The position numbers and the translations under genes were made by a program. A DNA stretch of 64,000 nt from Frondihabitans sp. PAMC 28766 (lineage in GTDB: Bacteria; Actinomycetota; Actinomycetes; Actinomycetales; Microbacteriaceae): positions 62,001-126,000 of the forward strand of contig NZ_CP014514.1 of the NCBI RefSeq assembly GCF_001577365.1, in the 5' to 3' direction. The stretch's first letter is position 1; each line of letters starts with the position of its first letter. Below are positions 1 through 64,000 of this stretch, piece after piece. The notes under the pieces were generated by a model. The model saw only the letters and a program-made list of their open reading frames with translations. It did no database searches and was not told where the DNA came from.

Positions 1-383
1 GTCGGAGCAGACGCAGTTGAACGTCGGTGTCGAGAACGGATTGGCCGAGGTGGGCGCTTCGGATGGCTTGGGCGATGTGCGCGTGGTCGGCGTCTTTGGT
101 GAGGTAGCCGATGGCGCCGGCGCGGAGGGCTTGGAGGATCGATTCGTCGTCGTCGAACGTTGTCAGGACGACCACCGCAATGTCGGGGTGGTCCGAAAGG
201 AGCAGTTTCGTCGCTTCGACGCCTCCCATGATGGGCATGTTGAGATCCATCAGGACGACATCGGGCGCGGTTTGTGCGCTCATGGTTTGCGCGTCGAGAC
301 CGTTGGTGGCTGTGCCGACGACTTCGAGGTCATCAACGAGATCGAGGAGAAGCTCGAGGGATTGTCGGATGACGGTCTGGTCG
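1..383 (-). pseudogene. Response regulator receiver domain, start lost, runs off window
   Basis: Reading the minus strand from about 383 to 1 gives a receiver domain beginning at DQTVIRQSLELLL and continuing through the phosphorylation motif VVLMDLNMPIMGG, the VVVLTTF switch segment and the GYLTKDA lysine. This is the NarL/LuxR two-component type; the C-terminal HTH domain would lie beyond base 1. The usual N-terminus (hydrophobic strand plus acidic pair before DQT) and any start codon are missing, because the reading frame emerges directly from the C-terminus of the upstream kinase gene in a different frame. About 60 bases spanning the kinase stop and the regulator start appear to be deleted around 380-395. 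Without a start codon the regulator is probably not made. Confidence 0.75.
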
Positions 384-1560
384 GGTCGGTGGGACCGGCG
401 TTGACGCTGCCGCCTCGCAACCGTGCTCGTTCCCGCATACCTTCCAAGCCCATGCCTGTTCCTTCTCTCTCTTCGTCGATATGCCGAGATGGCCCTGTCG
501 CGGGCCCGTTGCTGACTGCCAGCTCCACGGAACGTGTCTCGGCGTCGGCAGTGCCGAATCCGAGTGCCACGTTCAAGTTCGCGCCGGGCGCGTGCCGGTG
601 GGCATTGGTCAACGCTTCCTGGGTTGCCCGGATCAGCGTCTGGGCGGTGTCTATCCCGACTGACACGGCCGTCCCGGTGACCACGAAGGATGCTCGGTAC
701 ACCGCCGCGATCGCTTCGATGCTATCCGTGAGAGGGAGGGGGTCTTCCTGAAGTGCGTGGACTGCTCGGCGGGTTTCCCCAATACCGGCCCGTGCCAAAG
801 CGCGTGCACGTCGGAGAGCTGCCACGGACTCTTGCATCCGGCCCTTGGACTGAAGAGTGTCGGCGACGTCGAGTTGCAAGGAGATGGCAGAGAGCGAGTG
901 GCCGAGGACATCGTGGATCTCGCGGGCGATGCGTCCTCGTTCGATGAGGGCGCTTTCTCTGTTTTCGGCGGCTCGGGCGCGCTGTGCTTCCGCGGCGCCG
1001 AGGCGCGCTTCCAGCAGAGCCGCGATGCGGTCTCGTCGGGAGATGCCGACATAGACGGGGAGTCCTGCGGCCAGGCCGAGCCACCACGGCCATTCCGCGG
1101 GCAAATACTGGGATGCGACCAGGCTCGATCCGGCACAGGTGAGTGATGCGATGACGGCCACCGTGAGAGCGGCGCGGCGCGACTCCAGCAGGCGGCCGGC
1201 GGCCAGAGCGGCGATGAAGACGAACCCGGCAGAGAAGGTGCCTGCGGGCACACCGAACAGGATGCCTGCGAGGACGACGTAGAAGGTGAGCAGGGCAACG
1301 CGGACTGGAAACGGTTCCGGTTTCGCGGGGATAAGCGTCCAGAGGGCGAGGAGCGCCACCGGTATGAAAAGAAACCATCCCAGGGCGACGGCCGGCCCGT
1401 GGCTACCAATCAATTCGGCCGTGACGACGGCGATGTATGCCGCGACCAGGAACGGTTCCCAAAGGCGGTCGCTGTAAGCGGCACGAGACCGATCAGCTGC
1501 GGGAGTCGACTTCACCGGTGCCCCTTCGTGTACAAAGCAGCCTGCGAGGTTTTCTGCCAA
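280..1560 (-). pseudogene. Sensor histidine kinase (HisKA_3/NarX-DesK type), C-terminus lost by fusion into regulator gene
   Basis: Membrane sensor kinase with about five N-terminal membrane segments (residues 35-170), a dimerisation/phosphoacceptor helix with His216 in the motif AREIHDVLGHSL, an ATPase N-box (QEALTNAHRHA) and a G-box ending GTGMGLEGMRERARLRGG. It would phosphorylate the LuxR-type regulator that follows. The genuine kinase sequence stops near 395; the last ~38 residues are regulator DNA read out of frame, so the final strand of the ATPase domain is replaced. The annotated ATG is at 1560, but a GTG at 1515 has a better ribosome site (GAAGGGG). A long palindrome lies 50 bases upstream. 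Activity is uncertain because the catalytic core is nearly complete but the tail is foreign. Confidence 0.8.
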
Positions 1561-1608
1561 ACCTCACCGTACGGCCACCGCCGTCAGATGGCGTCCCCCG
1601 CCTGACCC

Positions 1609-1666
1609 ACTTTTTGGGTGGAGATGAAGAAAGCACCAACGCACGTCACTTCTCCACCCAAAAAGT
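1609..1666. promoter_or_regulatory. 16-bp perfect inverted repeat in divergent promoter region
   Basis: Arms ACTTTTTGGGTGGAGA (1609-1624) and its exact reverse complement (1651-1666) are separated by 26 bases. The repeat lies between the kinase gene (leftward) and the membrane-protein gene (rightward). The wide spacer and location between divergent genes fit two half-sites for a dimeric regulator, possibly the neighbouring LuxR-type response regulator; a terminator is less likely because both flanking genes point away. Confidence 0.55.
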
Positions 1667-1749
1667 AGGTTCACTGCACCATGGCCCCACACCTCGCGCT
1701 CACCAGAGTTGACCTAGGGCCGAAACGCGGCCGACAGGAGGCAACTAGC

Positions 1750-2325
1750 ATGTCCGATCCCATCGAGATCATTCTCGTCATCGCGTTACTTGCGTACACG
1801 CTCGTTCGCCGCTCCGCCGGTCAGCCAGCCCAAGGCAGACAGCTGCTGGTCGCACCCATCGTCTTCGTCGTGATTGGGCTGTTTGTCATCTCCCACACCT
1901 GGACAAGCCTGGGAATCGGCGTCGTCGTGGTGTCCACCCTCGTCAGCATCGTCTTCGGAATCGTCCGAGGGTTCAGCATCAAGCTCTACGACAAAAACGG
2001 CGTCGTCTGGATGAAATACACCAAGGTGACCATCGCGCTGTGGATTGCAAACATCGTCATCAAATTGGTCGGCGCCGCCATCATCGCCGGCATCGACCCG
2101 GCTGCCGCGTCTCAAGAATCCTCGGGACTCTTCCTCCGCCTGGGCCTCGGCGTCCTCATGGAGGGCATCGTCGTCGCCTCACGCGGGACGAAAACAGGTT
2201 CGCGTGTCATCTGGAGCCGCGGCAGAGACGGCCAAGCAAATCAAAGCTCCGCATTCTTCAACAACCACCAGCGGCGCGCCAACCGTTCCTCCAGGATTGA
2301 ACGCCGCCGTGCTGGCCGCCGCTAA
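1750..2325 (+). CDS. Predicted membrane protein (CcdC/DUF1453-like)
   Basis: A 191-residue protein with four to five hydrophobic segments in its first 145 residues (starting SDPIEIILVIALLAYTLVRR) and a basic, low-complexity C-terminal tail. The ATG at 1750 is preceded by CGACAGGAG and is preferred over an in-frame start 69 bases upstream. The hydrophobic pattern, with a short loop containing KLYDKNGVVWMK, resembles the DUF1453/CcdC-type membrane family, but the assignment is by pattern only. The last 45 residues are arginine-rich and out of keeping with the rest, so the end may be altered. It is transcribed away from the palindrome at 1609-1666. Confidence 0.6.
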   Translation: MSDPIEIILVIALLAYTLVRRSAGQPAQGRQLLVAPIVFVVIGLFVISHTWTSLGIGVVVVSTLVSIVFGIVRGFSIKLYDKNGVVWMKYTKVTIALWIANIVIKLVGAAIIAGIDPAAASQESSGLFLRLGLGVLMEGIVVASRGTKTGSRVIWSRGRDGQANQSSAFFNNHQRRANRSSRIERRRAGRR

Positions 2326-2380
2326 ACGGGAGACAACTCCCGGCGTCCGGCCGCGCGGAGCGGCCTTGACTCGGCTCGTC

Positions 2381-2635
2381 ATGGTCATCCCGCGGTGGAT
2401 CCAGTCGCTGGCAATCACACGCGCTCCAGACGCAGTCTCCAATCGCCCGTCACCCAACCTTGTGCAAATACCACCTTCGGACGGGGCATCAGATGAGCGG
2501 ACGAAGGCTTCATGGGACGCTGCCTCAGCAGAGGACTATCGACAGCGACAGAACAACCTGGGCCTTGTCATCCTCCTTACCGTCGGCACATTCGGCGTCG
2601 CATTCGCAGTAGTCGTCATCCTGGCAACCACCTGA
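2381..2635 (+). CDS. Possible small tail-anchored membrane protein
   Basis: An 84-residue frame ending in one clear membrane segment (LGLVILLTVGTFGVAFAVVVILATT) after a polar stretch DERTKASWDAASAEDYRQRQNN. The polar-then-hydrophobic layout is protein-like, whereas the upstream part of the same open frame, overlapping the preceding gene, is not. The start codon is a guess; an ATG at 2381 is used. No family is recognised. Confidence 0.35.
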   Translation: MVIPRWIQSLAITRAPDAVSNRPSPNLVQIPPSDGASDERTKASWDAASAEDYRQRQNNLGLVILLTVGTFGVAFAVVVILATT

Positions 2636-2639
2636 TTCG

Positions 2640-3230
2640 CTGCACACGCCAACGACGCGCGCGAGGCGGCAGGCAAACTCGACCAGGGCGATGGGCAAAG
2701 TCGGGATCGACACCGAACGCACGCCAATAAGCGGCCGTGCCGCGCTCGGCAAGTACCTCCCGTCCGCCTCTGCAGCCGTAATAGTCAGGCGGTTAACCCT
2801 TCCTCGTGCCGCAGCCGAGGAGGCGAAGACAGTCACCGCCCAGAACATGGTGCGGGCTCTCCTCGATCTCCCGCAGCCTGACCCGGCAGCCGCCATTCTG
2901 ACTGCACTTGCCCTCAACCGGACCGCAATACGTCAGCGGTCGAGGGACGCCCCTAAAGGGCCCTGCGGCCCGCGGCATCACTCAATTCGCTTCTGTCTGG
3001 CTAACGGCATTCGGACAAAGTGACTGCCTTGACAACCTAAAGGTTTACAGACGTCTCACCGCGGTCTGACCCAGGGGAGCTATGGCCCGCAGCTAGGCGC
3101 ATGTGTGGTGTCTTGTGAAGCCGTCTCGCGCCAGGCTAGTGATATCCGTGCGGGTCAGGCTTTTTCGAGACACGCCCATAGGTGGCAGCGAGTCTTCCCG
3201 AGGACAGGGACAGGGAGCGGTTGGCCCTAC
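2640..3230. other. Non-coding or degraded stretch
   Basis: About 590 bases without a convincing gene. Open frames exist on both strands but they mirror each other and show no domain, ribosome site or typical codon pattern. This could be a decayed gene or spacer DNA between the membrane-protein gene and the convergent redox pair. Confidence 0.4.
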
Positions 3231-3234
3231 CCGG

Positions 3235-3930
3235 TCAGCGTTTGAGCATCTCGTGCCAGATCATGTAGCGGGCGCTGGCCGTCATGCCCGGGCTCGTCAT
3301 GGCGGCGACTTTCCGGATGAACCGGTCATCGTCGAGTTGATCGAGGAGCATCGCGGCGAGATCCTCCCGCGAACAGATTCCGCCCTCGATCTGATCTTCC
3401 GCGACCGCGTATCCGATGCCCGGTTGGTTGGTCAGACCGGGCGGGCGGACGATCGTCCAGTCCAGGTCGCTGGCTGACACCGAGCTCTCCATCTCGGCCA
3501 TGTCGTCATAGACCGTCTTTCCTACGTGGTCCCGCATCAGGACGCGGAAGAAATTGCCGATTACCCCGGAGTGTTGAGGCGGCCCGAGCCCTGACGAGGT
3601 CACGACGATCAGCCGTCGCTTCTCGTGGCGGCCGATCGCGTCGACGAGGAGACGGGCACTCGTTGAGTAGACCTTGACCGGCTGCCTGGTGAATGCGGCT
3701 CCGATGGTGCAGATCACGGCGTTGGTATTCGCCACGGCGGCATCGATGACGGCCGGATCGGTGGCGTCGCCGGCCGTGACGTGCAGTCGGTCGTGTCGGA
3801 TAGGGAACGTCTCGGGGTGGCGCGTCAGGGCATTGACGTGATGGCCGCGCTCGAGGGCCTGCTCGACGGTCCGCCTCCCGGTCGGTCCGTTCGCGCCGAG
3901 AACAAGAAGCCGTGCGGGCTCCCCGGTCAC
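3235..3930 (-). CDS. NAD(P)H-binding oxidoreductase, NmrA/atypical SDR family
   Basis: A 231-residue Rossmann-fold protein with the glycine motif LVLGANGPTGRRTVEQAL at residues 9-26, followed by a segment that defines the ribose-binding side (ALTRHPE) and a later VVTSSGLG strand. This is the atypical short-chain dehydrogenase group that binds NAD(P)H, often acting as a redox sensor or on small carbonyl substrates. The start is GTG at 3930, overlapping the TGA of the upstream gene as GTGA, so translation is coupled to the pyridoxamine-oxidase-like gene. The substrate cannot be read from the sequence. Confidence 0.8.
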   Translation of the reverse strand: MTGEPARLLVLGANGPTGRRTVEQALERGHHVNALTRHPETFPIRHDRLHVTAGDATDPAVIDAAVANTNAVICTIGAAFTRQPVKVYSTSARLLVDAIGRHEKRRLIVVTSSGLGPPQHSGVIGNFFRVLMRDHVGKTVYDDMAEMESSVSASDLDWTIVRPPGLTNQPGIGYAVAEDQIEGGICSREDLAAMLLDQLDDDRFIRKVAAMTSPGMTASARYMIWHEMLKR

Positions 3931-4424
3931 AGTTCGACGGTGTCGTTGCGGATCGGGTCCTTGTCCGGGTTCTTCTGGACCGCAGCCCGGAGTGCGCCTG
4001 TGACGAAAGCGACGGTGCTATTCGGGCCTTCCCAGTAATCAGCACTGTCCGCTTCGACTTTGATCAGCGTGAGCCCTGGGGTGTCGAGACCCTCCGGGAA
4101 CCAGGCCTGGAGCACCTTCGAATACAACTGCTCGGCCTTGGCACGGTCCTGGACGATGTGGGCGGTGCCGGCGATGGAGGTCCATGAGTGGTTCCCGTTG
4201 TCGGAGAAGGACACGTTGACCTCCGGCACGGTGCTGATCTGCTGAACCTTGGCCGAGTTCTCGTAAGCGAAGAACCACAGGTCGCCGTCCAATTCGGCTT
4301 CCTGAAGCGCCATCGGACGACTCACGTGCTTACCCGCCGGTGTCATGGTGGTGAGCATGGCGACCTTCGCCTTGCTGACGAGGTCCGCCACGTGCTGGCG
4401 GTCGGTGGAGGTTGTGTCGGACAT
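3927..4424 (-). CDS. Pyridoxamine 5'-phosphate oxidase-family (general stress) protein
   Basis: A 165-residue split-barrel flavin-binding protein. The sequence opens with a helix then AKVAMLTTMTPAGKHVSRPM, followed by LWFFAYENSAKVQQI and VNVSFSD, the pattern of general-stress-protein-26-like members of the PNPOx superfamily. These usually bind FMN or F420 and are rarely true pyridoxamine oxidases. It is first in a two-gene unit with the NAD(P)H-binding protein and is divergent from a MarR regulator about 100 bases away, which may control it in response to oxidants or phenolic compounds; that regulatory link is inferred from position. Confidence 0.85.
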   Translation of the reverse strand: MSDTTSTDRQHVADLVSKAKVAMLTTMTPAGKHVSRPMALQEAELDGDLWFFAYENSAKVQQISTVPEVNVSFSDNGNHSWTSIAGTAHIVQDRAKAEQLYSKVLQAWFPEGLDTPGLTLIKVEADSADYWEGPNSTVAFVTGALRAAVQKNPDKDPIRNDTVEL

Positions 4425-4522
4425 AGCGCACCCTTCAAAGAAGAAACAGTTTTCTGCAAGTTACGCCTTGTGCCTACTGTTGGGACTCAGGAAAGCCGAA
4501 AGTTCCAGCGGGTAAACGAGAG

Positions 4523-5020
4523 GTGGCGCGGGTGCAGGCTGATGAAGACGGTGGACTTGACGACATAGTGACGTGGAACGTCGTCCGGGTGGCTCGATTT
4601 CTCGGCGGACGGATGTCCGCACGGCTGGCGGGGCACGGGTTGAACCCGATCCACTTCGGGGTGCTCGCCTACCTCGCCGAACAAGAGGAGATGACGACGG
4701 CCGACATTGCCCGCTCTGTCCTTGTGACACCGCAGAGCATGTCGCCCCTGCTCGATGGTCTGGAACAGCGCGGGATGGTCCGCCGGACGGGCGTCCGCGC
4801 TAGAGGTCAACGAAATCCCGTCCAAATCACGGCCTTCGGCCGAGAAGCACTCGCCACAGTGTGGGATATCGCACAGGCCACGAACGATCTCACGGACGCC
4901 GGCCTTACCGCCGGCGAGAGCACGCAGCTGAACCATCTCTTGAGGAAAGTCCTCGGCGCGACCAACGACAGCGGGCAGCCAGACACTCGATTCGACGCCT
5001 CAGCCCAGACGGGGCTTTGA
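4523..5020 (+). CDS. MarR-family transcriptional regulator
   Basis: A 165-residue winged-helix protein. The DNA-binding core spans about residues 40-105, including the recognition region TTADIARSVLVTPQSMSPLLDGL and the wing RARGQRNPVQITAFGREAL. The GTG start at 4523 follows an ACGAGAGG ribosome site. It is divergent from the stress flavoprotein/NAD(P)H-binding pair; the 98-base gap contains AACAGT and ACTGTT half-sites about 27 bases apart that could be part of the operator. MarR proteins typically repress a divergent gene until a small aromatic or oxidising ligand is bound. Confidence 0.85.
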   Translation: MARVQADEDGGLDDIVTWNVVRVARFLGGRMSARLAGHGLNPIHFGVLAYLAEQEEMTTADIARSVLVTPQSMSPLLDGLEQRGMVRRTGVRARGQRNPVQITAFGREALATVWDIAQATNDLTDAGLTAGESTQLNHLLRKVLGATNDSGQPDTRFDASAQTGL

Positions 5021-5076
5021 GGGATCCGCGAGACGATGAGCATCACCTGTCGTTCCGAAGAGCGCACCCCTGGGCC

Positions 5077-6323
5077 TCAGCCCGTAGCGCGGGCAGGTAG
5101 GTCGTCGTAGTCAGGAAGGGCCCAGGCGCCGCCCCGGTCAGTCGACGCTCGTGCCGCGATACGTTCCGGAATCCTGAGGGCGCAGGCGACGCGGAATGCC
5201 ACCTGAAGCACTGCGACGCCGATCCTCGGTTTCGGCAACCCGAGTGCAAGCAGACGCGGTTTGACAGCCGCCTGGATCTCGTCGACGAACGGCCTCAGAG
5301 CGGTGTCGTACCGGCCGAGGGCTCCGTCGACGTCGTCCGGCGTTGCAGTGATCTCGCCCGCGAGCACATACGCCCCGACGAGACCTCCGGAAATACCCAT
5401 GCCGCTGTATGGGGATGCGCAGTGCGCGGCATCACCAAGGAGGACAACCCGGCCCTTCGACCAGGTATCGATCCGGACCTGCAGGACCTCTTGTGAGTAG
5501 AAGAACGGCGCCGTGGCCATCCCGTCGATAAAGCGCTGAGCCTGCCAGCCGACATCCCGGAACCGGTCACCCCAGAAACATTGCTGATCCTCGGTGGGGG
5601 CGCGGTGAATGGCGGATGCCTCCTCCGACGAGTCTCGGAGCACGAAGTACGCCTGCGTCTCAGAAGGATTGTGGCTGCGACGCATGATCTGCCGCCCCCC
5701 GGCCGCCGGGTAGGTCTCCCGAACGTCACCATCGGAAGCAACACGGGGCACAAACCAATGCGCCATGTGCAGCCCAGTCCGCCAATACGGGTCCTCCCCC
5801 TCCGGCCTAATGGACCGGCGGATCCGTGACCCCTGACCGTCGGCGCCGACGAGCAGGTCGAATGTCTCCGACGAGCCATCGGAGAAGTGCGCGGTCACGT
5901 CGCCACCGGTCTGATCGAAACCGTCAACGGACACCCCGAAACGATAATCGACGTTCTCTTTCGTCGCCCCGTGAAGGATGCGGACCAGGTCGCCCCGCAT
6001 GATCTCGAACTCCGACGTGAGCGTTTGCTTACCCCGGCCCGTGGTGTTGGCCATGATCGTCCCCAACCTCCTACCCGCTGAGTCCACGAACGCGACACCC
6101 GGCTCGTGAACCAGATGCGCCCGGACCTCATCCATCAACCCCATTGCTTTGATCGCCTCAATCCCCTGGCCTCGAAGGTCAACCTGCGCACCCGTCGCTC
6201 GAAGCGCCGGGAACCGCTCGGCGACGGTGACCCGGTGCCCGGCCCGCGCCAACCAGAACGCCAATGCGGGGCCCGAGACCCCCCACCCGCAATAAGCACT
6301 TTCAGTGACTTCCTCTCTTGCAT
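5077..6323 (-). pseudogene. FAD-dependent monooxygenase, TetX/PHBH-like, one-base frameshift near the N-terminus
   Basis: Group A flavoprotein monooxygenase of about 415 residues once one base is restored. The N-terminal strand KVLIAGGG is in one frame and the rest of the dinucleotide motif (SGPALAFWLARAGHRVTVAER) in another; adding one G to the G6 run at 6279-6284 joins them. Other family marks are the DLLVGADGQGSRIR motif and GRVVLLGDAAHCASPYSGMGISGGL, which binds the FAD ribityl and pyrophosphate. It is divergent from a tetracycline-repressor-like TetR across two tetO-like operators, which makes a tetracycline-inactivating or other aromatic-polyketide-hydroxylating role attractive but unproven. 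The break is probably a homopolymer sequencing loss. The ATG at 6323 is used as start. Confidence 0.75.
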
Positions 6324-6344
6324 GACCACGACAAACCCTCTTCC

Positions 6345-6357
6345 CTATCAGTGATAG
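6345..6357. promoter_or_regulatory. tetO-like operator 1
   Basis: CTATCAGTGATAG is a palindrome with a single central base and equals the core of the classical tet operator; with the preceding TCC it matches the left part of Tn10 tetO2. It sits about 22 bases upstream of the monooxygenase ATG. Confidence 0.75.
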
Positions 6358-6379
6358 CTTCTGCGCACGCAGTCTTTGC

Positions 6380-6392
6380 CTATCGGTGATAG
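6380..6392. promoter_or_regulatory. tetO-like operator 2
   Basis: CTATCGGTGATAG differs from operator 1 only at position 6 and lies 35 bases from it, close to the spacing of paired tet operators. It is 10 bases upstream of the tetR ATG, so bound TetR would block its own promoter and that of the monooxygenase. Confidence 0.75.
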
Positions 6393-6402
6393 TTTGTCAA
6401 CC

Positions 6403-7005
6403 ATGGCGAAGATCGAGAGGGACACTGTTGTGAGCGAGGCACTGGCGCTGCTGGATGAAGTGGGCCTCGATGGTGTCAGCACGCGCGCCCTGGCACGCCG
6501 CCTCGGGGTGGAACAGCCTTCGCTGTATTGGCACTTCCACAGCAAACAAGAGCTGATAGCAGCCATGGCCGCAGCTGCTCTAGAGCCCCACGACGAAATG
6601 CCCCTGCCGGAGCAGGGGGACGAGTGGAGTTCATGGTTCCGCGACAACTACAGAAGCTTCCGAAGCGCTCTTCTCACCCGCCGAGACGGGGCAAGGCTGC
6701 ACGCCGGGTCCGTCCCTGACAGTGCATCACGAGAACGTCTGCTGCAGAAGTTCGCGTTCCTTGTCGACTCCGGCGTCCCCCAGGCCGACGCCATTGCAGG
6801 GATGCTCGCCGCAAGCAGGTTCACCGTCGGCAGCGCACTCGAGCAACAAGCCAACCCCGATCTCGAAGATGAGAGCGAGATGAACCTGACCGTCCCCAGC
6901 CACGAGCAAGCGTTCGAAGCGGGACTAACCATGCTCCTCAACGGGCTCCAGCAAACCGCCTCACCAAAGAGCCCGGCCCGGAGCAAGGGTTTCGCCGGCC
7001 GATAG
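6403..7005 (+). CDS. TetR-class tetracycline repressor-like regulator
   Basis: A 200-residue repressor resembling true TetR over its whole length: N-terminal helix-turn-helix with VSTRALARRLGVEQPSLYWH, then RRDGARLHAG, which lines up with the tetracycline-contacting segment RDGAKVHLG of TetR, and a C-terminal LEQQANPDLEDE with EQAFEAGLTMLLNGL. This is the TetR_C group, not a generic TetR-family regulator. The ATG at 6403 is chosen over an upstream TTG at 6376 because the latter lies inside operator 2. It is divergent from a flavin monooxygenase with two tet-type operators between, so the two form a self-contained inducible cassette. Confidence 0.9.
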   Translation: MAKIERDTVVSEALALLDEVGLDGVSTRALARRLGVEQPSLYWHFHSKQELIAAMAAAALEPHDEMPLPEQGDEWSSWFRDNYRSFRSALLTRRDGARLHAGSVPDSASRERLLQKFAFLVDSGVPQADAIAGMLAASRFTVGSALEQQANPDLEDESEMNLTVPSHEQAFEAGLTMLLNGLQQTASPKSPARSKGFAGR

Positions 7006-7088
7006 GTGCCAGCAAGATAGTGAACAAAAGCCGTTTATCACAGCTCCACCAGGTACCCCATCGCCCATCTCACTGAGCCCGTCTCGGA

Positions 7089-7670
7089 CTAGACCTGGAA
7101 GGCGCGAGCCCGCCGGTAGAACGTCGACCGTGACAGCCCCAGGTCGCGAAGGACACCCTCCGCGGCCTCTCCCCCGTCGATGAGACGTATCGCGTTCTTG
7201 ATCTGCCGGTCTGAGACCTTGTGCGGGCGCCCACCCAAATCCCCACCCAAGGCACGGCGCTTCGCGACCGAGTCGGTGATCCGTTCTCGTTTGATGTCGA
7301 GCTCCATCTGCGCCAGAGCCGACATCACCGTGAATACCATCGACCCCATCGGAGTCGACGTATCGACATCCCCTCCCCCGAGGTTCAACACTCGCAGCCC
7401 CGCCGAGCGCGCCCGGAGGCCTTCGGCGAAGTCGAGCATGTTCTGCGTCGACCGACCAAGACGATCCAAAGTCGTCACCACGAGAGTGTCACCGTCGTGA
7501 ATCGCCTCGAGGGCGCGATCGAATGCCGGCCTCGACGCTCGAGCACCCGAGACACCCTGGTCAACGTAAAGGTCATCCCGACGGACGCCAGCCGCGAGAA
7601 GATCCGCTTCCTGCCGTTCAGTTGCCTGCTGCTTCATCGAGACCCGCGCGTAGCCGATCAGCTTCCCCAA
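7089..7670 (-). CDS. Serine recombinase (resolvase/invertase family) 1
   Basis: A 193-residue small serine recombinase. The catalytic serine is in IGYARVSMKQQ near residue 11; the family arginine motif TLDRLGRSTQNML follows at about residues 68-80, and MELDIKRERI marks the end of the catalytic domain. A C-terminal helix-turn-helix (AAEGVLRDLGLSRSTFYRRARAF) binds DNA. Such enzymes resolve cointegrates or plasmid dimers or invert segments. It is followed upstream on the same strand by a second, different serine recombinase, suggesting a transposon or plasmid-resolution region. Confidence 0.93.
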   Translation of the reverse strand: MGKLIGYARVSMKQQATERQEADLLAAGVRRDDLYVDQGVSGARASRPAFDRALEAIHDGDTLVVTTLDRLGRSTQNMLDFAEGLRARSAGLRVLNLGGGDVDTSTPMGSMVFTVMSALAQMELDIKRERITDSVAKRRALGGDLGGRPHKVSDRQIKNAIRLIDGGEAAEGVLRDLGLSRSTFYRRARAFQV

Positions 7671-7822
7671 GTAGAGCCTCCAAGTGTCCCAAAACTAACG
7701 ATCAACACCGGAATCTAAGCAGACGCTTTCAGCACATAGATATGGGAACTTAGGTGTGGCGAAAAACTGTGGAGTTGATCGCTCAATGGCGGCGTTCTGT
7801 GATCGCTCCTTGGCGGGGCCGC

Positions 7823-8398
7823 TCACCCGGCGCTGCGTCGCAGCTCCCGGTAAATGGTCGTCCGCGACACCTGAAACAGGTCCGCCAGTTCGGCCTGGGT
7901 GTGCTCGCCGGCGTCGTGCACCTTCCGCAGGTGTTTCTGCTGCGCTGTGGTGAGTTTGGGCTGCTTGCCCTTGAGGCGGCCGTTCGCTTTCGCAACCGCC
8001 ATCCCTTCCCTGGTCCGCATCCGGATCAAGTCGGCTTCGAACTCTGCCACCATGCCGAGGACGTTGAACAGCAGCCTGCCCACCGGGTCGGTCGGGTCGT
8101 AGGTGCTGCCGCCAAGGCTGAGGACGACACCCTTCTCGGTCAGCTCGTCGGCAATATCGCGAGCGTCGGGTAAAGACCTCGCGAGCCGGTCAAGTTTGGT
8201 GACGACGAGAGTGTCGCCGGCACGGGTCGCCGCCATCGCCTCCCGGAGACCCGGCCTTGCCCGGTTCGTCCCGGTGAGGCCGTGGTCGACGAAGATCTGC
8301 TTCTCACCCACACCAAGGGCAAGCAGACCGTTTCGTTGGGCGGTGAGGTCCTGGTCGTTGGTCGAGACCCGGGCGTACCCGATCTTCATTCCCGTCAT
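7823..8398 (-). CDS. Serine recombinase (resolvase/invertase family) 2
   Basis: A 191-residue recombinase with IGYARVSTNDQDL (catalytic serine near residue 12), TKLDRLARSLPDARDI and FEADLIRMRTREGMAVAKANGRLKG leading into a helix-turn-helix (TQAELADLFQVSRTTIYREL). It is closer to Tn3/Gin-type resolvases than recombinase 1 and the two are not recent duplicates. The upstream region (8399-8470) contains an imperfect inverted repeat around CGTAC that could be part of a res-type site. No transposase is present nearby, so this is either a plasmid resolution gene or a transposon remnant. Confidence 0.93.
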   Translation of the reverse strand: MTGMKIGYARVSTNDQDLTAQRNGLLALGVGEKQIFVDHGLTGTNRARPGLREAMAATRAGDTLVVTKLDRLARSLPDARDIADELTEKGVVLSLGGSTYDPTDPVGRLLFNVLGMVAEFEADLIRMRTREGMAVAKANGRLKGKQPKLTTAQQKHLRKVHDAGEHTQAELADLFQVSRTTIYRELRRSAG

Positions 8399-8637
8399 GA
8401 AACCATTGTTGCAGTTATCCCCCCTTCACCGTGCATTTCATCGTACGGGTCATACGTACATGGGTCCACCCAGTACTTTCCTGGACTCCCAAAATGGGTT
8501 CGGTGGGAGCGGTGGTCGTCCGGCTTACGGGCACTGTCTGCACGCGCTGCTGCCCCCCGTTGGCCGCAGAGCATCGTCCTAACGACTCGCATAAGGACGC
8601 GCCTACGCACCCGGTCACAAGATGGGAGTCTGGCCCA

Positions 8638-8814
8638 ATGACTGAGAAACCAAGCCGCGCGCGCCGCGCGCTGGACTACATGGGCATCACAGAATCGCCG
8701 GCCGACAAGGCTGCGCGAGCGCGGAAGTCACGCTCCTGGTGGATTTGGACCCTCGCGACCGCGATCGTCGTCGGAATCGTCATCGTGGCTCTACCTACGC
8801 TTCACGTCTTTTAG
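8638..8814 (+). CDS. Small single-pass membrane protein
   Basis: A 58-residue protein with a basic N-terminus (TEKPSRARRALDYMGITESPADKAARARKSR) and one membrane segment (WWIWTLATAIVVGIVIVAL). The ATG at 8638 is preceded by GATGGGAG. No family is recognised; size and composition resemble small stress-linked membrane proteins of actinobacteria. Confidence 0.55.
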   Translation: MTEKPSRARRALDYMGITESPADKAARARKSRSWWIWTLATAIVVGIVIVALPTLHVF

Positions 8815-9070
8815 CTGAATTGGCCATCCGCCCTGGAGTGTCGCGGCAAGCGTTCCCCTCCAAACGCCGACCGAGACGGACGTTGAGGGTTTCCGGTCGT
8901 GCTCGGCGAGCGTCCTCCACGGTGCAGTCCGCACACTCCGGGGAACCAAGATGATCCGGACTCCTTGCGGTCAACTCCCGCAACACGGAGGCGGCCGTCT
9001 TGACGCCGTCTTCGACGGGAATCGCAGGTCGCCTCGGTCACGTCCTCGCTCCGGATCTTGTTCTGAATGA

Positions 9071-9115
9071 TTGACACAACCAAAGAATCGCGCTTGTATT
9101 GGTGAACCGATACAA
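9071..9115 (+). promoter_or_regulatory. Promoter with overlapping GntR-type operator
   Basis: TTGACA (9071-9076) and TTGTAT (9094-9099) are separated by exactly 17 bases, a good sigma-70-type promoter. The -10 box is the left end of an inverted repeat: TTGTATTGGT (9094-9103), a 2-base spacer, then ACCGATACAA (9106-9115), nine of ten positions symmetric. The repeat is suited to the YtrA-type GntR regulator encoded by the second gene of the operon, implying autorepression by blocking the -10 region. Confidence 0.65.
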
Positions 9116-9129
9116 AAGGGGTTCATGTG

Positions 9130-10098
9130 ATGCAGCCATGGTTTCTCGGGGTGATGGCGATCGTCGCAAGCGTGTTCGTCAGTGCGGGCATCATCCGCGT
9201 CCTTCGACGCGCCCACCAGGTGGGTGCCGCCCATACCGGCAGTGCCCTCATAATTCGGCGGGCTATGGCCGTGGGGTTGGCGGCGGGGTTGCTGGCGGCG
9301 GTGATATTCGGGATTGCGCAGGTCCGTTCCGACTCCGGGTCGAGCCCGTTCTATCTCCGCTTCTTAGATCAGGGCCCGCCCGATGTATTCGGCTTCAGCC
9401 AAGTGTTCGCTCCCCTGATCGGCACGGTCGCGGCCGTGCTGGTCGTGGTGTTCACCCGACCGGCTCAGGGCCGACAGCTCTCCGTCCGGACCACTGACCT
9501 CTCGCAACGCAGGCAGAAGCTGTTGTCCTTCGCGAACTTGCTCCCCGTGACGGTCGCACTGGTGCTACTGGTGCTTGTCATCGTGGCGTTGTGGACGACG
9601 ATGGTCGGTGAGAGTGGGAGTACCTTCGCCTGGTCCCTGGACGTGACCCAGGGCGGCACCACCAACGAGGCCGAGGGATTCGATGGCTGGTTCACCACCG
9701 CGGCGATCACAGCCAGTGTGCTGGTCGCCGCCCTTGCTGTCCCCGCCTTGGTCCTCCTGGAACGGTCCCCGGGCCGTGGGAACGACGCCACCCAACACGA
9801 GGACGCTCTCCACCGCGACACCTTGGCCCGCGCAGTCGTCGCGATCACCATCACCGGATTGTGCATGGCCATGGGGTCCCTCCTCTGGCACGCCGGGGCC
9901 ACAACCTGGACGGAGTCGTTCTTCCCCATCGTCGGCGACTGCCACAGCACCGGCCCCGGCTCATCGATGTGCAGGCAGGTCGGGATGAACTACGCCCAAC
10001 CCGCCCACCTCATCGGCCTCATCGAGATCATCGCCGGCATCGAAACTTTCGGACTCGCCACCCTGATCCTCCTGCGACTGGCACGGGACCCGGCATGA
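9130..10098 (+). CDS. Multi-pass membrane protein, regulated with GntR repressor
   Basis: A 322-residue protein with about seven hydrophobic segments (for instance FLGVMAIVASVFVSAGIIRVL, residues 4-24, VTVALVLLVLVIVALW near 140, and LIGLIEIIAGIETFGLATLILL at the end) and an extracytoplasmic loop with two cysteines (GDCHSTGPGSSMC). An ATG at 9130 is preferred to the adjoining GTG; AAAAGGGG precedes it. No enzyme motif is visible. Its stop overlaps the start of the GntR gene (ATGA), so it is the main target of that regulator. In related operons such regulators control envelope-stress or ABC-type exporters; no ATPase is present here. Confidence 0.7.
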   Translation: MQPWFLGVMAIVASVFVSAGIIRVLRRAHQVGAAHTGSALIIRRAMAVGLAAGLLAAVIFGIAQVRSDSGSSPFYLRFLDQGPPDVFGFSQVFAPLIGTVAAVLVVVFTRPAQGRQLSVRTTDLSQRRQKLLSFANLLPVTVALVLLVLVIVALWTTMVGESGSTFAWSLDVTQGGTTNEAEGFDGWFTTAAITASVLVAALAVPALVLLERSPGRGNDATQHEDALHRDTLARAVVAITITGLCMAMGSLLWHAGATTWTESFFPIVGDCHSTGPGSSMCRQVGMNYAQPAHLIGLIEIIAGIETFGLATLILLRLARDPA

Positions 10099-10463
10099 TC
10101 CAAGTCGACGACACCGACCCCACCCCCGTCTTCGAACAACTTCGGGTGCAGATCTCGAACCAAATCCGGTTAGGAACCCTTCCCACCGACGCTCGCCTCC
10201 CCACCGTCCGCCAACTCGCTGCCGACCTCCGTATCTCCCCCGGAACCGTCGCCCGCACTTACTCCCTCCTCGAAGCAGACGGGCTCATCGTGACCCGGCG
10301 AAGCGCCGGCACCCGGGTCAGCATCCAAGCAGATAACTACCCGCACATCCTCGATGCAGCCCTCGACTTCACCGCCACCATCCGCCAACAAGGCCTCACC
10401 CTTGAACAAGCCATCCTCGCCGTCCGAGCAGCCTGGGAAACCGACAGCGACACGAACGGATGA
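10095..10463 (+). CDS. GntR-family regulator, YtrA subfamily
   Basis: A 122-residue protein with the short YtrA layout: an N-terminal winged helix (PVFEQLRVQISNQIRLGTLP and RLPTVRQLAADLRISPGTVARTYSLLEADG) and a brief C-terminal helical tail instead of a ligand domain. The start overlaps the preceding stop as ATGA. The inverted repeat over the operon's -10 box is the probable binding site. YtrA-type regulators usually repress a membrane transporter operon in which they lie, which fits the preceding membrane protein. Confidence 0.88.
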   Translation: MIQVDDTDPTPVFEQLRVQISNQIRLGTLPTDARLPTVRQLAADLRISPGTVARTYSLLEADGLIVTRRSAGTRVSIQADNYPHILDAALDFTATIRQQGLTLEQAILAVRAAWETDSDTNG

Positions 10464-10926
10464 CGTTGGTCAACGTACCCAGCGTTCTGGCCGCGAACCC
10501 GGATCGAATCAAGCTCAGGTATGGCCAGTTTCATTCGCTGGTCACCTCGAATGCGTCTTCGGACCGACGAGCAAGCCGGCCCCAGTCCGTAGCTTGGGCG
10601 CATGGAGGATGACCGATCGCGCGCTCGCATCCGAGCCGGCAGGGCGATTTCGGCTGCCTCGCTGATATTCGGTGCTGGCACGATCACGTTGCTGTGTCTA
10701 GGCACGTGCGCTGACGTCGACGTCTACGTTCGCGGAGCAGCAGGCTGGGACTTTGGAATCATGTCGCTCCTGCTTGCCGAGATCGCTGCATCCGGCCGGG
10801 CATTCCTGTGGCTGCGCGCCCGGCGCAATCTCTCCGTGCGGCGAGGTCTGGCTCAAGTCGGAATCATCCTGGCCGTTGTCTCAGGGACGACTGGGGTGAT
10901 CGGCTATGTCGGCCATCCGGTATTTG

Positions 10927-11988
10927 TCAATTCAAGTGAGACGTGGTGGTGGGTTCGGGTTTGGCTGGTTCGGTGCGTCGGCGGGCGGGGTCGTTGATGT
11001 GCGCGATAGTCGGTAGTTTCGTGGCGTTGGGCCTGCGGGTGAAGCGTTCGGGGTGTTCGGCGTGGGCGGTGTCGAGGGTCGCCTGTCGTCGGTCGCGGAC
11101 GGTGTCGGCGGTGCCGTGGTGGATGGACGCCGGGGTGTACTAGCCGATGCCGGAGTGGTAGTGCTCGTGGTTGTAGTAGCTGATGAAGCTCTCCATCCAG
11201 GCGCGGGCGTGGCCGATGCTGTCGAACCGGTCGGGGTAGTCGGGCAGGTACTTCATGGTCTTGAACTGTGCCTCGCTGTAAGGGTTGTCGTTACTGGTGC
11301 GGGGCCGGGAGTGGGAGCGGGTGATGTCAAGATCGGCCAGCAGCGACGCGAGGGGTTTGGACGTCATCGCCGCGCCGCCATCGGCGTGTAGCCAGCCGGG
11401 CCGGTGCCCGGTGTCGGTGACGGCCTGCTCGACGAGGTCGGCGGCGAGGCGTCCGTCTTCGACGTTCTCGATGCGCCAGCCCACGACATAGCGGGAGAAG
11501 ATGTCCAAGATCACGTAAGCGTGGAACCAGCAGCCCTTGGACGGGCCACGCATCTTCGTGATGTCCCACGACCACACGTCACCGACCTGGTGGGCGACGA
11601 GTTCCGGGACCGCCCTGGGCGGGTGGGTCGCTTGCCGGCGGCGTTCCCCGGACTGCCCGGCCTGGGCCAGAATGCGGTGCATCGTGCGCGGTGAGCACCA
11701 GTAGCGGCCCTCGTCGAGCTCGCGGGTGTAGACCTGCGCGACCGAGACGTTCGCGTACCGGTCGCTGTCCAACACCGCCAGCACGCCGGCGCGTTCGGCC
11801 GGGCGGAGCGCCGACGGGTGCGGGCGGGGAGCCTCGGCCGGGCCGTGGACTCGTGGCCGGGGATGCACGATCCGGTGATGCGTCGCCCGTGACAGGCCGA
11901 TCAGAGCGCACCCGGCAACGACCCCGAGCATGCCAGTGATCGCCGCCACGGACTCGACCTGCCACGCGACCCAGCTCTCACGGCTCAT
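10927..11988 (-). pseudogene. IS3-family transposase OrfB (rve integrase core), premature stop
   Basis: Integrase-core transposase: DVWSWDITKMRGPSKG holds the first catalytic Asp, WLHADGGAAM the second, and NPYSEAQFKTMKY the Glu of the DDE triad, so the whole catalytic core is present. A TAG at 11140-11142 follows YHSGIG, at the position where relatives continue with YTPASIHHG; the frame then stays open to 10927 (tail ERFTRRPNATKLPTIAHIND). The stop thus removes about 70 residues. The start ATG at 11988 overlaps the orfA stop as ATGA, so OrfB appears to be made by coupled re-initiation, not by the frameshift common in IS3 elements. Confidence 0.85.
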
Positions 11989-12516
11989 GACGCGTTCCTG
12001 GACGAGAGAGCTTCCAAGAACGCGACCCCTTTTCCCAGCACGTCCAACGCTTCCCTGGCCTGGGCGAGCTTCACGTCGCGGTCGGTGACGGTCTTCTCCA
12101 ACACCGTCACCTGCTTACGCAATCGGGCGATCTCGGTCTGCTCCGCCGTGCGTGACGTGCTGCCCGGACGGGGCCCGGGACGCGAAGCACCCAGCGTGCC
12201 CGAAGCGATCTGAGCACGCCACTCCGTGACATGCGAGTCATACAAGCGCTCCCGGCGCAACACGGCACCCTTAGAACCAGTCGGTGCTGCGTCGTACTCG
12301 GCCACGATCTTCCGCTTGTACTCGGTCGTGAACGACCGCCTGGCCGAACGGCCAGCACGAGGCGCGTCCTCTGCCGTGTCCGCGATGGAAACGGACGGCG
12401 TCGCAATATCAGCCGGCGTCATCGCAGCAGCTGCCGCAGGCGTCGTCATCGTGGTCATGATCATGCTCCTCAGGGACCACGCCCCAGCCAAACTCCCGGG
12501 TTCCCCGGCGTCTCAC
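10936..12516 (-). mobile_element. IS3-family insertion sequence with 4-bp target duplication
   Basis: Left end GTGAGACGTGG and right end (reverse complement) GTGAGACGCCGG form terminal inverted repeats, with a shared internal GTTTGGCTGG at the same depth. The flanks carry the direct repeat TCAA at 10932-10935 and 12517-12520. The 1581-bp element carries orfA and orfB on the minus strand. It interrupts a membrane-protein gene. A stop codon inside orfB suggests that the copy can no longer move unless it is suppressed. Confidence 0.88.
11985..12491 (-). CDS. IS3-family transposase OrfA (HTH protein)
   Basis: A 168-residue HTH protein: after an alanine-rich leader the DNA-binding part begins RSFTTEYKRKIVAEYDAAP and continues with LRRERLYDSHVTEWR; a C-terminal leucine-zipper-like coiled coil (AEQTEIARLRKQVTVLEKTV) supports multimerisation. 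It recognises the terminal repeats. The start may be internal (for example ATG codons near 12461) because the first 45 residues are low-complexity and reach close to the element's right terminus. Confidence 0.85.
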   Translation of the reverse strand: MAGAWSLRSMIMTTMTTPAAAAAMTPADIATPSVSIADTAEDAPRAGRSARRSFTTEYKRKIVAEYDAAPTGSKGAVLRRERLYDSHVTEWRAQIASGTLGASRPGPRPGSTSRTAEQTEIARLRKQVTVLEKTVTDRDVKLAQAREALDVLGKGVAFLEALSSRNAS

Positions 12517-12822
12517 TCAAGTCTGGCGGATAGGGATCTGCTACCGACGTACACCGACGTCGCCGCCTCCTGCCATGGAGAGCCAGGCGTGACCGCTCGG
12601 GAAACGAACACGTTCCTCCACGCACGAGGAACCCTCTATACGCGGCAGAGCATTTTCCTCCTGCGGGCGCCGGGGTCTGAATACGCACCATCCATTGGCA
12701 CGAAGCCTGCCGCTGCCGGGTTCTTCACATCGACTTGTCATTCCGACGGATCCATCACCGTCGAGTTTCCGACATCCGGGTATGCGACTCCCATTCCACC
12801 GATCACGATTCGCGGTAGGTAG

Positions 12823-13256
12823 CTCGAAACGCGCCGGTGTCGGAAAGCGCTGACCGCCTCGAGGCCATTGCCGACAACTACGTGCGCGTCGAGATCGATG
12901 GATCCTCCGCCGATGGGGCAATCCTTGCGCCGCCCACGTCATCGCATCCGGTGACCTAGTGGGCGATGAGCGTTGGTCACCGTGCACGCACAAACGGCCA
13001 CCTATCGACGCGACTCACAGGCCTCGGGATCCAGCCGGCGAGACGTCTTACAACCCTAGCCTTTCAGCACGGATTCCATGGCTGCAGTAGACGCCCGCGG
13101 GTGAAGGTGACGATCCGGGCCAAGGGTTGGGTGACCACCGCGCTAGACCACGCTACGGGGCATGACCTCGTGTTCGCGTTGACGTCCAAGAAGACGGTGG
13201 CGGGCATTGACCGCGGTACCGCCAGGGATGAAGCCTTGATCTGCTGCGCGGGTGGG
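12823..13256. other. Intergenic region, possible decayed coding DNA
   Basis: There is no convincing gene. Two short plus-strand readings look protein-like (for example VTTALDHATGHDLVFALTSK near 13130) but lack starts, ribosome sites and recognisable domains. They may be the residue of a gene lost before the sigma factor at 13257. Confidence 0.35.
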
Positions 13257-13826
13257 TTAAGCGGCGGTGAGTTGGCGCCGCAATGCGATGAGCCCGTCGC
13301 GCAGGCTGGTCTTCACGGTATTCACGGGGATGCCAAGCCGTTCGGCGGTCTCGGCACGGGACAGGTTGTGGTCGTAGGTCAACTCGATCACGGCACGGTG
13401 CTTGGCGCTCAGACGCGTCATCGCCCGTCGCGCGTCGTGGTACTCCATCGACGTCTGCACGTTTTCTGTCACATGGTCGAAGGGATGGGCGGTGTCGCGG
13501 ATACCGATGGCCAGGTCACGGTTGCGGGATGCCTGGGATGCTCTGACCCGGTCGATGGCACGCCGGTGAGCGACGGTAAGAAGCCAGTTGATGGGTGAGC
13601 CTTTTCCGGAGTCGAACCGGGCGGCGTGCTGCCAGAGCTCGAGATACACCTCCTGCGCCACCTCTTCGGATTGGGCAGAGTCCTTCAGCACGCGTCGGAT
13701 CAGGTTGAGGGTGCGAGCGCAGGTGTGGTCGTAGAAGGACGCGAACGCCGCCTGGTCGCCGTGTCCGATGAGCGTGAGAAGCTCGTCCGACCCGGCGGTG
13801 CGGGCAGGGGTGGCTGACGTTGTCAT
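13257..13826 (-). CDS. ECF-type RNA polymerase sigma factor (SigK/ECF19-like)
   Basis: A 189-residue sigma factor. Region 2 spans residues 20-95 with FYDHTCARTLNLIRRVL, SEEVAQEVYLELWQHA and GSPINWLLTVAHRRAIDRVR, and region 4 spans 130-187 with LSAKHRAVIELTYDHNLSRAETAERLGIPVNTVKTSLRDGL. The sequence resembles the SigK group, which is normally held by a membrane anti-sigma RskA. No anti-sigma gene is adjacent here. A second ECF factor of similar type lies divergently 770 bases away. Promoter targets are not evident. Confidence 0.9.
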   Translation of the reverse strand: MTTSATPARTAGSDELLTLIGHGDQAAFASFYDHTCARTLNLIRRVLKDSAQSEEVAQEVYLELWQHAARFDSGKGSPINWLLTVAHRRAIDRVRASQASRNRDLAIGIRDTAHPFDHVTENVQTSMEYHDARRAMTRLSAKHRAVIELTYDHNLSRAETAERLGIPVNTVKTSLRDGLIALRRQLTAA

Positions 13827-14593
13827 GGACTGTTCCTGTCGAGATCGGCAGGGTTTAGGCCGAAAGAGTCGGGCAACCCAGTGTCACCCGTCGAGTCGAC
13901 ACTACGAAGGACCTTCCTACTTCTCGAACCCCAGTGCGGGGTACAAAGGGACCGAGGGTGCCGCAAGGTTTACCGGTGGTCTGGATAGGTCATTCCGCGG
14001 CGACGGCTTGTGTTGCGTGTGAAGCCCCCCGGAATGGGGGTCCTTAGACAGGTGTCCGCCTTTAGGGGACATCTAGTCTTGATCTACTCCCGGTGCACGA
14101 TCGAGCCACGTTTGACCGGGTGGGATGACCCGAATTCTTCCCACCCTGACTCGTCCCCCGGGGATGTCACTCCTGACACCCGTGGAGATCCCGAGGACAC
14201 TGCGCCGACCCGAATCGGTGCAGTGCCCTCGCGTTGAGAAAGCTCACCTATGACCGCGTCAGCGCCCTTCCCTGTCCTGCCTACACTGGGACGCTCCACC
14301 ACTGGTCTGATGAGGGGGCGCACGGTCACGCGGTCGTCGCTGGCCGGGAATAGGTGGAGCATCACCGAGACCATCGGCACCCTCCACATCGGGCACGGCA
14401 CCTCGTTGCCGTCAATGATCTCTACGCGATCTCTGCCGTGTCCGGGAACAGTCCCCGAAGTGCCGCCTGGCCGACGCTTCTTGACACACATCTGCACACG
14501 GCCGCCTAAACCTCGTCCCCCTTTCCCCCTGTATACGGCTGTCATCTGGGACCGGCTGTGCACCCCACCACTCTTGATAAGCGGGAATTCGCT
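13827..14593. other. Long intergenic region between two divergent sigma genes
   Basis: This 767-base gap has no supported gene. It contains a hairpin (GTGTCC and GGGACA arms, about 14056-14080). Long open frames on the minus strand read as mirror images without domains. The region must hold the promoters of both sigma genes and could hold a small RNA, but none is identifiable by eye. Confidence 0.4.
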
Positions 14594-15169
14594 ATGACCC
14601 TGACCCACGACAACGTGTCGCCGGGCCCGACCACCGGACAGAAGGCAGGCAATCTTCTTACCGCCATCGCGTCCGGCGACACGGTCGCCTTCGGGTTGCT
14701 TCATCAGGCTTGGGCGGGAAAGCTCTCTGGCACGGTCCTGCGGATCCTTCGGGACCGGGCACAAACCGAGGAAGTGATCCAAGACCTCTTCCTGGAGGTG
14801 TGGTTGCACGCCGACCGGTTCCAGGCCGACAAAGGCTCAGCCGCCGGGTATCTGCGCCGGCTAGCGACCTCCCGGGCAATCGACCGTGTCCGAGCGTCGC
14901 AAACCCACCGCGACTACACCCTGCACGCCGGCACCGAACACTTCTACGCCAACACCGCAGCGCTCACCCGTGTCCACGATGACTGGGCCCTCCGGCATGA
15001 CGTGCGGCAATCCCTCACCCACCTCACCTTCCTGCAACGTGAGGTCATCGAGCTGGCGTACTTCCAAGAGCTCACACACGTTGAGATCGCGGACCGTCTC
15101 CGCGTACCGGTGGGGACGGTGAAGTCCAGGATCAACTCCGCCCTCACGAGCCTCCGACGAAACCGGTGA
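14594..15169 (+). CDS. ECF-type RNA polymerase sigma factor (SigK/ECF19-like), second copy
   Basis: A 191-residue sigma factor with region 2 (LLHQAWAGKLSGTVLRILRD, TEEVIQDLFLEVWLHADRF and GYLRRLATSRAIDRVRASQ) and region 4 (LTFLQREVIELAYFQELTHVEIADRLRVPVGTVKSRI). ATG at 14594 is chosen over an upstream GTG because the residues before it are not conserved-looking. It shares the SigK-like pattern with the factor at 13257 but differs at many positions, so the pair is an old duplication or two separate imports. No anti-sigma gene follows; a sensor kinase is next downstream. Confidence 0.9.
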   Translation: MTLTHDNVSPGPTTGQKAGNLLTAIASGDTVAFGLLHQAWAGKLSGTVLRILRDRAQTEEVIQDLFLEVWLHADRFQADKGSAAGYLRRLATSRAIDRVRASQTHRDYTLHAGTEHFYANTAALTRVHDDWALRHDVRQSLTHLTFLQREVIELAYFQELTHVEIADRLRVPVGTVKSRINSALTSLRRNR

Positions 15170-15398
15170 GTTCTAGCGATCGTGGCAACACCGGCTACTT
15201 CCAGGAGTCGTGTTGTCGAAACGAATTACGCAGAAAATGGTCGGGCCGACTGGGAAGACGGACGAGCGCGCCAAGTTCATTGAGTGGATCCTGGTTCCCG
15301 AAAGTGGATGGCCCGCGGGTTGGGGGCAACAGCCACCTGTGTTCCTCGTGCCGGCTGATCTACGCTCGCATGCAGGGCATAGGCCCCTGGGGGCAGTA

Positions 15399-16655
15399 AT
15401 GGGCATGTTTGGGCACGTCGGACGAATCGTCCGTAACAACCCCGACGAGGGTCCGTCCCGCACCATCACCACCCACCTCATTGAGCAGGTAATCGCACGC
15501 GGCTACGCCGGAACCGCTTTCCTGTTCGGCGCCACGAGCATCGGGCCTGCCTTCACAGGGCAGCCCGTGATGAACCAGACCTGGGCATGGGTCTTCGGGC
15601 TCACCCTGTTCTCCGCCCTGACTTTCAGTGCGATCGCGGGCCTCGCGATCCGTCAGGTGCGCCTCGCCGCGATCCTCGTGGCCGTCCCGTACCTGCTGAT
15701 GGTGGTGTCCTGGCCCTTCGCCGCGACCGACATCACACGCGTACAACCCACCACCCCGTGGATTTGGGGACTGTGCGGGCTCGCGATGGCCGCGGCCGCC
15801 GTCGGATTCAACGAATGGGTCGCGGGGATCTACATTTTCGTCCTCTCCGCCACCTGGGTTTTCATTCGGCTCACCCCTGCCGGCGGTGAGGTCGGATACG
15901 CGCGAGCGTTCCAAGACGCCGGCTACACGTTCCTCATCGGCACCACCGTCCTCACAATCACCATGCTGCTTCGACGCACCGCCACACACGTCGACCACGC
16001 CTACACCGCCGCGACCACGAAATACGCTCGAGCGACCAAGGAACACGAGTACGAGAAACAACGAAACACCGTCGACGCTCTCCTACACGACAGCGTCCTG
16101 ACAACATTGCTCCAGGCCTCCCGCGCCGACACCCCCCAAACCCGCCGGTTAGCAACACAAATGGCATTCCGGTCCCTGAACGTCATTGCCGACACCGAAG
16201 ACGACTTCGACCGCCACCACGCCCCCCTAACCGCGACCGAAATCACTGACCGGTTCGAAGCCCTGAAAACACACCTCAGCATCCCAGTCACCCTCACCAC
16301 AACAGGCCCATCCGATCACTCAATTCCCTTCACCGTGGCCGAGGCCCTCTTCGCCGCCGCCGAACAAGCCCTCGTCAACAGTGCCCAACATGCCGGACCC
16401 ACCGTGACCTTCCGCACCATCACCGTCACCTGGACCCACACCACCGTCACCATCACCATCACCGACGACGGGAAAGGATTCGACACCACACAACGGTGCG
16501 ACCGGCTCGGCGTCCGAGTCTCGATCATCGAACGAGTCGAGACCATCGGCGGCCACGTCACCATCAACTCCCACCCAGGACACGGCACCCGCACCACCCT
16601 CACCTGGACCCCACCCACACCCCAAAACCCCAACAACCCCACCACCACACGGTGA
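15399..16655 (+). CDS. Sensor histidine kinase, DesK/NarX-like, orphan
   Basis: A 418-residue protein. Six membrane segments fill residues 30-205, followed by a coiled region (TATHVDHAYTAATTKYARATKEHEYEKQRN) and a phosphoacceptor helix LLHDSVLTTLLQASR, whose His lies in a variant of the HisKA_3 motif. The ATPase domain shows AAEQALVNSAQHAG (N-box), ITDDGKGFD and RLGVRVSIIERVETIGGHV. No response regulator follows. The unpaired LuxR-type regulator at 32746 is a candidate partner only by elimination. ATG at 15399 follows GGGGGCAG; the upstream in-frame extension is not protein-like. Confidence 0.82.
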   Translation: MGMFGHVGRIVRNNPDEGPSRTITTHLIEQVIARGYAGTAFLFGATSIGPAFTGQPVMNQTWAWVFGLTLFSALTFSAIAGLAIRQVRLAAILVAVPYLLMVVSWPFAATDITRVQPTTPWIWGLCGLAMAAAAVGFNEWVAGIYIFVLSATWVFIRLTPAGGEVGYARAFQDAGYTFLIGTTVLTITMLLRRTATHVDHAYTAATTKYARATKEHEYEKQRNTVDALLHDSVLTTLLQASRADTPQTRRLATQMAFRSLNVIADTEDDFDRHHAPLTATEITDRFEALKTHLSIPVTLTTTGPSDHSIPFTVAEALFAAAEQALVNSAQHAGPTVTFRTITVTWTHTTVTITITDDGKGFDTTQRCDRLGVRVSIIERVETIGGHVTINSHPGHGTRTTLTWTPPTPQNPNNPTTTR

Positions 16656-16799
16656 CGGTTTGTCACCGCGCCTGCCAACACCGCCACTCAGCGATCAACC
16701 CCACATGCTTTCGGCCAGCGAGGGAGATGCGAAACAGCCCCGGGGCGAGGAGACTTGTAGGGCATCCACCTTCAGCGGATCATGATTGGCGGGACCCAT

Positions 16800-17231
16800 A
16801 TGGCAACCAACTACCGGCTCATCAAAGCCACCCCGGAAGCAGTGTTCCGTGTTCTTGTCGATGGGTGGTTGTTCCCGAGCTGGGTCGTGGGTGCGTCCCG
16901 CATCCGGGATGTTGACGCATCCTGGCCGGACCCGGACTCGAAACTGCATCACTCGTTCGGGGTGTGGCCTTTGGTGATCGATGACACCACCAGCAGCGTC
17001 GAATGGGACCCGCCACATCACGCGACGTTTCAAGCCCGCGGCTGGCCGATCGGTGAAGCCGAAGTCACCATCGACATCCAAACGCGCCAAGACGGCTGCG
17101 TGGTCCGGATGCACGAGGACGCCGCCCGTGGCCCCGGGCGTCTCGTCCCGAAACCCGTCCGCGACATCGGGCTCCTCATCCGAAACCGGGAAGCCCTGCA
17201 ACGCCTCGCCTGGCTCGCCGAAGGCCATTGA
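16800..17231 (+). CDS. SRPBCC-fold (START-like) protein
   Basis: A 143-residue protein with the helix-grip pattern of the SRPBCC superfamily: an N-terminal strand then ATPEAVFRVLVDGWLFPSW, several beta strands (SVEWDPPHHATFQARGWPIGEAEVTI) and a long C-terminal helix. These proteins bind hydrophobic ligands in a cavity; ligand and role are unknown. Start ATG at 16800 has GGCGGGA upstream; an alternative ATG at 16782 adds six residues. Confidence 0.75.
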   Translation: MATNYRLIKATPEAVFRVLVDGWLFPSWVVGASRIRDVDASWPDPDSKLHHSFGVWPLVIDDTTSSVEWDPPHHATFQARGWPIGEAEVTIDIQTRQDGCVVRMHEDAARGPGRLVPKPVRDIGLLIRNREALQRLAWLAEGH

Positions 17232-17782
17232 CCACAACCTTCCCCTCGGACCCGTTTCACCGGTTCTATGGGCGCCGCCTACTGTGACGGTCGTGACCAA
17301 CCTGCACCACTTCGACCCGGATGGTTCCACGAACATCATCTTGGACAACAAAGAGCGCCGCGAGAACCTCAGTCACGGGTTAGCCACCGGACGTGTCAGC
17401 GAAGAGCCCCACCACGACAGCGACACCACCTCAGGTGGCGACCCGCGTTCGAAGCGGTCACCATCCTCGACCCGCCCATGCTGACGCGATTGCCCCATCG
17501 ACCCCCGAGGAGGAACCTGATCCCTCGCAGGGGCAACCGCGATGGGTACCCAAGAACGAACGCCAGGTCGCGAACCTCCCGCAGTGCGCGATGAGCGTTC
17601 CCCTACGCGCACCCTCCGGCAGTCGAAATTGGCGAACGGTCAACGTCCGGCGTGCGCACCTGCTCAGGCATCGTTCCCCGGGGGTCGAGACGGCCATAGG
17701 GGGAAGTGAGTCCTCGAGGGCTCCAGCTCGGACAATCCACCGATGTGAATCGCGAGACGAGAATTCATCTATCGTCGATGAG
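17232..17782. other. Intergenic or degraded region
   Basis: About 550 bases with no supported gene. A plus-strand frame from 17284 (TNLHHFDPDGSTNIILDNKERREN) is protein-like for some 60 residues, but the frame lacks a domain and is left as a possible remnant. The open frame running into the next gene is not accepted as part of it. Confidence 0.35.
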
Positions 17783-19015
17783 ATGACCGTCATCACCTGG
17801 TGGCTCGGCCGCGGGCCCAGGCCCGAGAAATTCCGGGAGCTGTTCGTCGCCCCGTTCAACGCGTCCGGATTCGATATCCGCGTCGATCTCGTCGACAAAG
17901 GCGCCGCCGCGCAGACTGCGGTGCTTGCGGCCCTCGAAGACGGCACGGGGCCGGACATCTTCATGATCCCGCGGACCGGGGACTTCGTCTCGCTGGTGAA
18001 GTCGGGCCGCGTCCTTGCTCTGGATGAAGCTGCGCACCGGTTCCGCTGGGACAGCCGAATCCTGAAGCCGGCACGCGATCTCGGACAGGTCGACGGGCAC
18101 CTCTTCGGAGTGCCCCGAAGCCTTGAGACCATGCTTCTTTACTTCGATCGGGCGCTCTTCGCTAAGCACCAGTGGTCTCCCCCGACGACTGCTGTCGAGC
18201 TCCGAACCCTGGCAGACGAGATGATGGCTGAGAACATCGTGCCGTTCGGCGCCGGCTCGGTCGACTTCCCCGGATCATGCGAATGGTATTTGTCGCTGAT
18301 TCTGAACCATGCGGCCGGACCCGCGGCCGTGAGAAAGGTCCTGCGGGGCGATCTGCCCTGGACGTCCCCGACCTTCGTGGAGGCCTTGACTTTGTTGAAA
18401 GAATGGTTCGACCGTGGCTGGTTCGGTGACGCGTACTTCACGCGGACGGCGCCCGAGGGCTTTGCCGACATCGCCACCGGCGTAGCCGCAATGGCCCCCA
18501 CGCTGACCTGGGCATTCGACGACGCACGCACGGTTTTCGCTGGGCGAGAGGCGGACATCGGGGTGGCTCCCTTTCCCTCTCTCGGCCCTGCCGTTCCCAC
18601 GCCGACATACCTCATGGGTACGGCGAGCATCCTCTGCATCAATTCTTCCAGCGCGCACCCCAAAGCCGCAGCCGCCGTTCTGGATGCCCTCTTCGCCGCC
18701 GAGGTACGTCGGCGCTTTGCGCAGCGGCTCCCGGGCGACTGGAATCTCCCATTGACGGACTCCGACACCGTTGCCCTCAAAGAGGTCGCGACTTCGCAGT
18801 TCGCTGCGACAACGACTGCCCTGACCGACGCCGTCGCCGACGGGTCATTCGGCTATGCAACCTGGACCTTTCTTTCGCCGACGGCAGAAGCCGCGAGCAT
18901 CGACAACTTCCGAGGCATGATCGACGGCGTCGTGAGCCCGGTCGACTACCTGCGCGCCATCGAGGCCGCCTCCGCCATCGACGCTGAGAACGGAGTGAGC
19001 ATCACAATCCCCTAG
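17783..19015 (+). CDS. ABC-type sugar-binding protein-like, lacking a signal peptide
   Basis: A 410-residue protein of the extracellular solute-binding family 1 (maltose/glycerol-phosphate type): TVITWWLGRGPRPEKFRELF at the start, DIFMIPRTGDFVSLVKSGRVLALD, then VDGHLFGVPRSLETMLLYFDR (the hinge and ligand region) and IGVAPFPSLGPAVPTPTYLMG. The reading begins directly at the mature-domain start with no lipoprotein or Sec signal, although the frame is open upstream. No permease or ATPase genes are nearby. It may be a truncated gene, a cytosolic binding protein, or a gene whose signal region was damaged. Confidence 0.78.
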   Translation: MTVITWWLGRGPRPEKFRELFVAPFNASGFDIRVDLVDKGAAAQTAVLAALEDGTGPDIFMIPRTGDFVSLVKSGRVLALDEAAHRFRWDSRILKPARDLGQVDGHLFGVPRSLETMLLYFDRALFAKHQWSPPTTAVELRTLADEMMAENIVPFGAGSVDFPGSCEWYLSLILNHAAGPAAVRKVLRGDLPWTSPTFVEALTLLKEWFDRGWFGDAYFTRTAPEGFADIATGVAAMAPTLTWAFDDARTVFAGREADIGVAPFPSLGPAVPTPTYLMGTASILCINSSSAHPKAAAAVLDALFAAEVRRRFAQRLPGDWNLPLTDSDTVALKEVATSQFAATTTALTDAVADGSFGYATWTFLSPTAEAASIDNFRGMIDGVVSPVDYLRAIEAASAIDAENGVSITIP

Positions 19016-19115
19016 CCACCATCCATACTCGATCTTCCCTCGTGCACCCACTCCGAACGATGAAGGTTCCTCGGAGTGCGCCGGCCGACACAAGGTCGCG
19101 ATTCGGACGGGCAGG

Positions 19116-19646
19116 TCACGCGTCAGCTCGTCGGGCGTAGGCCCGGTGCGCTTTTTCACGGGCGCCGCAGATGTCTGTCGAGCACCAGTGACCCGCATTG
19201 TTTTTGGACCGGTCGTAGTAGGCCCAACGACAGATGCTGCGTTCGCAAAGCTTCAGACGCCGCCATGAGCCATCCAGGATCGCGGCACGGATCGCGTCCA
19301 CAGCGCGGCCGATGACGGCGTCCAGTGCACCCTTCCCCGCGCTGACGACAGCACCATCGCGAACCACGACGGTGAGCCTCGCCGAATCAATAAATGCCGC
19401 GACTTGATCTGGAATGCGGACCCCACCTTGAAAGACCCAGTCACGGAGGGCATCGCGGAAAAGCATCAAGCGGAGTCGATCCACTTCGCACGCGCCCGGA
19501 ATCCCCCACGCAAGGACCCAGGCGCCTGCGTGCTCCTCATCTAGTTCGTCGATACCAAATTCCAGGTCCGCGGTATTCACAAAAGCCTGAACGAAAGCCA
19601 GGCCGCCCGGAGCCGGGACCCGCCCTCCCGGCTGACCGTTGCTCAT
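19116..19646 (-). CDS. CGNR zinc finger (ABATE-domain) protein
   Basis: A 176-residue protein with an N-terminal ABATE-type helical domain and a C-terminal treble-clef zinc finger: CERSICRWAYYDRSKN and HWCSTDICGAREKAHRAYARR supply four cysteines and the CGAR form of the CGNR motif. Members are thought to be DNA-binding stress or development regulators. ATG at 19646 (MSNGQPGG) is chosen over an upstream start. It is divergent from a DMT exporter 84 bases away, so it may regulate that gene, as often seen for this family. Confidence 0.88.
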   Translation of the reverse strand: MSNGQPGGRVPAPGGLAFVQAFVNTADLEFGIDELDEEHAGAWVLAWGIPGACEVDRLRLMLFRDALRDWVFQGGVRIPDQVAAFIDSARLTVVVRDGAVVSAGKGALDAVIGRAVDAIRAAILDGSWRRLKLCERSICRWAYYDRSKNNAGHWCSTDICGAREKAHRAYARRADA

Positions 19647-19729
19647 GACAACATCATACGACCGAAACGTCTTTGCTCGCGTAGCGTGCACTTACTATCT
19701 AAACCATTTAGCTCGTGAGAGGCATCGGG

Positions 19730-20611
19730 ATGTTCACCGTTCTGCTCGGCTTGTCGGGTGCGCTCACTTACGGCTTCGCGGACTTCCTCGGAGGGCTTTC
19801 CGCCCGCCGGACTCGGCCCCTGGCAGTGACCTCGCTGACCGCAACCATCGGCATTGGCCCCCTTCTCCTCGGTCTCGTTCTCCTGGGCGGTCGCTTCACA
19901 CCGGGCGCCCTCATCTGGGGTGCTGTGGCCGGGGCATCCGGTTCAGTCGGCGTCCTGCTCTTATACACGGCGCTGTCGATCGGGCCCATGAGTGTGCTGT
20001 CGCCGGTCACGAGCGTGTTCAGCGCGATCCTGCCCGTGGTTGCCGCGGTCGCGTTCGGAACGCGCCTGTCTCCGGTCGCGATCGCGGCAATCGTCGTCGC
20101 CATCCTGGCGGTCGTTCTCGTGAGCGTCAGCCGCAACACCTCAGGGGCCCACGTGACTCTCCGCGGTCTTCTCATGGCCGCGGTCGCCGGCTGCGGGTTC
20201 GGTGGGCTTGTCCTTGCGTATGACATGACCTCTCCGGCTGAGGGGGTCGCCCCTCTCGTCGTCGCGAGGGCGGCACAGGCACTCCTGATGGTCGCGGCAC
20301 TGCTCATCACGAAGCGGCGGAGGGCCCCAACCTCGGCACCCGGGTCGCAGACGCCCACGCTCGGCCGCAGCTTCTGGCTCATGGTGATCGCCTGCGGAGT
20401 CCTCGACGCCGCGGCGAACGTCTTTATCCAGGCCGCGCTTCACGTGAGTCCCACGCCGACGACTCTTCCCACCGTCAGTGTCCTCAACGCGCTTTACCCG
20501 GTCGGAACCATCCTCCTTGCGAGCATCGTTCTGCGCGAACGCCTCACCATGATCCAGCTCGGCGGCATCTGCCTCGGCATCGCCGCCAGCGTCACCCTCT
20601 CACTCAGCTGA
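19730..20611 (+). CDS. EamA/DMT-superfamily permease
   Basis: A 293-residue integral membrane protein with ten predicted helices in two EamA repeats. The first starts FTVLLGLSGALTYGFADFLGGLSARR; the end of the second is PTVSVLNALYPVGTILLASIVLRERL, a typical DMT signature near the last helices. These proteins export metabolites or drugs by proton or substrate gradients. It is divergent from the CGNR zinc-finger gene. ATG at 19730 is used; a GTG 15 bases upstream is an alternative. Confidence 0.9.
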   Translation: MFTVLLGLSGALTYGFADFLGGLSARRTRPLAVTSLTATIGIGPLLLGLVLLGGRFTPGALIWGAVAGASGSVGVLLLYTALSIGPMSVLSPVTSVFSAILPVVAAVAFGTRLSPVAIAAIVVAILAVVLVSVSRNTSGAHVTLRGLLMAAVAGCGFGGLVLAYDMTSPAEGVAPLVVARAAQALLMVAALLITKRRRAPTSAPGSQTPTLGRSFWLMVIACGVLDAAANVFIQAALHVSPTPTTLPTVSVLNALYPVGTILLASIVLRERLTMIQLGGICLGIAASVTLSLS

Positions 20612-20820
20612 AGACGTCGCCCACACCCCGCAGAGAACCTCGCCGGAAAGCATGAGGTTCCCCGCCGACCCGCCCCCTTCATGCACGGTAACCGTTCAGC
20701 TTCCGGACAAGGGCAGCATGGTCACGTCCCGTGGGGTGGTGAGCCAATTTCGACGAGCTCCCGTGCCGCTCTCGAGCCGAAAGTTACCGCGTCGTCCCGA
20801 CCGGGGGCACACTGGCGACC

Positions 20821-21771
20821 ATGAGTGTTTTCCCATCGGGTGACCAGTTCGAGATACGACACGGTGAGCAGAGGGCCACAATCGTCCAAGTCGGCGGCGG
20901 AATCCGGTCCTACACGCACTCCGGTAGAGATGTGCTGCAGCCGTACGCTGCGGCTGTGATGCGCGACGGCGCCCATGGGACACCACTGATCCCCTGGCCG
21001 AACCGGCTCGCCGATGGGCGGTACACGTTCAACGGAACCGACTACCAAGTTGCTCTCACCGAGCCCACCACACACACCGCAATTCACGGCTTCCTGTCCT
21101 GGCGCCCCTGGATCGCCATCGAGCATGAGGAACATCGTGTGGTGATGGCGGTCCGGCTATTCCCCCTCGAGGGGTACCCCTTCGTACTCGACGTCCGCAT
21201 CGAGTACACCCTCGGACCCGACGGACTGACCGTCACCACCACAGCGCGCAATTCCGGTCAGAACACCCTCCCCTATGGCTGTGGGCAACACCCCTATCTC
21301 TCCCCCGGCGCCGCCGGCCAGGTTGACGACTGCATCCTGCAGCTCGAGGCGACCACCCGCATCACAACGGACCCCGAACGGGAGTTGCCCACCGGCACCG
21401 AACCAGTCGCGGGGACAGCCTTCGATTTTCGGGCACCCAAAAAGATTGGCGACGTGAAGATCGACTTCGCATTCACCGGCTTAGCCCGCGACAGTGACGC
21501 TCGCGCATGGGTGCACCTGACCGGTCAAGACCAACAAACCGCGTCGTTGTGGGTCGACCACACCTACTCCTTCATCGAGCTGTACACGGCGGACACCCTC
21601 GAAGAACCCCGACGCCGGAAAGGTCTCGGATCCGAACCCATGACCTGCCCACCAAACGCCTACGCAACCGGCGAAAATCTGATCCGGCTTCCATCAGGAG
21701 AGTCGATCACAACAACATGGGGAGCACGACTCTCGGATACCTCCACGCTCGGAACAAAATCCTCTCTCTGA
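20821..21771 (+). CDS. Aldose 1-epimerase family protein, copy A
   Basis: A 316-residue galactose-mutarotase-fold enzyme that interconverts alpha and beta anomers of aldoses. Marks include the N-terminal GGGIRSYTHSGRDVL, PWPNRLADGRYTF, AIHGFLSWRPW with a conserved His, the catalytic His of CGQHPYLSPG and the catalytic Glu in GLGSEPMTCPPNAYATG. A gap-free paralogue, about three-quarters identical by eye, is at 44480. The last 13 residues beyond WGARL are not shared with that copy. Neither copy sits beside a complete sugar operon, but both lie among sugar-oxidising genes of the plasmid. Confidence 0.92.
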   Translation: MSVFPSGDQFEIRHGEQRATIVQVGGGIRSYTHSGRDVLQPYAAAVMRDGAHGTPLIPWPNRLADGRYTFNGTDYQVALTEPTTHTAIHGFLSWRPWIAIEHEEHRVVMAVRLFPLEGYPFVLDVRIEYTLGPDGLTVTTTARNSGQNTLPYGCGQHPYLSPGAAGQVDDCILQLEATTRITTDPERELPTGTEPVAGTAFDFRAPKKIGDVKIDFAFTGLARDSDARAWVHLTGQDQQTASLWVDHTYSFIELYTADTLEEPRRRKGLGSEPMTCPPNAYATGENLIRLPSGESITTTWGARLSDTSTLGTKSSL

Positions 21772-21862
21772 CTAGCCTCCAGCCACCGCCACCGGCACGG
21801 CCTCGATTCCGATCCCGATCTTCCGGTGAGGGTTCTTTTGCGGTGTCCTTCCTATTTATCTG

Positions 21863-22063
21863 ATGAAGGCGTCCCTCCGGGTGTTCTCCGAGATTGACGC
21901 GTCCGCCAACTCCGCCGCCGCCAACTCCGGGCCGGACCGCTACGCCGGGATCGCGTTTCCCCGGTTGACCCGTCTCGCAGCCACCGCACCCGAGGCACCG
22001 CCAGGCCCCTCGGTCGTCGGCTGCGTCGCGCTGCTCATGCCCTGTTTCCTGCCTTTTAAGAGC
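21863..22063 (-). pseudogene. Relic of tyrosine recombinase N-terminus
   Basis: Minus-strand translation gives a degraded copy of the start of the tyrosine recombinase at 54.6-55.9 kb: shared runs include GASGAVAARRVNRGNAI against GASNAVAARRVSRGSAI and ELADASISENTRR in both. The relic has an in-frame TAG where the intact gene reads Tyr (AYRS), loses three alanines, and ends after ENTRR, so only the first quarter of the gene remains. It shows that a related recombinase module once occupied this site. Confidence 0.85.
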
Positions 22064-22222
22064 TTGGACTCATTTTTAGGCCCGTTCCCCCTCGAGAACA
22101 CTCGACCGCCGGGGGACCGATGCCAAAATACCGGCGAAAATAGATTCGATCAGCAGATGGCGGGTTTGTCTCGTTGATTGTGCCGGATGTGAGATCCGCA
22201 AGGCCAGCGAGGAGGGTGATGG

Positions 22223-23383
22223 ATGTCCGGTCGTCTGCCGTTCGCTTCGCTGCTCGTGCTTGCTGCCGGAACCTTTGTTGCTTTGTCAACTGAGCTTCTA
22301 CCGGTGAGCCTGCTGCCTCGGATCGGCCACAGTTTTGGCGTGAGTGAGGGAACTGCCGGGACCCTCGTGTCGGTGTATGCCATCGTGGTGACGATTGGCT
22401 CCATCCCGCTGGGCGTCGCCTTGGCCTCGCTATCTCGTCGGTGGACGTTAGCCATCCTTGCGGCAGGGTTCGCAATCGCGAATGTGGGATTTGCGTTCTC
22501 GACCAATTTCGTCGAGGCAGTCGTGTTTCGAGCGGTTGGCGGCGGGGTGCATGCCGCCTTTTTCGGCATCATTTTCGTCACTGCTGCAGAGCTGTCCGGG
22601 CCAGCACGCAGGGGTGTCGCGTTGGCGATCATCGGGTTAGGGGTCACGTGCGGCCTCGCGTTCGGGGTTCCGCTGGGCACAGCTCTTGGCGCAGTATTTG
22701 GCTGGCGCGATATCTTCCTCGTCGCAAGTGGCCTCCTGCTCATTGCCGCCGCCCTCTTTGCCATCCTTCTTCCTCGCTCCAGACCGGAGCCGCAGTCCGG
22801 GACTCGCGACCAGGTGAAGACTCTTGCTCGACGACCGGTGGTGGCATCGGCGCTGCTGATCACGCTTCTTCTCACGGGTCACTATCTCGCCTACACCTAC
22901 ATCGCCACGTTCCTTCATCACGTCGGCCTCAACCAGGGTGGGATTGCCGCAGCATTCTTCGCCTTCGGTGTGTGCGCGGCCGCCGGCTCCGCACTAGCTG
23001 GCATCGCCCACAAGGTCGCGCCGCACCTAGCCTCGGCAGTCGCAGCACTTCTGATTTCTGGCGCACTCGCCCTCATAGGGCTCGGAGTGCAGCCGCAGTC
23101 CTCGTCGGCGCTCGCATTCGTGGGAATGGGGGTATGGGGACTCGGCTACGGCGCGTTGGTTCCGCTGATCCAGAGCATCGGGATAACTTCCTTTGTCGGG
23201 GCGGAGCGACTTGCGCCCAGCGTCATCAACTCGAGCTTCAACCTGGCCATCTTTGCTGGTGCGACTATTGGGGCTGCCGCGCTTTCGATCGGACCGCCGA
23301 CGGTGGTGGTTCTCGCTGGCGCGGTACTCGCAGCATTGTCAGCGGCTTTGCTGGGGCGCCAGTCTCGCACTCGACACGGTTGA
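22223..23383 (+). CDS. MFS transporter, DHA1 drug:proton antiporter type
   Basis: A 386-residue protein with twelve membrane segments. The motif region between helices 2 and 3 reads IGSIPLGVALASLSRRWTLA, and the helix 5 antiporter motif region reads GLAFGVPLGTALGAVFGWRDIF, matching the 12-helix sugar- or drug-efflux (AraJ/YdhP-like) group. The substrate is unknown. The gene ends 45 bases before the left end of an IS21 element, so its terminator region may have been replaced. Confidence 0.9.
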   Translation: MSGRLPFASLLVLAAGTFVALSTELLPVSLLPRIGHSFGVSEGTAGTLVSVYAIVVTIGSIPLGVALASLSRRWTLAILAAGFAIANVGFAFSTNFVEAVVFRAVGGGVHAAFFGIIFVTAAELSGPARRGVALAIIGLGVTCGLAFGVPLGTALGAVFGWRDIFLVASGLLLIAAALFAILLPRSRPEPQSGTRDQVKTLARRPVVASALLITLLLTGHYLAYTYIATFLHHVGLNQGGIAAAFFAFGVCAAAGSALAGIAHKVAPHLASAVAALLISGALALIGLGVQPQSSSALAFVGMGVWGLGYGALVPLIQSIGITSFVGAERLAPSVINSSFNLAIFAGATIGAAALSIGPPTVVVLAGAVLAALSAALLGRQSRTRHG

Positions 23384-23492
23384 CGGGGCGGCAGAACCCT
23401 GGCTCACCGATAAAAAGGGGGACCAGAGTGTCGGCGACGTTCGAATTTGGGGCCGATGCGGCGGGTGAATTCGAGGCCACTGGTTCTGGTTT

Positions 23493-24303
<811 letters not shown>

Positions 24304-24307
<4 letters not shown>

Positions 24308-25551
24308 GAGATCGCTCCGGTCCCGGTCAGCCCGAATGCTCGGTCGTAGTCGGCCAGGTCTCGAGACAGGTCCTCGTCCGGGACGACCGCACGAGGCTGT
24401 TGGAACTGCTCCCGCAGGATCTTTGCCGTGGCGACGTGGGCGGGGTCGGTGATCGTGGCGCCGCGAGCCCAGACCCGGGCGTGCTGGGTGATCACCCGGC
24501 CTTCGAGCCGGACTCGGACCTGGTCCAGGTCCGCGGTGACATCCACGAGGCGACCGATCACTGTCGGGTCGACGGAGTAATCGTTGGAGTCCACTCGGAC
24601 GTAATAGTCCCGCCCGAGACGGACCCTGTTTCTCCAGCCCACCTGCAACGCGACGGGCGGCAGGGGCAGCATCGCGGCCCGGTCCGCGTCCAGACGATCC
24701 ACCGGCCGCGTTTTCACGGTCCTCACGATCCTCGAGTTCGCAAGGTTCAGCCAGTCGGTGAACTGCATGTTGAAGTCTGCCGGCGACACGAACGTGCGGC
24801 CTGGCATGAACGACGTCTCGAACCAGCCATTGCGGCGCTCCACGATCCCCTTCGATTCCGGATCCCGTGGTTTCAGCAGCACCAGCCTCGACGCCAGCAT
24901 CCCCATGAATTCCGCCACCCCGGCCGCGCGGCGCGGTCCCCGACCGATACCGGCCTCGTTGTCCCAAATCAGCCGCCTCGGGACCCGACCCAACTGCTGA
25001 AGCAATTCCCACGACCCCAACAGAAGATCTTCCGTGTGTCTCGTCGGGATCATCCGGCCCAGGACGAACCGTGAATGCGCGGGCGTGATCACCAGCACCG
25101 GCAACAGTTTCGAGGTCCCGTCCTCGAGGGGGATCTTCTTCGGTGGGAACCAGAGGTCGCATTGCGCGGCGTCTCCTGGCTCCCAGACCAAACGATCCGC
25201 CGGGTCCACGCGGGCCTGCTCAGGGCGCAGGCCCCGGATGTTGTCACGGAACCAGGTAATCGATCCCGACCAGCCGACGCGTTCCGCGATCACCGTGGCG
25301 GGCATCTGCGGGTGCTCGGTCAACAAGGACCGCACCCGCGCCTCGAAGGGCGAGAACGACGTCTCCTGCGGCGGCCGCTCATATTTCGGCGGACTCGTCG
25401 ACGTCACAGCCCTCGCGACCGTCGCCCGCCCGATCCCCAAATCTTTAGCGACTTGCCGCTGCGGGACACCGTCCGCGACAAGCCTCCTGATCAAGGCCCA
25501 ATCTTCCAAAGTAATCACCCATCCAATCTGTCTGGGTGGCCTCATTTTCAA
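24304..25551 (-). CDS. istA: IS21 transposase IstA
   Basis: A 415-residue DDE transposase. The N-terminal helix-turn-helix includes RQVAKDLGIGRATVARAV; the integrase core has the first Asp in GDAAQCDLWFPPKK, the second in RLIWDNEAGIGR, and the Glu in PESKGIVERRNGWFETSF. A beta-barrel C-terminal domain follows (YYVRVDSNDYSVDPTVIGR). It appears intact; mobility would need IstB from another copy because the local istB is broken. Confidence 0.93.
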
Positions 25552-25587
25552 GCGTCCCTATGGCCTCATATTCGAACGTCGTCGACA

Positions 25588-25696
25588 TCCGTGGCGAATC
25601 CTCAAATACGAGGACTTCCTCGGTCGCGACATGACCCTCGTCCCCGCCAACACCACGGAAGAACCGGGCGACGTCCTGATGACGGGCGGAGCGTGA
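25588..25696 (+). pseudogene. 3' fragment of a gene cut by the IS21 element
   Basis: Immediately right of the IS21 end the plus strand reads RILKYEDFLGRDMTLVPANT to a TGA at 25694, overlapping the ATG of the next gene. This close coupling and the protein-like composition suggest the C-terminus of a gene whose front was removed when the element arrived. The family is not recognised. Confidence 0.4.
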
Positions 25697-26076
25697 TGAC
25701 AACGTCACGAATGGCTCCGCCACGCACCTCCGGGGACGATGCGGCAGCTTCGGCGCATGCAAAAACCTATCGGGCCGGCACCGAATCCGCTCCCTACCGG
25801 TCACGGCTCCGCTCGTTCGGTGTCCTCTTCGTCGCGGGGAGCGTGGCCGCATTCACCGGGCTTGACCTCCTGCAATGGAGCACCGCCCTGGCGTGGTTCA
25901 CCGCCACATATTGCGGCCTCCTCGCCCCCGCAGCACTCGTCGCCGCAATCTGCGCCCTCCGCCCCTCCTGGGTCAACATCCACCCCCGGCACTCCCCCGC
26001 CCCTCAGGCGGAGAATAAGTTCTGCACACACCGAAGCATCACCACAACCAACCCGTCTGGAAGGACCACACCATGA
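25696..26076 (+). CDS. Small membrane protein
   Basis: A 126-residue protein with two hydrophobic segments (FGVLFVAGSVAAFTGLDLL and FTATYCGLLAPAALVAAICAL) and polar ends. Its start overlaps the stop of the IS-truncated fragment, and its stop overlaps the start of the PRC-barrel gene (ATGA), so it is part of one translational unit with the latter. No family is recognised. Confidence 0.55.
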   Translation: MTTSRMAPPRTSGDDAAASAHAKTYRAGTESAPYRSRLRSFGVLFVAGSVAAFTGLDLLQWSTALAWFTATYCGLLAPAALVAAICALRPSWVNIHPRHSPAPQAENKFCTHRSITTTNPSGRTTP

Positions 26077-26516
26077 CACCCGCCGATCACAGCCCCCTGA
26101 CCCGGCTCAAAGACACCGACGAAACCGTCGACACCACCGAGGAAGACATCCGAGGACGACGCGTAATTGACAAGGACGGCCAGGATCTGGGGAAAATCGA
26201 TGCTCTCTTCATCGACGACAAAGAACAACGGGTGCGCTTCCTCGAAGTCACCACCGGCGGGTTCCTTGGGCTCGGTAAAGAGAAATCGTTGATCCCCGTC
26301 GATGCGATCACCCACATCGACCCGGAAACCGTCCACCTGAACCAGACCAGCGACAAAGTCGCGGGGGCACCGGCCTATGACCCGGAGCTGATAGAGGAGC
26401 CCAGCAACTTCTACGAAAACACGTACGGGTATTACGGCGTTCTCCCCTTCTGGGGCTTCGGTTACGCCTACCCCTCCTACTCCGGCCGGACGGGTGAGGA
26501 TCCGCGACGCGCGTGA
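26073..26516 (+). CDS. PRC-barrel domain protein, copy A
   Basis: A 147-residue protein with one PRC-barrel (residues 24-95: IRGRRVIDKDGQDLGKIDAL, VRFLEVTTGGFLGLGKEKSL and LIPVDAIT), followed by a Tyr/Gly-rich tail (YENTYGYYGVLPFWGFGYAY). PRC barrels are small beta-barrels found in ribosome maturation and photosynthetic reaction-centre H subunits; free-standing actinobacterial forms are linked to stress. A homologue without the aromatic tail lies at 45658. Its role is unknown. Confidence 0.88.
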   Translation: MTPADHSPLTRLKDTDETVDTTEEDIRGRRVIDKDGQDLGKIDALFIDDKEQRVRFLEVTTGGFLGLGKEKSLIPVDAITHIDPETVHLNQTSDKVAGAPAYDPELIEEPSNFYENTYGYYGVLPFWGFGYAYPSYSGRTGEDPRRA

Positions 26517-26560
26517 TCCGGCCGGCGCTTTCGCCGGTGGGGTCTGAGATACGGATGCGC

Positions 26561-27187
26561 CTACTCGGTAGCCCGTACCACCGCCGGTTCCCTCACAGCA
26601 TTGACAACCAGGCGTATGAGATCGCGCCGATGGGTCATGGTTCGGGTGGGTCTGGTGTCCCAGCGGTAGCGGGTCCAGGCTTCTCGGATGAGTCTGCGGG
26701 TGGTGATGATCGCGGCGGCGAGGGCGATGAACGCGTCGATGACGCGGGTGCGGCGCTCGGTGCAGATCTGGAGCTTGCGGAATCTGCGGGTGTGACACGA
26801 ATTCGTTCTCTCCACGACCCAGCGGGCGCCGGTTTGCAGCGGAGTGCCCTTGGTACTGATCACCCAAGCGCAGCCGAGCGTACTCAGCAGTTCACGGGTC
26901 TTGCCGGAGTCGCAGGTGCTGTCGGCGATCTTCACGTACGCGGTGCCGAGTACGAGTACTTGCACGAGCTTGTCGAAGACGACCCGATCTGCGATCCGCG
27001 GGCGGTGCCCACCGAAGGGGTGATCATCGATGACTGGCGGAATGAGCGCTTCGAACTGGGCCCAGATGGGCTCGATGAGGAAAGAGTAGGACGGTAGGCA
27101 CGAGGCACTCCTGAAAAGCCACGGAATCTTGACCGAAACCGTGTTTAACAGGGCTCGTGCCCGCCCCACGTCACCGCCACACCCCAC
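26561..27187 (-). pseudogene. IS5-family transposase with large internal deletion
   Basis: The front (EPIWAQFEALIPPV, VFDKLVQVLVLGTAYVKIADSTC) and back (GARWVVERTNSCHTRRFRKL, IDAFIALAAAIITTRRLIREAWTRYRW) of an IS5/IS1182-like DDE transposase are joined after ADSTC to DSGKTRELL. Relatives carry roughly 90-100 residues in between, including the first catalytic Asp (VDG motif); only the later part with the Glu-containing ERTNS motif remains. The frame stays open across the junction, so the deletion is in frame but inactivating. The first ~30 residues as read are not family sequence. Confidence 0.8.
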
Positions 27188-27578
27188 CTATCGGCGCGAC
27201 CTCTAAGAACGTTTTTCGGTCCCCAACCCCGCACCTGCTCATTGTTGCGGCAAGTGCGTCTTGGTGCCGGCCGCACCCCGCACTAACGCGGAACGCCCCT
27301 CCATCCCGCCCGCACAAGTATCAGCGGCCGGCCACACCTGTTCCCGTTTCCCGGAGATGTTCGCTACGAGCATTGCTCGGCCAGGAGAAATAGCGTTACG
27401 GTCCAAAGACCGACATCACTGTTCCCGTCGGTCACGTCACGGCCTAGACCTCGCTGTGAGCGGCACCAGCCCTGGACCTGACCCTCTGGCCTGGCCGCCG
27501 ACACCGGTTCCCGGAGCACGATCAGCGGCCACGGGAACATTCTTCCCGGACGGTCAGGAACTCCTGGAAAGTTCCCTC
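27188..27578. other. Intergenic region upstream of SGNH-GAF gene
   Basis: There is no supported gene. The frame of the downstream gene is open through here, and a GTG at 27459 could extend that protein by 40 residues, but the added sequence is proline-rich and has no clear ribosome site. Confidence 0.4.
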
Positions 27579-28781
27579 ATGGCGGATAAATTCGTGCACC
27601 TCCTCGTCCGCCCACTCGTGGCCTGGTGGCTGATGGCCAGTGCTCACTCGTGGCGACGCGCGGTCGTCGCCGCGGATTCCCCCCACGTCCACGCCCCAGG
27701 AACCGACCCCGACCGGATCCTCATCACCGGCGACGGGGCGTCCACCGGTCGTGGGGTCCTCACCCACGACCTCGGCCTCCCCGGCTACCTCGCCCGCAAC
27801 CTCACCCTCCTCACCGGGAGGGCCACCGACGTCGACATCGTCGTCACCGCCGAGATGACCGCCGCCACCAGCCTCCTCGCGATCGCCGACCTGAACCTGT
27901 CCCGGTTCGACGCGATCCTTCTGAGCCTTGGCGCCAACGAAGCCCTCAACCTCACTCCCGTCGCCCGCTGGCGGCGCGACATCACCCGGCTCCTGGACCG
28001 GATCAAAGACGGCACCGGCGAAGAAACCGGCACCGTGGTCCTCTCCATCCCGTTCTTCGCCATCAACCCCCACTTCCCAAGGATCCTGGCGCGGGTCGTT
28101 GACCGACACGTGCAACAGTTGAACGCCGCCACCCAGGACCTCTTGACGTCACGGCCTCATGCGAGGTTCGTTCTCTTCACCCACGGCGACACGTACGAAC
28201 CAGACGGCGCCCACGCCTACGAACGGTGGGCAAAAAACATTGCCCCGAAGGTCGCGGAACTCCTCGACGCCCCCAGCATGCACGGCACACGAACCGAAGT
28301 ACCCGACGAGATCGGCCGACAACACGCCCTCACCCGACTCACACCCCTCACCCGGGACACCGATCACGCAATCACCGCACTGACCGAGACCGCGAAACGG
28401 GTATTCGGGACGTCCATCGCCGCCGTGACACTGATCGACACCGATACTCAACGGATGCCCGCCGCCACCGGCATGGAACCCGTCACCCTCCCGCGGGAAG
28501 AGTCCCTGTGCGACATGACGATCCGCCGCGCCACCCACTTCGTCATCGAAGACACCACCCTCGACTCCCGCTACGCCCACTACTCCGTCGTCACCGAAAG
28601 CCCAGGGGTCCGGTTTTATGCCGGCTATCCGATCGAATCCCCCGACGGGTACCGGATCGGAGCGCTCTGCATCATGGACACCAAGCCCCGCCACTTCACC
28701 CCGGACGACACCCAACTACTCCGGCAACTCGCCCAACAAGCCCAAACAATCCTCTGGAAGAGCCACACCCCGAGTCAGTAG
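27579..28781 (+). CDS. Fusion of SGNH-hydrolase-like domain and GAF domain
   Basis: A 400-residue protein. Residues 45-225 form an SGNH/GDSL-type fold: ILITGDGASTGRGVLTHDLG holds the nucleophile block in the variant form GDGAS, and ILLSLGANEALNL is block III with Gly and Asn. Residues 245-395 are a GAF domain (FGTSIAAVTLIDTDTQRMPA, LCDMTIRRATHFVIEDTTLD and GYRIGALCIMDTKPRHFTPDD), which binds small ligands. The N-terminus has no signal peptide, so it is probably cytoplasmic. A lipase-like fold joined to a sensory domain suggests a ligand-gated esterase or a sensor with no partner; no HTH or output domain is present. Confidence 0.8.
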   Translation: MADKFVHLLVRPLVAWWLMASAHSWRRAVVAADSPHVHAPGTDPDRILITGDGASTGRGVLTHDLGLPGYLARNLTLLTGRATDVDIVVTAEMTAATSLLAIADLNLSRFDAILLSLGANEALNLTPVARWRRDITRLLDRIKDGTGEETGTVVLSIPFFAINPHFPRILARVVDRHVQQLNAATQDLLTSRPHARFVLFTHGDTYEPDGAHAYERWAKNIAPKVAELLDAPSMHGTRTEVPDEIGRQHALTRLTPLTRDTDHAITALTETAKRVFGTSIAAVTLIDTDTQRMPAATGMEPVTLPREESLCDMTIRRATHFVIEDTTLDSRYAHYSVVTESPGVRFYAGYPIESPDGYRIGALCIMDTKPRHFTPDDTQLLRQLAQQAQTILWKSHTPSQ

Positions 28782-28804
28782 CGAGGATCAGACCCCAAAC
28801 GTGT

Positions 28805-28927
28805 CTAAAGTGTCGCGAGGTGGACTCCGATATGTTTCACGATCTGCTCGATCGTCACTCCGGGTTCGCCGTTCTTCGCGACGCGCACGACATCCTCACG
28901 GAAGTCAGCAGGGTAGGGCTCTGGCAC
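28805..28927 (-). pseudogene. Relic of IS3-family OrfA N-terminus
   Basis: Minus-strand reading from GTG 28927 gives EPYPADFREDVVRVAKNGEP and IEQIVKHIGVHLATL before a TAG, matching the first 40 residues of OrfA proteins of the EPYPKEFRDDVVRVARNREPG type. The remainder of that element is absent. It is unrelated to the two complete IS3 copies in this window. Confidence 0.78.
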
Positions 28928-29265
28928 GGGAACATCGTTCCAGGCTGCCCACCCGGGCAACCCAGATCAGATGTCACCCCACCGTGCAGCCGACCCGTCA
29001 CATCCACCACGATCCACATCGTCGCTGCCGCAATGCATGACCCCGTACGGGGGGTAGCGACAATTTCAGGTTCCCCTATTGTCAGAAGGGAACAGCCGCG
29101 CTCACGCACGGTGCCAGCCGAGACCTCGATTTGGGCGAGGTGGACACGCGTCGCTTGCGCCGCGTCGTTACTCTTTTGCCGCTCGAGTCTTCGAGCGATC
29201 ACACTCGCAGGGGCATTCCGGCAGTGGGCCGATTCCCCGAATCACGACGTCGGCAGGGGCCTTGC

Positions 29266-30552
29266 GTGTTCACTCGATCATTCTTTCGCCGGACGGTGCC
29301 CACCGCCGGAACAGCCATCGTCCTCGGTGTAATCCTCAGCGTCGCTGCTGCTGGGACGGCGCAGGCCGCCACCACCCTCGACGGGCCGATCGATCTCGGA
29401 ACAGCTGTACCATTCGGCGTTCTCGGTGCGAGCACTATCACCAACACTGGCCCCTCCGTCATCGCCGGCGATGTCGGAGTCTCACCCGGCACGTCGATCA
29501 CCGGCTTCCCACCGGCAACCCTCACCGGGACCGGGACCCTGCATCAGACCGACGCGGTCGCCACCGGGGCGCAAGCGGACACGACGACAGCTTTCAACGC
29601 CGCCGCCAGCCTGACCCCCACAACCTCCGGGCTCACCCAACTCAACGGTCTCTCCCTGACACCAGGCGTCTACTCCGGTGGGGCGCTCTCCCTCTCGAAC
29701 AACGGGGCGCTGACCCTGGCCGGAACGGCTGAATCGGTCTGGGTGTTCCAAGCCGCCAGCACCCTGAAAATCGGATCAGGCACCAGGATCACCCTGACCG
29801 GCGGCGCGTCCGCCTGCAACGTCTTCTGGGAGGTCGGAAGCTCAGCAACCCTCGGCAGCGCCGCCCAGTTCCAAGGCACCATCCTGGCCAAACAATCCAT
29901 CACTGCCACCACCCGTGCAACCGTCGTCGGCAGACTGCTGGCCAACAACGCAGCCGTGACCCTCGACACCAACACGATCACCACCCCGACAGGCTGCGCA
30001 CCCGTGAGTACCTCCGGGAGCGCCCCCGTCACCACGCCCAGCCCCGCGATCACCTCCGGCACACCGACGGCCGCGACCGTCGGAACCCCTTACCGCTTCA
30101 CGGTCACGTCCACCGGCACACCGACACCGACCTACACGGTCACCTCCGGCACCCTTCCGGCCGGCCTCACCCTGAACGCCACCACCGGCGAGATCACCGG
30201 CACCCCGACGACAGCAGGATCAACACCCGTCACCATCACCGCATCGAACGGTGCGCTCCCGTCCGTGTCCGCGATCTACACGGTCACTGTCCGCGCCGCA
30301 GCCGTGACCTCGCCCACACCCACACCGACACCGACACCACCGGCCTCCGCGACGGTGCCGACATCGACGACCTCCGTTCCCGGGAACTCCTCGAACGGGT
30401 CAACAGGCACGAGTGAACTCGCATTCACAGGCAGCAACCCGACCGGCCCGCTCATCGGCGCTACCGTGCTTCTCCTCGCAGGACTCGCCCTCCTCGGAAC
30501 CTCACATCGGAGGCGCCCCGCGCGGCCGCGGCGACACCGAATGGGTGTCTAA
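29266..30552 (+). CDS. DUF3494 ice-binding-like adhesin with LAFTG sortase signal
   Basis: A 428-residue secreted protein. Residues 1-35 are a signal peptide ending AGTAQAA. Residues 38-245 are a DUF3494 ice-binding beta-solenoid domain (FGVLGASTITNTGPSVIAGD near its start; SVWVFQAASTLKIG and NVFWEVGSSATLGSAAQFQG later). A putative Ig domain follows (TVGTPYRFTVTSTGTPTP), then a Pro/Thr-rich wall-spanning stretch, a class E-type sorting motif LAFTG, a membrane helix and a basic tail (RRRPARPRRHR). It is thus probably linked to peptidoglycan and exposed on the surface, where it may bind ice or glass-like surfaces. GTG at 29266 follows GGCAGGGG. Confidence 0.92.
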   Translation: MFTRSFFRRTVPTAGTAIVLGVILSVAAAGTAQAATTLDGPIDLGTAVPFGVLGASTITNTGPSVIAGDVGVSPGTSITGFPPATLTGTGTLHQTDAVATGAQADTTTAFNAAASLTPTTSGLTQLNGLSLTPGVYSGGALSLSNNGALTLAGTAESVWVFQAASTLKIGSGTRITLTGGASACNVFWEVGSSATLGSAAQFQGTILAKQSITATTRATVVGRLLANNAAVTLDTNTITTPTGCAPVSTSGSAPVTTPSPAITSGTPTAATVGTPYRFTVTSTGTPTPTYTVTSGTLPAGLTLNATTGEITGTPTTAGSTPVTITASNGALPSVSAIYTVTVRAAAVTSPTPTPTPTPPASATVPTSTTSVPGNSSNGSTGTSELAFTGSNPTGPLIGATVLLLAGLALLGTSHRRRPARPRRHRMGV

Positions 30553-30970
30553 AACCACGAAAGGCCGATGCCAGCAGACTCACAAACCCTGACACTCCGC
30601 ACCGCCATGCGGGCACAACCTGGAAGCGCCACCGCGACCCTCTCCCAACCCACCACGCACGCACTCACGCGGCAACTAGAAACACACAGTCACAAGACAC
30701 ACCGACCCACGCACCTAAATGAATTGGCTCTCCTGTACTTTCATAGAATAAGCCCAGCCAAGTCCTGTGGGTCCGAAACACCACTGACGGATCCGGCTAC
30801 CAAACAGCTCACCACCCACTGTTTTGTTCGCGCCCGGCACACCGGCCAGCTACACCGCAGCCTCCCACCATCAGAACCAGCCGGATAATTGCCGTCAGCG
30901 TGGAGTCGAAAGACCCTCAGCGACCGCCGCCGCCGCGGCAAGCCATGCCCGCCTCGTCCGGGGTGTGATT
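30553..30970. other. Intergenic region
   Basis: There are no supported genes between the ice-binding gene and the IS3 left end. Several open frames exist, but none has a domain, a good start or protein-like composition. The N-terminal part of the methyltransferase cut on the other side of the IS3 element is not found here. Confidence 0.4.
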
Positions 30971-31034
30971 TGCTGCGGAGTTTTCGGACGGTGGGCCCTC
31001 TTAAAATGTGGGCGCTACTGGAAGAGAGAGCAGC

Positions 31035-31304
31035 ATGTCCGCATCGCGTCGACGATTTACCCAGGAATTCAAGGACGAGTTGTGTCACGAGGTGATTTCC
31101 ACCTCGAAGCCGATCCGGGAAGTCGCCGAGGCCTACGGGGTCGGTCCCGAAACCCTCCGGAACTGGTTGGTGAAGTACCGAAACGCCCACGGCGGATCGG
31201 ACACGGAGCTCACGGTGACCGAACGAGCGCGTCTGAAAGAACTCGAGCGGGAGAACCAAGAGCTGCGGTCGGAGACCGCGTTTCTAAAAAAAGCCAGCGC
31301 TTGA
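31035..31304 (+). CDS. IS3-family transposase OrfA
   Basis: An 89-residue HTH protein: RRRFTQEFKDELCHEV and REVAEAYGVGPETLRNWLVK form the DNA-binding domain, and ERARLKELERENQELRSETA a leucine zipper. The gene ends in CTAAAAAAAGCC, a run of seven adenines typical of IS3 frameshift sites, but the -1 frame stops at a TAG overlapping the orfB start, so the classical fusion is not formed here. Confidence 0.92.
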   Translation: MSASRRRFTQEFKDELCHEVISTSKPIREVAEAYGVGPETLRNWLVKYRNAHGGSDTELTVTERARLKELERENQELRSETAFLKKASA

Positions 31305-31326
31305 CTATCGCCCGGGAGCAGCGGTA

Positions 31327-32214
31327 GTGAGCAAGTACGAATACATCGACTCCCAGAAGAACGACCCGTCCGTGGCGCACCCGGTGACGAGAATGTGCCG
31401 CTGGTTGCAGGTGTCGACCTCGGGCTTCTATCACTGGGCGTCCCGCCCACTGTCCGTGACCGCGGGCCGCCGCAAGGCCCTCACCCAACGGATCCGGCAC
31501 TTCTTCGACGCGTCCCACGGCACGTACGGGTATCGGCGTGTCCACGCCGACCTGACCGACGAGGGCACCTGGTGTTCCCCCGAGCTGGTGCGGAAGGTCA
31601 TGCGCCAGGAAGGCCTGGTGGCCTGCCAGCCGCGCCCATTCCGGGTCACGACCGACGGTGATGATGCCGCAACCCTGCCGGACCTGGTCAACCGGGATTT
31701 CACCGCGGATCGGCCCGGGGTGAAGTTCGTCGGCGACATCACCTACATCCACACCTGGCAGGGCTTCATGTACCTGGCAACCGTGATCGATTGCTACTCC
31801 AAGAAAGTCGTCGGCTGGTCGATCGCTGACCATATGCGCACCGAACTTGTCGCCGACGCCCTCCGAAACGCGGCTGCCACGACCAGGATCGACCCTGACG
31901 CGATCTGGCACTCGGACCGTGGCAGCGTTTACACCTCCGCCGAGTTCCGGGCCCTGGTGACCAGTCTCGGGATGCGTTCCTCGATGGGGAGAACGGGCGT
32001 GTGCTGGGATAACGCGATGGCCGAATCATTCTTCTCGGCGTTGAAGAACGAGCTCGTCTACCGCACCGTGTATGCGACGAAGGCGCAGGCCCGGCGGGAT
32101 GTCATCGCCTACATCGAGGGCTTCTACAACAGCCGCCGGCGCCACTCCGCCCTCGGCTACCGGCGGCCAAACGAAGTCCACTACAGTTACCAGCAGCCAG
32201 CCCTGGCAGCGTAG
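31327..32214 (+). CDS. IS3-family transposase OrfB
   Basis: A 295-residue transposase with an HTH_21 segment (HGTYGYRRVHADLTDEG) and an rve core. The DDE triad is visible as GVKFVGDITYIHTWQG, AIWHSDRGSVYTS and CWDNAMAESFFSALKNEL; it ends FYNSRRRHSALGYRRPNEV. The GTG start at 31327 overlaps a TAG that ends the -1 frame from orfA, so re-initiation is possible. All catalytic residues are present, and the gene looks functional. Confidence 0.94.
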   Translation: MSKYEYIDSQKNDPSVAHPVTRMCRWLQVSTSGFYHWASRPLSVTAGRRKALTQRIRHFFDASHGTYGYRRVHADLTDEGTWCSPELVRKVMRQEGLVACQPRPFRVTTDGDDAATLPDLVNRDFTADRPGVKFVGDITYIHTWQGFMYLATVIDCYSKKVVGWSIADHMRTELVADALRNAAATTRIDPDAIWHSDRGSVYTSAEFRALVTSLGMRSSMGRTGVCWDNAMAESFFSALKNELVYRTVYATKAQARRDVIAYIEGFYNSRRRHSALGYRRPNEVHYSYQQPALAA

Positions 32215-32251
32215 AAAACCACCAAATCCGCTGTCCGAAAACCCCGCAGCA

Positions 32252-32665
32252 GCTCAGGTCGACACGGAACCTGCTGCGATCGCGATCGCCCACAGCCGGA
32301 AATTACCGGCGATCCTGGCAGACGTGTTCAACCCACTCCCCCAAGAAGGCCATTGGGGAACGCTGCTCTTGCTTGATGGGAACATTGGCATCGGAGGAAA
32401 CCCCGAACAGCTCCTTCGCCGATCAAAAGACCTGATGGCGGTCGGAGGACACATTGTCGTGGAAACCCATCCCGATGCGGCCCGCGATGACGCTTTTCTC
32501 GCTCACACCAGCACGGTCGCCGGCCCGGTCGGACACCCATTCCGGTGGGCCGAATCTGGCCACATTGCACTCTCCCGATACGCCGCATTTGCCGGACTTC
32601 GAGTTACCGCAAGTTGGAGACATGATGGGCGCCACTTTTGCCGCCTCGGCCACAGCGTGCCTTAG
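32252..32665 (+). pseudogene. C-terminal half of a SAM-dependent methyltransferase, truncated by IS3
   Basis: The frame running out of the IS3 right end encodes VFNPLPQEGHWGTLLLLDGN followed by IGIGGNPEQLLRRSKDLMAVGG, the beta-4 and post-motif part of a class I methyltransferase, and ends HDGRHFCRLGHSVP. The SAM-binding glycine motif that should precede it is missing. The start is therefore lost; no matching front half is present in the window. Confidence 0.7.
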
Positions 32666-32745
32666 AACCTCAGGCTTTTCCTCTAGTACGACGACGAGGA
32701 AAGTTCTTTGGGGACGCTCCGCCCGAGGACCCGACGAAATAAGCC

Positions 32746-33414
32746 TTAGTCCTTCTCGCCCATCCACAAGTCGATGCTGCGGTGGTCGGGTTGGAACCCG
32801 TGCTGGGTTCCCCAAATGACGGCGTCGACCCGGTTTTCGGCTTCGATTTTCCCATACAGGGACCGGATGTGAGTTTTGACGGTGTTCACGCTGAGATGCG
32901 TGAGAGACGCGATTTCGATGTTCCGTTTGCCCTGCGTGATCAGTGCCAAGATCTCGGACTCCCGATCGGAGATCCCGATGGATCGGCCCGGCCACTCCAC
33001 AGCCGGAGCAGGGCGGATACGTTGCTGCGGTGCGCTGACCACCGTCTCCCCGTGCGCAATCCGCTCGAGCGCGTCAACCAGTTCCACCGCAGCCATACTT
33101 TTGGCCAGAAAACCGCGAGCCCCGGCAGCCAGGGCGGAGTCGATCAGGTCCTGATCCACCTTCCAGGTGTACAGGGCGATGTGGCGGTTCCTGGGGTTCC
33201 CAGCGAGTCTTCTGACCTCGGCCGCGTCGTCTTCCGGCTGCCCGAAGGTGTCGTACAAGGCCACATCCACGGGGACGGTGACCCTCGTCCGGGCATGAAT
33301 CTCCACCACCTCGATGCGGCTCCGGTACCGGCTCAACATCTGGGACAGGCCGGCGAGGACGACTTCATAGTCATTGATCAACGCCACCCGAACAGGACCC
33401 TCAGCTGGCGACAT
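32746..33414 (-). CDS. LuxR-family response regulator (atypical receiver), divergent from rhodopsin
   Basis: A 222-residue protein. The receiver domain (residues 7-120) keeps the phosphorylatable Asp in VDVALYDTFGQ, a Thr in IALYTWK and the Lys in GFLAKSM, but the acidic pair is Asn-Asp (INDYEVV), so phosphorylation may be weak or absent. The C-terminal LuxR HTH reads ISDRESEILALITQGKRNIE and LSVNTVKTHIRSLYGKIEAE. No kinase is adjacent. It starts at ATG 33414, 109 bases from the rhodopsin start on the opposite strand, so it is the best candidate to regulate that operon. Confidence 0.88.
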   Translation of the reverse strand: MSPAEGPVRVALINDYEVVLAGLSQMLSRYRSRIEVVEIHARTRVTVPVDVALYDTFGQPEDDAAEVRRLAGNPRNRHIALYTWKVDQDLIDSALAAGARGFLAKSMAAVELVDALERIAHGETVVSAPQQRIRPAPAVEWPGRSIGISDRESEILALITQGKRNIEIASLTHLSVNTVKTHIRSLYGKIEAENRVDAVIWGTQHGFQPDHRSIDLWMGEKD

Positions 33415-33523
33415 GCAGCCGAATTTATCACCCCCAGGGGTGACACACGCCACCCACCTGTTGCGGTTATCTGGGGGAGGTCGCGTTCCTGCGATGCCCG
33501 TTGACCGTTCTGGGAAGGACCTC

Positions 33524-34399
33524 ATGCTCGACAGTTACGCCCCGTGGCAAGTTCACCTCACCTTGGCCGAGCATTCGATCATCATCTACGTCCTCTCCGT
33601 CGCGGGTCTGGCGTTGTTTGCGTTCTTCGTCAAATCGTGGACATCCCGTAACGAGGTCACCTCCCGGTTCCGGGGCGGGATCTACGCGGGCATGGCGATC
33701 ACGGGGATCGCGTTTTTGTCTTATCTGCTTCTGGTGGTCGAGTTCGCGATCGGCTACCACCGTCGCGGGAACACCTGGGTTCCCGATTCGAACGCGATCC
33801 TGTCCTGGGCGCCGAGGTACTTCGACTGGACCGTCACCGTGCCGTTGCTGATCATCGAATTGCTCGCCGTCGCCACCCTCGCGGGTGCAGCGGCACGTCG
33901 TCTCCGCTTTATTGGTGTGGGGGCCGCGTTCCTGATGATCTCCACCGGCTACATCGGCGGGGTGGTCATTGACTCCGGAACGAACATGGGCGCCCTGTGG
34001 CTGTGGGGCATCATCTCCGGCATCTTCATGGTCATCCTGTACGTCCTCATCGTCTACGTCGTCGCGAAAGGGCGCCGGGACTTGGCCGGGACGGAAGCCG
34101 CCAGCACCCTCCGCAACGCCGGCATTTTGTTGGTTGTGACGTGGCTGGCGTACCCGGTGATCTTCGGGCTGCAAGGGTGGGGGCACGGGGGTGCAATCAT
34201 CACTTGGATGCAGGTGATCCTGTCGGTCGCGGACATCATCGCCAAGGTTGGCTTCGGGTCGATGATTCACAAGATCGCGAAGATCCGCTCCTCACAGGAC
34301 GTCACCCTCGGAATCGACACCCTCCCGGAATCCGTCTGGATCTCCTCCCAGAAACTCTCAGACGGTGTCCTGCCGCCTTACGCCGGCCCCCGGGCATGA
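33524..34399 (+). CDS. Microbial rhodopsin, predicted light-driven proton pump
   Basis: A 291-residue seven-helix protein. Helix C reads PRYFDWTVTVPLLIIEL: Arg98, Asp101 (Schiff-base counterion), Thr105 and Glu112 form a DTE motif at the spacing of bacteriorhodopsin Asp85/Thr89/Asp96, as in proton-pumping proteorhodopsins and xanthorhodopsins. Helix F has WLAYP (Trp207, Tyr210, Pro211), and helix G SVADIIAKVGFG has Asp237 and the retinal lysine Lys241. Leu109 at the tuning site suggests green absorption. Gly162 in WGIIS lines up with the tryptophan that in antenna-binding rhodopsins is replaced by glycine. ATG at 33524 follows GGAAGGA. Its stop overlaps the next gene's start. No retinal-forming oxygenase gene is in the window. 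Confidence 0.93.
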   Translation: MLDSYAPWQVHLTLAEHSIIIYVLSVAGLALFAFFVKSWTSRNEVTSRFRGGIYAGMAITGIAFLSYLLLVVEFAIGYHRRGNTWVPDSNAILSWAPRYFDWTVTVPLLIIELLAVATLAGAAARRLRFIGVGAAFLMISTGYIGGVVIDSGTNMGALWLWGIISGIFMVILYVLIVYVVAKGRRDLAGTEAASTLRNAGILLVVTWLAYPVIFGLQGWGHGGAIITWMQVILSVADIIAKVGFGSMIHKIAKIRSSQDVTLGIDTLPESVWISSQKLSDGVLPPYAGPRA

Positions 34400-35549
34400 C
34401 CGGCGTCGCTGGCCCGGAGCCCGCACCGTCATCCCCGGCCGTGGACTCGATACCACGCCCTTCGGGTTCCGGAGACGGGTTACGGGTTGCGGCCGCGTTC
34501 GCCGGGCGCCTTCTGGTGGTGGGAGCTGCGATCGCGGCCGCGCTCTGGGTCGCGACGCGGTTATCGAATGTCGTTATTCCCTTGATGATCGGGATTGTCG
34601 TGTCCGCTTTACTGGTCCCATTCAGTAACTGGCTGCAACGACACGGCTGGCCCAAATGGGTAGCCGTCATCGCCAGCTTGGTCGCTGTCCTCGCCGGTAT
34701 CGCGGTCCTGGTGTTTCTGGTGCTGTGGCGGGTGCAAGCGTCCCTGCCCCGCCTGCAACACCGCGCCGTAGCGGTGGTCGAGCAACTCCAACATTTCGCC
34801 AAGCACAGCACCCTGCAACTACCCACCCTGGACGTTGACACCGTTGGGTCCACGGTGCGCTCGTTCATCGAGGGCCACGCCGCACAGCTCGAAGCAGGAT
34901 TCGCCGTCGCCGGCGGTGGACTCGTCGACTTCGGTGAAGGTCTGTTCATTGTCATCTTTGTCACCATCTTCACCCTCACGGGTGGACGACGCATGTGGCA
35001 GTGGGTGGTCACCTTGTTCCCCAGGAAAGCTCAACCCCGGCTCAGCGTCGCGGGCGAGGCGGGCTGGCAAACCCTCACCCACTTCATACGCATCCAAATC
35101 GTCATCGCCGCAACCGACGCTGCCGGCATCGGCCTCGGTGCCTTCATCCTCGGTCTGCCTCTGGCGGCGCCCATCGGCGTCATCGTGTTCATTGGGGCGT
35201 TCATCCCCGTCGTCGGCGCGTTCGCTGCCGGAGCCCTCGCGGTCCTTATCGCTCTGCTGTTCAAGGGCTGGGTGGCGGCGCTCGTCATGCTTGGCATCGT
35301 CATCCTCGTCCAACAGCTCGAGGGGGGGTCCTTCACCCGTTCCTGACGGGATCGATCGTTGCCATCCACCCCCTCGGCATCCTCCTCGCCGTCATCGCCG
35401 GCACGACCCTTGCCGGTATCCCCGGCGGATTCTTCGCCGTCCCCCTCGTCTCCGTCGGCAACTCCATGATCCGAGCCGCCCGACAAGGCACCACCGACAT
35501 TCAACAAACACTTCCCCTGCCCGCAACAGCAGGGCCCGGCACCACATGA
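34396..35549 (+). pseudogene. AI-2E-family permease, frameshifted in a G-run, coupled to rhodopsin
   Basis: A membrane protein of 384 residues if one base is restored. It shows the AI-2E/PerM pattern: LSNVVIPLMIGIVVSALLVPF near the start, a long extracytoplasmic region, then GLPLAAPIGVIVFIGAFIPVVGAF and ILVQQLEG. In the G7 run at 35332-35338 the frame is lost; one added G continues it as VLHPFLTGSIVAIHPLGILL. The family includes autoinducer-2 exporters and Na+/H+ antiporter-like members. Its ATG overlaps the rhodopsin TGA, so the two are made together; a Na+(Li+)/H+ exchange role beside a proton pump is tempting but inferred. The break is probably a sequencing loss. Confidence 0.8.
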
Positions 35550-35887
35550 TGCCGCCAATCGGTTTCCCTCGTTGCCTCGTCCTGCGCCGACTCGGACCCT
35601 TCCCCACTCACCGCCCAACTGGCTGATGCTCCGGGGACATTGACGCTGGGGATTCTGGAGGAATAGTGTCACGCCAGGCTGCCCCCGACCTGCCAGCCAT
35701 CGTCCCTGCAAAGACGCCGTAGAAAAGGTTCAGAGAAAACCAGTGTGAAAGCCATGCCACCTCATCCCTTTCGAGGCAGGCCTCCTTTAAACCTCGGGCA
35801 TGTTTCATCAGCCCCTGTTTCCGACTGATTGGCGCAGCAGATGACCACCCACGCCCCCGACCCACCACCGCTTCGTCCACGCCCGGA
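35550..35887. other. Intergenic region upstream of ctaD
   Basis: No gene is supported here. An ATG at 35841 (reading TTHAPDPPPLRPRPEWQ) could be the true ctaD start, out of frame by one base with the ctaD body and in the same direction as the other single-base losses. Confidence 0.4.
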
Positions 35888-37589
35888 ATGGCAGACGGCC
35901 GGTTCGTCACGACCCGCGTCGGCCGCAAGGGCAACCGGATCGTTTCCTGGGCGACATCGACGGATCACAAAGTGATCGGGAACATGTACCTGATCACCTC
36001 ATTTAGCTACTTTCTGATCGCTGGGGTGCTGGCACTCATCATTCGGGCGCAACTATTCGAACCGGGCCTCTCGGTGGTGGCGACGAAAGAGCAGTACAAC
36101 CAGCTGTTCACGATGCACGGCACCATCATGCTGCTGCTGTTCGCCACCCCCTCTTTTCCGGGTTCGCCAATGCCCTGATGCCACTGCAGATCGGAGCACC
36201 CGACGTCGCGTTCCCAAGGCTGAACGCGTTCGCCTTCTGGTTGTACTTCTTCGGCGCGATCGTCGTCGTGAGTGGGTTCTTCTCCCCGTACGGGGCGGCG
36301 TCCTTCGGGTGGTTCGCCTACGCGCCCCTCTCCGACACCACCTTCACACCCGGCGTGGGCGGGGACCTGTGGGTATTCGGCCTCGCACTGACCGGATTTT
36401 CCACCATCCTCGGCGCGGTCAATTTCATCACCACCATCATCACCATGCGCGCCCCCGGAATGACAATGTTCCGCATGTCCCAGTTCACCTGGACGACCCT
36501 GGTGACCTCGATCCTTGTCATCATGGCATTCCCGGTCCTGGCCGCTGCCCTGTTCGGTCTCGGGTTCGACCGGGTGTTCGATGCGAACGTGTTCAACCCC
36601 GCCAACGGCGGGGCGATCCTCTGGCAGCATCTCTTCTGGTTCTTCGGACACCCCGAGGTGTACATCATCGCGTTGCCCTTTTTCGGCATCATCTCGGAGA
36701 CGATCCCGATCTTCTCCCGCAAACCGATCTTCGGATACAAGACCCTCGTCTACGCCACGATCGCGATTGCAGCCCTCTCCGTGACCGTGTGGGCGCACCA
36801 CATGTACGTCACCGGCTCCGTCCTCCTCCCATTCTTCTCGCTGATGACGATGCTCATCGCAGTCCCTACCGGGGTCAAATATTCAACTGGGTGGGGACCA
36901 TGTGGGCTGGGTCCATCACCTTCGAGACGCCGATGCTCTGGGCCATCGGCTTTCTGATCACCTTCACGTTCGGCGGGCTCACCGGCGTGATCCTCGCCTC
37001 GCCACCACTGGATTTCCACGTGTCCGATTCGTACTTCGTCGTGGCGCACTTCCACTACGTCGTCTTCGGCACCGTCGTCTTCGCGATGTTCGCCGGGTTC
37101 TACCTGTGGTGGCCCAAGTGGACGGGCCGGATGCTCAACGAGCGCCTCGGGAAAATGCACTTCTGGCTACTGTTCATCGGCTTCCACACCACCTTCCTCA
37201 TTCAGCACTGGCTCGGCGTCCTCGGTATGCCCCGCCGATACGCCACCTACCAGCCCTCCGACGGATTCACCTGGATGAACCAGCTCTCCACCACCGGCGC
37301 CATGCTGCTCGGCATCTCCATGCTCCCCTTCTTCTACAACGTCTACATCACCGCCCGCAACGCACCAAAAGTGGAAGTGAACGACCCGTGGGGGTACGGC
37401 CGATCCCTCGAGTGGGCAACCTCATGCCCGCCGCCGCGGCACAACTTCACCACCATCCCCCGGATCCGCTCCGAAAGCCCCGCCTTTGACCTCAACCACC
37501 CCGAGGCCGGCCGCCCCAAAGGGGTGGGGCCTCTGAAGGACTCCTCCGACGCTGACGTCGATGACCTCTCCGACGGAAAGACAAAATAA
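35888..37589 (+). pseudogene. ctaD: Cytochrome c oxidase subunit I (aa3 type), two single-base frameshifts
   Basis: The catalytic subunit of a type A haem-copper oxidase, about 567 residues once two bases are restored. The low-spin haem ligand is in [13 protein letters not shown]; the CuB region reads [15 protein letters not shown] with the His-Tyr crosslink pair and [10 protein letters not shown]; the last haem ligands are in [11 protein letters not shown]. Frame breaks fall at a C5 run (36147-36151, [14 protein letters not shown] expected) and at TT (36882-36883, [12 protein letters not shown] expected). It catalyses oxygen reduction coupled to proton pumping. Subunits II, III and IV are absent from the neighbourhood, so it would have to assemble with chromosomal partners. 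Confidence 0.9.
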
Positions 37590-37922
37590 ATGACTACTCG
37601 AGCCACCACCCTGGAAGTCGTCCGCGCCCCGTTGGGGCTCACTGAACTGCTCCTCCCCAACCAGGTCGCAGAGCATCTCCTCGGACATCCCGCCGACGCT
37701 CGGGAGCGGATCTTCATCCGAATCCTCGGAGCACGCCACCTCCTCCAAGCCGTCATCCTCCTGATGGCGAAGGATCGGATAGCGCACCGGATCGGAGCCG
37801 TGGTTGACGTCATCCACGCCGGCACGATGGTCGCCGTCGCCGCCACGGACCCCCGCCGAAAGACCTCCGCGACCGTCAACGCGGCCATCGCTGTGGTCTT
37901 CGCCGGCGGCGAGACACGGTGA
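37590..37922 (+). CDS. Conserved-looking hypothetical protein between ctaD and GH15
   Basis: A 110-residue mostly helical protein with a weak hydrophobic middle (GARHLLQAVILLMAKDRIAH) and end (TVNAAIAVVFAGG). It starts right after ctaD and its stop overlaps the GTG of the glucosidase gene (GTGA), so it belongs to the same unit. No family is recognised. Confidence 0.6.
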   Translation: MTTRATTLEVVRAPLGLTELLLPNQVAEHLLGHPADARERIFIRILGARHLLQAVILLMAKDRIAHRIGAVVDVIHAGTMVAVAATDPRRKTSATVNAAIAVVFAGGETR

Positions 37923-39672
37923 CCCTCCTCCACGACTACCCTCTATTCGTCCTCCGCGAGTACGCGTTCAGCGGTGACGGAGAACGCGGCATGCTCATCG
38001 GCCCCCGCGGGACATCTCCTGGCTTTGCGCGCCCCGCTGGGACTCCCCGGCCGTGTTCTCCCACCTGATCGGCGGCGGCGGAATCTACGCGGTCACCCCG
38101 ACCGCTGACGCATTTGTGTGGGGAGGCCACTACGAGGACGGGTCCCTTATCTGGCGGAACCGGTGGACGACACCCACCCAACGAATCGAATGCCGTGACG
38201 CCCTCGCCTACCCAGGCGACGCTGACAAAGTCGTCCTTCTTCGCCGGATCATCGCTGGGGACCAGGATGTCCAGGTGCATGTTGTCCTGAATCCGCGGCA
38301 CGGGTTCGGGAAGCACGCTTTCACCCGCGCGGCTCTCAAAGACGGCACGTGGACCGGGCGGACCGGCCCCTTGCATGTGCGGTGGAGTGGCGCCCCACAG
38401 GCCACCCGCAGTGATAACGGTTCTCTGACCGCCACGGTCACCGTCAAAGCCGGCCATCGCCTTGACCTTGTCCTGGAACTCTCCGAACAGCCCCTCGAAG
38501 ACCCGATCGACGCCGACGAGGCATGGCGGACAACTGAAGCATCCTGGTCGATGATTGTTCCGGACGTGACCGGGACCTTGGCGGATGAGGACGTCCGGCA
38601 CTCGTTGGCGGTCCTTCACGGACTGACGACACGGGGCGGCGGCATGGTCGCCGGGGCGACCATGTCGTTACCGGAACGGTTCGGGGAGAACCGTAACTAC
38701 GACTACCGGTACGCGTGGATCCGGGACCAGTGCTACGCCGGTCAGGCTGCCGCGTCCGTTGGCGACTTCGCCCTCCTCGACGACGCCGTCACCTTCGTCA
38801 CCGGACGGCTTCTCGCGGATGGCAAAGATCTGAAGCCCGCCTACACCACGGACGGCGGGCCTGTCCCGGATGAGGAGAAGTTAGGCCTGCCGGGATACCC
38901 GGGCGGCACCGACAAAATCGGCAACTGGGTAAACCAGCAATTCCAACTCGACGCGTTAGGCGAAGCCCTCCTTCTGCTCGCCTGCACAGCAGGCCACGAC
39001 CGACTCCCGCCGGACGGGTGGAAAGCCGTCGAGCTAGCAATTGAGGTCATCCGGGCCAAACAGGGCCAGCCGGAGGCCGGGATCTGGGAACTCGACGACC
39101 AGGTGTGGACCCACTCCCGGTTGTCGTGCGTTGCCGGGCTCCGCGCCATCGCCGACCACGCAGGCACAGGTCGCGGTGCGGACTGGAGTGCCCTGGCTGA
39201 CACCATCCTCGCCGACACCGCCCAGTCGGGCCTGCACCCGTCGGGCCGGTGGCAGCGGACCCCCACCGATGACCGAGTCGACTCCGCGCTGCTCATCCCC
39301 GCCGTCCGCGGGGCCCTTCCTGCTGATGACCCGCGAACCATCGCGACCCTTGACGCAGTGTTAGACGAGCTCGGCGGGACCGGGTTCATGTACCGGTTCC
39401 GGCAAAGTCCCGGGCCTCTCGGAGACAGCGAAGGAGCCTTCCTGCTGAGCGGATTCATGACCGCTCTTGCCCTGCATCAACAGGGGCGGCCGGTTGAGGC
39501 CGCACGATGGTTCGAACGGAACCGGGCCGCCAGAGGGACCCCCGGGGTGTTCTCCGAAGAATACGACGTCGCCCAACGACAAATGCGCGGCAACCTCCCC
39601 CAAGCGTTCGTCGACGCCCTCTTCATCGAAACCGCCTCCACCCTCACCCGAACCCCTGAGGAAACGACATGA
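37919..39672 (+). pseudogene. GH15 glucoamylase/trehalase-like hydrolase, one-base frameshift
   Basis: About 584 residues after repair. The N-terminal beta domain starts in one frame (PLFVLREYAFSGDGERGML) and continues in another after the GGG at 38009-38011, where GGGG would read RGDISWLCAPRWDSPAVFSHL. The (alpha/alpha)6 catalytic part has NRNYDYRYAWIRDQCYAGQA, GNWVNQQFQLDALGEALLLL and EAGIWELDDQVWTHSRL with the general-acid Glu region, and ends with FSEEYD holding the second catalytic Glu. It releases glucose from starch-type glucans or trehalose; no signal peptide is present, so the substrate is probably intracellular. It overlaps both neighbours (GTGA, ATGA). A second GH15 gene starts the far end of the window. 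Confidence 0.85.
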
Positions 39673-41123
39673 TGCACCAGCCGGATGTAGTCGTCGTCGG
39701 GTCAGGACCCAATGGTCTCGCGGCCGCCGTGACCATGGCGCGCGCTGGCCTCGCCGTGCAAGTCTTCGAAGCGAAACCGACCGCGGGAGGTGGGGCGAGA
39801 ACGAGCGAACTCACCCTGCCCGGGTTTCTGCACGACAACTGTTCGGCGGTGCATCCGATGGCGGTCGCGTCGGCGTTTTTCCGCCAGTTCCGGCTCGCCG
39901 AACGGATCCCCCTGGTCACCCCGGACATTTCCTACGCCCACCCCCTCGATCACCGGCAAGCAGGCATCGCTTACCGCGATTTGGAACGCACCGTCGACGG
40001 GCTCGGCCAGGACGGTGTTACCTGGCGGCGCCTGTTTGGCCCCCTGGTCGAGCATGCCGACCAAGTTGCCCGGTTAGCCGGGTCCTCACTGCTTCGGGCA
40101 CCTCGCCATCCGGGCACGGCCCTGCAATTCGCATGTCGCACTTTTCAGCAGGGCACGAGGCTCTGGAGCACCGGGTTCAAAGAGGATGTCGCGCCGGCGA
40201 TGCTGACCGGGGTGATGGCGCATGCGATCCTGCCGCTCCCCGCCCTTGCCGCGGCCGCTGCCGGGCTTTCACTTGGTACCTACGCCCATGCCCGCGGCTG
40301 GCCGGTCCCTGTGGGTGGTAGCCAGGCCATCACCCACGCGCTCATTGACGACCTCGAACAGCACGGTGGAGAGGTCATCACCGACCACCAGGTGGATGAC
40401 ATCGGCTCCCTGGATGGCGCCCGCGCGGTCGTGTTCGACGTGTCACCACGAGAGCTGCTTCGCATTAGCGGGCGCCGGTTCCCCGACCTGTACCGGAGGC
40501 GCCTGGAACGGTTCCGGTACGGCAGCGGAACCGCGAAAGTCGACTTCGCCCTCAACGTACCCGTGCCTTGGGCCGTCGCAGAACTCACAAAGGCCGGGAC
40601 GGTTCACGTCGGCGGCAGCCGCACCGATATCGCCCGCGCTGAACGGGAGGTCGCGCACGGACAACACGCAGCCGCACCCTACGTCCTCGCCGCGCAACCC
40701 ACCCCGTTGGATCCCAGCCGCACCCCCGCGGGCGGCCATGTCCTCTGGACATACGCGCACGTCCCCACCGGCTCCAACGTTGACCAGACTGAGACCATCA
40801 TCCGCCAGATCGAACGCTTCGCCCCCGGCTTCCGGGACACCATCCTCGCCACCCATCAGCGGACCGCCGCAGGCACCGAGCAGTACGACGCCAACTACGT
40901 CGGCGGTGACATCGCCGCAGGACGTGCGGGCCTTCATCAGCTCCTCGCCCGCCCTATCCTCTCCACAGACCCGTGGCGGGTCCCGGTCGACGGAATGTAT
41001 CTGTGTTCCTCGTCGACCCCGCCCGGTCCCGGCGTGCATGGGTTGGCCGGCTGGTACGCCGCACGTTCCGCCCTCCGGCACACTTTTGGGATCGCAACGA
41101 TGCCGTCACTCGCACCAGACTGA
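39669..41123 (+). CDS. Phytoene-desaturase-like FAD oxidoreductase (CrtI-related)
   Basis: A 484-residue flavoprotein. The N-terminal dinucleotide motif is DVVVVGSGPNGLAAAVTMARAG with VFEAKPTAGGGARTSEL, and the C-terminal FAD motif is YLCSSSTPPGPGVHGLAGW. This is the CrtI/RetSat-related group (COG1233), which includes carotenoid desaturases, retinol saturases and uncharacterised actinobacterial enzymes. It starts within the glucosidase stop (ATGA). A link with rhodopsin chromophore or carotenoid supply is possible but cannot be shown from sequence; the sugar genes around it argue for caution. Confidence 0.85.
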   Translation: MMHQPDVVVVGSGPNGLAAAVTMARAGLAVQVFEAKPTAGGGARTSELTLPGFLHDNCSAVHPMAVASAFFRQFRLAERIPLVTPDISYAHPLDHRQAGIAYRDLERTVDGLGQDGVTWRRLFGPLVEHADQVARLAGSSLLRAPRHPGTALQFACRTFQQGTRLWSTGFKEDVAPAMLTGVMAHAILPLPALAAAAAGLSLGTYAHARGWPVPVGGSQAITHALIDDLEQHGGEVITDHQVDDIGSLDGARAVVFDVSPRELLRISGRRFPDLYRRRLERFRYGSGTAKVDFALNVPVPWAVAELTKAGTVHVGGSRTDIARAEREVAHGQHAAAPYVLAAQPTPLDPSRTPAGGHVLWTYAHVPTGSNVDQTETIIRQIERFAPGFRDTILATHQRTAAGTEQYDANYVGGDIAAGRAGLHQLLARPILSTDPWRVPVDGMYLCSSSTPPGPGVHGLAGWYAARSALRHTFGIATMPSLAPD

Positions 41124-41192
41124 CCCATACCGCGCACTTCCGGCGCACCCGACACCTGCCACCACATTGGCTCCACAATCTGGAAGGACCCC

Positions 41193-41663
41193 ATGTCCCG
41201 CACGACCCTCCTGACACGCTCGGTGAAACACCCGGTTCGCGGTGTTGACCGCCTGATCGGCAATGTCCGGCACGGCCGTTTTGAACGCACCCTGTCCGTC
41301 CTGACGGCGGTCGGAGCGGTGGTGACGACCGCGGAAATCTTCTTCGAACACGACAAAGCAAGCTTTGGGAACCGGTGGATGTACACCCCCATCATCGTCG
41401 GCCCGATCGGTGCCCTCTCTGGGGTCGCCGGGTTCGCCAGCTACCGCCTCGCCAAGACGGTCCTCCCCGTGGCCAGCACCATCGTCGTCGCCAACGGCCT
41501 GCAGGGCACAATCCTGCACGCCCGCGGCATCGGCCAGAAACCGGGCGGGTGGAAGAACTTCCGGTACAACATGGAAATGGGGCCGCCACTTCTTGCCCCC
41601 CTGCTGGTCACCCTGGTCGGTGGGATGGGCCTGCTTGCGGCTGTTCTACGGCGCGAGAAATGA
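41193..41663 (+). CDS. Membrane protein of gluconate-dehydrogenase-type operon
   Basis: A 156-residue protein with four hydrophobic segments (ERTLSVLTAVGAVVTTAEIFF; TPIIVGPIGALSGVAGFASY; TVLPVASTIVVANGLQGTIL; APLLVTLVGGMGLLAAVL). Its stop overlaps the ATG of the subunit 3 gene. It may anchor the dehydrogenase in the membrane in place of the usual cytochrome c subunit; this is inferred from position. Confidence 0.65.
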   Translation: MSRTTLLTRSVKHPVRGVDRLIGNVRHGRFERTLSVLTAVGAVVTTAEIFFEHDKASFGNRWMYTPIIVGPIGALSGVAGFASYRLAKTVLPVASTIVVANGLQGTILHARGIGQKPGGWKNFRYNMEMGPPLLAPLLVTLVGGMGLLAAVLRREK

Positions 41664-42331
41664 GCGACGCTACCCTGCCGTTGCCAGATGAGTCCGGCGG
41701 TGGCCGTTTCCCCGGGTTCGACGTCATGGATCAGTCCAAGCATTGGGATGACGCCACTCTCGCTGTCATCGGAAGTCGGCTGCATGACCTTCCCCACGTG
41801 CGCTTTTTCACCCCCGCCGAAGAAGCCACGGCGAAGGCCGTCCTTGATCAGTTGGTCGGGCAACAGGCGGCGCCTGGAGAACCCAACATTGACTTGGTCC
41901 GCATGGTCGACCGGCGGCTAGCGGAAGACGAGACCGATGGCTGGCACTACGACACAATGCCCCCCGACGAACAGGCGTGGCGCGACACCCTGAAAGCTCT
42001 CGACGAAGACGCCGTCGCCGAATCCGGCAGCATGTTCGCGGAGTCATCCTGGGACAATCAACACGCGCTGCTCTCCTCCGTCCAGGGGGGCGAGGGCGAT
42101 GAGTGGCACGGCATGCCACGAAAGGCCGTGTGGAGTCTCTGGACCAGATATGCGGCCACCGCGTTCTACTCCCACCCGGCGGCGTGGAACGAGATCGGTT
42201 TTTCCGGCCCCGCCTACCCCCGCGGGTACAAAAACATCGGCGTCGACAAGCTTGAAGGTTACGAGGTCCGAGACGCCCACCCACAAGACAATCCCGTCTC
42301 CGGCGGCCACACATCAGGGAGCAACTCATGA
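41660..42331 (+). CDS. Gluconate 2-dehydrogenase subunit 3 family protein
   Basis: A 223-residue protein with the subunit 3 pattern: RFFTPAEEATAKAVLDQLVG near residue 48, a central stretch and WTRYAATAFYSHPAAWNEIG near the end. In known systems this small subunit carries the Tat signal and escorts the flavin subunit across the membrane. No twin-arginine signal is visible here. It overlaps the preceding membrane gene and the following GMC gene by ATGA, so the three are co-translated. Confidence 0.85.
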   Translation: MSDATLPLPDESGGGRFPGFDVMDQSKHWDDATLAVIGSRLHDLPHVRFFTPAEEATAKAVLDQLVGQQAAPGEPNIDLVRMVDRRLAEDETDGWHYDTMPPDEQAWRDTLKALDEDAVAESGSMFAESSWDNQHALLSSVQGGEGDEWHGMPRKAVWSLWTRYAATAFYSHPAAWNEIGFSGPAYPRGYKNIGVDKLEGYEVRDAHPQDNPVSGGHTSGSNS

Positions 42332-43971
42332 GCTACCGCGACGTTCGAGAACGTAATGAGTCCGCGTGGCTGTTGAAGAAGAACGGCTCCGGGATGGAGC
42401 ACGGTCTCCGCCGCGACATGCGACGATTCGAGGACACCGACGAGGTCGACCTCGTCATCATCGGCTGCGGTGCCGGCGGCGCCACCTTGATGCAGCGCAT
42501 GGCCCGGCAGGGCTGGAATGTTGTGTGTCTGGATGCGGGCCCGTTCTGGGATCCGGAGAAGGACTGGGTCAGCGACGAGGCCGGATCGCACAAGCTGTAC
42601 TGGACCGAACCCCGCCAGATCGGCGGCGCAGACGCCGTCCCGCTCGGGTCCAACAACTCCGGCCGCGGCGTCGGCGGATCCATGGTCCACTACGCCGGGT
42701 ACACCCCCCGCTTTCACCCGAGCGACTTCCGCACGAAAACGAACGACGGTGTCGGAGCTGACTGGCCGATCACCTATCCGGACCTCCGCCCCTATTACGA
42801 AGACATCGAGAACGAACTGCCGGTCGCCGGGGAGAACTGGCCGTGGGGAGACCCGCACAGCTACCCCCACACTGCCCATCCCGTCTCGGGCAATGGGGAA
42901 CTCTTCCAGCGCGGGGCTCTCTCTGCCGGAATCACTGCGAAGGTGGGGCCTGTCGCAATCCCGAACGGCAGGTTCGGGAACAGGTCGCACTGCATCTACC
43001 GCGGCTTCTGCCTCCAGGGCTGCAAAGTGAACGCGAAAGCGTCACCGTTGATCACCCACGTTCCCGACGCCCTCGCCCACGGCGCCGAGATCCGTGCCGA
43101 CTCGATGGTCACCCGCATCGAAATCGACCAGAAAACGGGGCTCGCTACCGGGGTGCACTACGTCCGCGACGGCCGATCACGATTCCAAAAAGCACGGATG
43201 GTCGCGATCGCCGGCTACTCGATCGAGACCCCCCGGCTGTTGTTGAACTCCACCTCGGCTCGCTTCCCGGACGGGCTCTGCAACGACTTCGATCAAGTCG
43301 GCCGCTACCTCATGGTCCAAGGTGCCCCGCAAACCGCCGGCCGCTTTGACCAGGAAGTGCGCATGTTCAAAGCGCCGCCGCCCGAGGTCAGCACCGAAGA
43401 CTTCTACGAAACCGACCCCACCAAGCCCTACAAACGGGGCTTTTCTATCCAAACGGTTTCTCCGCTGCCGATCACCTGGGCAGAACACGTCATGGCGCAG
43501 GGCTACTGGGGGGCCGACCTCCGCAACTACATGTCCGACTATATCCACTGGTCATGCCTTGGCGCGCTCTGCGAGTTCCTTCCCCAGCCCGACAACCGGG
43601 TCACCCTCGCCGACCAGAAAGACCGCAACGGTCTCCCCGTCGCGCACTTCTCCTACACCCAATGCGACAACGACAAACAGCTCGTGAAAGCAGCCACCGG
43701 GGTGATGGAACGGATTCTAAAGGCGGCCGGCGCCGATGAAGTCATCACCATCACCCGCAACGCCCACCTCGTCGGCGGCGCCCGCATGTCTACGGACGAA
43801 ACGAACGGCGTGGTCGATTCGGATTGCTTCAGTTTCGCGGTTCCGAATCTGATGATCACCGATGGCAGCGTTCTCCCTACCCAGGGGAGCGCCAACCCGG
43901 CCCTGACCATCATGGCCGTCACCGCGCGAGCAGCTCACCGTCTCAGCGCAAGGGGCCGGTCCGGCCGGTGA
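42328..43971 (+). CDS. GMC-family oxidoreductase (gluconate/sugar dehydrogenase flavin subunit)
   Basis: A 547-residue FAD enzyme. The dinucleotide motif is DLVIIGCGAGGATLMQRMARQ at residues 41-61; RGVGGSMVHYAGYTPRFHPSDF is the flavin-contacting GMC segment; the C-terminal part with NAHLVGGARMSTDETNGVVD and NLMITDGSVLPTQGSANPAL carries the conserved His of the active site region. Three cysteines in SHCIYRGFCLQGCKVN resemble the 3Fe-4S-like motif of FAD glucose and fructose dehydrogenases. Substrates are likely aldonates or sugars, with electrons passed to the respiratory chain. Confidence 0.92.
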   Translation: MSYRDVRERNESAWLLKKNGSGMEHGLRRDMRRFEDTDEVDLVIIGCGAGGATLMQRMARQGWNVVCLDAGPFWDPEKDWVSDEAGSHKLYWTEPRQIGGADAVPLGSNNSGRGVGGSMVHYAGYTPRFHPSDFRTKTNDGVGADWPITYPDLRPYYEDIENELPVAGENWPWGDPHSYPHTAHPVSGNGELFQRGALSAGITAKVGPVAIPNGRFGNRSHCIYRGFCLQGCKVNAKASPLITHVPDALAHGAEIRADSMVTRIEIDQKTGLATGVHYVRDGRSRFQKARMVAIAGYSIETPRLLLNSTSARFPDGLCNDFDQVGRYLMVQGAPQTAGRFDQEVRMFKAPPPEVSTEDFYETDPTKPYKRGFSIQTVSPLPITWAEHVMAQGYWGADLRNYMSDYIHWSCLGALCEFLPQPDNRVTLADQKDRNGLPVAHFSYTQCDNDKQLVKAATGVMERILKAAGADEVITITRNAHLVGGARMSTDETNGVVDSDCFSFAVPNLMITDGSVLPTQGSANPALTIMAVTARAAHRLSARGRSGR

Positions 43972-44416
43972 CTAATCACCGCCGGCACCTGGTGAGGCGG
44001 TACCTGCGAGGGTTGAATGTGTCGGTCGCTGGCAAAACGCAAGCGTTCGGATACTCGATCACCATCACTGCCGCGTACGGGGCCGTATCCGCCAGAAGCC
44101 CTCACCCCACCGAAGCGGAAGTATTCGGGTTTGCCGTCATCGGGTCGCCGGGTTCTCAATCCTGAACGTGGTCGTGGCGTTGTTCCTCAGCAATGCACCA
44201 CCGAAGGCCGAGAAAACGAGGGTTCTGCTGCTGTCCACGGCAACAGACTTTCTGGCCGTAGGCGCAGGTGTCGGATCAGCGATCCTCCTCAGCCTTCTCC
44301 TGCACGGGGTGGCCCCGTGGTTGCTGGCACCATTTGTTGCCGGAGTCCTTTACGTCTTGGTTCAGGCGCTGGAAATCAGTGTCGCCCGCAGCCAGGACAG
44401 CGACGACGACGACTGA
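43968..44416 (+). pseudogene. Membrane protein at the end of the dehydrogenase operon, one-base frameshift
   Basis: The GTG start overlaps the GMC stop (GTGA). The first frame encodes a soluble start (KTQAFGYSITITAAYGAVSA) and runs into a stop; adding one T at 44145 continues it as FAVIGFAGFSILNVVVALFL, joining a membrane protein of 149 residues with three to four helices (LLLSTATDFLAVGAGVGSAI, GVAPWLLAPFVAGVLYVLVQ). The loss matches the other single-base deletions in this window. The function is unknown. Confidence 0.7.
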
Positions 44417-44479
44417 TCGCGACACGCGCAGGCCGGCAGCCCCGCCCCAGGAACTCGTCCTCGGCGCACACTGGCCACT

Positions 44480-45412
44480 ATGACTTCCTTTCCCTCAGGT
44501 GCCCAATTCGAGATCCGTCATGGTGAGCAAGTCGCCACGATCGTCGAAGTCGGCGGCGGCATCCGCTCCTTCACGGACGCAGGCCGAGAGGTGCTGCAGC
44601 CGTACCCGGTGGACGCGATGTGCGACGGTGCCCACGGGGCGCCGCTGATTCCTTGGCCGAACCGGCTCGCCGATGGCCGCTACACCTACCACGGCACCGA
44701 CTACCAAGTTGCCTTGACCGAGCCCACGAAGAAAGACGCCATCCACGGTTTTCTCCGCTGGCGTCCCTGGCAAATGCTGGAGCACGAGACTTCCCGGGTC
44801 GTCATGGGGACCCGGTTGTTTCCTCTTGAGGGGTACCCGTTCCTGCTCGATGTGCGCATCGAATACGCCCTCGGCCCAGACGGACTCACCGTCACGACAA
44901 CCGCCCACAACGCCGGCCATGACACGCTGCCCTACGGATGCGGTCAGCACCCCTACCTCTCCCCCGGCACCGATCAGACGGTCGATGACTGCATCCTGCA
45001 GCTCGACGCGGCGACGAGGATCACCACGGATCCCGAGCGGGAACTTCCCACCGGCACCGAACCGGTGGCAGGAACCCCGTTCGACTTCCGCTCACCAAGG
45101 AAACTCGGTAACCAGAAGATTGACTTCGCATTCACGGACCTCGCCCGTGACGACAATGGCCGCGCGTGGGTGCACCTCACGGGCCCTGACCACCGCACAG
45201 CGTCACTGTGGGTAGCCAGCAGTTACCCCTATGTGGAGCTGTACACGGCAGATACCCTCGAAAAACCCCGCCGTCGCCAGGGGTTGGGGACTGAACCCAT
45301 GACCTGCCCACCGAACGCTTTCGCCACCGGTCAAGACCTGATACATCTTTCACCCGGCGAGTCGACCAGCACCAGCTGGGGAGCTAAATTGATGTTAAGG
45401 ACCAACGGCTAA
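44480..45412 (+). CDS. Aldose 1-epimerase family protein, copy B
   Basis: A 310-residue paralogue of the enzyme at 20821, aligning without gaps to WGAKL. It keeps the catalytic His (CGQHPYLSPG), the conserved AIHGFLRWRPW and the Glu of GLGTEPMTCPPNAFATG. Lying directly after the sugar-acid dehydrogenase genes, it may supply the right anomer to the glucose-oxidising enzymes. Divergence between the copies (roughly a quarter of residues) rules out a very recent duplication. Confidence 0.92.
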   Translation: MTSFPSGAQFEIRHGEQVATIVEVGGGIRSFTDAGREVLQPYPVDAMCDGAHGAPLIPWPNRLADGRYTYHGTDYQVALTEPTKKDAIHGFLRWRPWQMLEHETSRVVMGTRLFPLEGYPFLLDVRIEYALGPDGLTVTTTAHNAGHDTLPYGCGQHPYLSPGTDQTVDDCILQLDAATRITTDPERELPTGTEPVAGTPFDFRSPRKLGNQKIDFAFTDLARDDNGRAWVHLTGPDHRTASLWVASSYPYVELYTADTLEKPRRRQGLGTEPMTCPPNAFATGQDLIHLSPGESTSTSWGAKLMLRTNG

Positions 45413-45657
45413 GGACGTGCCTGCTTCTGGATGCTGCAGGGCCGCTGTCGTCGTCACGAGGCCGGCTCGAGCTTCCTATTGAAGGTCCTCAGTAAGTAGT
45501 CGCGTCGCTCGATGGTGCACGTACCGGGGTGTTTAATCAGGAAGCTACTCACGGCGAAGCAGTCATGTCACATTCGGTCTCGGCACCCTGTTCCTGGAGG
45601 CTCTGCAAGTCCGACGATACGTCGGTGCCTGGCCTTATCGAGCACAGGCGCAGATGG

Positions 45658-46005
45658 TCAGACGCGGTAGTCATCGATGATGGCAGGGCGGTAAATGGGT
45701 GACGCGTTCGGAGCGGTGTTGGTTGCGCTGAGGCGTACTTCATCGTTCTCGATCGAGGCGATAAGACCGACGGGGAACAGGACCCTCGACTTGCCGTGCC
45801 CAAAAAATGTTCCAGAAGCGACTTCGAGGAACGTGATTTGTGAGTCTCTCGGGTCAAGGACAAGGCCCTCGACTCGGCCGATGACGTCGCCTGCCGCGTC
45901 TCGAACGCGCAAAAAGCGGATATCGATGTCCGAAGGGTCAATCATTTTGTCGATCTCGTTCAAGCGAACCAGCGCGCCGAACGCACCCGAGGCAGGCTTT
46001 CTCAC
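45658..46005 (-). CDS. PRC-barrel domain protein, copy B
   Basis: A 115-residue PRC-barrel protein: IRFLRVRDAAGDVIGRVEGL, ITFLEVASGTFFGHGKSRVL and LFPVGLIASIENDEVRL. The N-terminal LVRLNEIDKMIDPSDIDIR matches the N-terminus of copy A (LTRLKDTDETVDTTEEDIR), which supports the GTG start at 46005 over the internal ATG at 45945. It lacks the aromatic tail of copy A. It is followed on the same strand by the chloride-channel gene's 3' end, which lies upstream in transcription. Confidence 0.85.
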   Translation of the reverse strand: MRKPASGAFGALVRLNEIDKMIDPSDIDIRFLRVRDAAGDVIGRVEGLVLDPRDSQITFLEVASGTFFGHGKSRVLFPVGLIASIENDEVRLSATNTAPNASPIYRPAIIDDYRV

Positions 46006-46048
46006 GGTCTTACGCCGGTTATCGCCCCGGAGACAGCTCGTTGCCCAT

Positions 46049-47869
46049 TCATGCGGGCTCCGTTTCGAGGGCGGGGTGGTTGCTGGTGTGGGGGCCTGCG
46101 AGTTGGGCTGCGTCGAGCCACCCGACGAGCCGCAGTCCAGTGTCCACCACCGGCAGTCCTGCGTCGCCGCTGTGATTCGGGAGGGCTGCCTGTGCGTCTG
46201 CGAGGGTCATCGGGGCTAGACAGACGGGGTACTCGACAACAGCGTCAGCCACGGTCCAGTCATGCTTGGTCGCATCGCTAGCAAGGGACGGGAGGGGTTT
46301 GCTAGAGAGGACGCCGAGGTAGCGGCCGTTGTTGTCGGTCACCGCGAGAGCAGGGCGGCCGGAGGACAGCAGCGTGAGGAGCCCGTCGCTAAGCGGCTCC
46401 GTGGCTCGGAGGAATGGCGCGTCGGTGCGCATAGCGTCTGCCACCCTGCGTGTTGAGCGATCCACTATTGCGGGTGGCGGGGCTGAGGGCGCCGCGGGTG
46501 CGTCGAGGTCGATGCCACGGCGGCGGAGTTTGAGGGTGTAGATGGTGTCTTTGCCGAGAAGCCGTGACGTTCCGGTGGCCAAGACGATGGCTAACAGCAG
46601 CGGGAGGATGATGCTGTAGTCGCCGGTGAGTTCGAAGAGCATGATTCCGGCGGTGATCGGTGCGCGGGTTGTTCCGGCCATGGTGGCGCCCATGCCGACG
46701 ATGGCGAATGCGCCTGCTTGACCGGCGAGGGCCGGGTCGATGAGGCCGATGACCTGTCCGAATGCTGCGCCGAGCATCGCTCCAACGAACAGGGACGGGG
46801 CGAAGACACCACCGGAGCCGCCGATCCCGAGGGTGAGGCTGGTCGCGATGATCTTCCCGACAAGGAGCACGAGCAGGAATCCGAGGGCGTACTTTCCGGC
46901 GACGCCGTTGTCAAGGACCGGGTAGCCCACGCCATACATCTGCGGCAGCACGAACAACAAGCCGCCGAGGAGCAGGCCGCCGGCGACGGGTCGGAGCCAT
47001 TCGGGTCCGCGCCAGAGGAAGTCGCAGAGGTCTTCGATCGCGTAGAGAACGCGGGTGAAGCCGACGCCGACGAGCCCGGCGATAATTCCGAGGAGGGCGA
47101 AGAGGGCGTACTCGATGTTCGCGTGGACGGTGAACGACGGCAGGGAAAGAAATGGGTTACTGCCCAGGAGTGCCCTTCCGACGACGGAGGCGCTGATGGA
47201 AGCGAGGACGACGACGCCGAAGGAGCGGGCGGTGAAATCGCGCAGGATGATCTCGAGAGCGAAGAACACGCCGGCGATGGGAGCATTGAAAGTCGCGGCG
47301 ATGGCGCCTGCGGCACCGCAGGCGACGAGGGTTTTCAGCCGGTCGTCCGGCATCTTGAGCAGGCGCCCGAGGGTGGAGCCAAGGGCTGACCCGATCTGGA
47401 TGATGGGGCCTTCACGCCCGACCGAGCCGCCGGAGCCGATGGTGATCGCGGAGGCGAGGGCTTTCACGACGGCGACCTGGGGGCGGATCCTGCCGCCGTT
47501 TTTCGCCACCGCGAACATGACTTCGGGGACGCCGTGGCCGCGGGCTTCGGGTGCGAACTTCTGCACGAGGGGGCCGTAGATCGCACCGCCGATCGCGGGG
47601 GCGATAATCACGAACGCGCCACCGAGCCACGGCACCCACGGGTTCGCGGGATGCCCGATCGTGGCCGAGTAGTCCGCCGCACCGCTGAAAACCTGGGTGG
47701 CGGCTTGGATGAGCCACCGGAACCCCACCGCGGCGAGCCCTGCACCGAGCCCGACGACGACAGCGGGAATGCCGAGGTGGAGGGCAGTCCAGACAAGTTG
47801 ATGTCCTTCCCACTCCCGGATCCGCTCCGACACGCGGCCACCAGTCGTATGTGTTTTGACGGCTGACAC
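46049..47869 (-). CDS. ClC-family chloride channel or Cl-/H+ exchanger with CBS pair
   Basis: A 606-residue membrane protein. Ion-path motifs are GSGGSVGREGPIIQIGSALG (GREGP with the gating Glu) and GIGGSGGVFAPSLFVGAMLG. After the membrane domain (to about residue 440) come two CBS domains (ADAMRTDAPFLRATEPLSDG; WTVADAVVEYPVCLAPMTLA). The proton-side glutamate cannot be assigned by eye, so channel and exchanger remain open. It could balance charge for the rhodopsin or antiporter or help acid tolerance. The gene is divergent from the MarR gene with a palindrome between. Confidence 0.92.
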   Translation of the reverse strand: MSAVKTHTTGGRVSERIREWEGHQLVWTALHLGIPAVVVGLGAGLAAVGFRWLIQAATQVFSGAADYSATIGHPANPWVPWLGGAFVIIAPAIGGAIYGPLVQKFAPEARGHGVPEVMFAVAKNGGRIRPQVAVVKALASAITIGSGGSVGREGPIIQIGSALGSTLGRLLKMPDDRLKTLVACGAAGAIAATFNAPIAGVFFALEIILRDFTARSFGVVVLASISASVVGRALLGSNPFLSLPSFTVHANIEYALFALLGIIAGLVGVGFTRVLYAIEDLCDFLWRGPEWLRPVAGGLLLGGLLFVLPQMYGVGYPVLDNGVAGKYALGFLLVLLVGKIIATSLTLGIGGSGGVFAPSLFVGAMLGAAFGQVIGLIDPALAGQAGAFAIVGMGATMAGTTRAPITAGIMLFELTGDYSIILPLLLAIVLATGTSRLLGKDTIYTLKLRRRGIDLDAPAAPSAPPPAIVDRSTRRVADAMRTDAPFLRATEPLSDGLLTLLSSGRPALAVTDNNGRYLGVLSSKPLPSLASDATKHDWTVADAVVEYPVCLAPMTLADAQAALPNHSGDAGLPVVDTGLRLVGWLDAAQLAGPHTSNHPALETEPA

Positions 47870-47891
47870 CGCACCCCTTCCATGTACACTT

Positions 47892-47902
47892 GCAACAGTT
47901 GC
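47892..47902. promoter_or_regulatory. Candidate MarR operator between clc and marR
   Basis: GCAACAGTTGC is a perfect 5-1-5 palindrome lying about 23 bases from the ClC start and 39 from the MarR GTG, with a further ATGCAT palindrome close by. Its central position suggests control of both divergent units. Confidence 0.45.
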
Positions 47903-47940
47903 CGTTATGCATGTAAAGGTATCAGTGTTTGGAGGAGCTG

Positions 47941-48408
47941 GTGAACGATCCCGAGGTCATTGCCCCGGTGGAGAGCACATTGGTGGCGTCGCGGGCGCTA
48001 CTAGGGATCGTCGCGCGGTCGGTCGCCAGCGCCCTCGAGGTGGTGACCCTGCCCCAGTTCCGGGTCCTCGTCCTTCTCAGCACGGGAGGCCCGACAAGGG
48101 TGGGCACACTGGCGGAGCAGGTCGGGGCGGTCCCTTCCACGTTCAGCCGGTCCGTGGACCGGATGGTCGCTGGCGGCTGGGTGGAACGGAGCCTTCGGGA
48201 GTCGAATCGGCGGGAGATTATCCTCAATCTCACTCCCGACGGCCGCCATCTTGTCGACTCGGTCACGGAGCGTCGCCGCCACGAGATCCGCGATGTCTTG
48301 AAGACAATGTCTCCCGAGGATCAACAAACGATCGCGTCCGCGTTTCACCTGTTCACGGCCGCGGCCGGAGAGCCGACCGTCGCCGACCTGCTGACCCTTG
48401 GCCTATGA
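47941..48408 (+). CDS. MarR-family transcriptional regulator
   Basis: A 155-residue winged-helix protein with LPQFRVLVLLSTGGPTRVGT, a recognition helix region (EQVGAVPSTFSRSVDRMVAG) and the wing RSLRESNRREIILNLTPDGR. GTG at 47941 is preferred to a TTG 12 bases upstream because GGAGG lies at the proper distance. Its stop overlaps the ATG of the CtaG gene (ATGA), so it is the first gene of an oxidase and thiol maturation operon and probably controls it and the divergent ClC gene. Confidence 0.88.
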   Translation: MNDPEVIAPVESTLVASRALLGIVARSVASALEVVTLPQFRVLVLLSTGGPTRVGTLAEQVGAVPSTFSRSVDRMVAGGWVERSLRESNRREIILNLTPDGRHLVDSVTERRRHEIRDVLKTMSPEDQQTIASAFHLFTAAAGEPTVADLLTLGL

Positions 48409-49400
48409 CCGGCGCGGCGGGCATGAGCGGGCACATGTGGATGCCGAGCGCACCACCGACAGTTGCGCGTCTGCTCACTGTGCATCTTCAGCCGGTCCCG
48501 ATCCTGCCGACTCTCGCTGTCCTCCTGCTTGTGCTCTACCTGTGGGGTGTCGTCCTCCTGCAGCGTCGGGGCGACCGGTGGCCGGCCGCCAGAACCCTCG
48601 GCTGGCTCGCCGGAATCGCGACGCTGCTCGCCGTGACCGCAACGGGCCTTGACGGGTACGGGATGGAGTTGTTCAGCGTCCACATGGTCCAGCACATGGT
48701 CATCGGCATGCTGACCCCAATCCTGCTGACCCTCGGCGCACCCGTCACCCTGCTCCTCCGCGCCCTTCCTGCGGGCCGTGGCGACCGGGGTGGCCCGAGG
48801 CGCCTGTTGCTTCTGGTGTTGCACAGCAAGGCGGCCGCGGTCATCACGCACCCGGTCGTCACCCTTGCCCTGTTCCTCGGGAGCCTTTACGGGCTGTACT
48901 TCACGCCCCTGTTCGATGACCTGATGCGCACCATGTGGGGGCACAACCTCATGCTGGTGCACTTCCTCGCCGTGGGCATGATGTACTTCTGGGGCGTTGT
49001 TGGCATTGACCCGACCCCGCGCCGCGGCCACGGCATGTCGATGCTGTCTAGGCCTGTTCTTCGGATCTTCGAGCTCGCCGTCACCGTCCCGTTCCACGCA
49101 TTCTTCGGCGTCGTGGTGATGATGGCCACCAGCCTCATCGTCCAGTTCTACCGGGTGCCCATTCCCGGCTGGGGAATCAACCCACTCGCCGATCAAGCCG
49201 TCGGCGGGGGTATCGCCTGGGGCTTTACCGAGCTGCCGACCCTGATCATCCTCGGCGTCTTGTTCGTGCAGTGGCAGTCCGACGAGAAACACCTCACCCG
49301 CCGTTTGGACCGCAAAGCGGACCTCGACGGTGACGCCGAGTTGCGTGCGTACAACGACCGCCTCGCCGCACTCTCAGGAAACGGTGCGACCCACCAGTGA
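48405..49400 (+). CDS. ctaG: Cytochrome oxidase assembly protein, caa3-type CtaG family
   Basis: A 331-residue protein with seven membrane segments. Family marks are MELFSVHMVQHMVIGMLTPILL, with paired His residues, GHNLMLVHFLAVGMMYFWGVVG and VPFHAFFGVVVMMATSLI. Bacillus-type CtaG is needed for formation of active caa3 oxidase, probably at the CuA or CuB site. It overlaps marR and ccdA by ATGA and GTGA. Its presence fits the plasmid-borne ctaD. Confidence 0.9.
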   Translation: MTGAAGMSGHMWMPSAPPTVARLLTVHLQPVPILPTLAVLLLVLYLWGVVLLQRRGDRWPAARTLGWLAGIATLLAVTATGLDGYGMELFSVHMVQHMVIGMLTPILLTLGAPVTLLLRALPAGRGDRGGPRRLLLLVLHSKAAAVITHPVVTLALFLGSLYGLYFTPLFDDLMRTMWGHNLMLVHFLAVGMMYFWGVVGIDPTPRRGHGMSMLSRPVLRIFELAVTVPFHAFFGVVVMMATSLIVQFYRVPIPGWGINPLADQAVGGGIAWGFTELPTLIILGVLFVQWQSDEKHLTRRLDRKADLDGDAELRAYNDRLAALSGNGATHQ

Positions 49401-50263
49401 TCGGCTACGCGTTCACCCTCGGCCTTCTCGCCGCCGTCAACCCCTGCGGATTCCCGCTCCTCCCGGCCTACCTTGCCTCCTTCGTCGCCCGGGGCGAGGA
49501 CGCGACTCGGGTGACCAGGGTCGCCCGCGGCCTGATCGCCGGCGGGTGCGTGACGGCCGGGTTCCTTCTGGTTTTCGTCCTTGCCGGTGTCGCGGTCGGC
49601 CTCGGCGGCACCCTCGCGTTGGCGTGGACCCCGTGGGTCATGGTCGCCGTCGGCGTTGCCATCGCCGTCTTCGGTGTCGCGACCCTCATAGGTCGCGCTC
49701 CCACATTCACCCTGCCGACCCCGGGAATGCGGCCGGGACACGGCGCGACCACCATGATCATGTACGGCATCACCTACGCCATCGGTTCACTGTCGTGTTC
49801 CCTGCCACTGTTTCTTGCCAGCGTCACCGAACGATTCACCCACCTGGGTGGTTGGGCAGGCGTGGGCACCGTGCTCGCCTACGGGCTCGGCATGGGCTTC
49901 TTCGTCACCGGAACCGGCATCGTCGCCTCCCTCGCCGGCACGAACGCCGCCCGCCGGATCCGGCCGTTGGCACGAATCGTCCCCGTCGTCGGCGGCACCG
50001 TCCTGGTCGCCTCCGGTCTCTACCTCGCCCTCTACTGGACGTTCGATGTTCTCGCGCCCGAGACCACCGTCGGCATCGTCGCGATCGGGTCCACCGTCCA
50101 ACAAGCCGTCTCCACCTGGCTGTCCACCCACTCGCTCCGGGTCGGCATTACCGCCGGCGTCATCGTCCTGACCAGCTTCGTCTTCGTCGCCATCACGGAA
50201 GCCCGACGGGCACACACACCGCCGGCCGCCACCCCCGAAAGGACCCCTATTGGCCACGACTGA
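49397..50263 (+). CDS. ccdA: CcdA/DsbD-type transmembrane thiol-disulfide transporter
   Basis: A 288-residue membrane protein with about seven helices. The redox cysteines are in AAVNPCGFPLLPAYLASFV (helix 1) and AIGSLSCSLPLFLASV (helix 4), the CcdA hallmark. It moves electrons from cytoplasmic thioredoxin to extracytoplasmic partners for cytochrome c or copper-site maturation. The next gene encodes a suitable partner (SCO plus TlpA domains). The GTG start overlaps the ctaG stop. Confidence 0.9.
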   Translation: MIGYAFTLGLLAAVNPCGFPLLPAYLASFVARGEDATRVTRVARGLIAGGCVTAGFLLVFVLAGVAVGLGGTLALAWTPWVMVAVGVAIAVFGVATLIGRAPTFTLPTPGMRPGHGATTMIMYGITYAIGSLSCSLPLFLASVTERFTHLGGWAGVGTVLAYGLGMGFFVTGTGIVASLAGTNAARRIRPLARIVPVVGGTVLVASGLYLALYWTFDVLAPETTVGIVAIGSTVQQAVSTWLSTHSLRVGITAGVIVLTSFVFVAITEARRAHTPPAATPERTPIGHD

Positions 50264-51458
50264 CCTCCCCCCGACCCGGAAACGCCGCGGCCCGGAAAGG
50301 TGGCTGATGTGGACCATTGTCGGCACCGTCGTTGCCGTCGTCGTCGCCATTGTCCTGATCGCGTCCTCGATCCCCGCGGTCACGGCAGCCGCCACCGACA
50401 TCGAACCGCACATCGACAAACGCACCGCCACACTCCTGGAGCTTGACCCGCTGACCGCCGTGAACGTCACCGCGCCCGCGTTCACCCTGACGGACCAGGA
50501 CGGCAAACCGATGTCCCTTGCGGGCTACCGCGGAATGCCCGTCGTCTTGAGCTTCAACGACGACGAATGCACCGACCTCTGCACCCTCCTCGCCCAAGAC
50601 GTCCGCGCCGCCGACACCGACCTCGGCACCGCCGCCAAGAAGATCGCCTTCGTCTCCATCAACGCCAACCCGTACTACCCCTCGCCAACAGCAGTGAAGC
50701 AGTGGGACGACCAGCACGGACTCGGCCACGAACCCAACTGGCACTTCGGCACCGGAACCCCCTCCACCCTCGCCACTCTCGCCCACCAATACGGGGTCCC
50801 CATCGACCTCGACGCCAAGAGCAAGACCGTCACGCACGGTGCTGAGATCTTCTTCATCGACGGAAAAGGCCACGAGCAAGCCATCGGCCAATTCGGCACC
50901 GAATCCGCCGATACCGCCCTGTTCAGCCATGCCGTGGCGCAGGCTGCTGACGACCTCCTGCCGGCCAGCGAGCAGACGACAGTCGCTGGCCCGGCCGTCC
51001 CCGCACCCACCAGCGCCGGCACCCAGATCGGTGCTCTTCCCACCCCCATAACGCTGCCCTCGCTGAGCGGAGCGACCACGCTCTCCACACGCACCGACAA
51101 AGGGAAGTACACGGTGATCGACTTCTGGTCGAGCACCTGCACCGCCTGCATCCGAGGCATACCCGCACTGGAAGCCGAACACGACGCCGTCGGCAAACAG
51201 GTCGCGTTTCTCGGCATCGACGTGTCCGACCCGTCCGCCTCGGCACGAGCTTTCGCCACCCGCTACAGGGTCACATTCCCACTCGCGGCCGACACGGCAG
51301 GATCAACCGCTGGCCGCTTCGCTATCACCGGGCTCCCGTACACAGTCATCCTCAACCCGTCCGGGAGGGTCGTCATCCGGCACCCCGGCGCCTTCACCAC
51401 AGAGCAACTCGACTACCTCCTGAAGACGCTCGATACCAAGCTCCCGTCCGCTTCATGA
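50250..51458 (+). CDS. Fused SCO1-like and TlpA-like thioredoxin-fold protein
   Basis: A 402-residue membrane-anchored protein. After an N-terminal helix (residues 20-40) comes a SCO/PrrC-like domain (residues 72-225) with copper-site cysteines Cys107 and Cys111 in DECTDLC, then a linker and a TlpA/ResA-type domain (residues 275-400) with the redox motif WSSTCTACIRGIPAL. The first half would load copper on oxidase subunit II, the second would keep thiols reduced, both fed by CcdA. Fusion of the two in one chain is unusual. The TTG start at 50250 follows GAAAGGA and lies inside the ccdA end. Confidence 0.88.
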   Translation: MATTDLPPTRKRRGPERWLMWTIVGTVVAVVVAIVLIASSIPAVTAAATDIEPHIDKRTATLLELDPLTAVNVTAPAFTLTDQDGKPMSLAGYRGMPVVLSFNDDECTDLCTLLAQDVRAADTDLGTAAKKIAFVSINANPYYPSPTAVKQWDDQHGLGHEPNWHFGTGTPSTLATLAHQYGVPIDLDAKSKTVTHGAEIFFIDGKGHEQAIGQFGTESADTALFSHAVAQAADDLLPASEQTTVAGPAVPAPTSAGTQIGALPTPITLPSLSGATTLSTRTDKGKYTVIDFWSSTCTACIRGIPALEAEHDAVGKQVAFLGIDVSDPSASARAFATRYRVTFPLAADTAGSTAGRFAITGLPYTVILNPSGRVVIRHPGAFTTEQLDYLLKTLDTKLPSAS

Positions 51459-51550
51459 CACACAACCAACCGGGCTTGTCAGGTGAGGGAGCGGGTGCAC
51501 CCAATTCCGACCCCACAACCCCCTGATTCGTGAAACCTGGAGATCACCCC

Positions 51551-51844
51551 ATGACCGAAGCCACCATCGACGCCCTCGCTACCGCTGTCGACCCGACCAT
51601 CATCGACGTCCGCGAACCCCACGAGTACCGGGATATGCACGTCAGCGGGGCCGTGAACGTTCCCCTCGGCGACCTCCGCGGCCGCCGAGGGCACATCCCC
51701 GACGCGCACCCCGTGTACGTCATGAGCGACTGCGGGAAACGCTCTGCCGAGGGCGCCCAGATCCTCACCGAGCACGGTCACGACGCTGTCTCCGTCCGCG
51801 GCGGCATGGCCGAGTGGATGACCTCCGGACACCCCACCACCTGA
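51551..51844 (+). CDS. Rhodanese-like sulfurtransferase domain protein
   Basis: A 97-residue single rhodanese domain: TIIDVREPHEYRDMHVSGAV, NVPLGDL and the active loop VMSDCGKRSAEGAQ with the catalytic Cys. It would bind persulfide sulfur. ATG at 51551 has CTGGAGAT upstream. It follows the thiol operon by about 90 bases and may deal with sulfur released there. Confidence 0.9.
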   Translation: MTEATIDALATAVDPTIIDVREPHEYRDMHVSGAVNVPLGDLRGRRGHIPDAHPVYVMSDCGKRSAEGAQILTEHGHDAVSVRGGMAEWMTSGHPTT

Positions 51845-52104
51845 CACCCAGCCATAACCACGGACGCAATCACGCAGGCAATGGTTCCGCGTCCCTGGAA
51901 GCGACCTCATGGTCTAGAAGGTTCAGCCGTGGACTGTATCAACTCGCAGCCGGCATCATCAGGTGGCGCATTTTAGCCCATCGGCACAGGCAGTCACTCT
52001 GTCACGGCGACTGCCAAAATTCTTTCGACGGTCTCATTCCGACGGTCTCATTGGAGCAAAATGCGCATTCCCCTCCCCCTGATGAGCTTCCCTGTGGTGC
52101 CGCA

Positions 52105-53583
52105 ATGACATCGACAGAGACGCTCGCGACCGAGATCCTGCTCGTCTCCGTCGCAGTCATCGCGGCCGTGTTCTCCAACCGACTCAGCGCCCTCATCCGC
52201 ATTCCCGCCCCCGCACTGTTCCTCATCGTCGCCGCCATCCTGGCGAAAATCTTCCCCCTCCTGGGTTCCCTGCCGCGTGACACGGCGGAGTCCCTGGTCA
52301 CCATCGCCCTCGTATTCATCCTCTTCGACGGCGGGATGCACATCGGCTGGAAGCGGTTCCGCGCCTCGCTGACAGCGATCACCTGGCTGGGGATCCTCGG
52401 GACGATCATGACCGCCGCCGCCGTCGCCGCCGCCGCGTATCTCCTCTTCGGCTTCGACCTCCGCCTGGCGCTGCTGCTCGGGGCTGCCCTGTCGCCCACT
52501 GATCCTGCCGTCGTCTTCTCCGTCCTCGGCAAAAGGGAAATCAGTGGCCGGACCGGGACGATCCTGGAAGGCGAGTCGGGGGCGAACGACCCAATCGGGA
52601 TCGCCCTCCTCGTCAGCCTGCTCGCCGCCAACGGGGTCGGATTTCACGCCGTCTCGGCGGGCCTTGGCGAATTCGGCCTGCAGCTCGCCGTCGGTACCGT
52701 CGTCGGGATCGCCGGCGGCTGGGCGTTATCGAAACTGATCCGCCATCTCTCGCTCCCCAACGAAGCCCTCTACTCGGTCTGCACCATGGCGTGCGCAACC
52801 CTGATCTACGCGGCAGCGACGCTGCTGCAAGGGTCCGGGTTCCTCGCCGTCCTCCTGGCCGGAATTCTGATCGGCGACGCTCGCGCACCCTTCAAACGAG
52901 AGATCCGCCGATTCAGTTCGAGCCTGGCAACGATCGGGGAGATGGCGGCCTTTTCGATCCTCGGCCTCAGCGTCCCCCTCGACACGGTCATCCAGCCCGA
53001 GGTCATCTGGCCAGGTCTCGCCATCGCTGGACTACTGATCTTCGTCATCCGACCGCTGCTCGTCGGGCCGATGCTGCTCCCGGTGAAACTGCGAATGGGC
53101 GAGCGCGCATTCGTCCTTTGGGGCGGCCTGAAGGGCGCTGTTCCGATCCTGCTCGGCATGTTCATCCTCGGAGCACACATCAGCGGAGCCAATAGAATCT
53201 TCGGAATCATCTTCGTCGTCGTCCTAGTCTCCGTCGTTCTGCAAGGTGCACTGATCCCCCTGTTCGCGCGTGTCTTCCACGTTCCAACGTCCGTCATCGA
53301 ACCCGAACCCTGGGCATCCGGGCTGCGCTTCCGACAGCAACCCGAAGGTCTCGGCGAGTACCTCGTCGAGACCGGCTCGTCGGCCGACGGTCACACCATC
53401 GACTCTCTGGCTCTCGGCGACGATGGCTGGGTCAGTCTCGTTCGCCGTGACGGTGAACTCGTCCAGGTGCGCGGCTTCACAAAACTTGTCGTCGGCGACG
53501 TCGTCCTCGCCCTCGGCGACGACCCCGAAACCGTCGCCCACCTGTTCAAGGCTGACGAGAACCGTCCCACCGCCACTCTCTAG
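52105..53583 (+). CDS. CPA1-type Na+(K+)/H+ antiporter with TrkA-C-like tail
   Basis: A 492-residue protein with 12-13 membrane segments and a cytoplasmic regulatory tail (VETGSSADGHTIDSLALGDD, LVVGDVVLALGDDPE) typical of TrkA-C/RCK-C domains. The ion site includes LSPTDPAVVFSVLG and EGESGANDPIGIALL, the S-P-T-D-P and N-D motifs of potassium or sodium proton antiporters (CvrA-like). It could use the proton gradient built by rhodopsin and oxidase for ion and pH control. The start ATG at 52105 has no strong ribosome site; the frame is open further upstream. Confidence 0.9.
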   Translation: MTSTETLATEILLVSVAVIAAVFSNRLSALIRIPAPALFLIVAAILAKIFPLLGSLPRDTAESLVTIALVFILFDGGMHIGWKRFRASLTAITWLGILGTIMTAAAVAAAAYLLFGFDLRLALLLGAALSPTDPAVVFSVLGKREISGRTGTILEGESGANDPIGIALLVSLLAANGVGFHAVSAGLGEFGLQLAVGTVVGIAGGWALSKLIRHLSLPNEALYSVCTMACATLIYAAATLLQGSGFLAVLLAGILIGDARAPFKREIRRFSSSLATIGEMAAFSILGLSVPLDTVIQPEVIWPGLAIAGLLIFVIRPLLVGPMLLPVKLRMGERAFVLWGGLKGAVPILLGMFILGAHISGANRIFGIIFVVVLVSVVLQGALIPLFARVFHVPTSVIEPEPWASGLRFRQQPEGLGEYLVETGSSADGHTIDSLALGDDGWVSLVRRDGELVQVRGFTKLVVGDVVLALGDDPETVAHLFKADENRPTATL

Positions 53584-53700
53584 AACACGAAGCACATACA
53601 GAACCTGCTGCGAGTCGACAACGAGATACTGAGCAATTAGCGCTGGCAGTTGCGGGACATGCACGTTTTCCGCGAAATCAACGAACCGGCGCCGCCGCTC

Positions 53701-54636
53701 CTAGCCCGTCCCGAGGTGGCCGCGGAGGACGCTGTCGATATCGCCGGCCTCTTCGAGGAGCTGTTGGATCCGCAAGCCCAGCGCGTCGACATCGTCGAGA
53801 ACCTCATCCTGCCTGACGGCCAGCTCGCTGCTGGTGAGGCCCCGCAACGGTCCACCATCGGACCGGGCAGGCGTGACGATTTCCACGGTGCCGGTCAGGG
53901 CGCGTAAGGGCCCAATGAGCGTCGTCACCGTGCGGGTGCTGAGGGTCGGAACGGTGGGGACCCATCCCCACTGGTCGATCGAGGTGGCCAAATGGCTGAC
54001 CTGCCGCCAACCCGGGTCGACCTGCTTGTGGCAGTCATGCTCGTCCGGCGTTGCCCTCTGGACGTCGAGCAGGTCCCGGGTGGCACCCCTGTCTCGGCCT
54101 ATGAGCAGCACGGCGACGACCTGCAACCAGCGCCTGGCCACACACGAAGGGCACCTCCTCGGATCGTCCTCCCACCCTAGAACGGTGTCTCCGACCACCG
54201 TCTGGTTTCCCTCTAGGCGCACCTGGTCGGGGTGAGGGTGTGGATTTGTGTCCGGGTCATGCCGAGTTCCCCCGCGAGGAGGATCAGGAACGCGTCCCTT
54301 CGCCCTCGCACTCCGATCGGAACCGGTACCGGGGTTGCTGCGCCATCGCCGCCCGGGCGTCCAACCGGCTGTCGTCCTGTCGCCACAACACGGCCGGTGG
54401 TGGGCCGGGCCGCTCGAGTACGAGGGGCAAGCCTGCGGCCTCGTGTCGGCTGCGGATCGCTCGAATCCGCTGCGCCCGCGTCGACGCGGCTGCCGGCAGA
54501 TCTTGCAGGAATCGTTCCACAATCTCCGGTGTCGCAGGAGGGCGCCAAGGTCCCACGATTCGCACCAGTCGGCGAAGAGGTTCCACTCCCGATCCAAGGC
54601 TCTCGAGGTGGCCGCGTTAGAGCTACTGGTGGGCAT
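53701..54636 (-). pseudogene. Recombinase-associated protein, three single-base frameshifts
   Basis: After adding one base at each of 54552-54554, 54331-54334 and 54229-54232, one 312-residue protein appears: it starts RALDREWNLFADWCESW, a SAM-like DNA-binding segment as in tyrosine recombinases, continues PWRPPATPEIVERFLQDLPA and LLAGELGMTRTQIHTLTPDQ, has two CxxC-like cysteines (RCPSCVARR), and ends VLDDVDALGLRIQQLLEEAG. No catalytic Arg-His-Tyr set is seen. It begins five bases after the recombinase stop, so the two form an operon. It may be an accessory protein of the recombinase. Confidence 0.7.
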
Positions 54637-54640
54637 GGGG

Positions 54641-55894
54641 TTAGAGGCCGATCATGGTGACGGCGTTCTGTTCCAACGGTGCGTTCTCTCGGACATAAAT
54701 CTCGACTGTGGCGGGGTTTTTGTGCATCGACTGCCGCATGATTTGATGATGCGACGCCCCCGCACGGATGGCTTGGGTGATGAACCCGGCCCGCAACGAA
54801 TGCCCCGACAGGGCCTCTGCCGGGAGGCCCGCGTTCCGGGCGCGTTCCTTCACGATCTTCGCCACCGCATCCCGGACATGCCCCGCATCAACAATGGATC
54901 CCCGCCGGCAGATGCCGGGAACCCGTTCTTCGTCAAGGCCGGGAACAGGGCGACACTCCGCGGCAGGGTCGCTACGAACGGGTCGCGGCAGAGGTGCACG
55001 GCAATGTTCTGCGTCCGCAGGGCCCGCATCACCTGGGGACGCCCCTCCCCGCCGCCACCAGGAGCGCATACCAGCGGCGGAACGCACACGGCGGACACGT
55101 GGCGGAATTCGCCCCAAACGGCAGGCCCTTGATGGCGCCGTGCTGCTCCTGGTCGGTCTTCGACCTGACGACCCGGACGTGGAGGCCGTCTTCGTCGTGC
55201 AGGGTGATGTCGCCCAGGGTGAGGTTGGTCAGTTCGGAACGGCGAAACGCCCCCGCGAAGCCGAGGACGAGGACGGCGATGTCGCGGGTGCCGCGGACCC
55301 CGGCCGGGAAACTGGTGATGTCCGTGGCCAACACGGCCTGCCGGAGCCCATCCAGCAGCAGCGGCGCCGACTGGTCCCGGGGTCGGGCGTGCTTGCGGCG
55401 GATCCCGGCCAGGACCGCCTGCACGGTGGGGTGCTTCGTCGGGACTCAAAACCGTGCTCAAGGTGGTCGCGGGCGATCGCCGCCAACCAGCGGGTCATCG
55501 ACGACGGCGCATACCGCCACCCACCCGTCTCCGTCGTGACGAGGGACTTCTCGGTCAGGTACTGCACCACGGTCCCCGGGGACAGCGGGCAGGTGCTGGT
55601 GGCCTCAAGGACCGCCGGGTCGGCGGTGTCGCCTTCGATGTACCCGGCAAGCCACCGTTGCAGCTGGCGGATATCGCTGGCGTACGCCCGTCTCGTGTTC
55701 TCCGAGATCGACGCGTCGGCAAGTTCCGCGGCGGCCGCGGCGAGCTCTGGGCGGGACCGGTACGCCTGGATCGCACTCCCCCGACTGACCCGCCTCGCAG
55801 CCACCGCATTCGATGCGCCGGCAGGACCAGCCGTCCTCGCCTGCGTCGTGCTGCCCATGCGCCGTTTCCTACCTCTCGGGACCCCCGGAACCAT
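54641..55894 (-). pseudogene. Tyrosine recombinase (XerC/D-like), three single-base frameshifts
   Basis: Four frames join into one protein of about 418 residues if single bases are restored at 55441-55443, 55042-55050 and 54900-54903. The core-binding domain has ASISENTRRAYASDIRQLQR; the catalytic domain has GFAGAFRRSELTNLTLGDI (first Arg), GHSLRAGFITQAIRAGASHH (His-x-x-Arg) and NPATVEIYVREN (nucleophile Tyr). All catalytic residues survive, so the gene is probably intact and the breaks are sequence errors. Such enzymes resolve plasmid multimers or integrate elements. The start is uncertain; ATG at 55858 (GSTTQARTAG) is also possible. Confidence 0.85.
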
Positions 55895-55940
55895 CTTGTA
55901 GCCCGTTTTCGCTCAAAGAGGCCCTGACGGGTGGTGTTTC

Positions 55941-55958
55941 CGATAATCCCTATTATCG
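55941..55958. repeat. Inverted repeat near recombinase gene, possible recombination site
   Basis: CGATAAT and ATTATCG are separated by CCCT, about 50 bases upstream of the recombinase start. This AT-rich palindrome contrasts with the GC-rich surroundings and has the size of a tyrosine-recombinase core site, but no second copy was found in the window. Confidence 0.35.
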
Positions 55959-55959
55959 C

Positions 55960-56580
55960 TGGCTCAATATTGTGGGTGGAACAGAGACGCCTTTGCCAGG
56001 ATTTGAGGGTCCCGGAGAGTCCAAAGGACCCATTTCGTCATTCCGGTGAGTTCGGCGGAGCTCGATTCTTCGGCTGGCTTGTCAATTCTCATGAGCCTTG
56101 CCACCCCGCACGGCCGCCGATTGCTGCGCTGGTGACAGTCCCGAGGCGAGCCGTGAGCGGCCCACGCAGGCTCGCCGGGCTCCGCTTACCCGACCTAGAG
56201 TGGGGTTCAGCGACGACACGGATACGTGAGGATGGACGAGGGTGTAAGTGAGCTCGAGCGTCACCGACTCGCTGCCGACACGACGGAGCACCCTAGCCGC
56301 GGGCAAGAAGGTCGACCTCTGGGGGTCCCGTTCCGCTTGCGGGTCGGTAGGAGTTCTCGGCTACATTGCCAATCGGATTCTCACGGCAGCATTGCCTTTT
56401 CTCAAGGTGCGCAAGACGCAATCCGGCGGCGGACCTGAACCTCGAATACAAGCCCTCGCGGCCAAACTCCCTGGCGTGCCCTGCCCTCGACTCTGCTGAT
56501 GCGAACTGGAATCAGGCACTGGAATCCGCGCCACTAGGCAATCTCGACCACCCTTTTCTCGATCGAAATCGGCTGACCCG
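55960..56580. other. Intergenic region before the replication origin
   Basis: No supported gene. Short plus-strand frames near 56226-56499 contain a hydrophobic-looking stretch (GVLGYIANRILTAALPFLKV) but no start or family can be defended. Confidence 0.35.
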
Positions 56581-56589
56581 ACCTACGGC

Positions 56590-56659
56590 ATTCTCACGTT
56601 CTCCTGCCGCGCCGTCGTTTGGCAATAGAACGTGAGAATTGGCACGAGAACGAGAGAAT
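56590..56659. repeat. Inverted and direct copies of AGAACGWGAGAAT
   Basis: A 13-base inverted repeat (ATTCTCACGTTCT at 56590-56602; AGAACGTGAGAAT at 56627-56639) with a 24-base loop is followed 20 bases on by a direct copy, AGAACGAGAGAAT (56647-56659). A weaker copy lies near 56697. The regular 20-base step places sites on the same DNA face. The site lies between the recombinase region and the iterons and could be a binding site for a plasmid regulator or a second replication element. Confidence 0.6.
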
Positions 56660-56847
56660 GACAATTTGCCGTGAGATCACCCAGCAAAAAACCCTGGAAC
56701 GAGAATCCTTGGACGCAGATAACCCAAGGCCGGAATCTAGCCGCTGAATCCTCCGCAAGGCAACTGGAGACGACTTGGCAGACTGCGGCGAAATCCCGAG
56801 TGCGGAGGGCGCGAACAGAGTACCGGCGTGCGGTCGACCTGTGAGGG

Positions 56848-56856
56848 TTATCCACG
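56848..56856 (+). promoter_or_regulatory. DnaA box (8 of 9)
   Basis: TTATCCACG differs from the consensus TTATCCACA in the last base and lies within the first iteron cluster. Confidence 0.55.
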
Positions 56857-57036
56857 AGTCAAAACGATTTTGCGGGCCGCGAACAAAGTACCCAACCAAC
56901 GCGCATGTACTTTGGTCGCGATTCGGCACTCTGTTCGCGTCGAATCGGTACTCTCCTCGCGCTTCTCGGTACTTTGTTCGCACGCCGATCCACGATCGAC
57001 ATCCCGGATGCGCTCAGGCAGGCCGATCGGCGCGCC

Positions 57037-57045
57037 TGTGAATAA
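57037..57045 (-). promoter_or_regulatory. DnaA box
   Basis: TGTGAATAA is the exact reverse complement of the relaxed consensus TTATNCACA. It lies at the edge of the AT-rich gap between iteron clusters. Confidence 0.6.
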
Positions 57046-57732
57046 CTCCCCTAGTAGTTCTCCTATAAGACCACCCGTAACAAAATGGCTTCTTAAGGTG
57101 ACCACAGAAGAAAAATCTCTCGTTCCAAACATGGTAAAAAGCTGCAGGGATGAAGAACACACTCCGCGCGATTCTGAAGCCCGTCTCGAACTGCATGTGG
57201 CCCTCAGCGCGTCAGAATCGCACCTCTCGGCGCCGAGGTAGGCCGAGGACGGATCAGCAGTCGATTGGGCGCTCCTCAGGAGCTCTGACAGGCTCGCAGG
57301 GATGTGTGACTCGGTCATTGACGTCGGTACTCTGTTCGCGCCCGTAATCGTGGGTACTTTGTTCGCGCGTGGCGGCTCTGCCCTGGCCTGTCGGTACTCT
57401 GTTCGCGCGATCATCACTGTTCCGAAGGGTGACACCGTTGTGGGGGGTTCTATTCGCGCCATTGTCGCTCGCTTGGTCGATACTCTGTTCGCGCATCGGG
57501 CCGCCGCCGGACAGTCCCCGCGAACAGAATCCCCCACCCTAGATTTCAGAGTGGTTCCTCGTAGGTACTTTGTTCGCGGGGGCATAGGTACTCTGTTCGC
57601 ACCCTCACGCACCCCTACTCCCAGAAGGCCTGTAACCTGGCTCGATGGTTAGGAAAATAAGCCGCGCGAACAGAGTACCGATAGTCATGGGCGCCAGGTA
57701 ACGCCGGATCGGTACTCTATTCGCGGCTGACG

Positions 57733-58749
57733 TCAGACCTTGAGGATGCGCTTGGCGGTTGTCGTGGGGACGGGAGTCGGGCCCGGGAACAGGACGAAGA
57801 AGTTCTGGTCGTATTCGTAGCGAAGCGCGGGGAACACGATTTTGATCTCGATGAGAGCCTTCAGGAACTGGATCTTGAAATCGCGTTCCCGCTTGGTCTG
57901 CGATCCGAACTGCACGTAGAGGTCCGACCACTTGATCCGGGTCGGCCGCTCGAGGGACCACAGCCGGTAGCCGAGCCAGATGTAAATGTCGATTCGGAGG
58001 GGCGCCGAACCAAGAACGCGAAGAGCATCCAGATCAACGGGGATGGGATGCGCCTTGATCGAGTCGTAGAACGGCGTCGAAAGCCTCACCTTCGAGGACC
58101 AGAGCCCCTCCATGGTCAGGTCCTCCCGCTCACTGAACCAAAGCTGTACCTCGTCGGCGATCTGGAAGTACTTCTGCGCGACTCCGTAGCCGGCACCCGC
58201 CTCGCCGAACGCGATGCCTTCGACTGACAGCTGCGAACCGAAAACGCGCTGCATCTGGTCGCGGAGGCGGGCGCGATTCTTCCCTCCCGCGGTGACCCCC
58301 AGCTTCTCCATGAACGCGTTCATGGAGGCACCCAGCTCGAGCTCCGGTGAATTCGTGCGGTAGGCCTCGGATGCCATCCACGTCATGATGTGGCGGGGCA
58401 GGATCCCGAACGGGTAGGCGTTGATGTCGCGTCCGTCTGGCGTCGACATGGCTGCGGGTCGCACGCGGAGCGTGATCGGTCCGTTGCGGCGGACCCAGAA
58501 GCTCTGATCGCCCGGGTCGTTGTAGGGCAGGGTCACTTGGGCCCAGACGCGCGCGGAGAAGCCCACGTTGTAGTCGATCTTCTCTGTCATCTCGCGGTTG
58601 CCGGCGAAGTTCAGCCGGTCCACCTTCCCCCGTGACATCTCGGGCATTGCCGACGACCCGACAGCGCCAAACCCGGCCGCCTCTATGGGAATGTCCTCGT
58701 ACCTGCTGGCCAGTTCGGTGCCGGGAGTACTGTCGTCGGTGTCGCTCAT
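57733..58749 (-). CDS. repA: Plasmid replication initiator, RepA_C family
   Basis: A 338-residue protein matching the plasmid RepA family: an N-terminal part with ILPRHIMTWMASEAYRTNSP and GGKNRARLRDQMQRVFGSQL, then the typical C-terminal block HPIPVDLDALRVLGSAPLRI, DIYIWLGYRLWSLERPTRIKW and FKIQFLKALIEIKIVFPALR, ending FVLFPGP. It should bind the neighbouring iterons and open the origin. ATG at 58749 is preceded by GGAGGGG and is chosen over an upstream start at 58776. It is transcribed towards the iterons. Confidence 0.9.
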   Translation of the reverse strand: MSDTDDSTPGTELASRYEDIPIEAAGFGAVGSSAMPEMSRGKVDRLNFAGNREMTEKIDYNVGFSARVWAQVTLPYNDPGDQSFWVRRNGPITLRVRPAAMSTPDGRDINAYPFGILPRHIMTWMASEAYRTNSPELELGASMNAFMEKLGVTAGGKNRARLRDQMQRVFGSQLSVEGIAFGEAGAGYGVAQKYFQIADEVQLWFSEREDLTMEGLWSSKVRLSTPFYDSIKAHPIPVDLDALRVLGSAPLRIDIYIWLGYRLWSLERPTRIKWSDLYVQFGSQTKRERDFKIQFLKALIEIKIVFPALRYEYDQNFFVLFPGPTPVPTTTAKRILKV

Positions 58750-58899
58750 CGGGGTTCCCCTCCGGGACGTCGTCACGGTTCACGCAACCGCTCCCCCGCG
58801 GTGCTTCGCGGGTCGTTGGCGTACAGCCAGAATGGCTCAGATCGCGCGAAATCCCGCGCAATCATGCGGCGTGTTCTAGCCTCTTCGCGCCCAACGATG

Positions 58900-59406
58900 C
58901 TACGAATGCGCGAGGCTTCCTTGGTCGCCTCGAGCGAGCCCTTTCCGGCCTCCGTCGAACCTTTTTCCGTTGTTGTATGTCTCCTCGAGACGGCGGGTTT
59001 CGTTGACGATCAGCTGCATTCCCAGCTCCCTGAGGGACGAGACGCCCTCGAAGGCGCGGGCAGCGCCGAACGCAGCTCGGAATGCGTCCCGATCCTCTCT
59101 GCGTAGGTCGAAGGTGAATTTGACCAGGTCGTCCGCCGCCTCTCCTGGAAGGAGTTCCGTGGCGGACCGTCGCTGGGGTGAAGGTGCACCCCGGCGTGCT
59201 GTCGGCACCGGCGGGACTTCGACAGCGGCTCTAGAGGGTTCGTCCGTGAGAAGCCCGGGGTCAGCGGTCAGTTGCTCTGCGGCGGGCGTGGTCGGCGCCG
59301 CCGTTCTATTCGATCGAAGAAGCGTGCTGGTCGCACCGGCGGCGGGGGAGGCCACGCGTCGCGGCGGAGGACCGCCTACGCTGCGGTTCACGGGTGTGTC
59401 AGACAT
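58900..59406 (-). CDS. Small protein after parA, candidate centromere-binding partner
   Basis: A 168-residue protein. The first 85 residues are disordered and rich in Pro, Ala and Ser; a folded C-terminal part reads DDLVKFTFDLRREDRDAFRA, followed by a helix with SSLRELGMQLIVNETRRLEE. The strand-helix-helix layout resembles a ribbon-helix-helix or related DNA-binding unit. It starts inside the end of parA (8-base overlap), the place of the parB partner in small partition operons. It is not a Spo0J-type ParB. The DNA target may be the repeat cluster upstream of parA. Confidence 0.65.
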   Translation of the reverse strand: MSDTPVNRSVGGPPPRRVASPAAGATSTLLRSNRTAAPTTPAAEQLTADPGLLTDEPSRAAVEVPPVPTARRGAPSPQRRSATELLPGEAADDLVKFTFDLRREDRDAFRAAFGAARAFEGVSSLRELGMQLIVNETRRLEETYNNGKRFDGGRKGLARGDQGSLAHS

Positions 59407-60352
59407 GAGCTTCCTCCGTCGCTGCTTCGGCTTCCTTGGCCATGAGTCGCGCGATCATCTCGCTTGTGACGGCTTGCAGGCTGTCCGCGACGGACTGGGC
59501 CGACTGAGGTCCGGGTGATTCGACGGCCTCGCCCTTCTTGAGGCGCTCGTACCATTTCGGGCTCTTCCGCACCTTGTCGTCGAGCTCATGCACTAGCAGT
59601 CCCTTGTCACGTGCGGAGGCGGCGGTGGCTTCCGCGTGCCGGACATAGTTTTCGAAGACGACGTCTCGTGCGGCCTCTCCCCCGAGGTCGGCGACGACCT
59701 TCGCTGCGAAATCTGCACGGACTCGACTCGCCGACGCTCCCGAGGCGAAGAGAACTACTCCGAGGAGATCCAGATCCGGGTTGAGGTCGATGACCTGGTC
59801 TAGCCGCTCGGCGGTGAGTTTCAGGCCCTTTCGCGAGGCGTCCTCCGTCTTCGCGGGGATGAGGATGTAGCGGGCTGCGGCGACAGCGGCGGACTGGATG
59901 ATGTCGTTCCCGGGCGGGCAGTCCAGGAGGATGACGTCGTATTCCCCCGCTATCCGGTCGAGGACACGCGCCAGGCTCAGTCGTGCTTGCTGCAGGGAAT
60001 CGCCGCCTCGGGTCGACTGACTGACGAGGGTCGCTGCGGCGTTCTCGATGAATCGTCCGCCGACGAGGACGTCGAGGTTCGGTCGAACGTTGCTGGCGGG
60101 GTGGGCGAGGTCGTCGGGGTAGGTGAGCGCTTTGGACAGCGCTTGGCCGTCGTCGTCGATGGCTGTGCCTGAATAGCCGAGGTCCAGTCCGAGGTTCCCC
60201 TGGTGGTCCAGGTCGACCACGAGTGTGCGCCAGCCGCTTGCGGCGAGCATTCCGCCGATATTGGCGGTGAGGGTGGTCTTCCCGACTCCCCCTTTGCCGT
60301 TGATGACCGCGATCACCCGCTGGAGGTTGATGCGTTCGAAGGGCTCAGCCAT
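59399..60352 (-). CDS. parA: ParA-type partition ATPase
   Basis: A 317-residue deviant-Walker ATPase: VIAVINGKGGVGKTTLTANI (Walker A with the signature lysine), LVVDLDHQGNLGLDLGY (A') and VILLDCPPGNDIIQSAAVAA (Walker B). It lacks an N-terminal HTH, as in type Ib or chromosomal-like ParA proteins. It drives plasmid segregation. ATG at 60352 follows GGAGAGAC; the open frame upstream passes through the repeat region and is not coding. It forms an operon with the small downstream partner. Confidence 0.93.
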   Translation of the reverse strand: MAEPFERINLQRVIAVINGKGGVGKTTLTANIGGMLAASGWRTLVVDLDHQGNLGLDLGYSGTAIDDDGQALSKALTYPDDLAHPASNVRPNLDVLVGGRFIENAAATLVSQSTRGGDSLQQARLSLARVLDRIAGEYDVILLDCPPGNDIIQSAAVAAARYILIPAKTEDASRKGLKLTAERLDQVIDLNPDLDLLGVVLFASGASASRVRADFAAKVVADLGGEAARDVVFENYVRHAEATAASARDKGLLVHELDDKVRKSPKWYERLKKGEAVESPGPQSAQSVADSLQAVTSEMIARLMAKEAEAATEEAHV

Positions 60353-60379
60353 GTGTCTCTCCAAGATCAGGTGTATTAC

Positions 60380-60720
60380 GCGTCCAAGGCTAACTGGGTA
60401 ATCCGGGCACCGTGGGTAACCCGGACAGTGCACCTTGGAACCAATTGATGCAAGGTGTCGCTATCCGGGACGTCCGGGTCACCTGAAAGTATAGGCAATG
60501 CAGGACTCCCCGGAGAAACCGGGAAACCTGGCAAACCCGGATAGCGAGAATATCCGGCTAACCAGGAAACCCGGGCAACCGGGATAGCGCCGACAACTGA
60601 GGCCAATTACTGTCCGGGACACCCAGAGATGCCAGACACCCCAGGTTCCCCGGCATTCCCGGACAGCGTGAAATCGCGCAGAATCGACGAATCAGATGTG
60701 CTAAACCATCCGGGTCGATC
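60380..60720. repeat. CCGGG/CCCGG repeat cluster, candidate partition centromere
   Basis: Upstream of parA about seventeen short words of the form CCGGG, CCCGG or CCGGA occur in both orientations, many inside longer units such as AACCCGGATAGCG, ATATCCGGCTAACC, GGGCAACCGGGATAGCG and CTGTCCGGGACACC. The flanks of the units are AT-richer and partly repeated (GATAGCG three times, GGTAACC-like words twice). Such a field of short repeats next to parA is typical of a centromere and parA operator. No ORF is supported here. Confidence 0.7.
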
Positions 60721-60851
60721 TTGGGGTTCTCGCCTCAGCGGCCCGCACAGGGCCCGTGGGACGCTAGCGTGATTCTGAGGTGAGGGAGAAAACGATCGGT
60801 CCCGAGATGCGCCGCGACCTTCCACTGCAGGTCGATCATTGAGTTGTGGCA

Positions 60852-61102
60852 TGGAAGATCGGGTGCAGTCCTCACCCACATCGCCCGCTGTGGAGATCGT
60901 TGTCGACTCGCCTACTCCGTGGGAGGCCGTGAAAACGGTGCGGTCGCAGAAGGAGGGGCGATCCCGCAGGGAGGGTCATCTTCGTCAAGGCGAGGAAATG
61001 ACCCCAGCGTTCACCCAACCAGGCGACTACTCGCTGGCGATCTCACGAGCCCGCGCCCGCTCCCGACGAGAGGGAGCCGAGGTAGCTCAGTGGTGCAGGT
61101 AG
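60852..61102 (+). CDS. Possible small hypothetical protein
   Basis: An 83-residue frame starting ATG 60852 (EDRVQSSPTSPAVEIVVDSP) and ending REGAEVAQWCR. It is polar and has no known domain or clear ribosome site, and its end overlaps the convergent zinc-binding gene by 16 bases. It may be spurious. Confidence 0.22.
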
Positions 61103-61383
61103 GCGAGGGTGTGTTCGTCACACAGCGGCCACGGGAATGTGTCCCCGTCGTCAAGGGTGACGTATTCGGGGGCGGGGAAGGATGCGCGTCCGCCGCAACC
61201 GTCAACCGTGCATTGGTCGACCATCGGCCACCGGCGCCCGTCGACCCCTAGTTCTTCCTCACGACGAACGTTGACGATGGTGCCGGTCTCCCCGTCGATA
61301 GCCGTCAGGGCAAGGGACGAGTCACTGGTCGTGGTGACGGGTGTGGTGCGGGGAGGACGGTTGTCACGGCAGCGCAAGGACAT
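61087..61383 (-). CDS. Small putative zinc-binding protein
   Basis: A 98-residue protein whose C-terminal half contains VDQCTVDGCGGRA and FPWPLCDEHTLAYLHH, giving a C-x4-C...C-x2-H pattern likely to hold a zinc ion. The N-terminal half is polar and threonine-rich. Proteins with this pattern are common in actinobacterial plasmids and phages but have no set role. Confidence 0.6.
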   Translation of the reverse strand: MSLRCRDNRPPRTTPVTTTSDSSLALTAIDGETGTIVNVRREEELGVDGRRWPMVDQCTVDGCGGRASFPAPEYVTLDDGDTFPWPLCDEHTLAYLHH

Positions 61384-61627
61384 GCCCCCATTTTTCCACC
61401 TTTACCTGCACGGCCTGTCACCGCCCGTCGCCGCGAAGGAAACCCACCACCCGTGGTCCCTGCCATCCGCAGCCTCTTCTCGCGTCCACCCCAGTTATTC
61501 GACCCCCGGAAGTGGTGATTCCAGACGCGGGGTGCTGAGTACCTCGAGCGGGGGTGTGGGGGATCGTTGGTTCGGCGGAGTAGCTTCCAGGGGGTGCGGC
61601 AGGGGGCTGCACAGGACGGGACGCCTC

Positions 61628-62395
61628 ATGCTTTTAGTCGGTAAGACCATCATCGTGACCGGCGGGAATTCCGGGATTGGCGAGGCGATCGTGATCGCTG
61701 CCGCTCGGGAGGGCGCGAACATTGTGATCGACTATGTCGCACACCCGGAGGCGACGACGTCTCTGATCGAGCGGATCGAGAAGGAGGGCGGTAAGGCCGT
61801 TGGCGTTGACGCGGATGTCAGCAAGGCCGAGGGCCTGCACCGGATGGTGCAGACGGCGGTCGACTCGTTCGGCCGACTCGACGTGATCGTGAACAACGCC
61901 GGAATCGAGACCCGAACGGGGATCCTTGACACGACCGAGGAGGACTTCGAGAAGGTCATGGCGGTCAACCTGAAGAGCGCGTTCTTCGGCACCCAGTTCG
62001 CAGCGAAGCAGTTCATCGCCCAGAAGACAGCCGGGCTCGTGATCAACATCTCCAGCGTGCACGAGGACTGGCCGATGCCCGGCAACATCGCGTACTGCGT
62101 CTCCAAGGGCGGCACGCGGATGTTGACCCGGACCGCGGGCGTGGAACTCGGGCCGCACGGCATCCGCGTCGTCAACGTCGCACCCGGCGCGGTGGACACT
62201 CCGATCAACACCTCGACCACGTCGGATCCTGCGAAGTTGAAGCAGCTCGATGCGGCGATCCCGGTGGGTCGTCTTGCGGAGCCGGATGACATTGCGGAGA
62301 TGGTGGTGTTTTTGGCGTCGGGGAAGTCGTCGTACATGACCGCGACGACGGTGTTCATCGATGGCGGCATCATGCAGGGCAGCGTCGGCCTGTAA
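61628..62395 (+). CDS. SDR-family glucose 1-dehydrogenase-like oxidoreductase
   Basis: A 255-residue classical short-chain dehydrogenase. The cofactor motif is TGGNSGIGEA (residues 11-20), NNAG is at 89-92, and the catalytic set is Ser142/143, Tyr156 and Lys160 in YCVSK. The end GRLAEPDDIAEMVVFLASGK with FIDGG is typical of glucose 1-dehydrogenases and 3-ketoacyl reductases. Glucose as substrate would agree with the other sugar genes, but it is not proven. It converges on the MIP channel gene. Confidence 0.9.
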   Translation: MLLVGKTIIVTGGNSGIGEAIVIAAAREGANIVIDYVAHPEATTSLIERIEKEGGKAVGVDADVSKAEGLHRMVQTAVDSFGRLDVIVNNAGIETRTGILDTTEEDFEKVMAVNLKSAFFGTQFAAKQFIAQKTAGLVINISSVHEDWPMPGNIAYCVSKGGTRMLTRTAGVELGPHGIRVVNVAPGAVDTPINTSTTSDPAKLKQLDAAIPVGRLAEPDDIAEMVVFLASGKSSYMTATTVFIDGGIMQGSVGL

Positions 62396-62427
62396 TCCGT
62401 CCGGCCCGGACGGTAAAGCAGGCCAGG

Positions 62428-63285
62428 CTAAAGCGCCCGGGTCGGGGCGGGCCCGCTCCGTGGGTGGTGTCTGCCTGTGGGGAGGGAGGTGCCCATGGTG
62501 GAGTGGTACCTCGGGTCGTGGAACAGTTTCGTGGTGAGGACTTCGGTGTGGCGGGCGAGGGAGAACAGGGCGGCGGCGGTGGCTGCGCCGAGGAGGGGCC
62601 CGAGGACGTAGATCCAGTAGCGGCCTAGGTTTCGCGCGATGAGTGCCGGGCCGAGGCTGCGGGCCGGGTTCATGCTGGTTCCGGTCACGGGTGCAAGCTG
62701 CCAGACCAACACCGTGATGAGTAGCCAGAGGAGCAGGGGTGTGAACCGTGCGGTGCGGTGGTGGCTGGTCATGAAGAAGATTGCCAGCAGCAGGCAGGCG
62801 GTCATCCCGGCCTCCACGGCGACAGCGAGAACATCAGGGACACCCGCCGCGGGTGTGGTGAGCCCGTCGGAGACGCTGACTGCTTGGTTCCGCCACAGTG
62901 CGTGGGCGGCGAGGGTGCCGGCGATCGCGCCGGCGAACTGGGACACGAGGTAGCCGAGAAGATCATGCCAGTGGACTTTTCGTTGCGTCCAGAAGGCCAG
63001 GGTGACGACCGGGTTCAGGTGTGCGCCGGAGCGCCGCCCGAGCGGGCTGATCGCTATGAGGCTACCGGTCCCGGCGAAGATCAGCCCGGTCAGCAGCAGC
63101 CTCTCTGATATCGGCAGGGCCCGTATGGGTGAGGCGGAGCCGAAGTCGAAGCAGATGGCTGAGACACCGACGAACAAGACGATGGCGGTGCCGAGAAGTT
63201 CGCAGAGCCACTCAACAGGGTGAAGACCCGATTGCGGTACCGTCGCACCGGTCCTCGGCGATGTCGAGGCGTGTGGTGTCGTCAC
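62428..63285 (-). CDS. MIP-family aquaporin or glycerol channel
   Basis: A 285-residue six-helix channel. The two half-helix motifs are RSGAHLNPVVTLAFW (first NPV form of NPA) and TGTSMNPARSLGPAL (second NPA with the following Arg). An extended, proline-rich tail follows. The first motif being NPV may alter selectivity. Its GTG start overlaps the stop of the GH15 gene (GTGA), so the two are co-translated: a glucosidase and a water or polyol channel suggest compatible-solute handling. Confidence 0.9.
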   Translation of the reverse strand: MTTPHASTSPRTGATVPQSGLHPVEWLCELLGTAIVLFVGVSAICFDFGSASPIRALPISERLLLTGLIFAGTGSLIAISPLGRRSGAHLNPVVTLAFWTQRKVHWHDLLGYLVSQFAGAIAGTLAAHALWRNQAVSVSDGLTTPAAGVPDVLAVAVEAGMTACLLLAIFFMTSHHRTARFTPLLLWLLITVLVWQLAPVTGTSMNPARSLGPALIARNLGRYWIYVLGPLLGAATAAALFSLARHTEVLTTKLFHDPRYHSTMGTSLPTGRHHPRSGPAPTRAL

Positions 63286-64000
63286 GTCGTGGTTGCACCT
63301 CGGGCGGTGTCATGGCGGGGGTCGTGTGCGCTGGCGGGCTTGGCGTCGTCGTGGGGGTGTGTCTGTCCGGCGAGGCGTCTGCGGCGGTTGCCGCGGGAGT
63401 GGTCAAGGGCCGCTTCGATGGCGTCCGCCGCGCGGACGAGGGCGAGGTGCGAGAGGGCTTGGGGGGTGTTGCCGACGTGGTGCCCGGTTGCGACTTCGAT
63501 CTCTTCGGAGAGCATGCCGACGTCGTTGCGGTAGCCGACCAGGCGATCCATCAAAGCGGTCGCATCGTCGAGGCGCCCACTGCTGGCGTACTGCTCGGCG
63601 AGCCAAAACGAGCAGGTCAGGAACGGGTTCTCGGTGCCGGTGAGGCCATCGATTCCCGACTCTGTGCGGTACCGCACGAGCAGGCCGTCTTGCAGGAGGT
63701 CTTTCTCGATGGCCTTGACGGTGCCGAGCATTCGCGGGTCGCGGGCGTCGACGTAGCCGACCTGTGAGAGCTGCAAGAGTGACGCGTCGACTTCTTTGGA
63801 CCCGTACGACTGCGTGTAAGTGTTGCGCTCCTTGTCGAAGCCGTTGGTCTCGATCTCGTCGCGGACCTTCTCGCGAAGTTCCATCCACCGCTCGACCGGG
63901 CCGTCGAGGTGGAACTGCTGCACACCGCGCACGGCCCGGTCAAGGGCTGCCCAGATCATGACGCGGGAGTGGGTGAAGTGCTGGGCGGGCCCGCGGATTT
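63282..64000 (-). CDS. GH15 glucoamylase/trehalase-like hydrolase, 5' end outside window
   Basis: The minus-strand frame enters from base 64000 and encodes the C-terminal 238 residues of a GH15 enzyme: AQHFTHSRVMIWAALDRAVR, NTYTQSYGSKEVDASLLQLS, GTENPFLTCSFWLAEQYASS and GMLSEEIEVATGHHVGNTPQALSHLALV, the last with the catalytic base Glu. It resembles glucan- or trehalose-cleaving family members of actinobacteria and is a different subgroup from the enzyme at 37919. It leads directly into the MIP channel gene. Confidence 0.9.
   Translation of the reverse strand, partial: IRGPAQHFTHSRVMIWAALDRAVRGVQQFHLDGPVERWMELREKVRDEIETNGFDKERNTYTQSYGSKEVDASLLQLSQVGYVDARDPRMLGTVKAIEKDLLQDGLLVRYRTESGIDGLTGTENPFLTCSFWLAEQYASSGRLDDATALMDRLVGYRNDVGMLSEEIEVATGHHVGNTPQALSHLALVRAADAIEAALDHSRGNRRRRLAGQTHPHDDAKPASAHDPRHDTARGATTT

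Follow-up and report, generated by a model that had tools for sequence, protein, structure and literature searches.

The window analysed here, 64,000 nucleotides of Frondihabitans sp. PAMC 28766 (contig NZ_CP014514.1, positions 62,001 to 126,000), carries a rhodopsin gene that runs directly into a gene for an AI-2E family permease. What does this rhodopsin do, and how did it come to lie beside the permease? We regard it as probable that this is a plasmid-borne, worn form of a Curtobacterium-type phototrophy operon, in which the rhodopsin would act as an outward proton pump under a dedicated LuxR regulator. The features of the window are as follows:

31008..32214, + strand, IS3-type transposase genes, upstream context (rve and HTH_21 for 31327-32214; 31008-31304 assigned from position and sequence only)
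32746..33414, - strand, atypical response regulator of LuxR/NarL type (222 aa; Asn14-Asp15, Asp55, Thr83, Lys105; GerE 1e-15)
33428..33443, no strand, palindrome TCACCCCCAGGGGTGA, probably the operator serving both the LuxR gene and the divergent rhodopsin promoter, from the conservation of its core
33524..34399, + strand, rhodopsin with a DTE motif, from the Arg-less sister group of cryorhodopsins; Gly56 in place of CryoR1 Arg57, and a C-terminal tail as in cryorhodopsins
34396..35346, + strand, AI-2E family permease, the 316 codons up to the loss of frame (PF01594 8.5e-33, profile 6-274 of 327)
35340..35549, + strand, AI-2E C-terminal piece in another frame (PF01594 profile 281-326, 8.8e-7; 28.8 bits, cut-off 34.3)
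35888..37589, + strand, broken COX1 copy in three frames, decay beside the rhodopsin locus
57733..58776, - strand, plasmid RepA (RepA_C 6.9e-21), replicon evidence
59399..60433, - strand, ParA-type ATPase (AAA_31 1e-30), replicon evidence

The contig (C2; 212,902 bp) carries RepA_C and a ParA-type ATPase according to profile searches; this bears out the plasmid location given in the preliminary description. The public plasmid set contains no close relative, the two Polymorphobacter matches reaching 28.6%. A megablast of 26000-46000 against plasmids was uninformative; it gave 108 rows, and the 20 that were listed fall on the COX1 stretch. An intact COX1 copy is present on contig C1. Two of the three frame breaks in the AI-2E and COX1 genes fall within base runs, and sequencing errors could account for these breaks.

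The rhodopsin gene is intact, a single open frame of 291 aa with a Pfam Bac_rhodopsin match of 2.8e-28. Arg98, Asp101, Thr105, Glu112, Gly162, Trp207, Tyr210, Pro211, Asp237 and Lys241 all stand where the preliminary description placed them. The DTE motif that it read as that of a proton pump is also present: Asp101 is in the acceptor position, followed by Thr105 and the donor Glu112, with Asp237 and Lys241 in helix G. The best solved relatives are CryoR1 and CryoR2 (E about 1e-69; next 2e-23), in a match that spans about 280 residues and takes in the C-terminal tail; the conserved C-terminal extension of cryorhodopsins is thus present. When cryorhodopsins were introduced in 2025, they were proposed to be probable UV sensors, defined by an arginine and accompanied by a small neighbour which may be a transducer; they work slowly, and CryoR1 transports inward (Lamm et al. 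2025, PMC12227055). The group is also characterised by a very long-lived UV-absorbing intermediate and by pentamers. In CryoR1, the published R57T exchange speeds up the decay of the blue-shifted state about 100-fold at pH 8. The Frondihabitans protein lacks this arginine, having Gly56 at the position of CryoR1 Arg57 (bacteriorhodopsin T46). It also differs from CryoR1 and CryoR2 in that Asp101 and Thr105 replace Glu and Ala/Ser. The DTE set does occur in some cryorhodopsins, e.g. CryoR5 (PMC12227055), and in 11 of 17 loci with Arg57; because so many share it, the motif is by itself no argument for pumping.

In a tree of 51 rhodopsins (built without L014-L019), the protein is one of 24 rows forming an Arg-less clade (99/98). 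This clade is sister to the Arg57 group (98/100), outside which the protein falls. The tree replaces an earlier one, built without L016-L019 and with one badly cut row (L098), in which the Arg57 group reached only 48/22. Within the Arg-less clade the protein pairs with that of genome G006 (100/98), nested among 12 Curtobacterium-type rows. The phylogenetic placement proposed in the preliminary description thus gives a sister clade of the cryorhodopsins, a kinship which could not be seen by its author. The DSE rhodopsins (Marin et al. 2023, PMC10865882) are likewise Arg-less relatives of cryorhodopsins with elongated termini, as far as PMC12227055 describes them; the protein here has DTE instead. 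In the tree, the rows with a DSE motif (G331, G294, G201, G140b) branch off on their own within the Arg-less clade. The literature searched contained no experimentally tested member of this clade. The rhodopsin row of G140 (L055) can be aligned as far as residue 239 and has Ser at the position of the retinal Lys.

The two groups also differ in their gene neighbourhood. Among the 31 of 43 rhodopsin matches included in the count, a DUF7882 (PF25355) gene lies within 1.5 kb in all 17 Arg57 loci vs none of the 14 Arg-less loci. The Frondihabitans rhodopsin has none within 1.5 kb, in which it again differs from cryorhodopsins. Part of the tail has been kept, the pattern Asp-x-x-Pro-Glu-x-x-Trp occurring in 12 of the 14 Arg-less loci.

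On the other strand, 109 bases from the rhodopsin ATG, lies the atypical LuxR regulator reported in the preliminary description, with Asn14-Asp15 in its receiver as stated there (Response_reg 2.5e-4, below the family cut-off). Another 12 distinct loci have an orthologue at this place, and Asn-Asp is kept in all 13. The palindrome between the two genes, TCACCCCYRGGGGTGA in this window, is a new observation; the author of the preliminary description could not see the operator. All 13 loci with that LuxR have an exact copy of the 14-base core in the interval between LuxR and rhodopsin; none of the 13 Arg-less loci without that LuxR has the core upstream of the rhodopsin. The palindrome has one exact place in the Frondihabitans genome; of 14 genomes, six have it at all, each at one exact place. 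The one copy found in G057 lies away from a rhodopsin and adjoins a LuxR homologue. A point against our reading is that G006 has neither this LuxR nor the palindrome and has kept its rhodopsin. The regulator may bind the palindrome at 33428-33443 and so control both itself and the rhodopsin. It resembles the atypical response regulators BldM and WhiI of Streptomyces (PMC4125116) in its atypical receiver and LuxR-type DNA binding. The palindrome, too, resembles the published BldM site, which is likewise a 16-bp palindrome, TCACcCgnncGgGTGA, in which the lower-case g and c beside the centre correspond to C and G here. BldM has a regulon, in contrast to the one exact place per genome seen in the six genomes above; none of the NCBIfam models names the regulator (P0003) as BldM.

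Relatives of this locus, mostly in Curtobacterium, have an operon of rhodopsin, crtY (lycopene cyclase) and blh (beta-carotene to retinal) with a divergent LuxR gene. Both crtY and blh follow the rhodopsin in 9 of 11 Curtobacterium-type loci, as well as in G140 and in G006; the rhodopsin of the latter is 90% identical to that of Frondihabitans, and the contig bearing it also has a related RepA and ParA. An AI-2E gene follows blh in five of the 11 loci. It directly abuts the rhodopsin only in the Frondihabitans locus, where crtY and blh are missing. The junction most likely results from loss of these two genes. The ancestral operon would have continued with crtY, blh and, in some genomes, AI-2E; crtY and blh would then have been lost on the plasmid, which would explain why AI-2E abuts the rhodopsin. 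Deletion as the direction of change is our inference; a repeat search at the junction was of no help. Rhodopsin operons with retinal-making genes are known (Sabehi et al. 2005, as reported in PMC7734400), and the relatives' rhodopsin-crtY-blh order resembles them; compared with what is reported there, the Frondihabitans copy is without crtY and blh, and has in addition the divergent LuxR and the conserved palindrome.

Loss of blh raises the matter of retinal supply. In the Frondihabitans genome there is no Brp/Blh match (PF15461) at E<=1 or at E<=0.001, no RPE65-type cleavage gene (PF03055) at E<=0.001, and no detected operon-type crtY. The preliminary description had counted the lack of retinal-synthesis genes in the host against its own reading, and the searches did reveal no known retinal-forming gene. 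Even so the reading can stand, because Aurantimicrobium minutum, a member of the same family without a known retinal gene, makes a functional xanthorhodopsin-like pump (PMC7734400). That pump belongs to another rhodopsin group and its function has been demonstrated, whereas the Frondihabitans protein is known from its sequence. Retinal is presumably supplied from outside or by an unknown enzyme.

The preliminary description considered that rhodopsin and permease form a functional light-driven pump and exchanger pair. In favour of this, the rhodopsin TGA (34397-34399) does overlap the ATG at 34396, an operon AI-2E occurs in five Curtobacterium-type loci, and kinship to the operon copy is clear (nearest among 13 genomes is the Curtobacterium operon copy in G297; 62%, 388 bits, next 278). 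However, the gene is not one frame to 35549; the frame from 34396 stops at 35346. Adjacency is not conserved either: six of the 11 loci have no operon AI-2E, and crtY and blh intervene in all five others. This rules out AI-2E as a conserved rhodopsin partner. The suggested Na+/H+ antiport is unsupported, since comparison by eye with the signature strings of PMC7221264 (UPF0118) places Ala at the motif C Asp and Gln-Gln at both motif D Arg positions. A functional pair is accordingly very improbable. G002, G362 and Curtobacterium sp. Leaf261 have a Na+/Ca2+ exchanger gene in the neighbourhood of the rhodopsin (PF01699 shown for G002 only).

Two further explanations concern the rhodopsin itself. 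It may be a recently silenced leftover of a locus decaying as a whole, as the loss of crtY and blh, the adjoining broken AI-2E and COX1 genes, the IS3 transposase upstream and the lack of known retinal genes would suggest. Against this, rhodopsin, LuxR and operator are all intact, and comparison with G006 using four outgroups reveals no excess of amino-acid change on the Frondihabitans branch, a signal which a recent onset of decay would mask. The dN/dS against G006 is 0.089 (dS 0.89), indicating purifying constraint; this averages a long history, the broken COX1 piece gives a similar 0.100, and the value therefore cannot show that the rhodopsin still works after blh loss. We consider silencing rather unlikely. 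Alternatively, the protein may be a cryorhodopsin-like light sensor whose tail signals to a DUF7882 protein encoded elsewhere. The partly kept tail, the DTE set of Arg57 cryorhodopsins and two DUF7882 matches in the genome (one on contig C1, the other unplaced) agree with this. The defining arginine is absent, however, and C2 searched outside 60001-62000 has no DUF7882 match. DUF7882 occurs in 261/398 family genomes vs 33/398 for such a rhodopsin, and the relatives' operon keeps retinal-making genes, which are the usual setting of pumps. A sensor is thus unlikely. Proton pumping is plausible from the sequence, and outward pumping in the light appears most likely because Glu112, the proton donor, would be free in the absence of the arginine, there is no adjoining transducer gene, and the relatives' operon makes retinal.

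The Arg-less clade offers a natural contrast to cryorhodopsins, with the same kinship and tail, and without the arginine or an adjoining transducer gene; many members carry retinal-making genes in place of the latter. Whether arginine and transducer turned a pump into a sensor thereby becomes testable. Through the conserved palindrome, a bacterial rhodopsin can be assigned a candidate regulator-operator pair, and the loss of blh is a further case in the question of how such hosts obtain retinal. More tentatively, cryorhodopsin sensors might have arisen a single time from an older, pumping state represented by the Arg-less clade, when Arg57 and a DUF7882 partner were gained together. The shared tail would then predate the transducer, the BldM-like regulator of this clade would have become a switch with a single site that serves the rhodopsin alone, and the plasmid rhodopsin would use retinal that the host makes by no known gene; this combination is possible but doubtful.

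A carotenoid antenna had also been proposed from Gly162. The residue is real and corresponds to xanthorhodopsin Gly156, but it is common; Gly occupies this position in 49 of the 51 rhodopsins in the tree set, and Ala in the other two. The second published antenna residue, Tyr207 of xanthorhodopsin, corresponds to Phe214 here, a weak test as two of six xanthorhodopsin-like rows also have Phe. The antenna is therefore unsupported. Those six rows split off at 100/100 in the tree, which rules out membership of the xanthorhodopsin/actinorhodopsin type.

The rhodopsin of Frondihabitans sp. PAMC 28766 has its top PDB matches in CryoR1 (8r0k, 2.9e-69) and CryoR2 (8r0p, 4.2e-69) by phmmer; the next protein follows only at 2.2e-23. 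In the available text of Lamm et al. 2025 (PMC12227055), cryorhodopsins (CryoRs) are defined by an arginine at the bacteriorhodopsin T46 position (Arg57 in CryoR1), and every genome analysed there carries a small gene, now DUF7882 (PF25355), next to its CryoR gene. The Frondihabitans protein has Gly56 at this position. Within the family, 43 rhodopsin matches at E<=1e-30 come from 33 of 398 genomes; 31 of the matches have a fetched locus. Arg57 is present in 17 of these 31, and a match to DUF7882 lies no more than 1.5 kb from each of the 17 (15 times ahead of the rhodopsin gene and co-oriented with it, twice behind it on the opposite strand). The remaining 14 carry Gly, Ser or Ala (Arg-less), and a search with a profile made from nine DUF7882 sequences finds no match in any of these 14 loci. 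The DTE motif does not set the Arg-less proteins apart, as 11 of the 17 Arg57 loci also carry it. In the rhodopsin of genome G140 (L055:1417-2364), the reading diverges past residue 239 and the alignment shows no clear retinal lysine.

In a tree of 51 rhodopsin rows, the Arg57 group has a support of 98/100. The Frondihabitans rhodopsin pairs with that of G006, a genome of the same family (100/98); both lie within a 14-row group (100/99) whose other 12 rows are Curtobacterium-type, and this group is nested in a 24-row Arg-less clade (99/98). Two more Arg-less rows branch outside both the Arg57 group and this clade (89/97). Such a topology suggests a gain of Arg57 but does not prove it. Arg-less status was verified residue by residue in all 26 rows so called. 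In an earlier tree, which included one badly trimmed row, support for the Arg57 group was only 48/22. The word Curtobacterium is absent from the main text of PMC12227055 and PMC9601134. No description of the Arg-less clade, its operon or its palindrome was found in the accessible part of the open-licence literature, searched by protein, gene, motif and taxon names, and no report of a rhodopsin with an AI-2E family transporter was found in open-licence literature.

The Frondihabitans genome comprises four contigs (4.77 Mb). The contig of 212,902 bp which carries the rhodopsin encodes a RepA_C protein and a ParA-type ATPase according to domain searches; this supports the plasmid location proposed in the preliminary description. 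The features of the locus are as follows.

32746-33414, minus strand, atypical LuxR regulator gene
33428-33443, palindrome TCACCCCCAGGGGTGA
33524-34399, plus strand, rhodopsin gene
34396 onward, plus strand, AI-2E permease gene
35888-37589, COX1, in three frames

The rhodopsin gene is a single frame with every residue that had been named for it, and its stop codon does overlap the AI-2E start. The permease had been read as one frame to 35549; its frame stops at 35346, at a break which by eye falls in a G run, and the remaining domain lies in another frame to 35549. COX1 is likewise broken on the plasmid; the copy on contig C1 is intact, and the plasmid DNA is ~84-85% identical to an intact COX1 on the related G006 contig. 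Base runs are found at two of the three frame breaks in AI-2E and COX1, so real decay and sequencing error are both possible.

Operon order was compared by tblastn. The queries were the Frondihabitans LuxR and rhodopsin, the G006 crtY (lycopene cyclase), blh (beta-carotene to retinal) and MarR genes, and the AI-2E gene from Curtobacterium MCBA15_001; PF05834, PF15461 and PF01594 confirmed the identities of crtY, blh and AI-2E among them. The usual order is a divergent LuxR gene followed by rhodopsin-crtY-blh. There are 12 Curtobacterium-type loci, including one titled only Microbacteriaceae bacterium; one contig ends early, leaving 11 scored. Both crtY and blh lie downstream of rhodopsin in nine of the 11, and AI-2E follows blh in five. 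Leaf261 has neither crtY nor blh at the locus. In Curtobacterium sp. MCBA15_009 (L107:10001-11350), the 3' part of blh comes straight after rhodopsin and crtY is gone; here these genes were lost separately. G006 has a 90% identical rhodopsin with related RepA (53%) and ParA (65%) on the same contig; its locus keeps crtY and blh and contains neither LuxR nor the operon AI-2E. Since G006 and most Curtobacterium-type loci keep both genes, loss of crtY and blh from the Frondihabitans plasmid is the simplest history. Among 13 genomes, the best match of the Frondihabitans AI-2E is the operon copy of G297 (62%, 388 bits; next 278 bits). A Na+/Ca2+ exchanger family gene (PF01699) lies 3' of the G002 rhodopsin (L022:10947-12002), with similar ORFs close to the G362 and Curtobacterium sp. 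Leaf261 rhodopsins.

The search for brp/blh proposed in the preliminary description came up empty: the Frondihabitans genome (completeness 100) has no PF15461 match at E<=1, no PF03055 match and no match to the G006-type operon crtY. A phytoene-synthase-type gene is present. An FAD oxidoreductase (39669-41123) is weakly similar to the carotenoid ketolase CrtO and to phytoene desaturases, far under NCBIfam cut-offs. PF15461 and PF03055 are both absent from nine of 17 cryorhodopsin-group genomes among the 21 genomes tested; one of the nine, G331, is only 84% complete. In the available text of Nakajima et al. 2020 (PMC7734400), a family member that lacks known retinal genes nonetheless produces retinal and a functional rhodopsin; the missing genes are therefore no proof of a dead rhodopsin. 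Between Frondihabitans and G006, rhodopsin dN/dS is 0.089. With four outgroups, the amino-acid changes found in only one of the two (Frondihabitans/G006) count 11/9, 13/9, 8/11 and 5/8; consequently, no sign of relaxation is seen, although recent loss would stay hidden at a dS of 0.89. The broken COX1 piece has a dN/dS of 0.100.

With glycine at the Arg57 position and a free Glu112, reprotonation would be faster and outward pumping feasible; the retinal-making genes of relatives favour this reading too. For CryoRs, the C-terminal tail is reported to bind the putative transducer; Arg-less relatives without a DUF7882 neighbour retain part of this tail. This tail, common to CryoRs and the Frondihabitans rhodopsin, may possibly bind a protein partner.

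The permease had also been considered as a Na+/H+ antiporter. Compared by eye with the signature residues in the available text of Wang et al. 2020 (PMC7221264), it lacks the motif C Asp and both motif D Arg, which argues against this role. A carotenoid antenna had been suggested as well. The accessible part of PMC12308411 gives Gly156 and Tyr207 as the antenna residues of xanthorhodopsin; Gly162 does lie at the former, and Phe214 replaces the latter. Glycine occupies position 162 in 49 of 51 rows, and two of six xanthorhodopsin-like rows have Phe at the Tyr207 position, so neither residue carries much weight.

LuxR-regulator receivers usually carry two acidic residues where the Frondihabitans protein has Asn-Asp. 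This atypical pair, pointed out previously, is present and kept in 13 distinct loci; the probable phospho-Asp and Lys are conserved in the 12 readable rows. Alignment of the LuxR/rhodopsin gap of 13 loci gives a single conserved block, CACCCCYRGGGGTG. In Frondihabitans the palindrome is 13 bases from the LuxR start codon and 80 from the rhodopsin start. Its exact 14-base core is found upstream of rhodopsin in 13/13 loci with LuxR, in 0/13 Arg-less loci without LuxR and in 0/17 Arg57 loci (1.5-kb flanks only). At other positions, three loci have one-mismatch copies, which lie >5 kb behind rhodopsin in L022 and L097 and 1.7 kb ahead of it in L104. The core is missing from the C. ammoniigenes and M. 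testaceum loci, where other LuxR-type genes (28-29% identical) are farther away.

The exact 15-base form occurs at one place each in six of 14 genomes, and its reversed control in none of the 14. Five of the six places are LuxR/rhodopsin gaps; the sixth is in G057, in a locus (3,015 bases) without rhodopsin. Here (L135:1501-2212) the end of the palindrome is at 1514, and the match to a LuxR homologue (51%, Asp-Asp) starts at 1550. Because this place was not chosen beforehand, it tests the link between regulator and site independently. At <=2 mismatches, 0.6 chance occurrences of the 16-base form are expected in the window; the palindrome evidence draws its weight from exact conservation. Each half-site shares its six outer bases with the site of BldM, an atypical response regulator, given as TCACcCgnncGgGTGA in the available text of Al-Bassam et al. 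2014 (PMC4125116). As the palindrome adjoins the LuxR start, this candidate site suggests autoregulation; it may also control rhodopsin. In the G057 locus, a DedA-like ORF (named by eye) follows the LuxR homologue. Near the Frondihabitans rhodopsin, an ice-binding-like protein (29131-30552; PF11999, 1.2e-53, plus a putative Ig domain) is consistent with a cold habitat.
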